Source of the DNA: Sphaerolaimus hirsutus
Lineage: Eukaryota > Nematoda > Chromadorea > Monhysterida > Sphaerolaimidae
Assembly: GCA_964036195.1 (NCBI GenBank)
Contig: OZ038450.1
Coordinates: forward strand, 31,126,794-31,190,793
Direction of reading: 5' to 3'
DNA: 64,000 bases
In this document: piece after piece, positions 1-64,000 of the stretch
How the letters are laid out: the number at the start of each line of letters is the position of its first letter
Position numbering within the stretch: the first letter of the stretch is position 1
Made by a program: the position numbers and the translations under genes
Notes under the pieces: model-generated
The model's input: only the letters and a program-made list of their open reading frames with translations
What the model was told of the DNA's origin: nothing
The model's database searches: none

Positions 1-34
1 AAAACGTTTTTAAAAAAACATCAGCCAACCCTAC
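1..34. mobile_element. Right end of a TAGGGTTGG-type hAT-like MITE cut by the window edge
   Basis: The window opens with the inverted terminus ending CAGCCAACCCTA after A/T-rich GTTTTTT runs. It matches the right ends of the delimited elements at 9551-9651 and 12655-13321. Only the terminus is visible. Confidence 0.6.
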
Positions 35-102
35 GCCTAACCGGGGGAATTTTACAAGAGGGGAAATTATTCAAAGGGGCAAATCGAGCTGTTCACCAGT
101 TA

Positions 103-281
103 CAGTCCTACCCTGCAAAATGTCAAGTGACAATGTGTAAAAATTCATGTGAAATGTGTCTTGTGAAATATCAGACTTTCTTTCACTTTTTTACAGGTCA
201 GTAGATATTTTTCATGACATTTTACACATACTTTTTACACTTTGCATGACATTTGAGATTTGCAGGGTCCGGGAGTAGTAC
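103..281 (+). mobile_element. Introner-family MITE, diverged copy
   Basis: The left terminus resembles CAGTCCTACCCTGCAAAATG and the right terminus reads GCAGGGTCCGGGAGTAGTACC. The arms between are complementary and built of TGTCAAATGTCATGCAAAGTGT-like words. This is the same family that forms two exact introns downstream, but no gene is recognisable around this copy. Confidence 0.7.
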
Positions 282-283
282 CT

Positions 284-908
284 GGGTAGATTTACCATTT
301 GCACATGCAAATCTATTTGCACATGCACCATCTATATAAACTTATGCATTTACCATATTCATTGTGTTTTACATGTTTGTTATGTCTAGACAAAAAAATC
401 AAAAAAATGGAATGACACTTTAGTGCTGCACATTGTTTTTCACCTGTAAAAAGCGGCGCCCTCAAAAAGATATCGTTAAAATACCGCGAAAAGTGCTAAA
501 ACATACGGAGGAAAATAGACATGCTGTAAAAATCTGGGAAAATGATAGATTTAAACACCAGATAAAATGAGTATTTAAGGAGAAAAATAGAAAATAAAAA
601 CACAGGTACGAAATATCCTGTTTACGGCAACATAAATATTGTTGCAGAAAAAGTACAAATGGTATATTTACCTACTAGGTACATTGATAACGTCTCCCTA
701 AAGTAAATAAATATTACAAGAATAATGCTGAACATATTTCGGTGTTGCTGAAAAGTAATAGTAATAAACGGCAAAATGTAAATGTATGATTATATTTTAG
801 GTAAGTTCTCTTCCAAATAAAAATGTATTAATTTTTGAATTTACGCATCTTTGTGGCCATAGTTACTGATAACAGACTATCTGTTGTAAATAGGTAATAG
901 ATACTACC
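284..908. other. AT-rich stretch without recognisable genes
   Basis: No reading frame with protein-like composition and no bounded repeat was seen here. Confidence 0.5.
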
Positions 909-909
909 A

Positions 910-1285
910 AGGACCACTCCCATACCCTGTAAAATGGCCAGTAAAATGTCAAATTTCAAATCGTTTTTTTTTACATTTGACATTTTCACCTTGCATCATA
1001 TTTTACACTTTACAGAGCATTTTACACTCTGTGAATGTCATGCCAAATTACAATAAAAAAGAAACGATTTTATTGCTGAACTTTACATTTACATGACATT
1101 TGACACATTATTTTACACGTGCGGGATAGTGATGGAAAAAGCGCCAGGACTTTGGCGCCAAGCGCCAAAAGCGCCATGGCGCTTTTTCAAACTCCAGCGC
1201 CAAGCGCCAATGGCGCCAAAGCAAAATGGCGCCAAGCGCCAGAAGCGCCATGGCGCTTTTCCATCACTAGTGCGGGATGTTAATC
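910..1285. mobile_element. Introner-family MITE interrupted by a GGCGCC MITE
   Basis: A left terminus (CCACTCCCATACCCTGTAAA) starts near 910. A right terminus resembling GTGCGGGATGTTA lies after 1269. The two parts are separated by the 143-bp insertion at 1127-1269, so the introner-type element is the older host. Confidence 0.6.
1127..1269. mobile_element. GGCGCC-rich hAT-like MITE with perfect 8-bp TSD
   Basis: Termini TAGTGATGGAAA and TTTCCATCACTA enclose clustered GGCGCC/GCGCCATGGCGC palindromes. The element is flanked by GTGCGGGA on both sides (1119-1126 and 1270-1277), an 8-bp duplication typical of hAT transposition. The interior has no transposase. Confidence 0.9.
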
Positions 1286-1519
1286 TGTAAGTAAATTAAA
1301 CTAATGAAGAAAGTTTCAAGTGCTACAAACACATTTTAGTATCACTTTTGCAACTGCAAGTTGCCATTTGAAAAGAACAGGGAAAAGGAACTTGACAAAA
1401 CTTCTGACTGACGTCACTGTCCTTTTACATGAAAATGATAGAATTGCAAAAGCAAACACCGCGTCTTTAAAAATATTTTGCAAAGGAAAATAAAATGCAT
1501 ACAAAGTAAATAACACACA

Positions 1520-1732
1520 TAACGTATTTCCTGGAATAAAACCCCAGGGGAGTTATTTTTTCGTCAGAGTTTTTGAGGGGGGACTTATTCAAGGGGGAGG
1601 AGTTATTCAAGGGAGGGAGTTATTGTTTCCTCAGAAACTTGGACTGAGTTCATCGTATGAATGCATTGTGTCAACTCATGTAATCCGGGGAGGAGTTATT
1701 CGAGGGGGGGTCTTATTCGAGGATATACGGTA
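1520..1732. mobile_element. TACCGTAT-family palindromic MITE, worn left end
   Basis: The right end GAGGATATACGGTA and the interior GAGTTATT/GGGGGG blocks match the intact copy at 24215-24643. The left end has drifted to TAACGTATTTCC. Confidence 0.65.
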
Positions 1733-2569
1733 AATACTTACAGGACATAAATACATAAATAAATCACACACCTAAATAAATCGAATTACATCCTCAATCC
1801 ACTTGAATTTATGTTCGCTCGAAACACAGCATTTGCCGCTGTGAAATTTTATAATGACCGAAATATTGTCCCGACTTTGTTGACACAGACAATCTAATAT
1901 AAATAAAACTGAATCATTAGTGCGTAATGTAGAGGAATAGTGATGGAAATAGTGCAAATATTTTGGCGCTACAAACAACATACCTACACCTGAATATATG
2001 CAGGCAAATGTTGTGGATCCCTTTTAAATTCATGAAACTTGGCAATAACACATACATGGACCACGTTTTTGTGTCTCAAAAACACAAAAAAGCGCAGAAA
2101 AACACCTGAAAATAACTATGGCGTGAGGCCTGAAAATAACAACACCAAATTAAATACATATGTATTTAGGTATACATTTGTATCTCTATTTATTTTAAAT
2201 GCCACATCAATCTGTTTCCGTTTAAAACAGAGACAGTTTTCTGAAATGAGCATTCGCACAGCGCTTGTATTATACGCTTTTAAGGCAAAGTTTATGGGAT
2301 CAGAAAGGCAATTTGATTCAAAATTCAGATGTACTAAAAACGAAAACGAAAAAGATTAACACTTCATTTTCAAAAAAATATCAACAAAAAAATATCATTC
2401 TCTTCACTCATTAAGCCAGCCACCTCATAAAAGGCCATACAAAAGGCATAAAACCTATAAAAGAGTAATAAACTTGTCGTTTCATGTACACAGTTTTGCT
2501 TGTTTACCATATGAACATGAACACCACTTTCAAGCTTTAAGCAGGCAGAATTCATGCATACTAAATATA
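1733..2569. other. No recognisable gene; short MITE remnant
   Basis: At about 1936-1975 there is a fragment of the TAGTGATGGAAA/GGCGC element. The longest open frame (2039-2359) has no protein-like features I can defend. Confidence 0.5.
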
Positions 2570-3123
2570 CAGGGGTGGGCATCTTCAGTTACCGCTGGGA
2601 AAATGCGATAGATTGAGCTACGGTTGAGCTATCGGAATGAAATTTTAACACAATGGAGTAGACTCCATAGGACACCTATTCTGAAGTTTGCAACCCAAAC
2701 GGCCACATTTTGGGTGAATTGTGGAACACACGGTTTTTAGTGTAATTTTGTGACTTGGCGTCACCCATAGGATAAATCGAGGGTGGCATTTGAGGGGGGG
2801 GGCATCGGTCGTTGGTGTCGTCCCATTCTGTCGTACATCGGCCGATTTTGATGCCCTTTGAGTATGTTGTGGTCGGGGCTACTACCAAATTCTTTTTTTA
2901 CTCGAATAGTCCCCCAGTCCCGAGATAAGGGGGGTGAAGTCACAAAATTACACTAAAAACTGTGTGTTCCACAACTCCTCCAAACTGTGGCCGTTTGGGT
3001 TGCAAACTTCAGCATAGGTGTCCTATGGAGTCTACTCTATTGTGTTAAAATTTCATTGTGATAGCTCAACTGTAGCTCAAGCTATCGCGTTTTTCCAGCG
3101 GTAACTGAAGATGCCCACCCCTG
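2570..3123. mobile_element. Long inverted-repeat element, CAGGGGTGGGCATC termini
   Basis: The termini CAGGGGTGGGCATCTTCAG and its complement enclose about 550 bp. The arms match over long stretches (GATAGCTCAAC/GTTGAGCTATC and a mirrored AACCCAAACGGCCAC region). The flanks agree at 6 of 8 positions as an aged 8-bp duplication. Confidence 0.75.
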
Positions 3124-3201
3124 TATACATAAATACATGAGTGCTCCAGCTAATTTACCTGCCTGTGCCTATGTAAATAAAAATAAATACATATGTAGCT
3201 G

Positions 3202-3715
3202 CAGGGGTCTCCAAGATTTTGGCCCTCGCGGGGGCTGGATAGATAGCAAATCGCTCCTCCGGAGGGATAGATAGCTGAAAAATTTTCTGGGGGGGGGGGG
3301 CTGGGGGAGCTTGGGGGGGCTTGCGGGGGCACAATATACAGGATTTTGCAAGGTTAAGAAGGCAGAAAGGGGAAAAATCGCTAATAATCAGTTAAAAGTA
3401 GCCAAAAGTAGGTTTATAATGGCTCAAAATAGAAATATAACCATGTATATAGCCAGAAAGCAAGATTTTGAAGGTGAAAAACTATAAAAAGGTGCGAAAA
3501 TTAGTGATTTTGAGCAAAAATTGGGGCAAAATTTCTCAAAAACCACTCCAGATAGATGGATAGCTGAGCGATTTGGCGGGTGGGGTTCTTTGGGGGTAGT
3601 AGCCAAAAATTTTGCCTCAGGATAGATAGATAGCTGAGCGGCCTCCAGGATAAATAGATAGCTGGCCGATTTGGGGGGGGGCTCCCCCCCCAGCCCACCC
3701 CCTAGGAGACCCCTG
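3202..3715. mobile_element. CAGGGGTCTCC hAT-like element with GATAGATAG interior
   Basis: Termini CAGGGGTCTCC and GGAGACCCCTG. The interior has repeated GATAGATAGCTG words and G/C homopolymer blocks. The flanks TGTAGCTG (3194-3201) and TGTAGGTG (3716-3723) match at 7 of 8. Related copies lie at 9073, 11845 and 14605. Confidence 0.85.
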
Positions 3716-3741
3716 TGTAGGTGTCTAAAGTGTATATAAAG

Positions 3742-4648
3742 CAATGTTGTGCAAATACTGGTATTTTTGGAAAACGTAAACGTAAACGTAAATACCTTTT
3801 CCAAATCAAAAGTATAAATACTAAAACGTAAGGTATTTTTAAAATACCAAGGAAAACGTATAAAGAAACGTAAACGTGAAATTTTTACTTACATTCAGAA
3901 TTTTCCATTGTGCATAGGAAATTTACCATTATTTTCACCTTTAGATGGGTAAATCGCTCCATTTGCACCACTTTCTGTTTGAAGTGTGGCGAAATCCAAC
4001 TACGCTGGTGATTCTGGGGGAGTCCCAGACCCTGTAAAATGCCTTGAAAATGTCTAATGACATGCAAAGTGTCTAAAGTCATGCAAAATGCCCTGGAAGG
4101 TGGCAAATGTTTGCCATTTTGCTGAGCATTTTACATAAGTTTTGACATTTGCATGAAATTGTACATTTTACAGGGCATCTTACAGAGTCTGGGATTGGCA
4201 CCAGAGCTTGCACTCGCCCTGCCAGTTCAATACGCGTGCTTCTCACAGTTGTTGCGAGTGTGTCGTCAGAATTCATCACAAAAAAATTTATAAAGACAAG
4301 GCTACACAAACAAACAAAAAGTGTTCAGCATTTGAACACATTGATGAATATGTACCCAGTATTCCATGTGTAAGTGCAAGGGTGCAGTCACTTTTTATGT
4401 TAATGTTAAATACGTTTATGCAAAAACACAACAATATTGTTGGCTGCAGGTGGTGCGGCCCATTTGAACATGTGCACATGTGAATGATCACAAGTTTTTT
4501 TTTTGTTTTCCCTAGTACCCAGGTATTTTGGTGAGAAAAACGTAACAAAACGTAATGGTATTTTTGGAAAACGTAAACGTAAACGTAAGTATAAATACCC
4601 GAATAACTGGGTATTTCGGGTAAACGTAAATACGTTTTTCCAACTCTG
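3742..4648. mobile_element. CAGAGTTG-type hAT-like element carrying a nested introner copy
   Basis: The ends are CAATGTTGTGCAAATACTGG and CCAACTCTG, with subterminal AACGTAAACGTAAACGTAAA arrays. A perfect 8-bp duplication ATATAAAG flanks it (3734-3741 and 4649-4656). The introner-type element at 4014-4204 lies inside. An inverted, highly similar relative is at 53617-54448 with the introner at the equivalent position. Confidence 0.9.
4014..4204 (-). mobile_element. Introner-family MITE nested in a hAT-like element
   Basis: In + orientation it starts CTGGGGGAGTCCCAGACCC and ends CTGGGATTGGCACCAG. Read on the minus strand it would offer a GT donor (CTG/GTGCCA) and a CCCCCAG acceptor. It lies outside any gene here. 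Confidence 0.85.
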
Positions 4649-4664
4649 ATATAAAGTAGCCATA

Positions 4665-5077
4665 TACCGTATTTCTCCGTTTATAGCACCCCCCCGTGCA
4701 TAACACCCGGGGTGTTATATAGTTTTATAGCACCCCGGGGGTGCTATAAAAGGTTTCAAAAAACAGCTCAAATTGAATGGTTTAAATATTGTGTGTGGCG
4801 CCACTCATTGTAATTCCGGCGCGCACGCACATTTTTTTCCATTGAATTAGCTGCACGCGGGAACCAAAAAAATATGTAGAGACGTTTGTATTTAGACAAT
4901 GAAAAAACACGGAATTTCTATGCACTTATTTTGCTGTTTTTTGCTGTTTGAAATTTGTCCATGTATAGCACCCCCATTGACCTACACCCGGGTGTTATAC
5001 AAGTTTTAAAAAACTTCGCTGAAAATTGCTCCGATCTTGTATAACCCCCGGGTGTTATAAACGGAGAAATACGGTAA
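4665..5077. mobile_element. TACCGTAT-family MITE
   Basis: TACCGTATTTCTCCGTTTAT at the left is mirrored by AAACGGAGAAATACGGTA at the right. Inner arms carry TTATAGCACCCCC and CCCCGGGTGTTATA. All family copies start TA and end TA, as expected for a TA target duplication. Confidence 0.85.
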
Positions 5078-5124
5078 AGTAGATACTTATAGTAGTGTGT
5101 AAATAGATATCCCTGTGCTGTGCA

Positions 5125-5895
5125 CAACGATGGGTGAGTTCTCAAAATAAAAACACTTTCTGTATTTTGAGTTTTTCAAAAATGAATATCTGTGTTTTGA
5201 GTTTTTTTCACGAAAAAAACTTGAGTTTCTGTGTTTTATTTCTGTGTTTTTTTAAAAAACTCAAGTTTTTTGATAAAAACTCAAGTTTTTTTGGTAAAAA
5301 CTTGACTTGTTTTACAAAAAGTTGAATTTTACAGCATTTTACTGTTGAAACAGTGGTTTTCGTATCAAATATTTGTTTTGCATATGTTTTGTTGTATATT
5401 GGAAAATTTTCATTAGTTTACTGGAGGTAGTTCCAAATGGGTGACCAATAACTTTGACAGCTTGGGAGGTGAGGAGCGCTCAGCTCAATTGTGTGAGCTA
5501 GCAGACCCTGATGGACACTCCCCAACACTTAAATCACAGTTCATAATATTGTCGAAACCATCAGGAGACGTGGACACCATTTTTTTTGATACTTATTTCA
5601 TCATTAAACTTAGATACTATGTACATTTTTACACACTATACATACATGCATACTTTATGTATGCACATACACACATTGTTCAGTTCAAATCTTGTGCCTT
5701 CAATTGCTTGGATAAAAAAACTCAAAAAACATTTCCATATTTTCTGTGTTTCCGTGTTTCCGTGTTCTCCAAAAAAGAACTCATTTGAGTTTCCGTGTTT
5801 TTCAAAATTGTTGAGTTTCCGTGTTTCTGTGTTAAACAAAAACACGGAAACTCAATGAGTTTCCGTATTTAATATGTGTGTTCTTGCCATCGTTG
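5125..5895. mobile_element. CAACGATGG-family hAT-like element with perfect TSD
   Basis: Termini CAACGATGGGTGAG and GCCATCGTTG. An identical 8-bp duplication GCTGTGCA flanks it (5117-5124 and 5896-5903). The interior has many CTCAAGTTTTTT and CCGTGTTTCCGTGTT words. The copy at 48291-49354 shares long stretches, including the middle. Confidence 0.9.
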
Positions 5896-5903
5896 GCTGT
5901 GCA

Positions 5904-7562
5904 AATGCCTGAATTTCCAGTTGAATTGCACAGTTGACCATTGGTCATTGAATAACGTTGTCGAATGCTGATTGGTCAACTAAATACAATGGGGTGTGTT
6001 ATTGGGAATCAAATCATGTTAAAAACATGATCATTTTACCTACAAAATGGTTAACCAAGTGTAAAGTTAACCCTCACAAAACTCAGAATATAAATTCGAA
6101 ACATCTACTTATCTACATAGTATTGATCTGGACTGCCCATGCAAAAACTCACTTAGGTACTTTCAGTTCAAACGCATGCAATTGATAGCATGCGAATAGA
6201 AATAGAACTAAGTTAGACGGAAGTCAATGAAGTTTCGCTGTAAGTAAATTTTCTCTTACTCTTGAGGTCGCACACACAATGACATCTGACAAATGCATGA
6301 AACTTGTGCATGGAACTTGTAAACTCGAGTGACGTATGGCTGTACAAATTTGGATACCTAAGTGAGATATGGATACTTTGTTCAAAATTATAATTCATTG
6401 GATGGACTCCATTTGGACCAGTGCCAATTCTTTGTAGTGCATTTGCCGGGCGCCTGCTTTTTTGCACTCATTGATTCAAGGGAATTGTATAGCTAAACGC
6501 CACTTAAATTGAACATGTCAATGACTTGTGCGAAAAAATTCAGTTGAAATCAAGTGTATTTTGCTTTACAAAACGCAAAAGTAGGTATTCCGATATAAAC
6601 CAACAAGCTTTCTTATGACTTATGAGGCATGATGATATAAACACGCATCGCTGGAGTTGTGAACTTATGACATGTCAATATGTCACTACATACACTTGCA
6701 AATGCGCAGACATGTTGTTAAAATGATACTTTAACTATTGGAAATGAAATGATATTGGAAATGAAAATATTTTTTTATTCATTATGATCTACTAAATAGG
6801 AAATGATATACTACTAACAGAAATTTTCAAATTATCAGGACTAGGAGTGGTTCAAATGGGTAATTAGGAAATATCTTTTTGACAATTATAATACCTTTGA
6901 TTTCCAACCAAACCATTCAAATGCCCCCTGTAGAAAATGCCAAAAATTGAGTCACATTCATCTGCCAACATCTGAATCAATTTTTGCATGGGTTCAAAAA
7001 TTGAGAGACATTTTATTTTCCAAAGTTGTGAAATGTAAAGTCTGAGTGAATAAAAAGCTGGTAAGGTTTTTTTATATTTACTGAACCACCTCAATGGAAA
7101 CAGCATCTGAAAGAGGGTTCACATGATTTCCATATTCACAATAGGTTTTTCATCATCTTTCCCACTTCCCAAAAGATTGCTCAATTGAAATTTCATCAGA
7201 TAATTAAAAATACATAACTACTAGGAAATACTTCCCAGTAAATATAGGTAGTGGTAACAAAACTAAAATACCCAACCCCTGTGGGTACACATAAAAAGCT
7301 ACTCTTTAACACCACAATCAGTTACCACCCAAAACAGATTGTCACTGTGCATGCAACACACACACACATCAGTGATTATGCATGACCATCTACATTCTAC
7401 AACTGACCAACTGCATGACTGCGAATGCTAATAAGATAGATGGTGCATGACCCCTGGCCCCGGTCCTTTGCCTGGGGTCGGATTCAATGGCAATTGAATA
7501 CGCACACTAGTTGACAATGATGGCAAATGTCAACTGGTTCAATGAACATGAAGTTGAAGTGA
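5904..7562. other. No recognisable gene or bounded repeat
   Basis: About 1.7 kb of AT-rich sequence. Short open frames on both strands lack protein signatures. I see no RNA gene. Confidence 0.45.
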
Positions 7563-7919
7563 AGGACAGCACATGAAGTTGTCGCTAAAAGTAGGTGACA
7601 AATGGGTATATAAGGACATATAGTACTAAAAATGTCTGAGAATAGGCAGTTAAATGCATGAACTAGGTATTTTGGAGCTGAAAATCTATATAAAGGTATG
7701 AAAAATAGCGATTTTGAGCGAAAATTAGGGTATAGTTTCTGAAAATCGCTCCAGATAGATAGATAGCTGGCCGATTTGGGAGGGGGGGTTTAGGGGATAG
7801 TAGCCGAAAATTTTGCCTCCGGGATAGATATAGCTGAGCCGGCCTCTGGGATAGATAGATAGCTGGTGGATTTGGGGGGGTAACCCCCCCCCCCAACCCC
7901 CCACCTACTAAAATCCCTG
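7563..7919. mobile_element. Fragment of the GATAGATAGCTG / CAGGGG family
   Basis: It shares the GATAGATAGCTGGCCGATTT block, the G/C homopolymers and a worn right end (CTACTAAAATCCCTG) with the delimited copies. The left terminus is missing. Confidence 0.65.
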
Positions 7920-9072
7920 GTCGCCATCATCAACTCTCGCCATCACGTCGTGCTGATGGCCTCATCACTTCGTCATCATAACGCCTTCCATAAGTTCTCG
8001 GCTGGCCGTCTGCCAGCCGAAGACATAACTCCTATCTGTTGGTATAGTATCGTGTCTGCCGAGTATACCTACAAGGTCGGCATGGAGTACATGCGTATAC
8101 AATAATGCGTAGTGTTACTCGTCAGCAAGCTTTGAATTGGGATGGGAACCAGTTGACATTTGGTGTCGCTGTCAACTTATGTGTCTAGGGCCAATTTGAA
8201 CGTAAGGCGTTACCGTAAGGCGTCAGTTACCACTAAACTTTCATATTCACGCCAACTCGTGTGTGTGGCGCCTTACAGTGTGCTTAGACAATAAATAAAT
8301 GTGGCCCCTGGTCATTCCCCCGGGCCCCTGGGTATGGAGATGTCAAATGGAGTGAGAAGGCAATTAGTGTCTGCGCATGGAAAATGGATTTATGCATGCA
8401 AATTGAAAGTTTGAAATTTTCTAGAATTCTAATGATAAGGGAGAAAAGCGCTTTACATGGTTTTTCACATTTATGCAGGCAAAAATGCACACACGATTTT
8501 TTCACATTTAGGTTGTCATTTACCTGAAAGATGAAAAAAGTACTGTGTAAATAAAACAATAAATACTCTGTCATTTACACCACATCATTTTACACATTTG
8601 TAAATTGAATGTCTGCTCACTGGGAGTCAAGCCATGTATATTTTCATGTGCATATCCATGCAAATGTATGATTAAGTAATGAGACACAATGAGTAAAGTA
8701 TTGAGTGATGTTTCACAGTGAGAACCACTATTATCCAAAAAAACTCCTATCTGATGATAATCCGCATCCAAAAAAACACAGATGCATCCACTCTAGAAAA
8801 CCTTCTGACAAATTTGATTGGAATATACTTATCATGTAAAATAGTTTGTCAAATATCTTATTATCTATCATACAACATTCTTATAGCATTACCCAACTCA
8901 ATAATACAAGTAATTAGCATTCCCACTTTGTGTTTGTCAAGCAAAACTCTTGGGACACTGAAGCACACTTACAAATACAGTCATGCCTGAGTAAATCCAT
9001 TCATATTTACCATAAAATCATGATTAGAGCTATGTTATGTATGAAGTTAATCAAGTTGGAGTTATTCAAGGG
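7920..9072. other. No recognisable gene
   Basis: Mixed AT-rich sequence without a convincing exon. The 8284-8574 minus frame is low-complexity and has no recognisable domain. Confidence 0.45.
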
Positions 9073-9526
9073 CAGGGGTTTAGTAGATTTAGACCCAGGC
9101 GGGGGTTCATATAGATAGTAAATCGCTCCTCCGGAGGGATAGATAATTGAAAAAAATTTGGGGGGGTTGGGGGGAGGGGTTGGCGGGGGTTCAATATATA
9201 GGCTTTTCAAAGGTATAGACGGAATAAAGGGGAAAAATCGCTATAAGTAGGAGAAAAACAGCTAGAAATAGGTCTATAAGTGCATATAGTACAAAAAATC
9301 GCCAAAAATAGGCAATAAGGAACGTGAATTAGACTTTTGAATGTGACAAACTTAGAAAGGTACAAAAATTAGCGATTTTGAGCGAAAATTGGGCCAAAAT
9401 TTCCTAAAAATCGGACGATTTGGGGATAGATAGCCAAAAATTTTGCCTCCGGGATAGATAGATAGCTGGCGGATTTGGGGGGGGGTAACCCCCCCCCCCC
9501 CCAACACCCCCCCTACTAAACCCCTG
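9073..9526. mobile_element. CAGGGGTTTAG hAT-like element
   Basis: Termini CAGGGGTTTAGTAG and CTACTAAACCCCTG. The flanks TTCAAGGG (9065-9072) and TTCAGGGG (9527-9534) match at 7 of 8. The interior is the GATAGATAG/poly-C family body. Confidence 0.85.
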
Positions 9527-9550
9527 TTCAGGGGGCATTAGGATATAGAC

Positions 9551-9651
9551 TAGGGTTGGCCGATGTTTTTTTTAACGTTTTTTTTATATAAAAAAACGTT
9601 TTTTTTAATAAAAAAACATCGAGTTAAAAAAAACGTTTTTTTCCAACCCTA
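9551..9651. mobile_element. 101-bp TAGGGTTGG MITE with perfect 8-bp TSD
   Basis: TAGGGTTGGCCGATG at the left and CCAACCCTA at the right, with AACGTTTTTTT arms. It is flanked by ATATAGAC on both sides (9543-9550 and 9652-9659). Confidence 0.92.
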
Positions 9652-9659
9652 ATATAGAC

Positions 9660-10545
9660 ACAGCAAATTCTGCCTATGCAAATTAGTTTGCATATGCAAA
9701 TAGGAATTTACAAATTGTCAGGAATCTTTCAAGGAAACTAGAATATCCTTTCAATAATTTCCATCCCCACTTAAGTTAAAGCAATGCAAAATCTGACTAT
9801 TAGTACAGCATTTGACATTTTTGCCTCATTACTGAATGATTGTATCAATTTGAAAATTTAGGTTTGTATGTTCAAACTAGTTAACAGCTTTCACAGTGCC
9901 TAATTCAGAAATATGACATAATTGGAAAATATTTGCAGTGCCTCTACAGTATATAGTTAATGAGCACTGGTGTGCAATATGCATGAAGGCACATTATTCA
10001 CATATTTAATTAGCATAAATGTGCACAATGTACACTGAAATGTCTCGACTCTGGACACCACCTAATTTTGCAAAACACATTGATGCAAGGTTTAAAAAGG
10101 TTTTCACTTGCAGAAATGCAACAACTAAATTCAATTTGCAATGGATTTTCCACACGTATAGTAACTGCATGCACAGTATATAACACAAAAAAGTAATACT
10201 ATTGTACTGTTGTATTTAAACAAGGGACATCTAGACCAAATTCTATACTACACACTGAAGCTTTGACACCTTCAGAAAATGCCCACACATGGGAAAGTTC
10301 CATGAAAATGGAAAATGGCAATTCCCACTGGAAAATTGAGATAAATTCGAGCCAAAGCCACAATGCACAAAGCCAAATAAAGAAAGTATGTATCCATTTT
10401 GCACAGTTTCTGAGCTGGGTGAGGGGATAGCTGGATTTGAAGCGTCACATTTAGAGTAAAAAATAGTAAATAAATAAATACATAAAAATAAATAAATAAA
10501 AAAAGTAAATAAATAAATAAATGGATTTTTACACATAAATAGTTG
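9660..10545. other. No recognisable gene; AAATAAAT-rich patch
   Basis: At about 10458-10521 there is an imperfect (AAATAAAT)n tract. Nothing else could be assigned. Confidence 0.45.
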
Positions 10546-10553
10546 TGGCAAAG

Positions 10554-10996
10554 CAAGGACGTATCCAGGGGGGGGCGGGGGGGGCTGCAGCCACCCCCCC
10601 TTCCCGGGGTGAGATCAAAAAAGTCCCGGAAAATGCAAATTTTCCTAAATATTTTCGATGTTTCCTAAAACTTTTGCGCGCAAGCGCGCAATTTCTTCCC
10701 CATGCACTGTATTTTCAGCGGATCAGCCCCTTTAAACCAAAATCCTTGGAAAAGAACACATTTTTTGCGAATTTCGTGTATATGTATGCCTATTTACATA
10801 CATATAAAGCGGTTCCTGGCGCTGGCGCCAACGCCAATAGCGCCATGGCGTGGCGCCTTTGTATGGCGCTAGCGCCAAAACGCCTTTCCGTCCCTATACA
10901 GGGAAAAATTTTAGGGGGGGGGGGTGAGCCCCCCCCGTTCGCCGGCCCCCGTAAACAAGCAGCCCCCCCCGCTCCAAATTCCTGGATACGTCCCTG
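10554..10996. mobile_element. CAAGGACGTATCCAGG hAT-like element with perfect TSD
   Basis: Termini CAAGGACGTATCCAGG and CCTGGATACGTCCCTG. Identical flanks TGGCAAAG (10546-10553 and 10997-11004). The interior contains GGCGCC words (10816-10885) and G/C homopolymers. Confidence 0.92.
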
Positions 10997-11004
10997 TGGC
11001 AAAG

Positions 11005-11836
11005 TAATAAAAAAATAAAAAATTGAAATTCATTTGGCCATTCACAAAAGTATAAAAGTCATTCATAAAAGTTTTGCAATCGTTTTTCATGACAGTTGAA
11101 TATATAAGTTTTCCATTTATTGCCGAGAATAAGATAAAAATACCAGAATATTACAATTTTTCCAGGAATATCCCCCCAATCCGGCCCAATCCTACCCAGT
11201 TACAAAAAATTAATCTACCTACATTGAGAGAATAAACTAGAAGTAAAAATAAATTGGTAAAAGAAAACTTTCAAAACACAAATTCAACAGGAAAATATTT
11301 CCAGTCAAATAATTTTATCGTTGATAGTTCACTTGATATATGGAAGTGCCTCAAGCAGAATATGTTTGTCGTAGCGAAAGTGGGCTATTTGATGCCAGTT
11401 GATAACTTGAGTTTCATTGTCGCTTGAAAACCTTTCATTCAGTTTGCATGTGTTTCTTTGCCTTTTTAGCACACTTGTTAAAACGTTCTGTGTTCTGTGT
11501 GCAGGTGCACATAGAAATAAAAAAGACAACAAATCACAATCCCTGAAAAAATTCCAAAACCACTCTAAATCCTAATGTATTGAAGAAAAAAAATACATTC
11601 ATAAAAAGACAATAACAATTAACTGTATGTTTTTGTGTAGTGGGCTGCATGGGGACAATACTCATCATGCCTGTTTTGTTGGTTTGATTAAGGATGGCAA
11701 ATTGGCAACGTTTTATTAAAAAGTTGTAACGTTTTTGTTGTTTTTTTTATTTTAGGAGACTTGACATTGAAAAATGACACATGGTTCAGTTATATCATCA
11801 GGGTCATTTTTTACTGTTTCCAGAAAAAAAACATCA
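11005..11836. other. No recognisable gene
   Basis: AT-rich, without a convincing open frame or bounded repeat. Confidence 0.45.
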
Positions 11837-11922
11837 AGGCAAAGCAGGGGTAGGAAAGGGGGGGGGGTTGGGGGGGGGGCTATCTATCTATCCCAGCGGC
11901 AAAATTTTGGGCTACTATCCCC

Positions 11923-12602
11923 TAGGGTTGGCACTTGATTTTTTTAACTGATTTTTTTTTTAAATCAGATTTTTTTTAAAAAGATCAAGGGGTGGAAACT
12001 GATTTTAATTTTAAAAAATCAAAATAAAAAATTCTGTTAGACTTACACCAGGTGTTTTGCAATTTTTTGCACGCAAGTGCGCAATTTCCAATACACATTA
12101 CCATTGGTGGTGTTTTCATGGGTTTTGGAGCATTTTTAGTGTAAAAGATTGCATTTATTCATGCTATGGTGCAATAATACTCCGTGATATGCTTGTGTAG
12201 TATATAATATCCAGCTAATGTGCTTCCTCATACTTCTACAGTGTGTAGCATCACTGACAATGTATTAGCCTTCTCTTACGGCTTATTTAGGCATTATTCC
12301 ATGCTTACTTCTCTTGAAGTGACGAACATTTGACAAAAAGTGATATGTAAATAATAAGTTGATGTAAAATGGATATTTTTGAAAGAAATCACTACTTATA
12401 ATACTATCCCATGACTCCACAGTCAGAATATGACCACAATAGACACAACAAAACATTTTCTGACACTTAACATACACATTTTTTTCTCTAAACCCCCATT
12501 CTGGGCAATTTAAAAAAATCTGATTTTAATCTTAAAAAATCAATTTTTTATTGATTTTTTTATTATCAAAGCGTTTAAAAAAATGATTTTTTTCCAACCC
12601 TA
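11923..12602. mobile_element. Nested TAGGGTTGG element, TSD CTATCCCC
   Basis: Ends TAGGGTTGGCACTTGATTTT and TTTTTCCAACCCTA. CTATCCCC is duplicated at 11915-11922 and 12603-12610. Its middle (GCACGCAAGTGCGCAATTTC, then CATTTTTAGTGT) is related to the next nested element. Confidence 0.92.
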
Positions 12603-12654
12603 CTATCCCCAAACCCCCCCCCCCCCAATCGGCCAGCTATCTACCTATCTGGAG

Positions 12655-13321
12655 TAGGGTTGGCCGATGTTTGTTTTTTTTGGAACGTTTTTTATAAAAA
12701 GAAACATGACATCCGAAATGTTTTTTTTTAAAACATCGGCCGAAATTTTTAGTACTGAGCACTAGGTAGTTTGCAAAATTTTTGTGCGCGAGCGCGCAAT
12801 TTCACACACAAATTGACATTGGTGGTTGTTTTCATTGGTTTTGTGGCATTTTTAGTATCAAAGTATCCATTTCTATGTGCTACCATGGGTTAAAAAGCCA
12901 GTCATATGTTGCTGTAGTATATAATATTGAGGTAATGTGCTTCCATGTACCTCCACAGTGTGTAACTTCACTCCCAAAGTAACAACCTCCTTTTATAACC
13001 TTGTTTGATCACTATTCCGTGCCAAACTTTACCTGAAGTCACGAACATTCGACTATAAGGCGATATACAAATGATATGTCGACGAAAAATACCTAGATAT
13101 TTTTGACACAAATCACCACTTATAATGCTATCAAATGGCTCCACCGACATTATATGGTCATATATAACATCACAGAGTATTGCCACTGTCTGATATACCT
13201 ATATATGTTGACACAAGGTCATATCTGGGAGCTTTTAAAAAAAACGTTTTTTATTAAAAAAACAACGTTTTTTTTTAAAAAAAAAACATCGAGTTAAAAA
13301 AACGTTTTTTTCCAAACCCTA
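12655..13321. mobile_element. Nested TAGGGTTGG element, TSD ATCTGGAG
   Basis: Ends TAGGGTTGGCCGATG and TTTCCAAACCCTA. ATCTGGAG is duplicated at 12647-12654 and 13322-13329. The middle carries GTGCGCGAGCGCGCAATTTC, as in its neighbour. Confidence 0.92.
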
Positions 13322-13588
13322 ATCTGGAGCGATTTTTGAGAAACACTACACCAGTTTTTGATCAAAATCACTATTTTTCATACTTTTTATATAGATTTTC
13401 ACCTCCAAAATCACTAGTTCATGCGCCTAACTGCCTATTTTCAGCTATTTCTAGTAGTATAATGTGCTTATATACCCATTTTTCACCTACTTTTGGCGAT
13501 TTTTATTTCTGTTCTGTCTTCTATGCCTATATATTGAACCCCCGCGAACGCTGCCCCTGCAAAAATTTTTTTTCCGCTATGTATCCAA

Positions 13589-13959
13589 TAGGGTTCAAAC
13601 GGGATCCCGATCCCGAGAAACTCCAAAGTCCGGGATCCCGATCCCGGAAAATTAGTGGAAATTATCAAAAGTGAAAAAACGACGTTTTTGCATGCAAGAA
13701 TGTGAACGCAAACCCCCAGCGTTCATTTTATGCCACGTTTCTGGCATCCAACAGTGTTTTTAGACCTTTATGAACAACTGTGGATGCCAAAACATTTGCC
13801 AAAATCTCTATCCCAATACCCCAATCCCGATCCCGAAAAAATGCCAATCCCGATCCCGATCCCGATCCCGTGACCCCAATCCCGGCCAATCCCGATCCCG
13901 AAATCTCAAAAAACCAATCCCGATCCCGATCCCGAAAAGTCAATCCCGTTTGAACCCTA
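13589..13959. mobile_element. Nested TAGGGTTCAAACGGG element of CGATCCCGATCCC repeats, TSD GTATCCAA
   Basis: Ends TAGGGTTCAAACGGGAT and ATCCCGTTTGAACCCTA. GTATCCAA is duplicated at 13581-13588 and 13960-13967. Long runs of the hexamer CGATCC(C) lie on both sides of a short unique core. Confidence 0.92.
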
Positions 13960-14269
13960 GTATCCAACCCCCCGAAGGGTCGAAATCTAGAAGACCCCTG
14001 AGGCAAAGTGCAATTTTGAAATGCAAATTCAATCATATTTATTTGTTTTTTTTTCAAACAGACTAATCCATAGTGTTTTTCATGGGGCATATTCCACATT
14101 TTGTATAATAAATACCATTTGTCAAGTAACCAATTTCAGTTGACATGTCAGGTCCTGCGTAACATATGCATTGGAATGCATGCAAGTTTATTCCAAAATT
14201 TGGTAAACTGATAAATCACCACTGGATGTATTTGAGTATGGAGTGAGGAATTTTTTCCATGCAAATTTT

Positions 14270-14504
14270 TTGTCTATCTAACCCCCTTAGCCCCCCCCCC
14301 AAATCGCTTAGCTACCTACCATTTTTTTATTTTTGATAAATTTTGCCCAATTTTTGCTCAAAATCTAATTTTCATACCATTTTATAGTTTTTTCCAGCTT
14401 CAAAATCGCGGCTTTCACCTTTACACATGTTTATATACCTATTTTTAGACATTTTTTGTTTATCTATCCAGCCCCCGCGAGGGCCAAAATCTTGGAGACC
14501 CCTG
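14270..14504. mobile_element. CAGGGG-family fragment
   Basis: It shares the GGGCCAAAATCTTGGAGACC right end and body words with the family. The left end is truncated. Confidence 0.65.
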
Positions 14505-14604
14505 GTGGTAAGATACCATGCCCGACCATCTCCTGTAATTAGAAAATTAGCCTGCAAATTTTTCCTGACAGATTACAGTTTTATGGGTGAAGGATTGACA
14601 GACC

Positions 14605-14924
14605 CAGGGGTCTCCTAGGGGGGGCTGGGGCCCACCCCCAAAGCGGCCAGTTATCTAACTATCCCGGAGGCTGCTCAGCTATCTATCTATCCCGAGGCAA
14701 AATTTTTGGCTACTACCCCCAAAGACCCCCCCCCCCCAATCGCTCAGCTAACCGATTTTTAGAGATTTTTTCCCCTTTCTGCCTTCTTAACCTTGAAAAA
14801 GCCTATATTTATATTGTGCCCCCGTGAGCCCCCCCCCCATAAAATTTTCAGCTATCTATCCCTCTGGAGGAGCGATTTGCTACCTATCCAGCCCCCGCGA
14901 GGGCCAAAATCCTGGAGACCCCTG
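14605..14924. mobile_element. CAGGGGTCTCC element
   Basis: Termini CAGGGGTCTCC and GGAGACCCCTG. The flanks GACAGACC and TACAGGCC agree at 6 of 8, consistent with an older insertion. Confidence 0.8.
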
Positions 14925-14932
14925 TACAGGCC

Positions 14933-16248
14933 CCACACATTAAAATAAATATAACTCATAAAACTAGATCCAAATGTTTTTTTCCAAACTTTTTTTGTCA
15001 CCACTAGCTCTAGTCAGGTCTGCTTGCAAATGTCACTGGGGGTACAATGAATTTGGTGAGTGGTAGCAGAGAGCATAGCATGTGTGCTTTCCTGTGTTTT
15101 ATGTACAGCAATTGTGTCCCAAAATTTCTGGGGCAATGGTTTTCTTGTACATCTTTACTTGATTGACTTTTGATTCTTTTATAAATAATTTTTTTATAAT
15201 ACTACTTAATAATACTAAAAAATACTAAAAACTAGTTTAAAAAGTATAAAAAAGTTGAAATCGTCTGAATAGAATGAATTTCTAGCAGTGCCCAGGAAAT
15301 TTTTGAACAACTGAATTTTTGAACAAGACAGTATTTTATGTGACAGTTTCACAGTCTGGCAGGCTGATATTCTTTAAACTCTACAAAAAAGCATGCATAA
15401 ATAATGGATAACAGGGAATGGAAAGTTCCATTGAAGTCCCCCATTGAAAAGCACAATATGACATATGTCAATCAGTCTCACAATAAAATTGGCTGCCCAA
15501 ATGTAATGAAATAGGAGGGTGGAAAAGATAAATGGTTGAATAACCTTATTTTTGGATTTTTTTACATTCAAAGAGACATAAATATGATGATTTCATAAAG
15601 AGATAATGTGCAGAGCATAGCAATTCAGAAATAAAATTGTTGATATGTAGATCACTATAGTAAAAAGTATTTGGTAACTCTTCAGAAATACCTGCTTTAT
15701 TTTAATAACCAATATGTGCTCTGACTTTATCTCCGAATAGAAATCTATATTCACACATCAATCAGAGAAAAAAACAGACAAAAAATTAAAAATATTTTTC
15801 TCCAAAAAGTCTTTCACCACTGGCTGAACGCGCAGCACGAAACAACACGGGATAAAAACCATTTCCGTATCACCCAGAGACTTCGCTCTTCCGTATTTAC
15901 TTAATCCCGTTTGGTCATTTTGAAGTTTGTCTTGTTGCATTTAGGTCCAAATTTAAGAACATACCAGAAATTGACAAATCGTTTTGAGCACCTCTAAAAA
16001 TAGATGATTTGCAAATCGATTGGCATGTGCAAATTGGGAATTACCCCATAGTGGCTAAATACATAAAAGTTCGAGTGAAGTATTTATACTCCATGGACTG
16101 CATGCTAATAGAATCCATCATGACTACATCGTTAATAAAATAAAAATTGTACCAAAAAAAAACAAATCGTTTCAGGAAAAAAGATTCGTTACTTGGACGT
16201 GACTCCGCCTTTGTTTAAATGCTTTTTTGTGAACGTGAATTCATAAGT
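14933..16248. other. No recognisable gene
   Basis: AT-rich sequence with no convincing exon or bounded repeat. Confidence 0.45.
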
Positions 16249-16860
16249 GAGGAGTTTGATTCCGAAACCTGTTATCTGCACGTTTTTGGGTTTTTTGAAA
16301 ATCGCATTTGAAACTTTGACATTGGCACGAGCCAGCATGGTTTGAGTGTCAACGCTCGCTCAAAACTTTTCGAAAACGCCACGAATTTATCTACATTTTC
16401 CATATCTACAACCCTCTGGCTAGCAAATATGGTTAAAGTTATGGCCACTTGATTGACATCACATCAACATACGTACATGCAGATTTGTTCCTTAACGGGT
16501 TTCGAGTGCAAACTCCATTTTTGTATGGGGATTGCGCTCCGTTCCTACTAAATTTGTAATGGGTTTCGGATGCAAACTTTTTTATCTGCAGATAACGGGT
16601 TTCGGGTGCAAAAAATGATAGTTTTTTTGTAGATAACGGGTTTCGAGTGCAAACTCACCTATTTTGGGCTGTAGATAACGGGTTTCGGATGCAAAGTTGC
16701 ATTTTTTTCAAAAATCGGTATCTCTGTATCTCGGGAACGGTATGAGATACTGATATAATTTTTGTTTTATCATGAAGAAAAATGAATATATATATCAGAT
16801 CCGCACTTAACTCATTTTTTTTCACTTTTGCACTTAACGGGTTACGGAACCAAACGCCTC
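16249..16860. repeat. Inverted-repeat element with an internal AACGGGTTTCG array
   Basis: GAGGAGTTTGATTCCG at the left is mirrored by CGGAACCAAACGCCTC at the right. Between 16490 and 16850 the phrase AACGGGTTTCGGGTGCAAA recurs about five times with small changes and spacers of about 35-65 bp. Confidence 0.7.
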
Positions 16861-17647
16861 AAGTATCATGTTCACATATTATCTACTAAGACATAAATGC
16901 TTAATTTGCGGTGCGCCGAGTATACATCGATTTGGTTATAAATACACCGACGGCACAGTATGCATCCGCAAATACTTGTCTTACACGCCAACGCCATACT
17001 TATGCGCGCCATTCCAGAAAAAATCTTAAAATATAGATAAAATGTGCTCGATTTCTACATTATCCATGTACACGAGCAAATCGTGCACCAGCTTACGGAA
17101 CCACTTGCAACTTAACCGCAACTTAGCACTCATTTCGTCACTTGTCACTTTGCCAAATCTTTCACCAATGACGAACACTTACGAGTCCAAAAACAGGCTC
17201 AAGCCCTTGGTTAGTACAATCCACAGCGAAATGACTATTCCATGGTTTATCCCCCCCCCCCCCCGAAGTTCACTAATGCACCCCGAGCTGAAATGCGGCC
17301 GCATTATTTCCTGCCGCATGTGAATTAGCTGGCTACCGTAATCGATGGAATTAAATCCCATTTTAGACACACTTTAGAATTTAGAGCAAGTTTTCTGCGT
17401 AAATATATTTGCACGTGAAAAATGTGAGATTTGGGAAATTGTTTTATCCCCTTAAAGCCAGCCCCAAAAAACCTACAAAATCAAAATTCATAACCCTTGC
17501 AAAACAAAGTAAAAACATGATCTCCCACCTTTTGATGGCTTCCACCAGGAAAATTGTTGAAATCCACCCTCAGGACGCTACTCGGGTGCCTGTTGCGTTC
17601 AAACTGTACCGCGCTGCCAAAAATCGACGTCGCGTCGCCCAAACTGG

Positions 17648-17783
17648 CTGCAGTCCCGCACCCTGTAAAGTGTCAGTAAAGTGTCTATGAGATTTAACAA
17701 AAATGATCTTATTACTAACGTTTGACATTTTGCATGACACTTGACATCACTTGACACTTTACAGGGTGCGGGACTGTCCCCAG
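17648..17783 (+). mobile_element. Introner-family MITE
   Basis: CTGCAGTCCCGCACCCTG at the left and CAGGGTGCGGGACTGTCCCC at the right, followed by AG. The arms are nearly perfectly complementary. The + strand ends in the CCCCAG acceptor-like sequence, but no surrounding gene is visible. Confidence 0.85.
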
Positions 17784-18979
17784 GCCGCCGTGTCTGCTGC
17801 GTCGCACAAACTGCCGTTTTGGCCGCGTGCCAAAAATGAAGGGCGCGTCTGTTTAATTGTAAATGTTTAAAAAATTAAAATGTGTACACATGGGGCCGAT
17901 AATCTTTTTACTTCAACTCACTCTTTAACTCGGCTCGAAATTTCGCAGCATCTAGTGATTTGCTCACCGAACGCAGCGTAACAAATCTTGGCAACTTTGG
18001 GATTTTTAAATTTGAGCTATTTTACTGTGACCGCACTCGTACAAATATCCGGAAAAAAGCAACTCAACTTGGATTTTGAAATTAATGCAACGTTTATTAG
18101 AATATGAACAACAAATAATCGTGCATTTGCTATTTCAGCCACAATGATTTTGAGATTTTTGACAAGAGAGATTTTTGAGAAACTCATGTCATTGAATGAT
18201 TGTGATTAAATCAGGGAATTTCCCAAATCTCGTGCAAATACACAAATCTCACTTTAAATTAAAATCAAATTGACATAACGTTTCGAAATCAATTTTACAA
18301 AGTACCTAATTTCATATAAAATAAGCTGGGAAATAATTCAAAGGTTTACGGTATTTTTCTGCGTGACCCAAACATTTCTAAGCCGTTCTACATGGGATAA
18401 TTCATTTAATCCGCTGCGCGATTTCGCATCTGAAAAATTACTGGTCAAGCTCAGCTACATCTTTAAAACGTAACGTGGAACGTAAAAAATTAAATAAACG
18501 TAACGTTATAAAGTTCAGGCTCAATTTAGCAACGTTAACGTTTTATTATACCTCAACTGCGAGCGAAGTTTTGTACTTATTATAAAAGTACCAGCTATAA
18601 ATCAAAATCTTGTACCCAAACTTATGATGGAATGGTATAATATTTAGCAAAGTGACAGGGCCTTCTTGAATTGTGAATGAGTACCGTATTTTAGCGAATA
18701 AAAGAACACTTTTGCAAAAACACTTTTTTGTAAGCTTAAGTATTTTAATGCTTTGGCGAATAATATAAGGTTAATGGAAAATGTCCAAGCAAAATAAAGT
18801 TTGAAAAAATCGAATTAGGTATTGTGTTTGTGTCGCATTTTTTCAGAACGTGAAAAATTGCGATGATTTTTTTATGCTCTAAGTGCGGGAATTTAATCAC
18901 CGGGTACCTTTTAGAGGTATGGCGACATTCGATGTGACTAGAGTAATGTCGATCAATTTACTGATTAGCTACTTGGCGA
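17784..18979. other. No recognisable gene
   Basis: AT-rich. AACGTAACG words near 18465-18545 look like transposon debris. Confidence 0.4.
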
Positions 18980-19261
18980 TAGCTCCAAACAAAAAGCGCC
19001 ATGGCGCTTTTGGCGCTTGGCGCTATCTTGCTGTGGCGCCAATGGCCCTTGGCGCCATGCCCATTTAAAGCGCCATGGCGCTTCTGGCGCTTGGCGCTAT
19101 CCTTGCCTGGCGCCAGGCCAAAAATGCCTGGCGCTGGCCCTTGGCGCTAGCGCCATAGCAAAGAGAGCCATGGCGCTTCTGGCGCTTGGCGCTTGGGCCA
19201 GAGAAGCGCCATGGCTCTTTTGGCGCTTGGCGCCAAAGTCCTAGCGCTTTTTACACCACTA
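18980..19261. mobile_element. GGCGCC-rich hAT-like MITE, diverged ends
   Basis: The interior has the GCGCCATGGCGC/TTGGCGCTTGGCGC clusters of the TAGTGATGG family. The right end reads CACCACTA. The flanks CTTGGCGA and CTTGGGAA match at 6 of 8. Confidence 0.75.
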
Positions 19262-19547
19262 CTTGGGAACTGTGGCGCTATTCGGTAATGTTGTATGGCA
19301 CCGGGACAATTTCACTTTCACAATGTCACCTCATAAATAAATAAGATAAGTCGAAAATCGTTGGAGCTACTCAAAAATGGCGGCGCACAGTGAAAAATTT
19401 CACCAAAATGTCTCCAAACATGGTGCCATTTCAAAGTATTGGTCGTTTAGTACTCTGGTCTCTCTAATTATGTCAGTAAAGTTTTTAAAAAAAAACGAAA
19501 ATGCCAGTGAACTCAATCCCCCAAATAAAACGGCACCCTATGTATAT

Positions 19548-20229
19548 GAAGGGTGTGCTTCTAAAAGTACCGATCTACAAAAAATCGATTTTGAGATAAT
19601 CGCAATTGAAAGTTTGGAGTATGCAATACCCATACGTGGGTATTGGGTATGGGAATTTTGGGTATGGGTATTTCGGCCATATTGTTGGGTATCCACATGC
19701 ATGGGTATAATCATTGATTATACACATAACACTAGCTATATAAAATTTAGTGAATTATATTTTTGTAGTACAGTACATTTTAAAGGAACAAATTGGTAAT
19801 AGCATGTAGATCGGTATTTTTTAAAGCACAAAATCAGACAGCTGTAGATCGGTACTTTTACCCATAATAAAAAAGCACAAAATGAGTTTTTGCTCAATCG
19901 GATGCCGATCTGACATCGGTACATTGTGAAGCACAAAAAATAATGTGCAGATCGGTACATTTAAAAGAACAACTTTGAAAAAAGTGTGTAGATCGGTACT
20001 TTTAAAGACACAAAAGCTGAAAAAGCTTGTAGATCGGTACTTTTAAAATTTCAAAAACCGTATTTTGCGATTTTTTTGCTTTTTTCGACCCCTCATATCT
20101 CAAAATTGAATTTCGCACCCCCCACATATTATATATTTTTTTGAAGCGCATGTTTATGGGGACCCCAAAAATGGTCCTAACTCAAATTTGAAAAATTTGT
20201 AGATCGGTACTTTTAGAAGCACACCCTTC
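19548..20229. repeat. Inverted-repeat element with GTAGATCGGTACTTTTAAA tandem motif
   Basis: The ends GAAGGGTGTGCTTCTAAAAG and CTTTTAGAAGCACACCCTTC are perfect complements flanked by ATAT. Inside, GTAGATCGGTACTTTTAAA plus AAGCACAAAA recurs at least six times from about 19807 to 20215. Confidence 0.8.
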
Positions 20230-21345
20230 ATATGAACACGTAATGACGGAAAATACCTATTGCCTTCTATTCATAAGAACACAGTAAATACTTTCATTCA
20301 AAACTGAAACAAGTGACCTTTGGTCACTCAGTGTCCGTATACATTTCAGCACCCCCAAAATCTACGTTATTAATGCCACGCTACGCTTCAATGAAACACT
20401 TTTCGCATTTGAAATGAAATATGAACCCGAAATGAGACGGGGTTCATAAACTTTTGTCGGCTGCATATAAACCAGTTGCTTATATTCGCTGCGTATTTAG
20501 GTAGATTCACCGAAAATTCGTTATTTCTGCCGCGAGTACATGAACTTATGATGCTTAAGAACTTTAAGTGTCGTCACTTTTACGGTCGGAAAAGTGGGAA
20601 TGCCAACCTTTAAAGTGATGCGAAATAGTGTCACTTTTTGAATGTCGTCATCACTTTTAAGTGACGTATGAATGACATCTACCTACAACAAGTGACGTTT
20701 TTGATCTGTGTACTGCTCGAATTTCATATTCACTTCCTTCATTTTCACTCATTTCTATTTATGGTTTTTTTGAGTGTCCATAGAATTGAGCAACATTTGT
20801 CGTTGTTTTTGCGCATACCGTATTTCTGGTAATGAAATAGCATCAGTCTGTGTTTTTTTCTCAACCTTCTGGCCTGCCGTTTTATTTTTTCGCCTATTTT
20901 TTTAAATTGAACATACCGTGTTTTTAAATGAAACTTTATAAACACTTGAATGTCAGAACATCAATTTGAAATCGAATATCAATATTTGAACGCTTTGATC
21001 TCACCCCGTTTTTAATTTCATCAAATACGGAAATTTTTACAATTTTCCGAGCTCGAACTCGAACGAAAGGTCATTTCAATTTCAAAATTATTGGATTTTG
21101 CCGTCCGAGGGCCAGATGTGAAACCCCAAAATAGAAACTTATTGATAATGTTTCCAGGGCTCGAATTAAATAAGTTGTGCACATTTTTAAAGGGTCGAGT
21201 TTGTCAAGTGACAGGTAATTTTACATTTAAGTGACAAGTAAACTTGCGAGTAAAAATACTTGTCTCCTGTGAATTACTTATCATTTAACAAACAACCTGT
21301 ACCTTTTCATGACACTTGTCTTGTTGTCTACATGGAACTGTCCCC
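20230..21345. other. No recognisable gene
   Basis: It contains AAGTGACG/CACTTTTAAAG words (20560-20700) that look repetitive. No exon is supported. Confidence 0.4.
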
Positions 21346-21502
21346 AGACGCACTTCTAGACCCTGTAAAAAGCCATGTAAAATGTCAAATGTCATGCATG
21401 TCAAATGTACTCAGTTGCCATTTTCCATGGCATTTTCCATGACCTTTGACACTTTGCATGACATTTGACATTTTACAAGGCTTTTACAAGGTCTGGGACA
21501 GG
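21346..21502 (+). mobile_element. Introner-family MITE
   Basis: TCTAGACCCTGTAAAAAGCC at the left and GCTTTTACAAGGTCTGGGA at the right, with mirrored TGTCAAATGTCATGCA words between. Confidence 0.75.
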
Positions 21503-21519
21503 GTTGGCAAAATCTCAGA

Positions 21520-21720
21520 AAACAATAAAAATAAAATAAAAATAAAATGGAATATTCAAGAATAAAATAAAATAAAATAAAATGGAAAATTTAAGAATAA
21601 AAATAAAAATTGTATAAAAATTTGAATTTTTGTAAATTTTTTGTAAAATTGTATAAAAATTTGTATTTTTGTAAAATTGTATAAAAATTCATATTTTTTG
21701 TAAAATTTTATCTCATTGCT
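21520..21720. repeat. AAAAT/AATAAAAT low-complexity tract
   Basis: Repeated AAATAAAATAAAAT and GTATAAAAATTTG words. A second tract follows at about 22430-22520, so the pair brackets the degenerate repeat between them. Confidence 0.8.
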
Positions 21721-21746
21721 TGAGTTTCTACCTGTTTATTCATGGA

Positions 21747-22192
21747 TCTGGGAGCAGTCCCAAGTGTAAACTGTCAAATGTCATGTAAAATGTCATGCAA
21801 AGTGTCAATTGTCATGACAAATGTAAGGTAAAGTGTAAATTGTCATGACATGTAACAAATAAAGAATCAATTGTCAAGCAAATTGTGTCCAAATCTTATG
21901 TTTTATATCTAAATCTTATGCTTTGTATCCAAATTATGTTGTTGTTGAATCCAAATCTTATGTGAACATTTGGATACAAAAACATAAGATTTGGATACAA
22001 AACAGTCTATGGATACAAAAACACAAGATTTGTATACACAATTTACACTTTGCATGACATTTGTCATGACAATTGCCACTTTTCTTGAAATTTGACATGA
22101 CACTTGACATTTTGCATGACAATTGACACTTTACTTTACATTTGTCATGACAATTGACAAATTGCATTACATTTTACAAATGTGCCCAGCAC
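21747..22192. repeat. Expanded or degenerate introner-family repeat
   Basis: CTGGGAGCAGTCCCAAGTGT at the left and mirrored TGTCATGACAATTGACA blocks at the right. The core carries several AAATCTTATG words. It is longer than other copies and may be a composite. Confidence 0.5.
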
Positions 22193-22916
22193 ACTCCACT
22201 AGTCCTTCTACTGAAAATGCAAACCATTCTTATCAATAATTGTAACTTTACACTTGCAGCTAGCTAACGATACATACTGCATGCAACTTTTGAAAAGTAA
22301 GGGAAAAATTTGTCACAGGTTTTTCATGTATAGGTCTAATTTTCACAATTTTCTGGCCTTGCATGCATGATTCTGATTTTTTGTACAATTTTTGTAAAAT
22401 GTGTCGTTTTATTTTATTAATGACTTTTGGGAATAAAATAAAATAAAATAAAATGAAACAAAAATAAAATTAAAATAAAATAATTTTTTACACTTTTTAT
22501 ACAATTTTACTAAAATGAATTTTTATAAAACAAACCGTGGTCTGGGACTGCCCCTGATCCGCAGAAAAACAGATTCAATCAATTTTGTAGCCCCAAAAGA
22601 ATTGTAGCCCAGTAAATTGAGTGACAGGTCCCAATCCCAATTCCGCACGACCACCTCGGAGAAAATACATTTTTTACCTGTAATCCGTTAGACATTTCGT
22701 CAAGTCGCTCAACTCAATCTTGTTGAAGAAAGAAACCAAACAGTTGGTTCAAGGTAATTGTCGCCAATGATGTCAAAGTTTATTTGAAAAACACCCTTAT
22801 GTATTGCGTTTTTAACAAAGATGGAAGAAAATTTGGAAGATGAATGAAATTCTATTATAATTTTTTTAAATTTGAATCATGCTCTGAAAAGGGTACATAT
22901 TTATTTGTTATAGGTA

Positions 22917-23278
22917 CACCGTATTTCTTCTAATAGAACAGCATACCTCCAATAGAAGGGCACCTCCAATAGAACGGCAGGTTTTGGCACGTTTTTGCGC
23001 TCATGAAAACAATAGAAGAGCACTTCCAACAGAACGGCACCACCAATAGAACGGCAGGTGGAAATTGCATTCCTGCATTACGAGTTTTCACAGAAAACCC
23101 ACTGTAAAAAAGCATGTAGTGATCAAAAAGCATTTTTTTATTGCAGGGCTCGGTGTTTTTTTCTAAAAACCCATACCGTATTACCTCGAATTATCCCCCT
23201 CTACCCTGAATTAACCCCCCTCAAATTGTGCTGGCGAAATAATAAACCCCCATGGGAGTATTTCGAGATAATACGGTA
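22917..23278. mobile_element. Two adjoining TACCGTAT-family elements
   Basis: CACCGTATTTCTTCTAATAG opens a GAACGGCA/CACCTCCAATAG block. A second, compact element runs from TACCGTATTACCTCG (23174) to GAGATAATACGGTA (23278). Confidence 0.65.
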
Positions 23279-24214
23279 AACTTCGTTTTATGGTTCTTTC
23301 AAACCATCTAGAACAGTTCGGATTTCGCATTTCCCCCTTTCACACCAAAAACACAGAAACCCCTCATTTTCTGTGTTTCAAAACTGTGTTTTTAACATCG
23401 CCTGATCGAAATGCCACACGTCGGAAATCCAGCTAATGCCAAAGTCGCATTTTGGTGACGCATTATTCATCCGCAGTATGTAAATCTGCTGGCTGGGTAA
23501 ACAACTGGTTTCACTTTTGAGACACGTGTTTACCGTTTCCAGATAGGTATTGTTGTCGGAAGTTGTGTACTTTGGGTGGTTATAGTTTTTGATTAAGTCC
23601 CCCGGGAGGTATTTTTTGCAGGTATTATTTCATTCTTATGTAAATATAAAAATCCTCTAACCTAGGGACCTACCTAATTAAAATATCTGAAGGCATTTTT
23701 CTATTATAATTTTCTTGAAAAAGTCCCCGTCAATCTGATAGCAACTTGATAGCACTAAATGATCAAAAATAAATATTTTATCATGATCATTGATCTATCG
23801 CAAATGATTTCAATGCGATGTCCCTTTTTCGGACACATTTCCTAGATTTCTTAGTTGAATTGCACAAAGTACTAATTCAGATTTGAATTTGGGAACCCTT
23901 TTACACTGCCAAACTTGCACAGCTGATGATAAAGGATAATGGCTTACCTAAAAAAATTAAGAGGCAAAAAATTGATTATGAGTTTGAGTAAGTAAGTATC
24001 CAAAAACTTTCAAACACTAAATGCAGCACAGTTTTAGGATATAGCAAAGCTGACATTGCATTGTCGCCAAAAGCGACAATATGACCAATTGTTTTACTAT
24101 GAAGATATATTACTTTGGACATTTTAGTGATGAATTACACGATTGTACACGATGAATTTATGTCACTAGAGCGTGCGTATTCACTCATATTCTAAATCCA
24201 AAACCAAACATACC

Positions 24215-24643
24215 TACCGTATATCCTCGAATAAGACCCCCCCTCGAATGACTCCTCCCCCTTGAATAACTCCCCCCTCAAGAACACTGACGAAAAAATA
24301 ACTCCCTCCCTTGAATAACTCCCCCCTCTTGAATAACTCCTCCTCTGGGCGGAAAATATGCTACGTATTTTACAAAAATGATCGATGAAAATACAAAATA
24401 TTGTTGACGTATGGCAGCGACAGCAGATACATAGCATGTACACAGTGTATACACAGCTTTTTGTTGTTGTTAGCTGGATTACATGAGTTGACATAAAGCA
24501 TTCATACAATGAATTTAGTCCAAGTTTTCTGAGGAAAAAATAACTCCCTCCCTTGAATAACTCCTCCCCCTTGAATAACTCCCCCCTCAAAAACTCTGAC
24601 GAAAAAATAACTCCCCTGGGGTCTTATTCGAGGATATACGGTA
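24215..24643. mobile_element. Intact TACCGTAT-family MITE
   Basis: TACCGTATATCCTCGAATAA and its complement bound 429 bp of CTCCCCCTTGAATAACTC arrays. Confidence 0.88.
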
Positions 24644-25105
24644 CCTATTTACTATTTTGAGTAGCTCAAACAAAAAGTTTCAACTCACCATAGGTCCTAC
24701 TATTTGGAGTATGGCAGAAACTACTTAAGTGATGATTAAATATCCCGTTAATGGTCGATCCAATTTTATTACAAAACTCGATAGTAGTGATGCAATGTGG
24801 TTTTGACGCTAAATGGCTGAATTTTCTGGCGCCATTGGCCATTCCACTTTTTACTTAGTGTGTTCAAAACGCCATAGAAAATTTGGCATCACCCGAAAAT
24901 GTATTTTACTTTTCAGATATGTGAATCGGGTCACATAAGAACCTAGGGCTTAGGGTACCTTCCCTTTATGACCCTCCCATTTTCAACACACTATTTAGAT
25001 ACACATCAAAATACACAATTTCAATAGCCAATAAAAACACTCCCCCCCCCACCCAGCCATCAAAAAATTACCATTTTGCCACCACTAGACCATAACCATC
25101 CAAAA

Positions 25106-25244
25106 ATGGCCTCAGTGGTATTCCATCAATGGCAAAGGCAGCCAACGATGGCAGACGAATCTGGCCATTCTGGTGCCTCCAGCAGCAACTGGCGAAGGGC
25201 CAGTAGAAAGCCCAGCAGCCATGGGCATGGACATGGCAGGATGG
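25106..25244 (+). CDS. K2P gene exon 1 (N-terminus)
   Basis: The frame opens at ATG 25106 (context AAAAATGG). A second in-frame ATG at 25148 begins MADESGHSG. The exon is Ser/His/Arg-rich and ends in phase 1 before GTTGGT. The join gives GHGHGRM followed by ASMHLHSG in exon 2. The donor is weak, and neither the first exon nor the start has an independent check. Confidence 0.5.
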
Positions 25245-28200
25245 GTTGGTGGTTTTGGTGGATTTATGGGGGTTTTGGATTGAGTCAGAGGGAAAATAGT
25301 TTGTGATGTGTGTGGAAATGAACTGGCACTGCAATGCAACATTTCACATCAATGTGAAGACACTTCATAACGTGTCACTACACAGCACATGCCTATGTTT
25401 AACATCAGTGTTTTTGTGAATGCCAAATACTGGATGTCCATGGAATTTAGATACTGATGTATGTACCTAGTTCACTCATAGACTTTGCACTCTTTCAATG
25501 AAATCCACCATATGGTGTCAGAGTTTAAAACAAAACATACCTATAAACTTTTTCTCATCACACATGGTTTTTCATGCAACTATATGCATCAAAATACAGT
25601 ACTGCAAAACTTTGCGTGTCATGTAGTCCAATCAATATAAATATTTGACAAATCCACACCCCCCCCCCTCGCAGCATCCATGCACTTGCACAGTGGAAAT
25701 GCACACAGCCGCACATCAAGCACATCATCATTTCCATTCCCCACTTCAAACACTTCACCGCCATCACCATATGACAACTCCCATTTCATAAGGGAATTTG
25801 ACAATGCAAAGAAAAACAGTTGGCACCCTGCCAATGCGGGTAGTAGTGAACTGGGTGTCAACTCGAGTTCACCTAGATATTATCATCAGACTGGCAAGAA
25901 TCCCGGTGGACATGCGGCTAGAAGTGGCTCAAGTGTGTCCAGGAGGTCTAATGTGAGTTTTTGAAGATTTTTGAAGGTGATATTTTAGTACTAGGTATTT
26001 ATTTTGCTCCCCTGGGGAGTTTTTGAATTTGACGATTCTACTAGGTTCCAGGTGACAAGTGACAAATTTTGGATGAAGTAGCAAATTGTTTCACCAGAGT
26101 AATTTAAAATTGTAAAAAACATTTTCACCACAGGACAGTTTCATGACAAAACCACTGCGTCTAGTCGGCGCCACTATTCCTGAAGAGTCATCAGAATTCA
26201 TTCACCAAAAACCTGACCATTGTGGCAGCAACCAGCAGACATCACAGCTACAATCAAATGATTCACAACCAAAAGATACATTGGTCAGGTGCCACTCTCA
26301 GACCCTGTAAAATGGTCTGTAAAATGTGAAATGTCATGTAAAGTGTCAAAAGTTATGTAAAATTACCTGGAACATGGCAAACGTGTGTTAACAAAAATAC
26401 CATTTTCCAAGGCATTTTACATGACTTTTGACACTTTGCATGACATTTGACACTTTACAGGGCAATTTACAAGGTCCGGGAGTGCCCCCCAGGCTAAAAT
26501 ATCCCAAACCAACTAATGGCAAAAGTCACTTTAGTCTGGCATCGAACAAAATCGCCAGAAAATTGAGAATTATCTACGACAAATATGGATTGTCGCATGT
26601 GATTCCATGCGTAATTTTACTATTTTACACAATAGCTGCAGCTGGAGTTTTGCACGCGGTCGAATATCCTAATGAATTAGATTTGCTTAGTTCGTCTGAA
26701 GAAAATCGAGATATCGTGCGGAACAGAGCGATTATTGAAATACAGGTTTGTTTTGCGTTTTTATTTTATTTTCTAGGCTTGAAATTTGAAAAAAAAAACC
26801 TAAGTGACTAACTTCTTTAAATATTTGGACCATAAGAATACTTATGTCTCAAATACGAAAATCATCGCACAGATTCAATCCATTTCACAGTAAATTTCAT
26901 ATTTAGATTTTTCAAGTGAAAATAAACTTGTTAAGTTCATTTGGAACAGTGCCAACTTTTATAATGGTTGTATTCAAGCGTTTTACTGGCTCCACAACGA
27001 ACAGTTTGGATAAATCAGTTTTATAAACTCAACTATGTTCAAAACAGATTCATCAATTTCAAAATTTTTCGTTCGGTACATTCCACACTCGAATCAACAG
27101 AAACCATTGAAAACTTCATTTTCAGCGGCTGGCAAATGGTTCACAAATGGGTCCTCAAATTTTGTCGCAAACACTGCGGCAATTCGAAAAGGACATGGAA
27201 CCACTGAAAGTGAGCATCGACATTCCGTGGGACATGTGGGGCGCCCTGTTTTACATCGGCACCATATTCACCACCATCGGTACGTCGTTGTCGCGGCACA
27301 CACTGGTTTACCGGTCCAGTAAACTCGGATTGAGTAAACTCATATGTCGACATTGAATGCATTTGAGTTGACCAGAATGAGGTATCCGTCAACTACAGTT
27401 GACGAAGATATAAAATGACTCATTCTAGTCAACTCAGATGCGTTCAATGTCGATTTGTGAGTTTACCGAATCCTAGTTTACTGAGCCGGTAAACAAGTAT
27501 GTGAGGCACTGTTGTGCAAATCTATGAAAAGAGGGGTTTTCGTCGCACTGGCTGACATTTTTGTTTCAGTATTTTGGCCCTATGCCCGGTAAAGAAATTT
27601 GTTGGACTGGATGCATGAATACAGTCCGACCAGCATGATTGCGTTGATTACGAAATAATCGCAATTTTCAAAAAATATTGGCTGGCTGCCAAGAATTAGC
27701 ACTATTGCTTCAATAGTATTACGCAACGTTTACGTTAAACCGCGCCGTTTTGTTTATGAACGTATTCGCTTACCCAGCCCAGCATGACTTATCACACGAT
27801 AGAGATTTGTCGGGCACAGGGCACTGCCCTACAGATTTCTCGCGCGGAACAATTTGCAAAATCAAAAACGTTCCATTCTCAGGCTACGGCAATATCGCCG
27901 CTCGCACGACTCTCGGCTGCGCGTTGACGATAATTTTCGCGCTTTTCGGCATACCCCTAGTTCTAGCGATCCTAGCTGATTTCGGCAAACTTTTAGCATA
28001 TTCCGCAAATGTCTTGTGGAAACGCGCTGTTAGAAGGGCCAGAAGGAAATTGGTGGTGAAATTGAAGGAAAGTGGGGTGAATGTACCCAATGCTGGCAGA
28101 TTGCCAAGAAGTCTTGTGGAAGCTGCGAGCGGGAAACACGTGGCTATAAATATGGGGATGGATGAGGTGTGGACAGAGTTTAGATTTTTTGTTTTTAGAC

Positions 28201-31200
28201 ATTTTTTTTGGAAATTAATGTTTTTCTTGTCAGTTTTGGGTAATTTTTTTAATAATTGATTGTGAAGAATATGGTGTCAATTAGGCTTTCATCAACATAA
28301 ACGGTCCCCTGTTTTTTTAAATTGAATCACACAATGCATCAAGTACTTCTCCCCCAAATGATTTCACAGTCAAAAACTCAACCTTGGAGTAGAATGGAGA
28401 TAAAATGTTCAAATTACTGTCAATACTTATACTTTTCAATTTTTGTCAATTTTGGAAGTGGGACCACCAATTGGGTCAGATCTAATGCAGTCATTTCTAA
28501 AATCACCCATTTGCAAATTTGCAAAGGCACTTAAAGACTACCTACCATCTAAGTTACCTACATAAATCCCCCACAGTCACAAGCAGAAGAAATGGATCCA
28601 ATAATGGGTCACCCATTAGAAATGACCAACTCTAGAACAGCCATTATATGTCAAGATGGCAATGTCACAGCTGAACACAGGGATTCTATTGATTCTACTG
28701 GCACAGGGGGGACTAATAGCACTGAGGATTCAGGATCTAATGTGAGTTTGGATACAGTTTGTAATTTTGGGTGAATTTTTTCAGTGGATATTTATTGTTC
28801 AAAAATGGAGATGTGGATATTTTAACAGAAATATAATTTTAAGGTGGGTGGGGGTAGGGTTTGCAAGTTTCACACTGTAAAGTATCATGTGAAATGAGGT
28901 AAGCCCTGGTAAAGTGTCATTTAAAGTGTAAAATATAATCAATCCAGAAAAAATTTGCATTTGTCAGGCTTTTTACATTCTACTTTTTGCATTCCCATAT
29001 TTAGTTTACATTCCTGCACATATTTATGTCTGAAAATTTACCAGGGGGAGTCCCAGACCCTGTTAAGTGTCAATTGTCATGTAAAATGTTAATAAAAATA
29101 ACAATACTTTATTACTGAAATTTAGACACTGTATTATAATTGGCAACTTTGTGTGACATTTATCATGACATTTGGCACTTGACTTTAAAGTTCTTGGGAC
29201 TAGCACCAGACATTTCACATCTTATATGACATTTGACAAATTTGTGTGAAATTACATTTCTCAGGGTGTGCACGGTCAAGCTAGGCATAATTTCATAACA
29301 CATAAAACACCCACCCCCAAATAACTCCCCATCCAAAAGTTAACTTCCCAAATAAGTTTCACCACACTTTCAGTTAGAAGACACGGACACAGTGCCACTT
29401 AGCATAGCACTTTGCATGTGCGTTGGCTGGATGTTACTTTGCGCGGCACTTTTTCTCCTGTGGGAAAGAGAATGGACTTATTCTCAGTCATTTTACTTTT
29501 TCTTCATCTCGTTGAGTACTATTGGATTGGGTGAGTGGGTTTTTTGGGATGGGGGACCTACCAGAGGCTTAGTTAGTGTCTACTTTGTTCCAAGTGAACG
29601 GATTACGGTACTGACGTTGTTAATTGACTGGAAGGTGTCAAAAATTGGGTTATGGTAGAGTGGGCACTTATGTCCCCATGACGTAATTTTTCGTCTTGTG
29701 TGCAGTGTACAGTGCTGGGAATGAAATGGTTATTGAATGGGCCTCTGGTGGGTCAAAAAGCACCTGTATTGTATTCTGCTTGCTTTGTTCAAATTTTATC
29801 AATTAAATGATAATTTTAAAAGTCACTATTATTGAATATTTTAGAAGAAGTAATTATGTGTGATGATAAAATCCGAGAAAAACTTTTTCTCAGGTTACAA
29901 ACATACTGAATAAATGTATTTTTAATGTATGTTCCGCACTCAACAAGATACGGCACCCTTTATTTTATTCCACAGGCGACATCACACCAAACAAACCAAA
30001 ACTGATGCTATTCAATTTCTGGTTGGTAATTATCGGTCTATCCCTCGTAAGTATGCTGATAAATGTGATTCAAATCAAAATTGAACAATGGCTTTATAGA
30101 ATGATGAAAGAAATGCAGGTGTGTTTCAAATTTTTTTAAATAGCCAAATTAATTAAATAAAATTTAAAAAAATCCTATGATCTCAGGAAGAGTATGAAAG
30201 AGCTATGGCCATGGGGGATTGCCCTGAAAGGGATGAAATTCTTCAGAAAATTATGAAGAAGCAACCATGGTGAGCGGATCTGATCGGGGCATGCCTAATA
30301 CGCACATCTGCCCGTTACGCACATTTGCCCGTTTTTTCACTTGACACTTTTTCAAGTGATTTTCAGATATGAGTGAAGTGAAAAAAGTTGCGCACTGACA
30401 TTAGTGAACTTTTTTCACTTCACTCATATCTGAAAATCACTTAAAAAAAGTGTCAAGTGAAAAAAACGGGCAAATGTGCGTAGCGGGCAGATGTGCGTAT
30501 TAGTGCACCCTCATCTGATCATCATAAAACTACCTGTGAAAATCGATTTGCACATGTAAGATGGAACTCTGGGTGAAATGCCTTCATTCATTTGGTAGCA
30601 ACCGAGTCTGCCAGTGTGTTTCTGCATGCCAATTTGTCAATGTCATATTTAGGTAAACAGAGAACACTTCCAGTCCCTTAAAAATGTCTTGTAAAATGTC
30701 AAATGTCATGCAAATTGAACAAAACTCATGTAAAATGTCCTTTGACATTTTTCATAGAGTGTTTGGGAGTGGAAACAGCTGTGAAAAACTCATTTTGCTT
30801 TACTCGAATGGTTACTTCGGCATTATTTCGGCATTTCGCAGATCTATCATTTGCACAGGTACTGATATACAAATGTGTTGTCTGTAATGGGACGATTACA
30901 GCTCGGACGTAAAATTCCAGCATAAAATTCCATCGCAAAATTAGTTACATGAAAGTGGATGATGATTCAGGTCTGCAATTTTTCATGGACAATTTGTTTA
31001 TCAATACCTTCATTGTGACCAAGGGTCCTCGTCCACAGTCACTTCTATTTGATTCTGAAAATTCAAAAATTTCGATGTTACGCTGGAATTTCACGCCAGC
31101 TGAAGAAAAATCAATTCTACGCTATGTCATTGCATGCAATCACCTGGCGTAGCTAATTTATCGATTGATTTTTCTTCAGCTGGCAGCGCAAAATGCAGCG

Positions 31201-34200
31201 TAAAATCGAAATTTTTGAATTTTCAGAATCAAATAGAAGTGACGGTGGACAATGACCCTTGGTCACAATGAAGGTATTGATAAACAAATTGTCCATGAAA
31301 AATTGCAGACCTGAATCATCATCCACTTTCATGTAATCAATGTTGCGATAGAATATTACGCTGGAATTTTACGTCCGAGCTGTAATCGCAGCATAAATGT
31401 TCCCTCGATTCATTTCACCCCACCCCACCCCAGGTACATGAAACAAATAGCGCCAAAAATTATGAGCGAAAAACAAACGGAACAATTGCAAAATATCGCT
31501 GAAAATGCCGCTGCAGCGGCAGGACCCACGATTTTGCAAACTTACAAAGTTCAGACAAATTCAAAAATTGTGCAAACTGACGAGCCTAGTACCGTGCAAA
31601 AATTGCTAGCTGAAACTATGCTCAGTTCTGGTGCAAAATCAAATGTGAACAAAAATCTTGTGGAAACTGGCGTTCAATGTTATGTGACCAGGTTTGTTTT
31701 GGTTTTTGCATTTGCAAAAAAAAGTTTGCAAAATTATGAGTTCCAAGGGTATGTTGTGAAATTTCTCTGTAAACCTGGAGCCAATCCCAGACCGTGAAAA
31801 ATTCTAAATGTCTCTCAAAGTGTCAAAAGTTATGTAAAATATCCAGTAGAATGTTGAATCTATTGTGTATTTTTTACTAGACATTTTACATTTTACATGA
31901 CTTTACACACCTTGCATGACATTTGACAGGGCATTTTCAATGACTCTTGACTTTTTTTTTACATCCCAGTAGACCGAAATGTGTTTAAACAGATTTATCT
32001 GCCCTGGAAATTTCGGCTGTAAACTGCAACTTAGTCAACTTCGTGAAAAACTCAACCCCTTCCCAATTACCTCAGACCCACCACAAGCCGAGGAAGTTCC
32101 CCCATCACCCCCAGAGACCCCCCAAAATTGACACAAGGCACCCAGGCAACCCCCAGAACTGTGGCGCTGATAGAAAATGGCACCCAGACCCTGGAGCCAG
32201 TTCAAAATCTTGGCGCCAGCGCCAGTGATGAAAATAGGCGCCAGGCGCCAGAAATTGCGCATAATTTGCCGGTTAGAAAATGCTCCCTGAGTTATGTGTA
32301 TGAGGATGACCAGAAGAAATTGCAAAAGAATATCGTGGAAGCGGAAGAAAAGTTGTTGGTGCTGCAAAATGAATTGGATACGCATCAGAAAAGGATACAG
32401 GAACACGAGCAGAGATTGTTACAGGTGGGTGATTGTTTTGGGAGATACAGAGTGATATATAAATATACCGTATTTCCTCGAATTACCCCCCGGGGGTTTA
32501 TTTTTCAGAGTGAAAATTTTGAGAGAAAAACGTGAAAAATGCAACAATAACCACCATTTATAAGTTTTTACAGCCTTATATAAGGATGTAGATGGTATAA
32601 ATGATGTTCTAACGTAACACAGTAAGTGTTTTGAACGTCTGTTATTCATTTCCCGGACCACAAATCCATAGTGCCCATTTTGAGGGGAAGTATTTCGAGG
32701 GGGGGTATTTCGAGGAAATACGGTATATATAAATGGGCATAAATTAAAAAGAATAAAATATAAAAATGTATAGGGAAATAGGGAATAGGGAATTTTCGGC
32801 ATTCAAATTTACGTAAAATGGAATGAACATAAATTTGGGAAGTTTCTAAAACTGTGCATAGGCACCCACTAACGCAACCTCGTGAATATAACAGCCCTCT
32901 CTATTTGATAAAATGGAAAATGACCCTCCAAATAATTTTTTTTCATCTGAACTGCGTATTTTTCAAAATGATTTTCCAATACCCAAAAGTATACATTTTC
33001 CAAGTATAGTTTTTTCGTCCGTACGTGGAAGAAAACCAGAAAGAATAAAAAATTCCGTCTGACATCGATGACTCTTTCACAACTTTAAAAAATCGAGGTA
33101 TATAAAAAAACCATTTCAGTTAATCGAAAAGGAGCAAAACCAGGTGGAACAAATGGCACCAACAAAAGACCGGAAACAGTCCAGTATGGATTCACAGAAC
33201 AATCACGAAACGTTGACGAGATTGCAAAAAATGCTAATGGATTATGAAATGGAAATGTCGAAAATGGAAGATGATATGTTAGATTTGAAAGCTCAGGTTG
33301 GAACTTTTATAAAATGTGTGTGAATTTCCATAAAATTTGTGTGCCATATTTCTTCTAATAGAAGGGTCCCTTTTATTTTATCATGAACTTTTTACCTGCC
33401 CTTTTATAAGAGGGACGGTTTATTTTTGTGCTAATTTACAACCACTTTTGTCAAGTTATGCCAAGCTTTTGCAAACTGTTACTTCACAATTTTCATTCAA
33501 TTGGCAACCTTTTATCTCAAATTGACAACAAGTCAATTGACCAAACCACTAAATGTAAAAACAGCGTCCACTGTCATTTTTTTATTTGTATGCATTTGGC
33601 ACAGTTCCAGGTGTTTATGACCCTTCTATTTCGAGACCACCTTCTATTTGTTTTGTGACCCAAAAAAGTCAAAAAGTGTACCTTCTGTTTTAGACACCGT
33701 TATATTTGAAAAAATACGGTTTTCATTGTATCTCGCGGGTGTCGGACAACGTAAAGGGGGTGCTTGCTGTGATACGCACATCTGCCCATTACGCACATTT
33801 GCCCGTTTTTTCACTTGACACTTTTCCAAGTGATTTTCTGATATGAGTGAAGTGAAAAAAGTTCATTAATGTCATTGCGCAACTTTTTTCACTTTACTCA
33901 TATCTGAAAATCACTTGAAAAAGTGTCAAGTGAAAAAAACGGGCAAATGTGCGTAGCGGGCAGATGTGCGTATCAGGCCTGCCCCAATGTAAACTCCGCC
34001 CACACAGGAACAATATCAAATCGACCAACTGAGTACTTTGCAAAGACGAGAATCGGACTACAAAAAACGGTCCAATAAATCAGATAGCGAAATGAGATAT
34101 GAAAAAGAAAAACTGAGACAAGAAATGGAAATGGAAAATGCCGTGAAGCAATTGAAACTTGAAAGGGACCAAATTTTGTCTCTTAAAGCCAAGGAACAAT

Positions 34201-37200
34201 TTTTCAAGGATCAAATGGCGCTGCAAAATGCGCAATTGGCAAAGATCCAAAATGAAATAAAAACTGATAAACCAATTTTGGTGGTCGGTATCGAAGAGGA
34301 GAAATTGCATTTGCAAAAATTGAAGGAAAAATATGGGAAATTGGATGAAAGAATGGTTGATTTCGATGATGCTTTTGACAAAATTCAGGATAAACAGTGC
34401 AAAAAAGATGCAGAAATCAAGGAAATGCAGCAGGAGGCAAATTATATGGAAGCTACCATCAATTCAATGGAAAATAAAATAAAAAATCTGCCAAAAAATA
34501 CCCCATTTGAAGAACTTGTTGCAGCCCAAGATGAGCTCAGAAACTTGAAAATGAAATTTGAACAGCAAAATGTTTGCATAGGCATAGAAGAGGATGAATT
34601 TTCTACCCTTAAGGACAAGGAAAATGCTCTTCTAGATGACATTTCTGCATTACAAATGGAATCTGCCAGGTGGCAATCCCAGATCCTGTAAAATGCTCTG
34701 TAAAATTTCAAATGTCATGTGATGTGTCAAAAGTGATGTAAAATGCACTGGAAAATAGCAAATGAAAGTTTTCCACTTTACATGTCATTTTACATGACAT
34801 TTGACACTTTATAGAACATTTTACAGGGTCTGGTAGTGCCCCAGATTAAAAGCAGCCATAAAGGAATCAAACAGTTTCCTGAAAACCAAGGTGGCAGAAA
34901 GAAATGGACACGTTATAATTTTGAACGAAATGAATCCGGACGAGTTGAATCTGCTACAGGACGAATTGGGAAAACGCGAAACGGCATTAAAAGAGCAGGA
35001 AAAGGCGTTCAAGGAATACGCGGCTACAATGCTTGGACAGATGCCAAAATTGCCTGAGCGAACTAAGAGACACAAATTGTCAGCACAAAATGCAATGAGT
35101 TCGGTTGAAAGTTTGGAAGAGTCGGAAAATATGTCAAAAATCAGACAACTAGAAAAACAACTAATGTTGCAACAAAAAGCTCTAGATGAAAAGCACAATC
35201 AATTTCTCAATTTCGACACCGCGGTTGACAAAAACGACGTCAAATTGCAACAATATCAAAATGATTTCGACAGTCTCAACCAACTTTTGGATGAATTAAG
35301 GAGCAAATCGAATTCAGATTATGACCCAATGTTAGAAGAGGAAATTTCAGAGGTGGAAAGGCAACTTAATATAACAAATTTGGCAATTGACAATCAAAAA
35401 GCAAAAATGCTCAAATTGCAAAAACAGGGTGAACTTTTACTTGTTCAGCTGGAAGTGCAGAAGGAGGAAAGAGATAGGGTGCAAGAATTACTTGAAGCTG
35501 AGCGCGCAGTCCAGGTGACAATCTGAATTTTTTATACATAGTGTTAAGACATGTGATCAGTGACAACTACTGGTGAAAGAATATTAGATATTTATGAGTG
35601 TCAAGTAGATTTTGTAAGTTATCTACTAAATGTAAATAAGTATGTGATAAAATAGATATTTTGTGTTTAACCACATATTATGTTACTGGTGCAAATTGCA
35701 ACAGCGGCTACTACCTATTTACAAAAAGGCAACTTGAGAGTTACTTGAGAGCTGTTACTTAATTGTTTGAGTTGAGAGTTGTTACTTAAGACTCGCTTCG
35801 CCTAAGAACCAAACATGCCTATTTTGTTCCTGTTACAAAAAATTTTTTTGCGTTTTTTTTCATGGTTTTGGAATCTCCATAACTAGAAACTTAAAATTTC
35901 CTTCCATGCATATATCCGGAAATGTCATCTTCCTACTGAAAAAATTAATCAAAGTCAAAAGTCACCATTTTTCAGGCTGTTTTTTGGAAATTCATAACTT
36001 TTGTTTGACTTTATCTATCAATATAATATTTTGTATTTTTATTAAGAAAGTTGTGGAGATTAATTGGCCCATACAAACTAGTTTCATCAAATGTTTTTTT
36101 CTCAACGAAAATGATGGCTGAAATTTTGAAAATGGCATCAAATTTTCAGTTTGTAATTGAGAGCTTAGCTTTTTTTTGCAAAAACTGTGCCCAATTGCAT
36201 AGTTTATTTTACAAAAATAAAATAGAAAAAGTAGGTCTGCCAATTTTTGCCACAACAGTTTGAAACAGCCCGACACCCGTCTCACCACCGCAGACAAGCC
36301 CACTCTGAAGACTCAGGTGAAGTTTTATGAAAAAAGTTTTCATCATAAACTTAGGTTATTTTTACATGTTCTTTCATTTGTATATCTCCATTTTTTCTCA
36401 AACATAAATTGGAAGGGTGCTTCCATACAAAAATTCAGTTTTCACATAAAAAATTCTGAGCCCCATTTTTATGCTGCATTTGGAATCTTTGTACATAGAA
36501 ACTAAGAATTTCTTTCCATACATATATCTGGAAATGCCATCTTCCTACAAAAAAAATTGATTGAAGTCAAAAATCATCTTTTTTCCAGACGTTTCTTTGG
36601 AAATTCAAAACTTTTGCTTGACATCATCTATCAATTTGATATTTTGGATTTTTATTAATATAGTTTTGGAGATTAATTGCCCCATACAAACAAACTTCAT
36701 CAGATTTTTTTTTCTCACTGAAATTTGTGGCTGAAATTTTGAAAATGGCACCAAGTTTTTTGTTCTGAATTGAGAGCTTAGCTTTTTTCACAAAAACTGT
36801 GCTCAATTGCATAGTTTATGATAAAAAAATAAAATCCAAAAAGTAGGTCTGCACTTTTTTACCACAGCAGTTTGAAATGATCAACAACGCAGATGTCACG
36901 ATCACGGACAATCCCACTCTGAAGACTCAGATGAAGTTTTTATGAAAAAAGTTTCCATTATATTCTTAGGTTATTTTATCATGCTCTTTCATTTGTATGT
37001 CTCCATTTTTTATTAAACACACTTTGAAAGGGTGCTGTCATACAAAAGTGTACTTTTTAGCACATATCACAAGTGTGGTCATGTAAAATCCAAAAATTAT
37101 TCATTTGTACTAGTAGCTAACTGTTCTGACAGTAGCTTTTAGCTGGCCATTTGGTTATTTTATGTTTCTGCTAAATTGCACTTGCATAAAAAATAAATAT

Positions 37201-40200
37201 CACAAGCATGATCACATGTGAATATCATGTCCCAACCCTAGTTCATAGCAGTTAGATTGCAAACAGAAACATAAAATAACCAAATGGCCAGCTAAAAGCT
37301 ACTGTCAGAACAGTTAGCTAATGGTAAAAATGAATTATTTTTGGATTTTACATGATCACACTTGTGATATTTGCTAAAAAAGTACATTTTTGTATGACAG
37401 CACCCTTTCAAAGTGTGTTTAATAAAAAATGGAGACATACAAATGAAAGAGCATGATAAAATAACCTAAGAATATAATGGAAACTTTTTTCAAAAAATTT
37501 CATCTGAGTCTTCAGAGTGGGATTGTCTGTGATCATGACATCTGCGTTGTTGATCATTTCAAACTGCTGTGGTAAAAAAGTGCAGACCTAGTTTTTAATT
37601 TTATTTTTTTATCATAAACTATGCAATTGAGCACAGTTTTTGTGAAAAAAGCTAAGCTCTCAATTCAGAACAAAAAATTTGGCGCCATTTTCAAATTTTC
37701 AGCCACGATTTTCAGTGAGAAAACAAAGTCTGATGAAGTTTGTTTGTATGGGCCAATTAATCTCCAAAACTATCTTAGTAAAAATCCAAAATATCACATT
37801 GATAGATGATGTCAAGCAAAAGTTTTGAATTTCCTAAGAAACATCCAGAAAAAAATACGATTTTTGACTTTTATCAATTTTTTTAGTGGAAGATGGCATT
37901 TCCAGATATATGTATGGAAGGATATTTTTAGTTTCTATGTATGAAGATTCCAAATCCACCATAAAAATGGGGCTCAGAATTTTTTATGTGAAAAGTGAAT
38001 TTTTGTATGGAAGCACCCTTCCAATTTATGTTTGAGAAAAAATGGAGATATACAAATGAAAGAACATGTAAAAATAACCTAAGTTTATGATGAAAACTTT
38101 TTTCATACAACTTCACCTGAGTCTTCAGAGTGGGCTTGTCTGCAGTGGTGAGATGGGTGTCGGGCTGTTTCAAACTGTTGTGGCAAAAATTGGCAGACCT
38201 ACTTTTTCTATTTTATTTTTGTAAAATAAACTATGCAATTGGGCACAGTTTTGCAAAAAAAAGCTAAGCTCTCAATTACAAACTGAAAATTTGATGCCAT
38301 TTTCAAAATTTCAGCCTGCATTTTTATTGAGAAAAAAACATTTGATGAAAACTAGTTTGTATGGGCCAATTAATCTCCACAACTTTCTTCATAAAAATAC
38401 AAAATATTATATTGATAGATAAGTCAAACAAAGTTATGAATTTCCAAAAAACAGCCTGAAAAATGGTGACTTTAACTTTGATCAATTTTTTCAGTAGGAA
38501 GATGACATTTCCAGATATATGCATGGAAGGAAATTTTAAGTTTCTAGTTATGGAGATTCCATAATGCCATGAAAAAAAACGCAAAAAAATTTTCTTTGTA
38601 ACAAGGGAGGTTTGGTCCTTAGGCGAAGCGAGTCTTAATACTTGACTTGTCACTAAGTCATCACTTGTCTTGTCACTTGACAAAGTGTGTGATGACTGCA
38701 GGCACAAAAATGGCTGAACTTGAATGTAACACCATGGAGAGGGGATGCTCACCTTTGGCACTGTTACAACTGATGTCATACGATGAATGGTTGCAGAAAT
38801 ATCACAGCGAACAGGCAGAAATACCACAATGCCCTGAGTTAGCTGGACATAAGTTTTTTTCAAAAAAAATGGTTTAAAGTTGATACCGTATTTCCTCGAA
38901 ATACCCCTGGGGGTTTATTTTTTCAGAGTGAGAATTTTGAGGGGGGGTTAAACGGGGGGGATATTACGAGGGGGGTTATTATTTCGCCAGAAATTTTTTG
39001 AAATCCAAGTACTAAATTGTCGTCAGACGTACGCAGACGTCAAAAATGCAACAAAAATTGCCATTTATAAGACTCTAAAGACTTGTATAAGTGTGTAGAC
39101 GTATAATCACTGTTCTCACATAACAGAGTCATCGTTTTTAACGTGTGTTTTGCATTACCCAGATGACAAACCGCAGCCTTTGTCATTTACGTTCTCTATA
39201 CACTAAATTTGGGGGGTATTTCGAGGGGGGGTTATAAGTTCATAGTGTCCATTTTGAGGGGGGTATTTCGAGGGGGTATTTCGAGGGGGGGGGGGGGTAT
39301 TTCGAGGGGGGGGGTTATTTCGAGGAAATACGGTACATAACTTGTGATGGATGGACTAATTATCCAGCCACACGCGCCATTTTTGAAGAGAATTGCGTGC
39401 ATGGGGATTTAACCACAGAATTCCTTATCATCACATTGTTCCAACTCAGAACTCACATTACCTCATTCATAACAATTAAAACACTTTCTGTGTAGAGCAC
39501 ATTGTCTTTCATATCTCAAATCACATACTCAGGATACAGTAGAAAAACCTGGTGCCAAATATTCCATTTAATCAATATCAACAACACTCAAAAAACCCAC
39601 AGACCACCCCCAAGTGAAATCGGTCGTTTTCGATTGACAAGGCAAGCCCATCTTCAACATTCATCATCAAATGGGGAGGGACTTTCGAGCCTGGTGGAAG
39701 TCAGTATCCAAACTGACACGTGGCAAGAAACACTGCACATTGGACCCACGCCATTTGGTCACAGTGATTTTGGTGTGCAGTGCCAAACTGACACACTGGA
39801 AGATACACTCCCAATTGGGCCACTGTCATTAGGTCACAGTGATATTGGGGTACAGTGCCAAACTGACACATTGGAAGAAACACCCCCAATAATGCCAATG
39901 CTATTTGATCACTGTGATATTGGAGTTCAGTGTGAAACAGAAACATTGCATGAAACAGTTCAGAGTGGACAAGTGCCCATCATTCAGATTGATTTTGGGG
40001 TACAGTGCCAAACTGATCACATAATGCCAGCAGAAACTTCTGTGATTGGATGTCAGACTGATACAGAGCTGAGTGTGTGCAAGTTGCAACATGTTGATCA
40101 GGTGTGATGGGGATGTTTGTGAGAAATTTACAGGGTTGCATTGCAGTAGCCTTTAATTTCACAGTGTTGCATCATCTACATTAGTACCTATTCATTTATG

Positions 40201-43200
40201 AGGGCACTTTAAATCACAGATGACACCAGAAAAACCAGATCAATGTGAATCCAGTGTTCAAACTGACCCCATAATCACCATGCCCCCAGCGCCAGCACCA
40301 GCTCCAGATGAAGAGTCGAGGGACAGACGGCGCATGAAATCAAGTGAGCACTTCACAAAGTATGAAACAGGTTGTGATTGTGCCATGTGTGGAAAATTAC
40401 TTGGTTTTGAAAGTGCTTAATCTGAGGTACTTCACACTTCTATGCCTCGTGATGCACAGCAAAAAAGGTGCACAAAGAATGTGGAAGCAGGCAGGATGTG
40501 TGTGAAATGGTATCTGTGAAGCCGCTTTCACATGCTACCACACTCTTCACAAAATTTTAGGTGTACATACATTTCACAAACTTCATATAAATATTATCCC
40601 AATCATCAAAATGTTTGAAGTACATTTCACAATAAACAGTTTGTTAGAAAATGTTGACTGTTTTGTGATGCAAAGTGAAACACCAAACATTACTCAACAC
40701 TGCATCATCACATCCCAGTATGACCCAACAAAAACCACCCTACACCCTCCCCAGCCCTATGGGCCCTCCGTGCCCTACGCTCCCTCCGCTCTCACTCAAC
40801 CTACCTGCCTGGCGATGAAGGGGATGCCCCGCAGCCAGATTTCTACTGCCAAAGCGTTGCTGTGCAAACTGGCCAGGGTGCTGGCGATGGCAGTTTTGGT
40901 GGATTGACAGATGCTGGGGTCCAGACTGAGATGCAGCATCATGAACAACAGAAGGGCTTGAAACTGCCTACTAGCTGGTAATTTGGGTATTTTTGATTGG
41001 TGGTTTTGTGTGAAGTTTGAATGTGTGATAGAAAGGTAACATAGGAACAAGGGTTACCTAACTTACAGCTGGCTTTCTGCATGTTCAAGGGTAAATAATT
41101 CATTTCATATGATCAAAGGTGTTCAAAGTACCAAACTTAGTTAGTTAGTTACTAGCAATGAGATATGGAGCCATACCTCCGAAGAAGTTACGCTCCTCTC
41201 TGTCTTAATCACCCACTACTCTCTTGATTCATACATTTTCTGATTAATTTGTTGCATATAGCCCTCTGGGCGTGGCAAGTGTTTGATTGTAGGTATCCCT
41301 CTCTCCATGTGCAGGGAACCGTACAGACAGTTCTGTTCATGATGTATCTTAGATCCTCATTGAGCTTACAGTGGTATACCACATGCTGTGTGGTCAATGG
41401 AATTTTACAGTGCTGCTCCGAACAGTTGGAACATAACTTTTTTCCCATTTTCCCCCATCCTCTAAGTGCATTGCATCTTGCAGCAAACCAAGCCATTTCA
41501 TTGTAGTATACTCCTTTTATTTCAAGGTCATCCTGCTCTCTATTTTGCAGAACTGCCTGGGTTCTCAGCTCCGTTGCGGTATTACCTCTACTATAATTGT
41601 AAATGTACCGTTTTATATCTCCTGCACGTAATGCGGTGGTACAGATCTTCAGACCAGACTCTATTTTACATTTTTCAACCATAGTACTAGTTGTGTTGTC
41701 AGGAACCACTCTTTGGACACCTCTTAGTGCCCCGTCTACCCTATGTGCACGCGCCAACCATCTGTCACGGTTTACTCGGCACATATACATATTGTTGGTT
41801 AGTACTAACTGTCTGTATTTGTCAGAAGGTAAGATGCCATCCAAATCATGTAAAAGCGTTGCTACAACTGTTTGGAAGCCTTGCTACTTTCTTCATTGTT
41901 TGCATGTAGAGCTTGTCCATCTCTTTCAGATGTTCCTTGTCTAGCCCAGTAACTTCCACTCCATACATGCTCCCCGGTTCAACATACGCTTTCCATGCAA
42001 TTTTCCCATTATATATTGGAGACACTGTGTTCCGGGCTGTACTTAGTGCTAGCGAGCTTAGTTGTTTCATTTTGGATACTCTGCTGTTTTTATGGTCTCT
42101 GAACGGATCCTTCCCTGTATTGATCAGTACACCCAAATACCTCAGCTGATTTGTTTCATTGATTTTTTCCCTTTTTCCCAGTTTTGGGTCTCCCGTGTTG
42201 ATGAACCAATCTTGGGCAGCAATGTCATTTTTGCCCCATCTGAGAACTTCAGATTTTCCTGTGTTTATCGAAACACTCCATTTCCATGCCCACAAGCTAA
42301 AGCAATCCATTAGCTTTTGCAACTATGTGTCTTTGCTAGCAAGTATTACTATATCGTCAGCAAAGAATAGCACCAGTATTTTTGGCTCATTTTTACCACA
42401 TTTTGCCCCATGTTTGTTTTCAATAGTACTTGGGCTAGATCGTGTATGTATATTGCATATAGTGTTGGACTTAGTGAACATCCTTGCGCCACACCAATCG
42501 GATATGGTTGTGGTTCGCTTTTGAACCCCCCATATGTCAGCACCGCCTTGGTTTTCAAATATACATTTGAAATTGCATTTACTAACTTGGATGGTATTCC
42601 CATATCCAGCATTTTTTTCCATAATTTCTCTCTGTCTACCCTGTCAAATGCCTTTACAGCGTCTATGAAGCATGTAACAAACTGATTGCCGTTTGCTTTT
42701 GCATAGTTGTTACATGTTTTGAGTATCTGTACATTGTCCAATGTACGCCTATTTGGGCGGAAGCCCCCTTGCATCTCCGTCAATGCATTTGTATCTTCAA
42801 GCCACCTTATTAGACGCTGGTTTAGGACTGACATATATAGTTTTTTTTATATTGCATGACAACCCCAGTGTTCTGTAATTCTTTAAGTCTGCTTTGCTCC
42901 CCTTTTTGTGCAAAAGTATCATTTTATATAGTGCTGCCTCAGTGGGAATTTTGTCTCCCAGCAACCACTTATTGAAAAGGTTTGTTAGTAATTGTTGATG
43001 CTGGTCTTCTAAGAGTTTCAAATGTTCATGGAAGACTCCTGTTGTGCCGGACGACTTGTTATTTTTCAGCTTAATTATAGCCTTTTCCACCTCAATTATA
43101 GTTATCAGTGCATCCAGTTTACATGTCTGCTTTTGTGTGCAATGGACCCTTGGCACTGTCCCTACATCCTGGATGTTAGCCCCTGGATTTGGATTTATTA

Positions 43201-46200
43201 CAATGTTCCATGCCTTTTTTAGTTCCTTTTCCATCCCCTCTGATGTTGTCACTTGACAACCTTGATCATCCTCGATTGTATGTATTACAGTCTTATTTAC
43301 CCCCCTTATTGTGTTGACTTTTTTATAAACTTTGTTTATCTGCATGTTTGTACCGTTCTTTATCAAATTTTTAATTTTCTTTTCTTTCTCTTTTCTTTGA
43401 AGGTTTTTTTCAAATTACTTAGGTCATTCCTTGCCTGTTTTAGTTCAATCTGTATTCTTGAGATTTCAGAATTTTTGTGTTGCTTTTTCAAGCGTCTTCG
43501 TAGATTTGCTATTTTTTTCCCCTGTTTGGATACACTCTGTGGCACATGTTTTCGCCCTGGCAATGTAACATCAACACGTGCCCCAGCTCCAATAATTTCG
43601 ACCATGTCTTTGTAAGAAGAACTTTTTCAAAAGTATTTCACTACATCTGAATTCTGAAAAGCTGAAAAGCTATGTGTACTGAAAATTTTGAATACCTAGG
43701 TAAGCCCTACAGCGTTCTGAAGGATTGTCATCGACTTTTTATGAATAAACCAATTTGTGGAGAGTCAAGGTGATGTTAAGGTTTTATGTAAAAAAATTAT
43801 TCCTTGGCTCTTTGCCAAAACAAAATACCTACACTATTAACCTCCAGCCACCACATCCCAATTATCCAATTCCATTGTCCCAACTACACACACTCAACCC
43901 CCCCCACAGGTTTTTCAGATCAGCCCTACGCCCCCACAGCACGCCCTCCCCCTCCTACACGCACCAGCCCTCCGCAGATACCTCAGAAATAGGTGTTCAA
44001 ACCGGCCAATTAGTGCCCACAAATACAGTTCAACTGCAAACTATGGACAGTTATTTGAGGATAGCTACACGTTTGGATACATTGAGAAGCGCAAAGTCTA
44101 AGGGACCTGTTTTGCCAATTTTCAGTGCCCATGAAATAAGGAGAAAAGAGGGGTGGCTAGGGGTGCATCAGCAAAATCCTGGTAAGGGGAGCGTGGATAG
44201 TTTGAAGGGGGAGCTTGGTTTGGGGGGGGATTTTTGAGGGGGTTGGGATTCTGTTCTGGGAAGATATTTTTATAGAGTTTGGGAAATGATATTTTTTTTT
44301 GTAAAATTGAGGATGAAGAGTAGTGATGGAAATGCTCTTGAGAACCTGGGGCCAGATTTAATACTCCCTACAGATTTGTAGGGTAGGGCGTATGCCCGAT
44401 AAATTTTTTAAAGTTCAGCCGCTTCGACGCACATGCACCGAGGGCAAGGCGGTTCGTAAAATACACGAAACTATCCCTTAAGGTCGCCGATATTGCAATA
44501 AGACGTATATTGCTTCGATTTTGGCCCGGAAATAACGATTTCGTCATTTCTTGGCCGTCTGCCAATTCGTTTTTTATTTTATTTTGTCGGGTGGGTTACT
44601 CGCATAAGTCGTGCTTTTGTACGCTCGTGCATGCATTTCTTTCTTGTCGCTGCCCTCGTGGTTTCGGTTGTAGGCTGTGAACACTAAAAAAGTGACCACC
44701 TGACTACACAAAAGCGCGAATTATGCGAGTAACCCGCCCGACAAGATAAAATAAAAAACGAATTGGCAGACGGCCAAGAAATGACGAAATCGTGATTTCC
44801 GGGCCAAAATCGAAGCGATATACCGTAAATGCTCTAATAATACGACAGGTCTCCAATAATACGACATCTCCAATAGTGCGACAGGTTTGGGCACGTTGTG
44901 TGAAAATAATCCGACACTCTCCAATAATGCGACACTCTTCAATAGTGCGACACCTGAGAATTAAAAAGAAAAAGCGCCGTAACAATGTTGCAATCTGCGG
45001 AAGCCGTGGATTCGGCGCTTTTGGACAAAGCGGCGGCTGGCGGCAGTTCACAAGAGTCGCTCAGCAGTTTGCAAGGGTCAACGGACAGTTCGCAAGGGCG
45101 CCAGCCGCCTCACAACCGCCACTATTCACTGGCCGAGAAGTTGTTTATTCGACGAAAACAATAAGGCCCCGTTTACACGGATTTTTTGAGACGACTCGAC
45201 AACAATAAAACGTTCAATAAGTTGAGTAAAAAGGTTCCATATTCATTAGAAAAAGTGGTCAAGTATACCTTCTACCTAAGCAAATATGCAGGCCAAATTG
45301 CAGACTCATGCTTGTAGCTCAAGATTTATAACGTTTGAAAAAAGTTTGCTATTGTCGCTGGCTGTCGGAGACAGTCCGACAACTGCAAAAGTTTTCAAAC
45401 GCCTTTTACTCATGAGCTACAAGCACAATTGTGCAATTTGACATGCATATTCGCCTAGGTAAGATGTATAATTGACCACTTTTTCTCATAAATATGGAAC
45501 ATTTTTACTCAACTTATTGAACGTTTTATTTTTGTCGAGTCATCACAAAAAATCCATGTAAACGGGGTTTTATGCGACACTATCTAATAATGCAACATCT
45601 CCAATAGTACAACACCTAAAAATGTGCTGAAAAAAATAGTACGACTGTCGTATTATTAGAGCATTTACGGTACATCATATTGCAATATCGACAACCTTAA
45701 GGGATGGTTTCGTATATTTTACGAACCGCCTTGCTCTCAGTGCATGTGCGTCGATGCGGCCAAACTTTAAAAAATCTGTCGGGCGTACGCCCTACCCTAC
45801 AAATCTGTAGGGAGTATTAAATATGGCCCCTGGCGCCAAGTGCCAATCACGCCATGGTGTAATCTACCAAACAAATCAAAATTCGAAATTTTCGGACACA
45901 AAATTTTCGGTCGGATTTTGCAATATTTACAATGGGATGGAAAACCAAGTAAAAAATATCTCAATTTTTTAAATCAAAAACAGCCTAAAAACACCCACAA
46001 ACTATCCAGACCAAAAAAGAAGACCTAGCACCCAACAAGAGAAGCTACCGTATTACCTCGAATTATCCCCCCCCTTGAATTAACCCCCCCCTCGAATTAA
46101 CCCCCCCCTCAAAATGGGCTGGGGAAATAATAAACCCCCCCCTCGAAATACCCCCCCCTTCGGAATGATGTACGTCATGTACATAATAAATACGTCATGT

Positions 46201-49200
46201 ACGCAATGTACATGATGTATATTACTGTTAATTTGCATTGCATACACAAGTTGCAGCTACACATAGAGTAGTTTGTGTAGTTATCTACGTTTTTATGTCC
46301 AAATATATCCTGTTTGGACACATTTATTACCTATTTTGGGTACGCAAATGCCTACTATTTACTACGATCCTTACGAAAATTTCTGACGAAATAATAAAAC
46401 CCCCCCTCGAATAAACCCCCCCCTCGAATTAACCCCCCCTCAAATTTTGCTGGCGAAATAATAAACCCCCATGGGGGTATTTCGAGGTAATACGGTAGAT
46501 GTAAAACCCAGCACCCAACTGGGTGAAGAGAAATTGAAAAAAGCCAGCGGCAGCGGAGTGAAAAGGGTTCCCAGCGCTGCCCAACGATTGGCTTACCTCA
46601 GGTGAGTAAAAGGAAAATGGTTCACAACACATCTGGATGCAGAACATTTTGTCATGTTTTCACTCGTCACAAACCATGCAAATCAAAAAAATGAGTTTAT
46701 GAATTATGAGTTCCTTTTCTAACTTAAAAATATGTTTTTATCCTCGATTTCCCCCTTATGACGAATGCATCGTGTCACATCGTCCCACGTCAATTCGTCC
46801 CACGTCAATTCGTTCCATTCAATTTCGTCCCATGTCAATTCGTCCCAAATCAATCCATCCCACAACTCATCACACACTACCTCCCAGGGGCATGGGCAAA
46901 CCGGCGGGCCAGCTCAAATTCGGCACCGACCGGATCAACAATTCAAATGCGGCAGTTATGCCTCGATTCGTCACGGGGTCCGGATTGGAGTCTATGGATT
47001 CTAGCGGCACTGAAACGCCTAGTACGGCTATGTATGGGATGGGAGCTGGTGGGTTGGGGGTGGGGGTTATTTGGGGATTATGGTGTGAGGTTGACACCCA
47101 TTGTGGCCGCGCTGTTGTGGCCGCAGGACACGAAGGCCGCGACCCCATTGCAGAGTTGTTAAAATACTGGTATTTTTGGAAAGTGTAAGTGTAAGCGTAA
47201 ATACACTTTATGTACCCAGGTATTTTGCCCAGGATTGTGTAAAAAAAGTGTACGGGTATTTTATGAAAGTGTAAGTGTAAGTGTAAATATAAATACCCAT
47301 TTACCCGGGTATTTTGGGTAAGTGTAAATACACTTTCGCAACTCTGCCCCATTGTGGCCGCGGACACAATGTCGCACCCACAATAGGCTCATATCATGGT
47401 GTGAGTACCTCTCTCTTTCAATATTTTACTTTACACTGTGAATACCTAGATTCGTTTTGGAAAACACACGCATTACGAGGTGCCAGTTTAACACACAACC
47501 AATTTCCCAACACTCACAAATAAAACTTAAAAAATGCAAAACTGCACTGCCACTAGCGGGAATCGAACCCGCACGCAGCATAATAACGCGAGCACCCTAA
47601 CAGCTAGACCATAGTGACAGCTGGGCTCCAGTCACTATCAGGGCCTCATATGCTGAACTACCAATGCCCTCATTACACACATAACCCCCCAAATACCACC
47701 CCAAATACCCCCCCCCCCAAACACCCCCAGGCATCCGCCAGCGGGGGCAGTCAGTGAGCACCACAGGGGGCCGTCCCAGCGCCCTAATCCTGTGGCTGTC
47801 AAAACGCGCCGAGCAGAACAGACGGGGCAGTGGCAATGGCAATGGCAGGCGTGGCAGCGGCGCTGGCAATGGCAATGGCAGGTGGGTGGTGCTGGTGGCT
47901 GAGTGGTGGATTGGAGGTTGGGTAGTGATGGAAAAAAGCCATGGCGCTGGCGCCTGGCGACTGGCGCTAGCGCCAAAGCAAATAGCCCCATGGCGCTTGG
48001 CACTTTGTTCATCACTACTGTTGGGTACTTTGTGTGTGTAATGGCTGGTGACCGGTGTGCAAATCGATTTGCGAGTGCACTTGAATGTTGCGTCCTGCGA
48101 CACCTCAACTACAATCTGAATTGACATGGAAACCAGTTGACAGTTGACGACACCTAGTGTGTGCACCACCAGTACAGTACATTTCATTCTAATCTGCGCT
48201 GTCGATCAGTGACGAAAAATGTGACGGTGACGCAGTGATTGTCACCGTGTAGATTCCGGGTGTCACCGCAACAAAATGGCGTGTCATCGCCAACGATGGG
48301 TGAGTTCTCAAAATAAAAACACTTTCTTTATTTTGAGTTTTTCAAAAATGAATATCTGTGTTTAGAGTTTTTTTCACGAAAAAAACTTGAGTTTCTGTGT
48401 TTTATTTCTGTGTTTTTTGAAAAAACTTGAATTTTTTGGTAAAAACTCAAGTTTTTTAATAAAAACTCAAGTTTTTTAGTAAAAACTCAAGTTTTTTTTG
48501 GTAAAAACTTGAATTGTTTTACAAAAAGTTGCATTTTACAGCATTTTACTGTTGAAACAGTGGTTTTCTTATCAAATAATGGTTTTGCATACGTTTTGTC
48601 ATGTATTGGAAAATTTTCATTAGTTCGCTGGAGGTAGTTCCAAATGGGTGACCAATACCTTTGACAGCTTGGGAGGTGAGGAGCCTTCAGCTCCAATGTG
48701 TGAGCTAGCAGACCCTGGTGGACACTCCTCAACACTTTGATCACAGTCCATAATATTGCTGAAACCACCAGGAGCTGTGGGCACCGTTATTTTTGGATAC
48801 TTATTTCATTGTTAAACTTGGATACCATGCACATATTTACACACTATACATACATGCATATACTCGGCGGACATGATACTCTGCCCTCGCACTGATTTAT
48901 GTCTCGTGTTGGAAGCGTGCCAATGATTATTAAATCATGCAATTTCCGTAAAAAGATGAAAAAATTCATCGATGTGAATATGTTAATGAATAACATAATA
49001 ACTGCAATAAATTTTGTTATCCTTTTATGAAACTAGCACGCGTTAACCATCGTTGGCACACATCCAGCGGGAACCACGCGGGCAAGGTGTAAAGTAACCG
49101 GAGTATACCTTATGTATGCACATAAAATACACACATTGTTCAGTTCAAATCTTGTGCCTTCAATTCCTTGAATAAAAAACTCAAAAAACATTTCCATATT

Positions 49201-52200
49201 TTCTGTGTTTCCGTGTTTCCGTGTTCTCCAAAAAAGAACTCATTTGAGTTTCCGTGTTTTTCAAAATTGTTGAGTTTCCGTGTTTCTGTGTTAAACAAAA
49301 ACACGGAAACTCAATGAGTTTCCGTATTTAATATGTGTGTTTTAGCCATCGTTGGTCATCGTGGTGACAATCACTGCCATTTAAATTGATTGGAAGTAGA
49401 AAGCAGAAATAGGCAAAAAATAGGTGAAAATAAGCAAGAGTGAATGTGAAAATAGGCTAAATGGAGCAAAACAAAGCCTTTTTGAGTGAAAAATCTTGTA
49501 GAACTTGAAACTTGTAGAAAAATCTCTCAAAATACCTGCAGTAGTAAAGTTATTATATGAGGTGTCACCGCCTCTCAAATAGCTGTCACTCACTGTCACC
49601 GCCAGAAATTTTGAACATTTTTTGTCTATGCTGTCGATGAACCCATATTCATTCACAAATACCACCCGCCCCCTCCCAGATCGCACTCAGCTGGCGCCAG
49701 GCGCTGCAGCGCCGCAGACGCCTACGTTGGCGCCATTGGCACTGGCGCTGGCTCCAACACTGGCGCTGGCGCCACGGAATCAAACGTGCCCAAGGTGAAA
49801 GTCAGTGGTGATGTAGCTGAGTTGAGAAAACGGTGGGAAGCGAAATTGGTGAAGCGGTGATTTTGATTGTTTTTGTGGTTTTTGGATGTTTTAGATTGTG
49901 TTGTATTTTTGGTATTTTTGTACAGTATGTAGGATTTAAATTTTTGGCAAATTTTTAACTTTGCAGTCAAAGAAGTGTGAATTTTGAGATAGGTACGCTA
50001 GCTTTACTTTCAGATGGGATATTTAGGTTGTTCATCTTCTGCTCGGATGATTATTTAATTAAATTGTACTTTTTGTGTACGGTCATAAATATTACATGCA
50101 CATCTTTCAGTTGATTTTGTTCTTTCATCGTTTTTAACATATTCTGCGCACATTCTCGAGTAACACCCTCTTCATTAACTTCCCCATAAAAAGTTTCTGA
50201 TAAAAACATCATCACGAATAAAACCCGGTAAAGTAGGCTATTTACCAGAGTTGTTAAAAGGTACGTACGTTTACTCGAAAAATACGCGTACGCGCGTACG
50301 CGGTAAATACGTTTACATATACGTTTCAAAAAAATACCGTACGCACTCGTACGCGTACATTTTCAAAGCATACGCGTACATAAAATGTATGTCAGAAAAT
50401 TCAATGTGGGGGATATTTATAAAGTGACTACAGTGCTATGTATTTACAGACGTGGTTCCGTTGAATATAAAATATACGCGGAAGTAGCGCGCTTTAAAAA
50501 TAAAAAAACGCAACCAAATCGAAATGGCTGCGGAGACAATCGAAGTGGAAACGAGTCGCGAGAGCGACGATGGAATGGATGATTCATCCGGTACCACTTT
50601 ACACCCACTTGAAATAATATTGACGCCTCACAAAAGGTGTAGCGTCAGGAATGACGAAAAGTGGTTGTTTCTACACTCGCAAGAAAAGTACCCAAATTTA
50701 CGCGTACGTACGAGTAAAAAAAAAGTATTTTACGTTTTCGATACTTTGTGGTGAGTAAAAAAAAAATACTTACGTTTACATATACTTTTGAAAAAAGTTC
50801 AGTAATTCTAACAACTCTGCTATTTACACAGGTCCCGGCCGGGGGCCGGTCCCCAGCAAAAAATAAAAATTTTCAAAAGTCTATAATTGGCATGTATGGG
50901 TTGTTTGCATGTTAATTAGGTGAATTATCACCAAATTAGCATGCAAATTTTTTTGCAAAACGGTTACACGCGCTGATGCATTTTCTTTGGGGGAGTGTAT
51001 AATTTTTTTTGGATTTGTCTGAATTTTGGCATGTGTGTACTCCTTCATTTAGTAAGTATGCATGCCAAATTTAGGCTCAGCGCCGTTATCGGTTCTTATT
51101 TTATTGATACTTTAATTTTCATCGATCACTGTATTTTTGTATAGTGATCGCCATCCTGCTGGGGACGAACGTCCCAGGTCGGGCACCAAACTTCTTTGTT
51201 TACTGGAAAAAATTTTTTCTCACCGGGGACGTTTGACCCTGGTCGGGGCCATTTCGACATTGCCGGGGACCGGTCCCGGCAGGATTTCAATCACTATACA
51301 AAAATACAGTGATCGATGAAAATTAAAGTGTAAAAAAAAGAGGATTCACTAATCGCCCTGAGCTGAAATTTGGCATGCGAACTCACTAAATGAAGGAGTA
51401 CACGCATCCCAAATTTGAGACAAATCGAAATAAATTTACACACACCCCAACAAAATATGCATGGGTGTGTGCAACCTTGTTGCAGAAATTTTGTGCATGC
51501 AAATATAAGGCCTTATAAACAGGGTGCACGCCAGGTCCGCCACCCAAATTCTGAGTCGGTTCCGGACGCCATATCTCCAGTTGTAGTGGGGGGATTTATT
51601 CGAAATTTTGAGGAAATATACTCGAAACCCACCCACTACTATACGGGCTGGGGAGGGTCGGCGACCCACCTGAGTGTGGGTCGCCGTATACATGAATAGT
51701 TTTTTTTGAAAAAATCGCTGTCCACGCGAGGTCCGCCACCCCTTGTTTTTTTGATAAAACGGGCTGCCAAACTAAAACTGTTGGGGGGAATTGATCGAAA
51801 TTTTGAGGGGGTGTACACGACACCCCCCACTACTTTTCACGGAAGATTGAGCCCCCTGGCGACCCCCCTGAGAGTGGACCACTGGAAAATATAATGATAT
51901 TTTTGAGAATTCGCTGTCCAGGTTTGGCACTGGACAGCAAAAATAAAAATTACATTAGAATGTCCCTTGGAGGACAATGTATACCACTGTAAAAAGTGTG
52001 TATTCAAAAAGCAATTTTTAAAACGAAAATTTGATCTGGTTCGAAAGTGTTTTTGATACCCATACACAAGTTCCAGATTAAATTTCGATTTAAGTCAAAT
52101 CTTTAATACACACTTTTAAAGCTGGTTTACGATGCCTTCTAGGAGATGATTTAAGGTAAAAATTTGCGTNNNNNNNNNNNNNNNNNNNNNNNNNNNNNNN

Positions 52201-52765
52201 NNNNNNNNNNNNNNNNNNNNNNNNNNNNNNNNNNNNNNNNNNNNNNNNNNNNNNNNNNNNNNNNNNNNNNNNNNNNNNNNNNNNNNNNNNNNNNNNNNNN
52301 NNNNNNNNNNNNNNNNNNNNNNNNNNNNNNNNNNNNNNNNNNNNNNNNNNNNNNNNNNNNNNNNNNNNNTGGTGACTGGCGTGCAAATTGATTTGCATGC
52401 ACACATAAAAATTGTGACCTGGACTGCGACCCGTCAACTAAAATCTCATTTGACATGGAAACCAGTTGAAAGTTGTCGGTACCTACTTCTGCAGCACCAA
52501 TGCAGTGCATTTCATTGTAATCTGCGCTGTCGATAAACCCATATTCATTCACAAATACCACCCACCCCCTCCCAGATCGCACTCAGCTGGCGCCAATGGC
52601 CCCAGGCGCTGCAGCGCCGCAGACGCCTACGTTGGCGCCATTGGCACTGGCGCTGGCTCCAACACTGGCGCTGGCGCCACGGAATCAAATGTGCCCAAGG
52701 TGAAAGTCAGTGGTGATGTTGCTGAGTTGAGAAAACGGTGGGAAGCGAAATTGGTGAAGCGGTGA
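25106..52765 (+). CDS. Gene model: K2P potassium channel continued into a coiled-coil, QTD-motif scaffold (exons listed separately)
   Basis: This is one + strand gene model of about 23 exons and roughly 1,900 residues. Residues 1-190 are Ser/Thr-rich and presumably cytosolic. M1 lies at about 225-245, filter 1 (TTIGYG) near 324-329, M2 at about 337-365, then a long loop. M3 lies at about 486-506, filter 2 (TIGLG) near 525-529 and M4 at about 537-560. That order is the K2P signature: two pore loops and four membrane segments, giving background K+ conductance as a dimer. K2P channels are usually 300-700 residues. Here the frame continues through a coiled coil (about 760-1309) into QT(D/E)-rich exons and a basic, Gly-rich end. 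Exons 1-15 join in phase throughout. The join from exon 15 to exon 16 is not in phase, so an exon is missing or there are two genes. The K2P assignment is firm; the single-gene interpretation is inference. Confidence 0.6.
25675..25952 (+). CDS. K2P gene exon 2 (Ser/Pro-rich cytosolic N-region)
   Basis: The acceptor follows a long poly-C tract (CCCCCCTCGCAG). The frame is open through SRTSSTSSFPFPTSN to VSRRSN, with donor AAT/GTGAGT in phase 0. Composition is Ser/Thr/Asn-rich and probably disordered. It joins in phase to exon 3. Confidence 0.7.
26134..26288 (+). CDS. K2P gene exon 3
   Basis: The acceptor is TTTTCACCACAG. The peptide starts DSFMTKPLRLVGATIPEE, ends KDTLV and splits an Arg codon in phase 2 (AG/G). 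The next base is the first base of an introner-derived intron. Confidence 0.8.
26289..26492 (+). mobile_element. Introner: a 200-bp MITE that is exactly one intron of the K2P gene
   Basis: The element proper is 26290-26489. CAGG is present at both ends (26286-26289 and 26490-26493). The left end reads GTGCCACTCTCAGACCCTG and the right end AAGGTCCGGGAGTGCCCCCC/AG. The arms are complementary over most of their length. Splicing from G26289 (target base) plus T26290 (element) to AG at 26491-26492 (in the second duplication) restores the frame (V-R-L-K) as if nothing had been inserted. Confidence 0.93.
26493..26745 (+). CDS. K2P gene exon 4 (first membrane segment)
   Basis: It begins LKYPKPTNGKSHFSLASNK and carries the first membrane helix near residues 225-245 (HVIPCVILLFYTIAAAGVLH), followed by the start of the extracellular cap region. 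Donor CAG/GTTTGT, phase 0. Confidence 0.9.
27126..27279 (+). CDS. K2P gene exon 5 (pore helix 1 and half of filter 1)
   Basis: Acceptor TTCATTTTCAG. It encodes the cap and pore helix, ending WGALFYIGTIFTTIG, with the Gly codon split in phase 1. Splitting the GYG filter codon at this point is a recurrent intron position in K2P genes. Confidence 0.93.
27306..27494. repeat. Imperfect palindrome in K2P intron 5
   Basis: GTTTACCGG and CCGGTAAAC bound mirrored blocks (ACATTGAATGCATTTGAGTT and AACTCAGATGCGTTCAATGT). Related words occur near 57205-57300. Confidence 0.7.
27883..28166 (+). CDS. K2P gene exon 6 (filter 1, M2 and intracellular loop)
   Basis: It completes GYG and continues NIAARTTLGCALTIIFALFG into M2 (about residues 337-365). 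A basic loop follows (WKRAVRRARRKLVVKLK). Donor GAG/GTGTGG, phase 0. The M2-M3 loop is about 120 residues, longer than usual. Confidence 0.92.
28577..28741 (+). CDS. K2P gene exon 7 (M2-M3 loop)
   Basis: Acceptor CCCCCACAG, phase 0 to phase 0 (165 nt), so it could be skipped without a frameshift. It encodes an acidic Ser/Thr-rich loop (MDPIMGHPLEMTNSRT to STEDSGSN). Confidence 0.75.
29045..29205 (-). mobile_element. Introner-family MITE in K2P intron 7, opposite orientation
   Basis: CCAG occurs on both sides (29041-29044 and 29206-29209), a 4-bp duplication. The ends are GGGGAGTCCCAGACCCTG and CTTGGGACTAGCA. It sits inside an existing intron and is not itself the intron. Confidence 0.85.
29374..29530 (+). 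CDS. K2P gene exon 8 (M3, pore helix 2, filter 2)
   Basis: M3 lies at about residues 486-506 (IALCMCVGWMLLCAALFLLW), then pore helix FYFFFISLSTIGLG. Phase 1 split of the last filter Gly at GG/GTGAGT, the same codon logic as in filter 1. Confidence 0.93.
29976..30118 (+). CDS. K2P gene exon 9 (M4)
   Basis: It completes GLGD and runs ITPNKPKLMLFNFWLVIIG into M4, ending YRMMKEMQ in phase 0. GLGD in filter 2 followed by a Pro-containing turn is typical of TWIK/TWK-type channels. Confidence 0.93.
30187..30269 (+). CDS. K2P gene exon 10 (proximal C-tail)
   Basis: Acceptor GATCTCAG. The peptide EEYERAMAMGDCPERDEIL ends KKQP with a Trp codon split TG/G. It continues the M4 helix into the cytosol. 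Confidence 0.88.
30296..30502. repeat. Near-perfect palindrome TAATACGCACATCTGCCCG in intron 10
   Basis: The TACGCACATCTGCCCG and CGGGCAGATGTGCGTA ends enclose mirrored CACTTGACAC/GTGTCAAGTG blocks. A sister copy is at 33770-33975 in another intron of the same gene. Confidence 0.85.
30668..30777 (+). mobile_element. Degenerate introner-family copy in intron 10
   Basis: CCAGTCCCTTAAAAATGTC at the left and GAGTGTTTGGGAGTGG at the right, with TGTCAAATGTCATGCAAA in the left arm. Confidence 0.6.
30893..31388. repeat. 496-bp hairpin element in intron 10
   Basis: CGATTACAGCTCGGACGTAA at the left is complemented by TTACGTCCGAGCTGTAATCG at the right. Homologous arms extend about 230 bp each, almost to the centre near 31145. 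Confidence 0.88.
31434..31691 (+). CDS. K2P gene exon 11 (C-tail with first QTD motif)
   Basis: Acceptor CACCCCACCCCACCCCAG completes the Trp codon. The first part (WYMKQIAPKIMSEKQTEQL) reads as the channel's proximal tail. The same exon then carries KIVQTDEP, which fits the LC8 core [KR]-x-[TVI]-Q-T-[DE], and TGVQC. It therefore ties the channel to the QTD-rich region inside one exon. Donor CAG/GTTTGT, phase 2. Confidence 0.8.
31777..31945 (+). mobile_element. Degenerate introner-family copy in intron 11
   Basis: It starts GAGCCAATCCCAGACCGTG, and mirrored TGTCAAAAGT/ACTTTACAC blocks follow. The right terminus has decayed, so the intron now uses other splice sites. Confidence 0.6.
32076..32424 (+). 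CDS. Scaffold exon 12 (Pro-rich linker, start of coiled coil)
   Basis: Acceptor TTACCTCAG in phase 2. An alternative acceptor at 32114 (CACCCCCAG) is also in phase. Pro/Thr-rich at first, with NGTQTLEP, then a heptad-like region (DDQKKLQKNIVEAEEKLLVL to RIQEHEQRLLQ). The stretch at 32213-32251 is GGCGCC-rich and contains AGTGATGAAAAT, resembling an in-frame piece of the GGCGCC MITE. Donor CAG/GTGGGT, phase 0. Confidence 0.72.
32466..32725. mobile_element. TACCGTAT-family MITE in intron 12
   Basis: TACCGTATTTCCTCGAATTA and GAGGAAATACGGTA bound a CCCCCCGGGGG/GGGGGG-containing body. Confidence 0.88.
33120..33296 (+). CDS. Scaffold exon 13 (coiled coil)
   Basis: Acceptor CATTTCAG. It encodes LIEKEQNQVEQMAPTKDRK, then LTRLQKMLMDYEMEMSKMED, ending KAQ in phase 0 (177 nt). 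Charged, heptad-patterned. Confidence 0.8.
33770..33975. repeat. Second TACGCACATCTGCCC palindrome, intron 13
   Basis: Same arms as 30296-30502 (GATACGCACATCTGCCC, mirrored GGGCAGATGTGCGTATC) with few differences. Confidence 0.85.
34008..34669 (+). CDS. Scaffold exon 14 (long coiled coil)
   Basis: Acceptor CCCACACAG. 221 codons rich in Lys/Glu/Gln/Leu/Met with heptad spacing (EKLRQEMEMENAVKQLKLER, then LQKLKEKYGKLDERM). It ends ALQMESAR with the Arg split in phase 2 at CCAG/GTGGCA. No catalytic domain is visible. Confidence 0.9.
34670..34844 (+). mobile_element. Introner: a MITE that is exactly the intron between coiled-coil exons 14 and 15
   Basis: The left end is GTGGCAATCCCAGATCCTG, the right end ACAGGGTCTGGTAGTGCCCCAG. 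CCAG stands before the donor and forms the acceptor. Removal joins AG to A (Arg) and continues L-K-A-A-I-K-E in frame. The coiled-coil pattern continues across the junction. 175 nt, with mirrored arms. Confidence 0.93.
34845..35514 (+). CDS. Scaffold exon 15 (coiled coil)
   Basis: It begins LKAAIKESNSFLKTKVAERN, continues through LLQDELGKRETALKEQEKAF and ends LLEAERAVQ in phase 0 (donor CAG/GTGACA). 223 codons, almost wholly coiled-coil-like. Confidence 0.9.
35786..38638. repeat. 2.85-kb hairpin (foldback) element
   Basis: TTAAGACTCGCTTCGCCTAA at the left is complemented by TTAGGCGAAGCGAGTCTTAA at the right. The arms are about 1.4 kb with the centre near 37212. Each arm holds two diverged copies of a unit of about 590 bp (for example ACTTTATCTATCAATATAAT and ACATCATCTATCAATTTGAT). 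No transposase is seen. It lies in the gap between exons 15 and 16. Confidence 0.9.
38687..38860 (+). CDS. Possible small exon between exons 15 and 16
   Basis: The open frame encodes MAELECNTMERGCSP and SYDEWLQKYHSEQAEIPQC, which looks protein-like. A phase-0 acceptor (GACAAAG) is possible but weak, and no good donor is seen. It could supply the missing frame shift between exons 15 and 16, or be transposon debris. Confidence 0.22.
38884..39325. mobile_element. TACCGTAT-family MITE
   Basis: TACCGTATTTCCTCGAAATA and GAGGAAATACGGTA enclose G-rich GGGTATTTCGAGGGGG repeats. Confidence 0.88.
39533..40101 (+). CDS. Scaffold exon 16 (25-residue QTD repeats)
   Basis: The best acceptor is CACATACTCAG (phase 1); CACCCACAG at 39602 is an alternative. 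From 39700 the frame holds four to five tandem units of about 25 residues, most starting GVQC(Q/E)T(D/E), after a first SIQTDTW. Unit spacers share PIGPLSLGHSD-like text. Each QTD fits the Q-T-[DE] core of LC8 ligands, although Cys at the -1 position is atypical. Ends HVDQ, phase 0. Confidence 0.7.
40220..40370 (+). CDS. Scaffold exon 17
   Basis: Acceptor AAATCACAG. It encodes MTPEKPDQCESSVQTDP, then PAPAPAPDEESRDRRR and FTKYET, with donor ACAG/GTTGTG in phase 1. If the donor is not used, the frame runs on to CDCAMCGKLLGFESA and a stop at 40420. That would give an alternative C-terminus. Confidence 0.55.
40755..40977 (+). CDS. Scaffold exon 18 (QTG/QTE motifs)
   Basis: Acceptor CCCTCCCCAG, phase 1, matching exon 17. 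The frame reads LWALRALRSLRSHSTYLPG, then SVAVQTGQG and AGVQTEMQHH, ending LKLPTS plus a split Trp (TG/G). Donor GTAATT. Confidence 0.6.
41131..43625 (-). pseudogene. Decayed non-LTR (LINE) retrotransposon, antisense in the host intron
   Basis: On the minus strand, frames at 43605-43363, 43366-42797, 42834-42349, 42622-42323, 42322-41846 and 41844-41209 spell successive parts of one reverse transcriptase, broken by frameshifts and stops. Visible motifs are GGFRPNRRTLDNVQ, FIDAVKAFDRV, IGVAQGCSLSPTLYAI and the catalytic FADD. A C-terminal zinc-type motif (CSNC, then HVVYHC) follows. The tail at 41151-41138 is a short (TAAC)n run. TTCAAAGTA and TTCAAAAGTA flank the element as a possible duplication. 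No endonuclease domain is seen, so it is 5'-truncated. The clade is uncertain. Confidence 0.88.
43910..44181 (+). CDS. Scaffold exon 19 (QTG motif)
   Basis: Acceptor CCCCCCCCACAG completes the split Trp. The frame reads FFRSALRPHSTPSPSYTHQP, SEIGVQTGQLVP, then YLRIATRLDTLRSAKSKGP and IRRKEGWLGVHQQNP. Donor CCTG/GTAAGG, phase 1. Reading through would stop at 44237. Confidence 0.65.
44347..45830. repeat. Nested palindromic element complex
   Basis: GGCCAGATTTAATACTCCC at the left and GGGAGTATTAAATATGGCC at the right form the outer arms. Inside lie a palindrome at about 44513-44818, the TACCGTAAATGC element (44821-45672), and within that a palindrome with GGCCCCGTTTACACGG ends (45163-45571). Confidence 0.8.
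44821..45672. mobile_element. TACCGTA-ended element with AATAATACGACA repeats
   Basis: TACCGTAAATGCTCTAATAA and TTATTAGAGCATTTACGGTA are perfect complements. The subterminal AATAATACGACA/TCCAATAGT words recur. Confidence 0.85.
46046..46497. mobile_element. TACCGTAT-family MITE abutting exon 20
   Basis: TACCGTATTACCTCGAATTA and TCGAGGTAATACGGTA. The right TA plus the next G (TAG/AT) is a possible 3' splice site for the following exon. Confidence 0.88.
46499..46601 (+). CDS. Scaffold exon 20
   Basis: Frame VKPSTQLGEEKLKKASGSG to AAQRLAYL with Arg split in phase 2 (CTCAG/GTGAGT). Phase 1 entry at 46499 matches exon 19 (G plus AT gives Asp). An alternative acceptor at 46514 (ACCCAG) would need a phase 2 partner. 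Confidence 0.55.
46888..47048 (+). CDS. Scaffold exon 21
   Basis: Acceptor CTACCTCCCAG. Frame GMGKPAGQLKFGTDRINNSN, then AVMPRFVTGSGLESMDSSGT, ending MYGMGA; donor GCTG/GTGGGT in phase 1. Enters in phase 2, as exon 20 requires. Confidence 0.7.
47151..47346. mobile_element. CAGAGTTG hAT-like MITE with perfect TSD
   Basis: CAGAGTTGTTAAAATACTGG and CGCAACTCTG. CCCCATTG is repeated at 47143-47150 and 47347-47354. Confidence 0.92.
47549..47618 (-). tRNA. tRNA-like sequence or tRNA pseudogene, anticodon unclear
   Basis: On the minus strand a 7-bp acceptor stem (GTCACTA with TAGTGGC, one G-U), an A box TGGTCTAGCTG, and a perfect T arm GCGGGTTCGATTCCCGC with B box GGTTCGATTCC are present at tRNA spacing. 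A T-run about 15-20 nt downstream could end pol III transcription. The anticodon stem does not form 5 clean pairs, so I cannot name the amino acid. A tRNA-derived SINE head is possible. It lies in intron 21 of the + strand gene. Confidence 0.6.
47731..47881 (+). CDS. Scaffold exon 22 (Arg/Gly-rich)
   Basis: Acceptor ACACCCCCAG in phase 1. Frame IRQRGQSVSTTGGRPSALIL, SKRAEQNRRGSGNGNGRRG, ending NGNG plus Arg split AG/G. The GGCAATGGC repeats encode GNGNG. Donor GTGGGT. Confidence 0.65.
47923..48017. mobile_element. Short GGCGCC MITE
   Basis: TAGTGATGGAAAA and TTCATCACTA ends with GCGCC words between. The flanks AGGTTGGG and CTGTTGGG agree at 6 of 8. Confidence 0.8.
48291..49354. mobile_element. 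CAACGATGG hAT-like element nested in copy 1
   Basis: CAACGATGGGTGAG and GCCATCGTTG ends. Flanks GTCATCGC and GTCATCGT (7 of 8). About 250 bp (near 48863-49108), with TACTCGGCGGACA and GGAGTATACC ends, is a further insertion relative to the 5125-5895 copy. Confidence 0.88.
49680..49860 (+). CDS. Terminal exon 23a (C-terminus and stop)
   Basis: Acceptor CCCCCTCCCAG in phase 2, as exon 22 requires. Frame SHSAGARRCSAADAYVG, IGTGAGSNTGAGATESN, then SGDVAELRKRWEAKLVKR and TGA. The Gly/Ala part is encoded by GGCGCC/GGCGCT words like those of the MITE family. Nearly identical to 52576-52765. Confidence 0.68.
50246..50819. mobile_element. CAGAGTTG hAT-like element with perfect TSD and a small ORF
   Basis: CAGAGTTGTTAAAAGG and CTAACAACTCTG. 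CTATTTAC is repeated at 50238-50245 and 50820-50827. The subterminal parts are TACGCGTACGCG-rich. Confidence 0.92.
50524..50754 (+). CDS. Small ORF inside the hAT-like element, unknown
   Basis: 76 codons beginning MAAETIEVETSRESDDGMDD, acidic at first, later PHKRCSVRNDEKWLFLHSQE, running into the subterminal repeat. It may be the remnant of a transposase first exon or a captured gene. I recognise no domain. Confidence 0.3.
   Translation: MAAETIEVETSRESDDGMDDSSGTTLHPLEIILTPHKRCSVRNDEKWLFLHSQEKYPNLRVRTSKKKVFYVFDTLW
50950..51480. repeat. Inverted repeat with GGGGAC/GTCCC arms
   Basis: CATCGATCACTGTATTTTTG at 51119 is complemented by CAAAAATACAGTGATCGATG near 51299. The outer ACTCCTTCATTTAGTAAG and CTCACTAAATGAAGGAGT also mirror each other. 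Confidence 0.75.
51528..51890. repeat. Two diverged tandem units of about 190 bp
   Basis: CAGGTCCGCCACCC (51533) and GAGGTCCGCCACCC (51727) head units that share CGAAATTTTGAGG, CCCACTACT and GACCCxCCTGAG at similar spacing. Confidence 0.7.
52170..52369. other. Assembly gap of 200 N
   Basis: An exact run of 200 N. It stands at the left border of the second terminal-exon copy. Confidence 0.99.
52576..52765 (+). CDS. Terminal exon 23b (second copy)
   Basis: Same acceptor context and phase as exon 23a, and the same ending (RKRWEAKLVKR, TGA). It has nine extra bases, adding N-G-P after SAG-A. If both copies are real they are alternative last exons; if not, one is an allele placed in tandem by the assembler. 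Confidence 0.62.
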
Positions 52766-52859
52766 TTTTGATTGTTTTTGTGGTTTTTGGATGTTTTAGA
52801 TTGTGTTGTATTTTTAATGTACAGTATGTAGGATTTAATTTATTTTTAAATTGGTGGTA

Positions 52860-52865
52860 AATAAA
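52860..52865 (+). terminator. Candidate poly(A) signal AATAAA
   Basis: AATAAA about 95 nt after the stop of exon 23b. In copy 1 the corresponding sequence differs; an AATAAA is found at about 50217. Confidence 0.4.
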
Positions 52866-53368
52866 ATCATAATTTGGAGATACGCTAGCTTTAGGTACTT
52901 TCAGATTGAATATTTAGGTTGTAAAGATACTGCTCGGATGAGTATTACATTGGATTATGCCTTTGTGTACTTTGATATACATAAATATGACATGCACATC
53001 TTTCAGTTGATATTGTTCTTTCATCGTTTTTACATATTCCGCATATTCTCAATTAAGACTCTCTTCAAAAACCTCCCCATAACAAGTCTCAGATGAAAAA
53101 TAACTCCCCAGATCGGACCACAGCAAAAAATAGGTGTGTGATGCGTGGTGAAGTGTCCTGAAGTGTCTTCACGCTAACGATGGCAAAAAAAGATTCGAAA
53201 ATTCGAAAACACTTAAAAATCGATTTATTTTTCAAAAGATTCGAAAATTCGAAAATTTGAAAATTCAAAAATAGTTTTCGAATTTTTTAGGGAATTCAAG
53301 GCACCAAAACACGCTGTTAAGTTCAACGGCGCGTATCGAAAAGCGAAACGTAACAAAAAAAAGTTGAA

Positions 53369-53497
53369 ATGTCATCCACGGCGGAAGAGGCGGACTTCGA
53401 CGCATCCGTTTTTTATACTTGTGATCTGGGAAATACAGAACACACATCAAAAACAATGACTGTGTTGTTTAGAACAGGGTCTTATAAATGGCGTTAG
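53369..53497 (+). CDS. 42-codon ORF inside the TAACGATGG element
   Basis: MSSTAEEADFDASVFYTCDL, then NTEHTSKTMTVLFRTGSYKW and a stop. Acidic N-terminus like the ORF at 50524, though in another element family. No domain recognised. Confidence 0.25.
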   Translation: MSSTAEEADFDASVFYTCDLGNTEHTSKTMTVLFRTGSYKWR

Positions 53498-53616
53498 TAG
53501 TACCATCTACATTAGTACCATCTAATTTAGTACCATCTACGTACTTATATAAGTATATAGAGTCTTATAAATTGCAGTTTTTGTTGCATTTTTTGACATC
53601 TGTGTTACCTAAAAAC

Positions 53617-54448
53617 CAGAGTTGGAAAAACGTATTTACGTTTACCAGAAATACCCGGTTATTCGGGTATTTATACTTACGTTTACGTTTACGTTTTCTA
53701 AAAATACCATTACGTTTTGTTACGTTTTCCTGACCAAAATACCCGGGTACTAAGGAAAACGTAAAAAAACTTCACACGTGCACATGGTCAAATGGGCCGT
53801 ACCACCTGCAGCCAACAATGTTTATGTTTTTGCATAAACGTAACATGTATACATACAAAAATGCGTTATGAAAAAAGTGACTGCACGCTTGCACTTAAAT
53901 ACACATGGAATACTGGGTACATTTTCATAAATGTGTTCAAATGCTGAACACAGAAACCTTTTTGTTTGTTTGTGGAGCATTGCGTTTATAAATTTTTTGT
54001 GTTGAATTCCGACGATGCCACTTGTAACAACTGTGAATAGCACACGTTTTGAAACCCAGACTCTGTAAGATGCCCTGTAAAAAGTAAAATTTCATGCAAA
54101 TGTCAAAACTCATGTAAAATGCCCAGCAAAATGGCAAAGATTTGCCACCTTCCAGGGCATTTTGCATGACTTTAGACACCTTGAATGCAATTGACATTTT
54201 GCAAAGCATTTTACAGGGTCTGGGACTCCCCCAGAATCACCAGCGTAGTTGGATAATAATGAAAATAATGGTATTTTCAAAAGCACAATGGCAAATACTG
54301 TGTGTAAAAATTTTACGTTTACGTTTTTTTACGTATTCCTTGGTATTTTAAAAATACCTTACGTTTTAGTATTTATACTTTTGATTTGGAAAAGGTATTT
54401 ACGTTTACGTTTACGTTTTCCAAAAATACCAGTATTTGCACAACTCTG
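53617..54448. mobile_element. CAGAGTTG hAT-like element nested in another, itself carrying an introner copy
   Basis: CAGAGTTGGAAAAACG and CACAACTCTG. CTAAAAAC is repeated at 53609-53616 and 54449-54456. Inverted relative to 3742-4648, with the introner element at the equivalent internal place. Confidence 0.92.
54052..54234 (+). mobile_element. Introner-family MITE nested in a hAT-like element
   Basis: AAACCCAGACTCTGTAAGATG at the left and CAGGGTCTGGGACTCCCCCAG at the right. The same flanking words (AATCACCAGCGTAGTTGG) occur, inverted, beside the 4014-4204 copy. Confidence 0.85.
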
Positions 54449-55031
54449 CTAAAAACAACAATTTAGTACTGGGATTTCGAAAAATTTCTGGCTAAATAAT
54501 ACACCCCGTCGAAATACCCACCCTCATTTAACCCCCCCCAAGTTTCCACTCTGAAAAAATAATATGGTATTTGATGCCAATTTTGTATTTTTTTGCTGAT
54601 ATTTTATTTGATGCCAACTTTTAAATTGTTGTTTTTATTGCCTTCACTCTGTTGGTGAATTAACTGTATCAATGTGTGAATTAAATGAAGCAGCACACTG
54701 GTTTGCATCACTCCTTCGTCCATTTTTAATGCTAATTTATGGTTAAAATTATGTTATAACACCTGAGCAGAACATGAAGACAGTCCAAATTCTGTGATTA
54801 AAGCTTAATATTCAATATTTTTCAAAAAAGATTCGAAAATTATTTAAAAAAATTCGAAAACTAGCCAAAAAAATTCGAAAATTGCCAAAAAAGATTCGAA
54901 AATTTGAGATTCGAAAATTAAATTTGAAATTCGAAAATTATTTTGAAGAAAAATTCGAAAATTCATTTCAGAAAAAAACACTTAAAAATTTAAATACTTT
55001 TTTTCGACTGTTTGCCATCGTTACTTCACGC

Positions 55032-56061
55032 AGACGCGCAATGTTGGCGTGAAAACACTTCACTGCATCCCAGATGCTTCACGGCACTTCACGTACCATG
55101 CAAAGTATGCTGCAAAAATTTGTGCAGTGCACTTCACGAATTTCAGTCTTCGTGAAGCTAGGTGAAGTGAGTGGAAGACACTTCACTGAAAACTTCGTGA
55201 AGTGTGTGGAAGTGAGTGGAGGTGTCTTCACAGAGCGCACTTCCACACACTTCACAAATCCATTTTCAACGCTGTCAACCCGGTAATTTTTTTTGAATAT
55301 TGTCAGTTTTGTGAAATAAATTGATAGTCGATGATATCTAGGTATAAACATCTGCAAAGTCATGTATTTATAATATTACCTTGTACTGAACATGTCGCTA
55401 CCAGCGATAAAACGAATAAACACAAATATCAAAACACAAATAGATATCAATTTAAGTACCGTAGTTGCTGAGTACCTGTTTCACACAGCAACACATAACT
55501 GAAACTCAGAAGTGTAAAAACTGAAATGCTTTTCTTTTTGTAGGAGAACAGGAACGATATAAATAACACAGAAAAAAAGATTTTAAGTTCAAAACTCAAG
55601 ATAATAAACGCAGATGGAAATAGCCTGGCGCTAGCGCCAAAGCAAAAAGGCCATGGCACTTCTGGCGCTTGGCGCCATTTTGCTGTGGCCCCTTTGGCGC
55701 TTGGCGCTGGGGATCGGAAAAGCGCCATGGGGCTTTTGGCGCTTGGCGCCAAAGTCTTATTTTCCATCACTACTCAAAACACAGATATTTATGTAACTAA
55801 ATTCCCTTTGTTTTGCCCAACCTTTGCTGAAACATAAAATATTGAAAGTGTTTGCAAAAACAACAACATAAATAAATCAAGGTACTTTTTCATTCAACAC
55901 AATGCATGAAATTGAAAAATATGTTTTCGACAAACCTGCGAGGTATTTTCTGGAAAATATATTCTTCTAGACAGTGTCCGAAAAATGGTGTTACACACAA
56001 ATTGTATGCTAAATTTTGAACCGTATGCGATCCCAAAAACAAAATAATTGTTGCTGGCATT
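55032..56061. other. CTTCAC/GTGAAG repeats, a GGCGCC MITE, no gene
   Basis: 55032-55270 is rich in ACTTCACGAA/GTGAAGTG words. A GGCGCC MITE with a worn left end runs from about 55615 to 55772 (right end TTCCATCACTA). No exon is supported. Confidence 0.5.
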
Positions 56062-56744
56062 CAGAGTTGTTAAAAATACTGAACTTTTTTGAAAGTAAAC
56101 GTAAACGTAAAGTATTTATTTTTTACTCACAGGTAAGTACAGAAAACGTGACGTATTTTTAAAATACATTTACACTGCGTAAAATGTGCGTAAAATACTT
56201 TTTTTTCAGAGAGAACATAAAAACGAGTATTTTTTTCACAGAAAACGTAAAAGTGGGCATTTACTCTCACAAAAATAATGTAAAAATCAGCATATTTTTC
56301 GATGTTCACTCTGGAATACATCAAAAACGTTTTTTCTCTCCTGATAAGTATTTCTTATAGGTAAATGTTTTTCTATTTTTGTTATCTTCTGTCTGGCAAA
56401 TGACATTTTCTGTACCCTTAAAATCCATTTTCAGAAAGTACGCGAGTATACTCGGCGGACAGCACACCTAGTACGAAAACCTGCCATAATTTTATGAATA
56501 AAATCTTGTGATAAATTTCGTAATTAATTAATGCAAAGTAAAAACGAAATATTATGATGAAAAAAACTTCATAATTTTTGGTTCATTATTCAGATTGGTT
56601 ATGGTAGGTTTTCATACTAAGTGTGATGTCCGCCGAGTATAAGTGAGTACCGGTATTTTTTTTGGGAGGAAATGTAAACGTATTTACGATGTACGCGTTT
56701 ACGTGTATTTTCCGAGTAAACGTAAATACGTTTTAACAACTATG
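56062..56744. mobile_element. CAGAGTTG hAT-like element with a nested TATACTCGGCGGACA palindrome
   Basis: CAGAGTTGTTAAAAATAC and TTTTAACAACTATG. CTGGCATT is repeated at 56054-56061 and 56745-56752. Inside, TATACTCGGCGGACA (about 56450) is mirrored at about 56627-56641. Confidence 0.92.
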
Positions 56745-56752
56745 CTGGCATT

Positions 56753-57513
56753 CGCGCGATGATTTTGTGTGTTTTAATTTTATGGTTTTAAACGCTGTTT
56801 TTCAGGGATGATACCATTTTGCAGGATTTCAAAATACAGTTACAGTATTTATATGAAACGTTGAATGCTTATATTATATAGAAAACCATTTATTTACATG
56901 CATGATTTGCCTTTAATGAGTTTTTGGGAAATTTTTACACTATGTTCCACGAGCAAACGATTGGTCAAAAAACATCCTGTTGACGTTTATCTGCAGACAG
57001 ATCTCCTTCAGGAGTGTATCATTTAACAAGCTCAGCAGTTTTCCAGAAACTAGTTGACAAATAAGGAACTTGAACTCAAAAGTTAAAACCTTAAATTGAC
57101 ACATTTTGAATTTACGCAACACTTATAAATTTAACACTTTTTTCTTAGTTGTTGCCACTAGTATCTAATTAAAAGTTTGGAAGACTCATATACATCAGCT
57201 TTCAATGCATTTTGAGTTAACCGGAATAATGTGTTTGTTTATGTCAACTACTGTTAATGGACTAAAACTAACTCATTCTGATAAGCTCTAATGCATTCAT
57301 GTTTTCAATGTTACAAACTTTAAATTTTTTTGACAACGGGTTGAAACGGGTTGAAAATAGCTAAAAAAAGACTAAATACATGCTGATACACCTATTTTTA
57401 ATCTGTTTTAGCTATTTTCAACCCATTTACAGAACAATTTAGGAATTTTGGCCAACTGCCAAGTCCCATATCATTCTTTTTATCTTTACTCTTATGTGAT
57501 TTTTATGTTGTTG
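56753..57513. other. No recognisable gene
   Basis: AT-rich. 57195-57310 shares words with the palindrome in K2P intron 5. Confidence 0.4.
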
Positions 57514-57615
57514 CTTGACACATGACATTTTACAGGCTCTTTTACATGACGTTTGACGTTTTGCATGACATTTGACACTTTACAGGGTCTTTTACAGGGT
57601 ATGGGAGTGGCACCT
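57514..57615 (-). mobile_element. Truncated introner-family copy
   Basis: Only the right half remains, ending ACAGGGTATGGGAGTGGCACC. Confidence 0.65.
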
Positions 57616-57662
57616 GAAAATGGCAGATGTGATAACGTGAAGACACTTAAATGTGCCTCCAC

Positions 57663-58870
57663 TAGTGATGGAAAAGCGCCAGGAAAAATGGCGCCAGGCG
57701 CCAATGGCGCCATGGCGCCATTCAAAATAATGGCGCCGGACGCCAAAGGGCGCCAGAGAAAATGGCGCCAGGCGCCAATGGCGCCACGGCGCCATCTGAA
57801 AAAATGGCGCCAGGCGCCAAAGGGCGCCAGCAACAATGGCGCCGGGCGCCAAAATGGTGCCAATGATAAAAGTCATTATTTCAGTGTGTTGTACCATTTT
57901 TCTCATGTAATTAAAGGCCTAAAAACTGTCTGCCACATCCAAGAGACTGCATCCTATCATGAATATTATCTATATTTATGTACCTATATTCAAAAATTGT
58001 CTGGGGATCATTGTTTTTATTTCCTGCCCATGAGATGCACTTTTTCAATTGCAAGTATGTTAAGTGGAATATACATTCTGCCAGAATTTTCACAATTTTA
58101 TACTATTGTAATGTACCTTATGTCTGATGTAGGTTGTCTATTGTGGACATAGATTTGTAATAGCAGCGACAATCCATGAGACAGGTTGAACTGGTGATTT
58201 ATACAGAAACAAATAAATTTTTAGTTGAGTTGTTACATATTTTAGCCATCTTCAAATGAAAATTTTGTGACCTACAAATGAAATAAATTAGTCAGGAAAG
58301 TGTTTACAATAGGTTAGGGGACAAGATGCATTGAGAGTGATATTTCAAATCTATTTTTATGATAACTCATTATTACATGCTAGCAATTAGCATACATAGG
58401 TAAAAATGTAGTTTTCACACTTCAGTGTCACAACACTGATGAAAACAGTACTCATGTGAATATCAGTGTGGAAGTGGGTGTGTGAAGAGTTGCAGTTTAT
58501 GTGCAATAAAAATGATTAACATAAACCTAAAATTTCAATGTTATAAAGAAATTACATAACTAAGATTCTAAATAACATAAAAAATAATATAATTCCGAAG
58601 ATGAGACACTTAAAAATGAATAAAAATCAACTCCCATCGCGGCATCTTGGCGCCATTTCTGGCGCCATTCAAAACAATAGCGCCGGGCGCCAAATTGGCG
58701 CCAGCAAAAATGGCGCCAAGCGCCAAGGGCGCCATGGCGCCATTCGAAATAAGGGCGCCAGGCGCCAGATGGCGCCAGAGAAAAGGGCGCCAAGCGCCAA
58801 TGGCGCCATGGCGCTGGCGCCCTTTGGCGCCATTAAAGGGCGCCAGCGCCATGGCGCCATTCCATCACTA
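57663..58870. mobile_element. 1.2-kb GGCGCC hAT-like element with perfect TSD
   Basis: TAGTGATGGAAAAGCGCC at the left and GGCGCCATTCCATCACTA at the right. GCCTCCAC is repeated at 57655-57662 and 58871-58878. About 200 bp of GGCGCC clusters stand at each end around 750 bp of unique AT-rich DNA. No transposase frame was found in the middle. Confidence 0.93.
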
Positions 58871-58878
58871 GCCTCCAC

Positions 58879-59228
58879 ATGCTCCACAAACAATGCGAAG
58901 TACCCTGCATTTTGTTCATGATACACAATTCACAAATATTTTCCATCATGATGATAGGTGAAGTGGACATTTTACCATGAATCTTGTGAAGCGTGTGCAA
59001 GGGTCTTCACAAAATGCTGCTTCACGTACGATGTGTAGTATTTGATTGAATTAATAGCAATTAAATCAAATACTACAGATGCACATAGATGTTAGATATG
59101 TGCATGTGATTTGAACTGAAGCATGTGAGATGAGCATGGATTTTCCAGGGATTTTCCACGAACAACATGTGATGACTAAACACTGCATAAAAAACACAAT
59201 TAGAAAATACACCCCCACGAAATGTGAG
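58879..59228. other. Upstream region of the VWA gene
   Basis: GTGAAG/CTTCAC words to about 59030, then sequence leading to the promoter. No exon seen. Confidence 0.4.
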
Positions 59229-59260
59229 TATAAATTCAACCCAAGTTCGTCTATTCAGTT
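59229..59260 (+). promoter_or_regulatory. TATA box and initiator of the VWA gene
   Basis: TATAAATT at 59229-59236 and TCAGTT at 59255-59260. The distance from the first T of the box to the A of the initiator (59257) is 28 bp, as expected for a TATA/Inr core promoter. The 5' leader would be about 63 nt to ATG 59320. Confidence 0.7.
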
Positions 59261-59319
59261 ACATTTGTTGAGTGATACAAAAATATTTCATCAACACAAA
59301 ACATTTCCAAATTCCAAAA

Positions 59320-59553
59320 ATGACACAACTGCTATCATTATTTGCCCTAACATGTCTCATAATAACCGAGGTACAAGGGGCAACCTTTAGCTCGTCATTG
59401 AAAAGTATGAGCCAGAGAAAATTCGACAGGGAAACAAGTCACTTGAGCCCAACTTTGAAAAGAATTGCATCGATGGCCAGAACCCAGCAACTGGATTCGA
59501 TGGTAATGGTTTTCGATGAAAGTGGCAGCATCACTCCAAGGCACTTTCAAACG
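59320..59553 (+). CDS. VWA gene exon 1 (signal peptide, MIDAS DxSxS)
   Basis: Starts at ATG 59320 (context CCAAAAATGA), the start that places the signal peptide first. Ends TPRHFQT at ACG/GTGAGT, phase 0. Confidence 0.88.
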
Positions 59554-62128
59554 GTGAGTTGAGTGAAGACAACGAAGTGGGTCTCGAAACTCGATTTTGT
59601 TGAAACTCGAGTTCGAGTCACGGCCAAATTTTTCCGGTCGAGTCGGGTCAGTTAGTAAAATCGAGTATCGAGTCGGGCAAAAACCTAGAGTGTCTAGAGT
59701 ATCTCTATATTTTTCTGGGTGAGTCGAGTCGAGTTTTTTGGTACCCATCTTTACTCTCGAGTCTCGAGTCGAGTCGATTGTTTTGTTACCCATTTTTACC
59801 CTCAAGTCTCGAGTCGAGTCGAGTCGAGTCTGTCGTTACCCATTTTTACCCTCGAGTCTCGAGTCGAGTCGAGTCTTTTGTTACCCATTTTTACCCTCGA
59901 GTCTCGAGTCTCGTCGAGTCGAGTCGCGTCGAGTTCGAGTCCCACGCCACACGAAACGTCAATTTTATCAAAATCCGAAGTGTTCAAAAAAACCCTCATT
60001 TCCCAGAGCAAAGACTTCGCGACGAGCGTCATAAACAGCGAAACCAATTCGCAAGGCTATCTCAATTTGGAAATTGGTATGCAAAAGTTTGGCACCTACG
60101 CAACATCGGTTCTGAGTATGACCACATCTGCTAGTCAGGCGTTGGCGGGTGTGAATGGCATGTCGTATGGCAGTGCGGGAAGCACTAACATTGCTGAGTG
60201 AGTTTTTGACAATTCTCGATGAATACTTAAATACTTAAACTAGGTATATCCTTGAAAATACCCTCTGACGGTTTTTCAATATCGCGCCAATTGGCAGTAT
60301 TGGCTAGGGTGGCAACTTTTTGTTTTCCGTTTCCGCTTTCCGCAGGCAATTTTTTTTCCGTTTCCATTTCCGTTTTCCGGCTGCTAAATTTTTAATCTGT
60401 TTTCGTTTCCGTTTTGCCGGCTCATTTTCCATTTTCCGGCAAAATTTTTCAGTTTTTCCGCCTTTTTCCGTTTTCCGGTTCATTTGTCTGTTTTTCCAAC
60501 TTTTTCACTTTCCAGCTTAATTTTCTGTTTTCTCTCTTCAGCCAAACCGGTAAACATGCATGTAGGTTCTCAATTATGTGAATTTTTCCTATTTCTAGCA
60601 AAGTTTCTGCAAATTTTTTTTTCTGGATAAATTTCTGGAAATGTTTTTCTGTTTCCTTCAAAATTTCAGCAAATTTTTCTGTTTCCGTTTCCGTTTTGCG
60701 GCAAGTGCAAAAATTGTTCCGTTTCCATTTTCCGCCAAAAAGTTTTTGTTGACACCCTAGTATTGGCACAATTATTGTAGTGTAATAATTTCTGCTCATT
60801 GAACAGCCACTGCCATTGGTGCTTCACAATCTTTTTTACCCTTAATGCTTTATACCCTTAGTGCCATTTTTCCTGGCATTTTGCCATCACTAAATTAATT
60901 TCATATTGATCCAAATAGTCATTAATTTCAATTCCTTTTCAGCGGCCTTTCTAAGGCGGGTGACATGATGAGGTACAGCAGGGGACAAAAGCTGATCTTG
61001 CTCTGGACTGATGGCAGGTTTGTGAAGTTCTATGCAGGCTCCACTCCCAGACCCTGTGAAAAAAACCTGTAAAATGTCAAATTTCATGCAAAGTGACAAA
61101 AATCATGGAAAATGCAACTCGGTTGCCATTTTGCAGAGCATTTTCCATGACTTTTGACACTTTGCATGACATTTGACATTTTACAGGGCGTTTTACAGGG
61201 TATGGGAATGCCACCAAAAGTTCAAGTTGCAAAAGTTGCATTCAAGTGATAAGACAAGTTGCACCTGAAAAAGATGTAAAGTGTCAAGTGAAGTAAGGCT
61301 TCAAGTCAAGTGAAAGGGCACTTTTCAAGTGACTAAAGTTAAATCAGTTTAATACAGTTCATTACCACTTTTCAACGTTTCTGGACGCTTTAACATAATA
61401 ACCCCCCCCCTCAAATAACCCCCTCAAACAACCCAGACACAACACAGCCGGAAACCCAGTACAAGTGGCTACCACCCTAAAAGCACAGGGAGTGTGCATA
61501 ATCGTCATAGCGATCGGTCCCAGTGTTGACCATGCGCAACTGTCCCAAATCGAGGGTTGCTCGCCCTACCCTCCGGTGCAAACTACAACTTGGCGCCCTG
61601 TTCAGTGCTTTAGGCCCCCGTGCCCGATGCCCGCCAGGCCTGGCCCTTCGCGCCCTACATCGGGTTCTAATTGCCCTAGTGGAGGTTGGTTGTGGATGGG
61701 GGGGGGGGGGTTATGGGGGTTGAATGAAAGCGCTGATTTGGCTTTTTTTTTATTAGCTTTATACCGTATTAACTCGAATAACTCCCGCATTGAATAGTTC
61801 ACACTGTTTGATCCCATGAGGGTAAAATCAAGGCCTTGAATAATTCCTCCTGTTAGATGAGTGAAAATCACTCCTTGAACAATTCCTACCACTGAAACAG
61901 ATAAACATGAACTCGCTTGAAAATAAAAACAAAAGGAAACATGTTTGAAAATTTTCACAAAAAATCCCCCCCCCCTTGAATAATTCCCCCCTAAGAAACC
62001 TACACAATAGTCAACCGTTTGCAGGTCTGCTAATCACGACGGACTTCAATGAAATCGAGCAGAGTGTGTCTGGTTTCCTGTCCAAGGTGCAGTCCACGCT
62101 CCAGGCCGGCACCCAGTGCGTCGCCTGA
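59320..62128 (+). CDS. Secreted von Willebrand factor A-domain protein, five exons, about 240 aa
   Basis: Exons are 59320-59553, 60007-60197, 60943-61017, 61437-61555 and 62025-62128; all junctions are GT-AG and in phase. Residues 1-20 (MTQLLSLFALTCLIITEVQG) are a signal peptide. A single VWA domain fills about 58-230. The MIDAS metal site is complete: D66-x-S68-x-S70 (FDESGSI), T138 (GSTNIADG) and D165 (LLWTDGR). VWA domains of this kind bind ligands through a divalent metal in the extracellular matrix or secretions. No transmembrane segment or second domain is seen, so it acts outside the cell; its ligand is unknown. A longer exon 4 (to 61684) would add a 43-residue Pro/Cys-rich insert. The chosen exon 4 gives IEG-LLITTDFNEIEQSV, the canonical end of the fold. 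Confidence 0.88.
59580..59945. repeat. CGAGTC-repeat element in VWA intron 1
   Basis: Many CTCGAGTCGAGTCGAGT words alternate with TTACCCATTTTTACC. Outer GGGTCTCGAAACTCGA and CGAGTTCGAGTCCCAC are partly complementary, suggesting a foldback transposon. Confidence 0.7.
60007..60197 (+). CDS. VWA gene exon 2
   Basis: Acceptor CCCTCATTTCCCAG. Frame SKDFATSVINSETNSQGYLN to AGSTNIA with Asp split GA/C, phase 2. It contains the MIDAS threonine. Confidence 0.88.
60305..60759. mobile_element. TAGGGTGGCAAC hAT-like element in VWA intron 2
   Basis: TAGGGTGGCAAC and GTTGACACCCTA. GTATTGGC is repeated at 60297-60304 and 60760-60767. The interior is strongly strand-biased TTTCCGTTTCC text. Confidence 0.92.
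60943..61017 (+). CDS. VWA gene exon 3
   Basis: Acceptor TCCTTTTCAG. Frame GLSKAGDMMRYSRGQKLILL then WTDG with Arg split AG/A. It carries the MIDAS aspartate. Confidence 0.9.
61038..61215 (+). mobile_element. Introner-family MITE inside VWA intron 3
   Basis: GCTCCACTCCCAGACCCTG at the left, ACAGGGTATGGGAATGCCACC at the right. It begins 20 bp after the intron's donor and is part of a longer intron. Confidence 0.85.
61437..61555 (+). CDS. VWA gene exon 4
   Basis: Acceptor CAAACAACCCAG. Frame HNTAGNPVQVATTLKAQGVC then IIVIAIGPSVDHAQLSQIE. Short donor GAGG/GTTGCT; the longer alternative GGAG/GTTGGT ends at 61684. Both are phase 1. Confidence 0.75.
61764..61990. mobile_element. TACCGTAT-family fragment in VWA intron 4
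   Basis: TACCGTATTAACTCGAATAA at the left with TTGAATAATTCC arrays; no right terminus. Confidence 0.6.
62025..62128 (+). CDS. VWA gene exon 5 and stop
   Basis: Acceptor CGTTTGCAG. Frame LLITTDFNEIEQSVSGFLSK then STLQAGTQCVA and TGA. The last helix of the VWA fold lies here. Confidence 0.85.
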
Positions 62129-62141
62129 GCCGTGGTACTGG

Positions 62142-62361
62142 TGCCACTCCCAGACCCTGTAAAAAGCCCTGTAAAATGTCAAATGTCATGCAAAGTGTCC
62201 AAAGTCATTGAAAATGCCCTGCAATATGGCAACTCGGTTCTGGTAACCTGGCAAAATGGCAACTCGGCAACTCGCATTCTGCAGGGCATTTACCATGACT
62301 TTTGACATTTTGCATGACATTTGACATTTTACAGGGCTTCTACAGGGTCCGAGAGTGCCCC
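62142..62361 (+). mobile_element. Introner-family MITE in the 3' flank of the VWA gene
   Basis: Begins 13 nt after the stop codon. CTGG is repeated at 62138-62141 and 62362-62365. The ends are GTGCCACTCCCAGACCCTG and GGGTCCGAGAGTGCCCC. GT is present at the left, but the right duplication gives CTGG, not CAG, so the usual acceptor is absent. Confidence 0.9.
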
Positions 62362-62513
62362 CTGGTTGATGTGAATTTTGTTTTAAGTGGGCACGTAGGT
62401 GCCTGTGAAAATGAGATAGGTATATGGGAAACGGTTGCATGGGTTTTTATCTAATGATCATTCCTCCACTGCTGTCCATTTGTGATTATAAATATGATTG
62501 AATGTGGTTTTAT

Positions 62514-63106
62514 ATGTTTATAATTAAGCTTACCAACCCGTGCAAATGGGAAATGTGGAAGAAAATCACATTAAACGAAAAGATTTGGCCGTTCAACGAC
62601 TTTCAGCACGGTAATTTGTCAATGTAAAACACCCTGTAAAAAGCCCTGGCAAATGTCAAATGTCAATGGTTAAAGTATCAAAAGTCCTGGAAATGCCCTG
62701 AAAAATGGCAACTCGGTTGCCATTTTGCAGGGCATTTCACACGACATTTGACACTTTGCATGACATTTGACATTTGACAGGGCTTTTTACAGGGTCTGGG
62801 ACTGCCCCCAGGTTTACGTTCACAACTCAATATATTTATATACCTAATACTTTTCTCAATAGCTAGCTCAGCACTTTCCGGAGTTCCTATCTTCATGGAC
62901 AATCTATTTGCGGGTACTGACTACCTAAATTGTTTTGTGCCATTATTATATTTGCTCTGGTGTGAAATGGTTTATTTGGTGTGTGTGGTTTTTTATCTTG
63001 TTGAACCTAATTTTTTACAGGTTTTGTCGATTCACAAACGATGAACTTTACAATGAAGTTGTTTAGCAATTTTAACAATTCACTCATCACAGACACAACA
63101 CAGTAA
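62514..63106 (+). CDS. Possible small three-exon gene, about 77 aa, unknown
   Basis: Exons 62514-62610, 62863-62913 and 63021-63106 join in phase 1 throughout. ATG 62514 begins MFIIKLTNPCKWEMWKKITL, then WPFNDFQH; exon 2 adds ASSALSGVPIFMDNLFAG; exon 3 ends LFSNFNNSLITDTTQ and TAA. Acceptors are TTTTCTCAATAG and TTTTTTACAG. The first exon could instead be internal to a longer gene. No domain recognised. An introner copy lies in intron 1. Confidence 0.38.
62625..62811 (+). mobile_element. Introner-family MITE in the intron of the possible small gene
   Basis: CACCCTGTAAAAAGCCCTGG at the left and CAGGGTCTGGGACTGCCCCC with AG at the right. Its own CCCCCAG end is followed by 51 bp before the acceptor I favour. 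Confidence 0.8.
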
Positions 63107-63164
63107 AATCAAGTTATCAGCAAACTGTGAATATAAGAAAACTGCTGAATCACTGTTGTTGAAC

Positions 63165-63655
63165 CATAGTTGTTAAAACGTATTTACGTTTACTCGATAA
63201 ATACGGATACTCGAGTACTGCGTAAATACGTTTACGTTTCCCCCCGACAAAATACCGGTACGCACTTACTCGCGTACTTTTTGAAAGTACGCGAGTACAG
63301 AAAACGTATTTCAAACAGGCTTTTAAATAGGCCTTATCTAGGCATAAAGGAAAGAAAAGCTAAAAATAGGGTAAAAATATCTAAAATAGAATAAAAATAG
63401 GCAAAAATACATTGAATAGTGAATGTTATGGTGAAAAAAGTTTGAAAATTAGTGATTTTGAGCGAAAATTGGGGCAAAATTTCTCAAAAATACTCATTTT
63501 TTCATTTTCCGGGGACAGAAGTAATTTACTTACGTTTACTCATGAGTAAAAGTTAAAAAAAAACTTTACGTTTTCTGTACTCACCTGTGAGTAAAAAATA
63601 AATACTTTACGTTTGCATTTACTTTTGAAAAAGTTCAGTACTTTTAACAACTCTG
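63165..63655. mobile_element. CAGAGTTG-type hAT-like element, diverged left end
   Basis: CATAGTTGTTAAAACG and TTTTAACAACTCTG with ACGTTTAC arrays. No convincing flanking duplication. Confidence 0.75.
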
Positions 63656-63672
63656 GCCCACACACACACACT

Positions 63673-64000
63673 CAACGATGGGTAAGTTCTCCAGAAAAAA
63701 ACTCTTTCTGTGTTTTGAGTTTTTCAAAACTGAATACCTGTGTTTTGAGTTTTTTTCTAGAAAAAAACTTGAGTAACTCTGTTATTATTTCTGAGTTTTT
63801 TGTAAAAACTCAAGTTTTTTCATAAAAACCTGAGTTTTTTCATAAAATGCAAGTTTTTACTCAAATACAGTGGTTAAATGCAAAAAACAGTGGTGTTCTC
63901 ATTACAAATTTGTTTATGCATGTCCAGGGACCCTGTAAAATGCTCTGCACAATGTAAACAGTCATGCACAAAAAAAAAAAAGTTTGAACATTTTGTATTT
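63673..64000. mobile_element. CAACGATGG element cut by the window end, with an introner copy from about 63924
   Basis: CAACGATGGGTAAGTTCTCC starts the element. CCAGGGACCCTGTAAAATGC near 63924 begins an introner-family left arm that runs off the window. Confidence 0.7.

Follow-up and report, generated by a model that had tools for sequence, protein, structure and literature searches.

An inverted-repeat transposon family that very probably creates introns by inserting at CWG targets in a genome with nematode-like genes

Introduction

Can a transposon be a complete intron from the moment it lands in an exon? The question is raised by a two-pore potassium (K2P) channel gene in the window, the 64,000-nucleotide stretch of DNA analysed here, where one intron had been interpreted from its letters (the sequence-only reading) as a single inverted-repeat MITE and an introner of a kind rarely documented in animals. 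The origin of new introns is an old question, and introners are known from few animal groups; among animals and land plants, the survey of Gozashti et al. (2022; PMC9860276) reports them in only two groups, both of them animals, in agreement with that estimate of rarity. Here, we followed the element through the window and the genome. From the sequence, we propose that the K2P intron very probably belongs to a family of non-autonomous DNA transposons (MITEs) that give rise to introns when they land in coding sequence.

Results

Nine exons, joined from 25641 to 31691 on the forward strand (25641 being only the open-frame start in this joining), gave one two-pore potassium channel in which all eight introns are GT-AG. 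Among the 120 relatives listed, nematode channels were nearest (best 340 bits), with Lingula at 193 bits. The nematode relatives place the DNA in an animal host, and they point to one among nematodes or their close kin. An exact search of the genome for the 22-nt SL1 that is classical in nematodes gave no match.

The exon upstream of the element (26134..26288, forward strand, 155 nt, preceded by CACAG) ends ...GTC AG in phase 2, and its frame fits both neighbouring exons. Its last bases are the left copy of the target duplication, CAG (26286..26288, forward strand). The MITE itself (26289..26489, forward strand) follows directly with the GT that forms the donor and differs from the family consensus by 9.4%, and the right copy of the duplication (CAG, 26490..26492, forward strand) carries the acceptor AG. 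The following exon (26493..26745, forward strand) holds the first transmembrane helix and aligns with nematode channels from YDKYGL onward. Thus, the 204-nt intron (26289-26492) is all element and duplication, with nothing left over. The arms of the element (26288-26377 and 26400-26489, 90 nt) are 82% complementary, and the predicted RNA fold of 26280-26500 reached -112.6 kcal/mol compared to -50.8 ± 4.4 for shuffled sequences (z = -14; 0 of 200 shuffles as good), which upholds the view of the intron as one MITE from end to end. Joining 26134-26288 to 26493-26745 gave a single open frame, while reading through into the element met a stop after six residues; splicing would thus restore the K2P frame, as had been proposed. 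The N-terminus was too variable for the intron site to be compared with that of relatives.

To describe the family, we searched the assembly (348 Mb, 762 contigs) with the K2P element and scored 40 out of 3,320 first-look candidates. A consensus of 191 nt was built from 53 copies (51 from the genome and the two exact introns of the window); between its opening and closing 80 nt, 78 of 80 positions are complementary. The ends are GTGCCACTCCC and, from the other side, GGGGCACTCCC, that is, a GTGCC start and GGGGC read inward at the opposite end. Because of these two end sequences, an element in one orientation follows the target with GT and runs through a C-rich stretch into the right copy of the target. 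The family is short and non-coding, with inverted repeats and many copies, as MITEs are. The 17-nt GT end occurred in 1,509 exact copies genome-wide, and the 24-nt end in 957, compared to none for either reversed-pattern control. CAG preceded 655 of the 17-nt ends and CTG 561 (reversed-pattern controls, 0), together 80.6%, compared to a CWG share of 2.6% among the trinucleotides of the window. A 20-nt element end had no match in the viral or prokaryote sequence collections.

Of 109 copies collected, 39 were the best matches to the K2P element, 30 came from the 24-nt pattern and 40 more from that list; after removal of 13 without a right end and 7 duplicates, the duplication was examined in 89. 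The query behind the first 39 had CAG at its ends, which may slightly favour CAG; the remaining 70 were selected for an intact GT end and all come from a single contig (C1). The flanking trinucleotides were identical on both sides in 52 of the 89 copies, compared to 28.0 expected if the sides were independent, and 49 of these 52 were CAG/CAG or CTG/CTG. CWG stood on the left in 79 copies and on the right in 63; the left/right pairs were CAG/CAG in 26, CTG/CTG in 23, CTG/CAG in 9, CAG/CTG in 2 and others in 29. The target duplication is CWG, 3 bp long. The next trinucleotides outward agreed in only 4 of the 89 copies, and for this reason a hAT origin was not kept (hAT elements have ends CAGG...CCTG and an 8-bp duplication).

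These data also revise how the splice signals are apportioned. CAGG is present at 26286-26289 and 26490-26493, as the sequence-only reading had noted, but a four-base duplication was rejected, because the base after the right CAG differed in 7 of nine CAG/CAG copies (the nine include two duplicates of each other); the duplication is CAG and the fourth base is free. The donor GT, which had been divided between duplication and element, is instead the element's own first two bases, while the acceptor AG does lie in the right duplication. The signals are therefore made jointly by element and target, with a different division from the one claimed.

A profile search of the window found eight nearly complete copies of the family, two of which are exact introns. 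The second exact copy (34670..34841, forward strand; intron 34670-34844, CAG / CAG) separates two coiled-coil open frames (33993..34669, 677 nt, exon start probably 34008 after CACAG, and 34845..35523, both forward strand). Once the 175 nt of the intron are excised, the open frames on either side, each of about 225 codons and out of step with one another, become one (...QMESAR|LKAAIK...). The coiled-coil protein had no homologue at E 0.001 among 7,996 scored candidates and no Pfam family, so that the evidence for this second case is its frame. The copy at 62141..62361 (forward strand) lies just 3′ of the stop codon of a gene that looked VWA-like by eye and is flanked by CTG (62138-62140 and 62362-62364). 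The copy at 61038..61214 (forward strand) sits in an apparently ordinary intron, 20 nt past the donor, and is not an exact intron. Degraded copies were found in ordinary introns near 30665 and 31778, and the copies at 62631 and 21350 lack one end. The copy at 4016..4201 (reverse strand) was considered as a third exact intron, since its joined frame looked plausible by eye, yet it was dropped because it lies inside a longer repeat that also surrounds the family copy at 54054-54234 (a 937-column, 80% identical match around both).

Other repeats were seen nearby. Another MITE-like inverted repeat (27297-27503) lies within a K2P intron away from its edges, and an inverted repeat some 500 bp long (30893-31388) lies in the K2P intron preceding 31434. 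Two copies of a different inverted-repeat element of the CGCACATCTGCCCGTTACGCACATTTGCCCG type (30277-30520 and 33770-33975) included no exact intron. QTD-type motifs and the long coiled-coil frame follow the K2P exons (31434-35523, forward strand) and could form the end of the K2P gene itself. Frames at 41212-43414 (reverse strand) resemble, by eye, a non-LTR retrotransposon reverse transcriptase, and a gap of exactly 200 N spans 52170-52369.

To see whether exact introns extend to conserved genes, we joined the flanks of family copies, inspected the frames crossing the junctions and compared 30 coding-looking strings, picked by eye and in part for being CTG copies, with Pfam. At 17 of these 30 loci a conserved protein ran across the exact join (16 by a Pfam domain, plus PRP8), and removal of one copy and one 3-bp repeat restores it; as the strings were chosen by eye, neither this fraction nor the CAG:CTG ratio is a genome-wide rate. 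The domains crossing the junction were Aa_trans (L016), innexin (L018), SDF (L036), P5A-ATPase (L037), VWA (L013), haem peroxidase (L031), carnitine acyltransferase (L072), cullin (L144), bestrophin (L120), COMM (L117), STAG (L047), HSP70 (L021 and its paralogue L014, with one insertion common to both), ABC_membrane_2 (L020, with only 5 residues left of the junction), UDPGT (L039, below the curated cut-off) and PI-PLC-Y (L022, below the curated cut-off and with only 3 residues left of the junction). Pfam gave nothing for PRP8 (L131), which was recognised by a match to solved PRP8 that spans the junction. Nine strings had no Pfam family (L015, L028, L033, L038, L053, L063, L093, L133 and L137), and four had domains only beside the junction or weak matches (L045, L075, L107 and L123). 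When aligned with solved structures, the junctions were gap-free in PRP8, bestrophin, innexin, cohesin SA and HSP70, and also in PLC-beta, where the match was weak (E 0.014); the UDPGT and P5A joins had no match among solved structures.

As a control, frames crossing the junction were compared at shifted joins. The mean was 114.7 codons at the exact join, compared to 109.1 and 104.6 when the right flank was shifted by 1 and 2 nt and 100.0 in antisense, and crossing frames were longest at the exact join (p 0.0058; 73 unique loci, CAG-only set included). By class, the effect was seen for CAG/CAG (p 0.0027, n 28) and was not significant for CTG/CTG (p 0.27, n 15) or CTG/CAG (p 0.16, n 6). The difference is modest, which may reflect the many copies that lie outside exons. 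In addition, the K2P, coiled-coil, HSP70, PRP8, VWA and peroxidase genes, among others, contain similar introns whose similarity reaches up to both splice boundaries, as expected of introners. Together with the 17 of 30 chosen loci, this supports the introner interpretation given to the K2P intron at the outset, so far as joined genomic reading frames can tell.

Some of these insertions are shared between gene copies. The HSP70 paralogues lie about 32 kb apart, L021 with a GC donor and CAG acceptor and L014 with a GT donor and CGG at the acceptor. The exact joins in L014 and in the ABCD-like L020 end in GG, and these could be decaying genes. Three gene copies within 70 kb (L076, L077 and L078) carry an insertion at an identical site with identical flanks, for which reason it seems older than the gene duplications.

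Insertions at CTG also occur in conserved exons, yet without AG at the exact boundary. Leaving out L072, which came from a CAG-only search, the domain-crossing loci comprised seven with CAG on the left (L013, L014, L021, L031, L036, L117 and L131) and nine with CTG (L016, L018, L020, L022, L037, L039, L047, L120 and L144), a tally that, the strings being hand-picked, shows only that CTG insertions are not rare in conserved exons. The CAG-left introns end in AG in six cases and GG in L014. Among the CTG-left introns, the exact boundary is AG in L018, L047 and L144, TG in L016, L022, L037, L039 and L120, and GG in L020. In the innexin, the left CTG keeps a conserved W codon in the exon and the intron ends CAG; the right target copy, as we read it, is the intron's end and now bears AG. 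The same direction was seen across copies: the right trinucleotide was CAG in 11 of 36 CTG-left copies, compared to CTG in 2 of 33 CAG-left copies (1-nt slippage allowed; Fisher p 0.013), and without slippage the numbers were 9 of 32 and 2 of 28 (Fisher p 0.048).

How the TG-ended copies are processed admits more than one answer. One is that exonic CTG insertions are unspliced and represent disrupted alleles, pseudogenes or assembly haplotypes. Introns of the GT-TG type violate the AG rule, TG acceptors in human genes were found only as alternatives tied to a neighbouring AG within 28 nt (PMC2374985), and the open-frame control was not significant for CTG/CTG copies. However, four exonic CTG/CTG copies have diverged from the consensus by 3.7-7.4%, much as three CAG/CAG copies have (5.8-7.9%; L120 was too long for this alignment), and the frames around them are still open and conserved, so we consider unspliced insertions unlikely, if well short of negligible.

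A second answer places the acceptor of CTG insertions at a canonical AG within the element, so that splicing would add a few amino acids to the protein. An in-frame AG lies 18 nt upstream of the boundary in L016 and L037 (+6 residues), 9 nt upstream in L120 (+3 residues) and, stop-free, 81 nt upstream in L020 (+27 residues). The family consensus itself, GGGAG|TGCCCC, has AG 9 nt before the boundary, so that other CTG copies may use that AG; copies reading GGGACTG are without it. Against this, L022 and L039 have no stop-free in-frame AG within 90 nt upstream, their sole in-frame AG bringing stop codons, and additions would hit conserved stretches such as the bestrophin WANL|VNVL. The CAG-left L014 has no stop-free in-frame AG in that range either. 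General use of an internal AG is thus doubtful, although the pattern at several loci would suit it. By analogy, the AGs that stand 9 and 19 nt before the boundary in the consensus would fit the human rule for TG acceptors. Setting aside which acceptor is used (TG or a nearby AG), the balance favours removal of the exonic CTG introns.

Discussion

The preferred reading, that the element makes introns as it lands, implies the following course of events. A PIF/Harbinger-type transposase of the NuwaI kind would move the element, and its insertion at CWG would duplicate those 3 bp. If the sense strand offers CAG and the element enters with its GT end first, the product would read ...CAG|GT(element)...CCCC CAG|..., a ready U2 intron whose donor and C-rich tract come from the element and whose acceptor AG is supplied by the right copy of the target, with the protein unchanged. 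A CTG target would give a product without AG at the exact boundary, probably spliced out at TG or at a nearby AG, and a later T-to-A change would improve such an acceptor. Speculatively, the long hairpin would pair the ends of the element and may help.

A tentative extension, which we hold to be possible but somewhat short of even, is that a NuwaI-type transposon acts as an animal intron factory through the CWG rule, that the spliceosome also removes CTG copies, and that many introns start TG-ended and are then brought to AG by selection. It is weakened by the in-frame AG 9 nt upstream in the consensus and by the partly deliberate picking of CTG copies. If true, intron birth, tolerance and repair could be read from one family.

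It is very improbable that these are ordinary old introns into which a MITE inserted later. Family copies do occur inside ordinary introns (61038-61214 and the degraded copies near 30665 and 31778), but the K2P and coiled-coil introns have no remainder beyond element and duplication, and this fit recurs in unrelated genes such as those for HSP70 and PRP8; the exact fit at many loci contradicts an older intron. Propagation through RNA, with excised introns entering new sites by reverse splicing, the interpretation given to fungal introners in Gozashti et al. (2022; PMC9860276) and one that would suit exact introns in many genes, is scarcely credible here given the CWG duplication at the non-exonic copy past a stop codon (62141), the palindromic consensus (78 of 80 arm positions matching) and the family copies within other introns.

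Insertion as a DNA element has a simple reason for giving an intron at birth: the target CAG matches both exon end and acceptor, and the element's own start is GT. Exact-intron insertions may therefore show the birth of new introns, and the CTG insertions would be a natural control for the spliceosome's acceptance of introns without a boundary AG and for their repair by selection.

Introners with inverted repeats and target duplication were reportedly described by Huff in 2016, and the non-canonical introns of the tunicate Fritillaria borealis by Henriet in 2019. Like the introners described by Gozashti et al. (2022; PMC9860276), the present elements are non-autonomous DNA elements making introns that leave protein length mostly unchanged, and some of those families, too, draw one splice site from the element and the second from the duplication. 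Unlike the introners of that account, they have a CWG duplication of 3 bp, almost identical to the acceptor consensus, nematode-like host genes and a CTG class without a boundary AG. The present family may nevertheless be among those of that survey (PMC9860276). As described by Soo et al. (2026; PMC13326754), F. borealis is likewise an animal, with many introns outside the GT/AG rule, for which introner transposons having weak splice sites are suggested as one possible origin; unlike there, where non-canonical introns make up 95% of the total and U2AF occurs in duplicate, the seven other K2P introns here are GT-AG. Animal introns of transposon-like sequence are also reported in notothenioid slc26a2 (PMC12357937), where the account is of two introns in one gene and gives no insertion rule. 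The introner elements of Amoebophrya similarly have inverted repeats that pair intron ends and short direct repeats at the boundaries, in a dinoflagellate, however, with varied splice motifs and mostly unassignable to MITE families (PMC7789003).

The element resembles NuwaI (PHIS), relatives of PIF/Harbinger that are reported only from animals and also duplicate CWG (Han et al., 2015; PMC4482050). NuwaI ends usually start with GGG; here one end starts GGGGC and the other GTGCC, and unlike the terminal inverted repeats of 12-61 bp given for NuwaI (PMC4482050), the inverted repeat here spans almost the whole element. The word 'intron' does not occur in the main text of that paper (PMC4482050), and the best matches of a literature search included no paper combining NuwaI, Harbinger and intron. 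DDE_Tnp_4 matches number 163 in the genome; the ends of the element were absent from L149, the single locus read, and as no transposase partner with these ends was found there, membership in NuwaI is unproven. More than 100 of the DDE_Tnp_4 (Harbinger-like) matches had nearly equal scores, which suggests a young transposon family.
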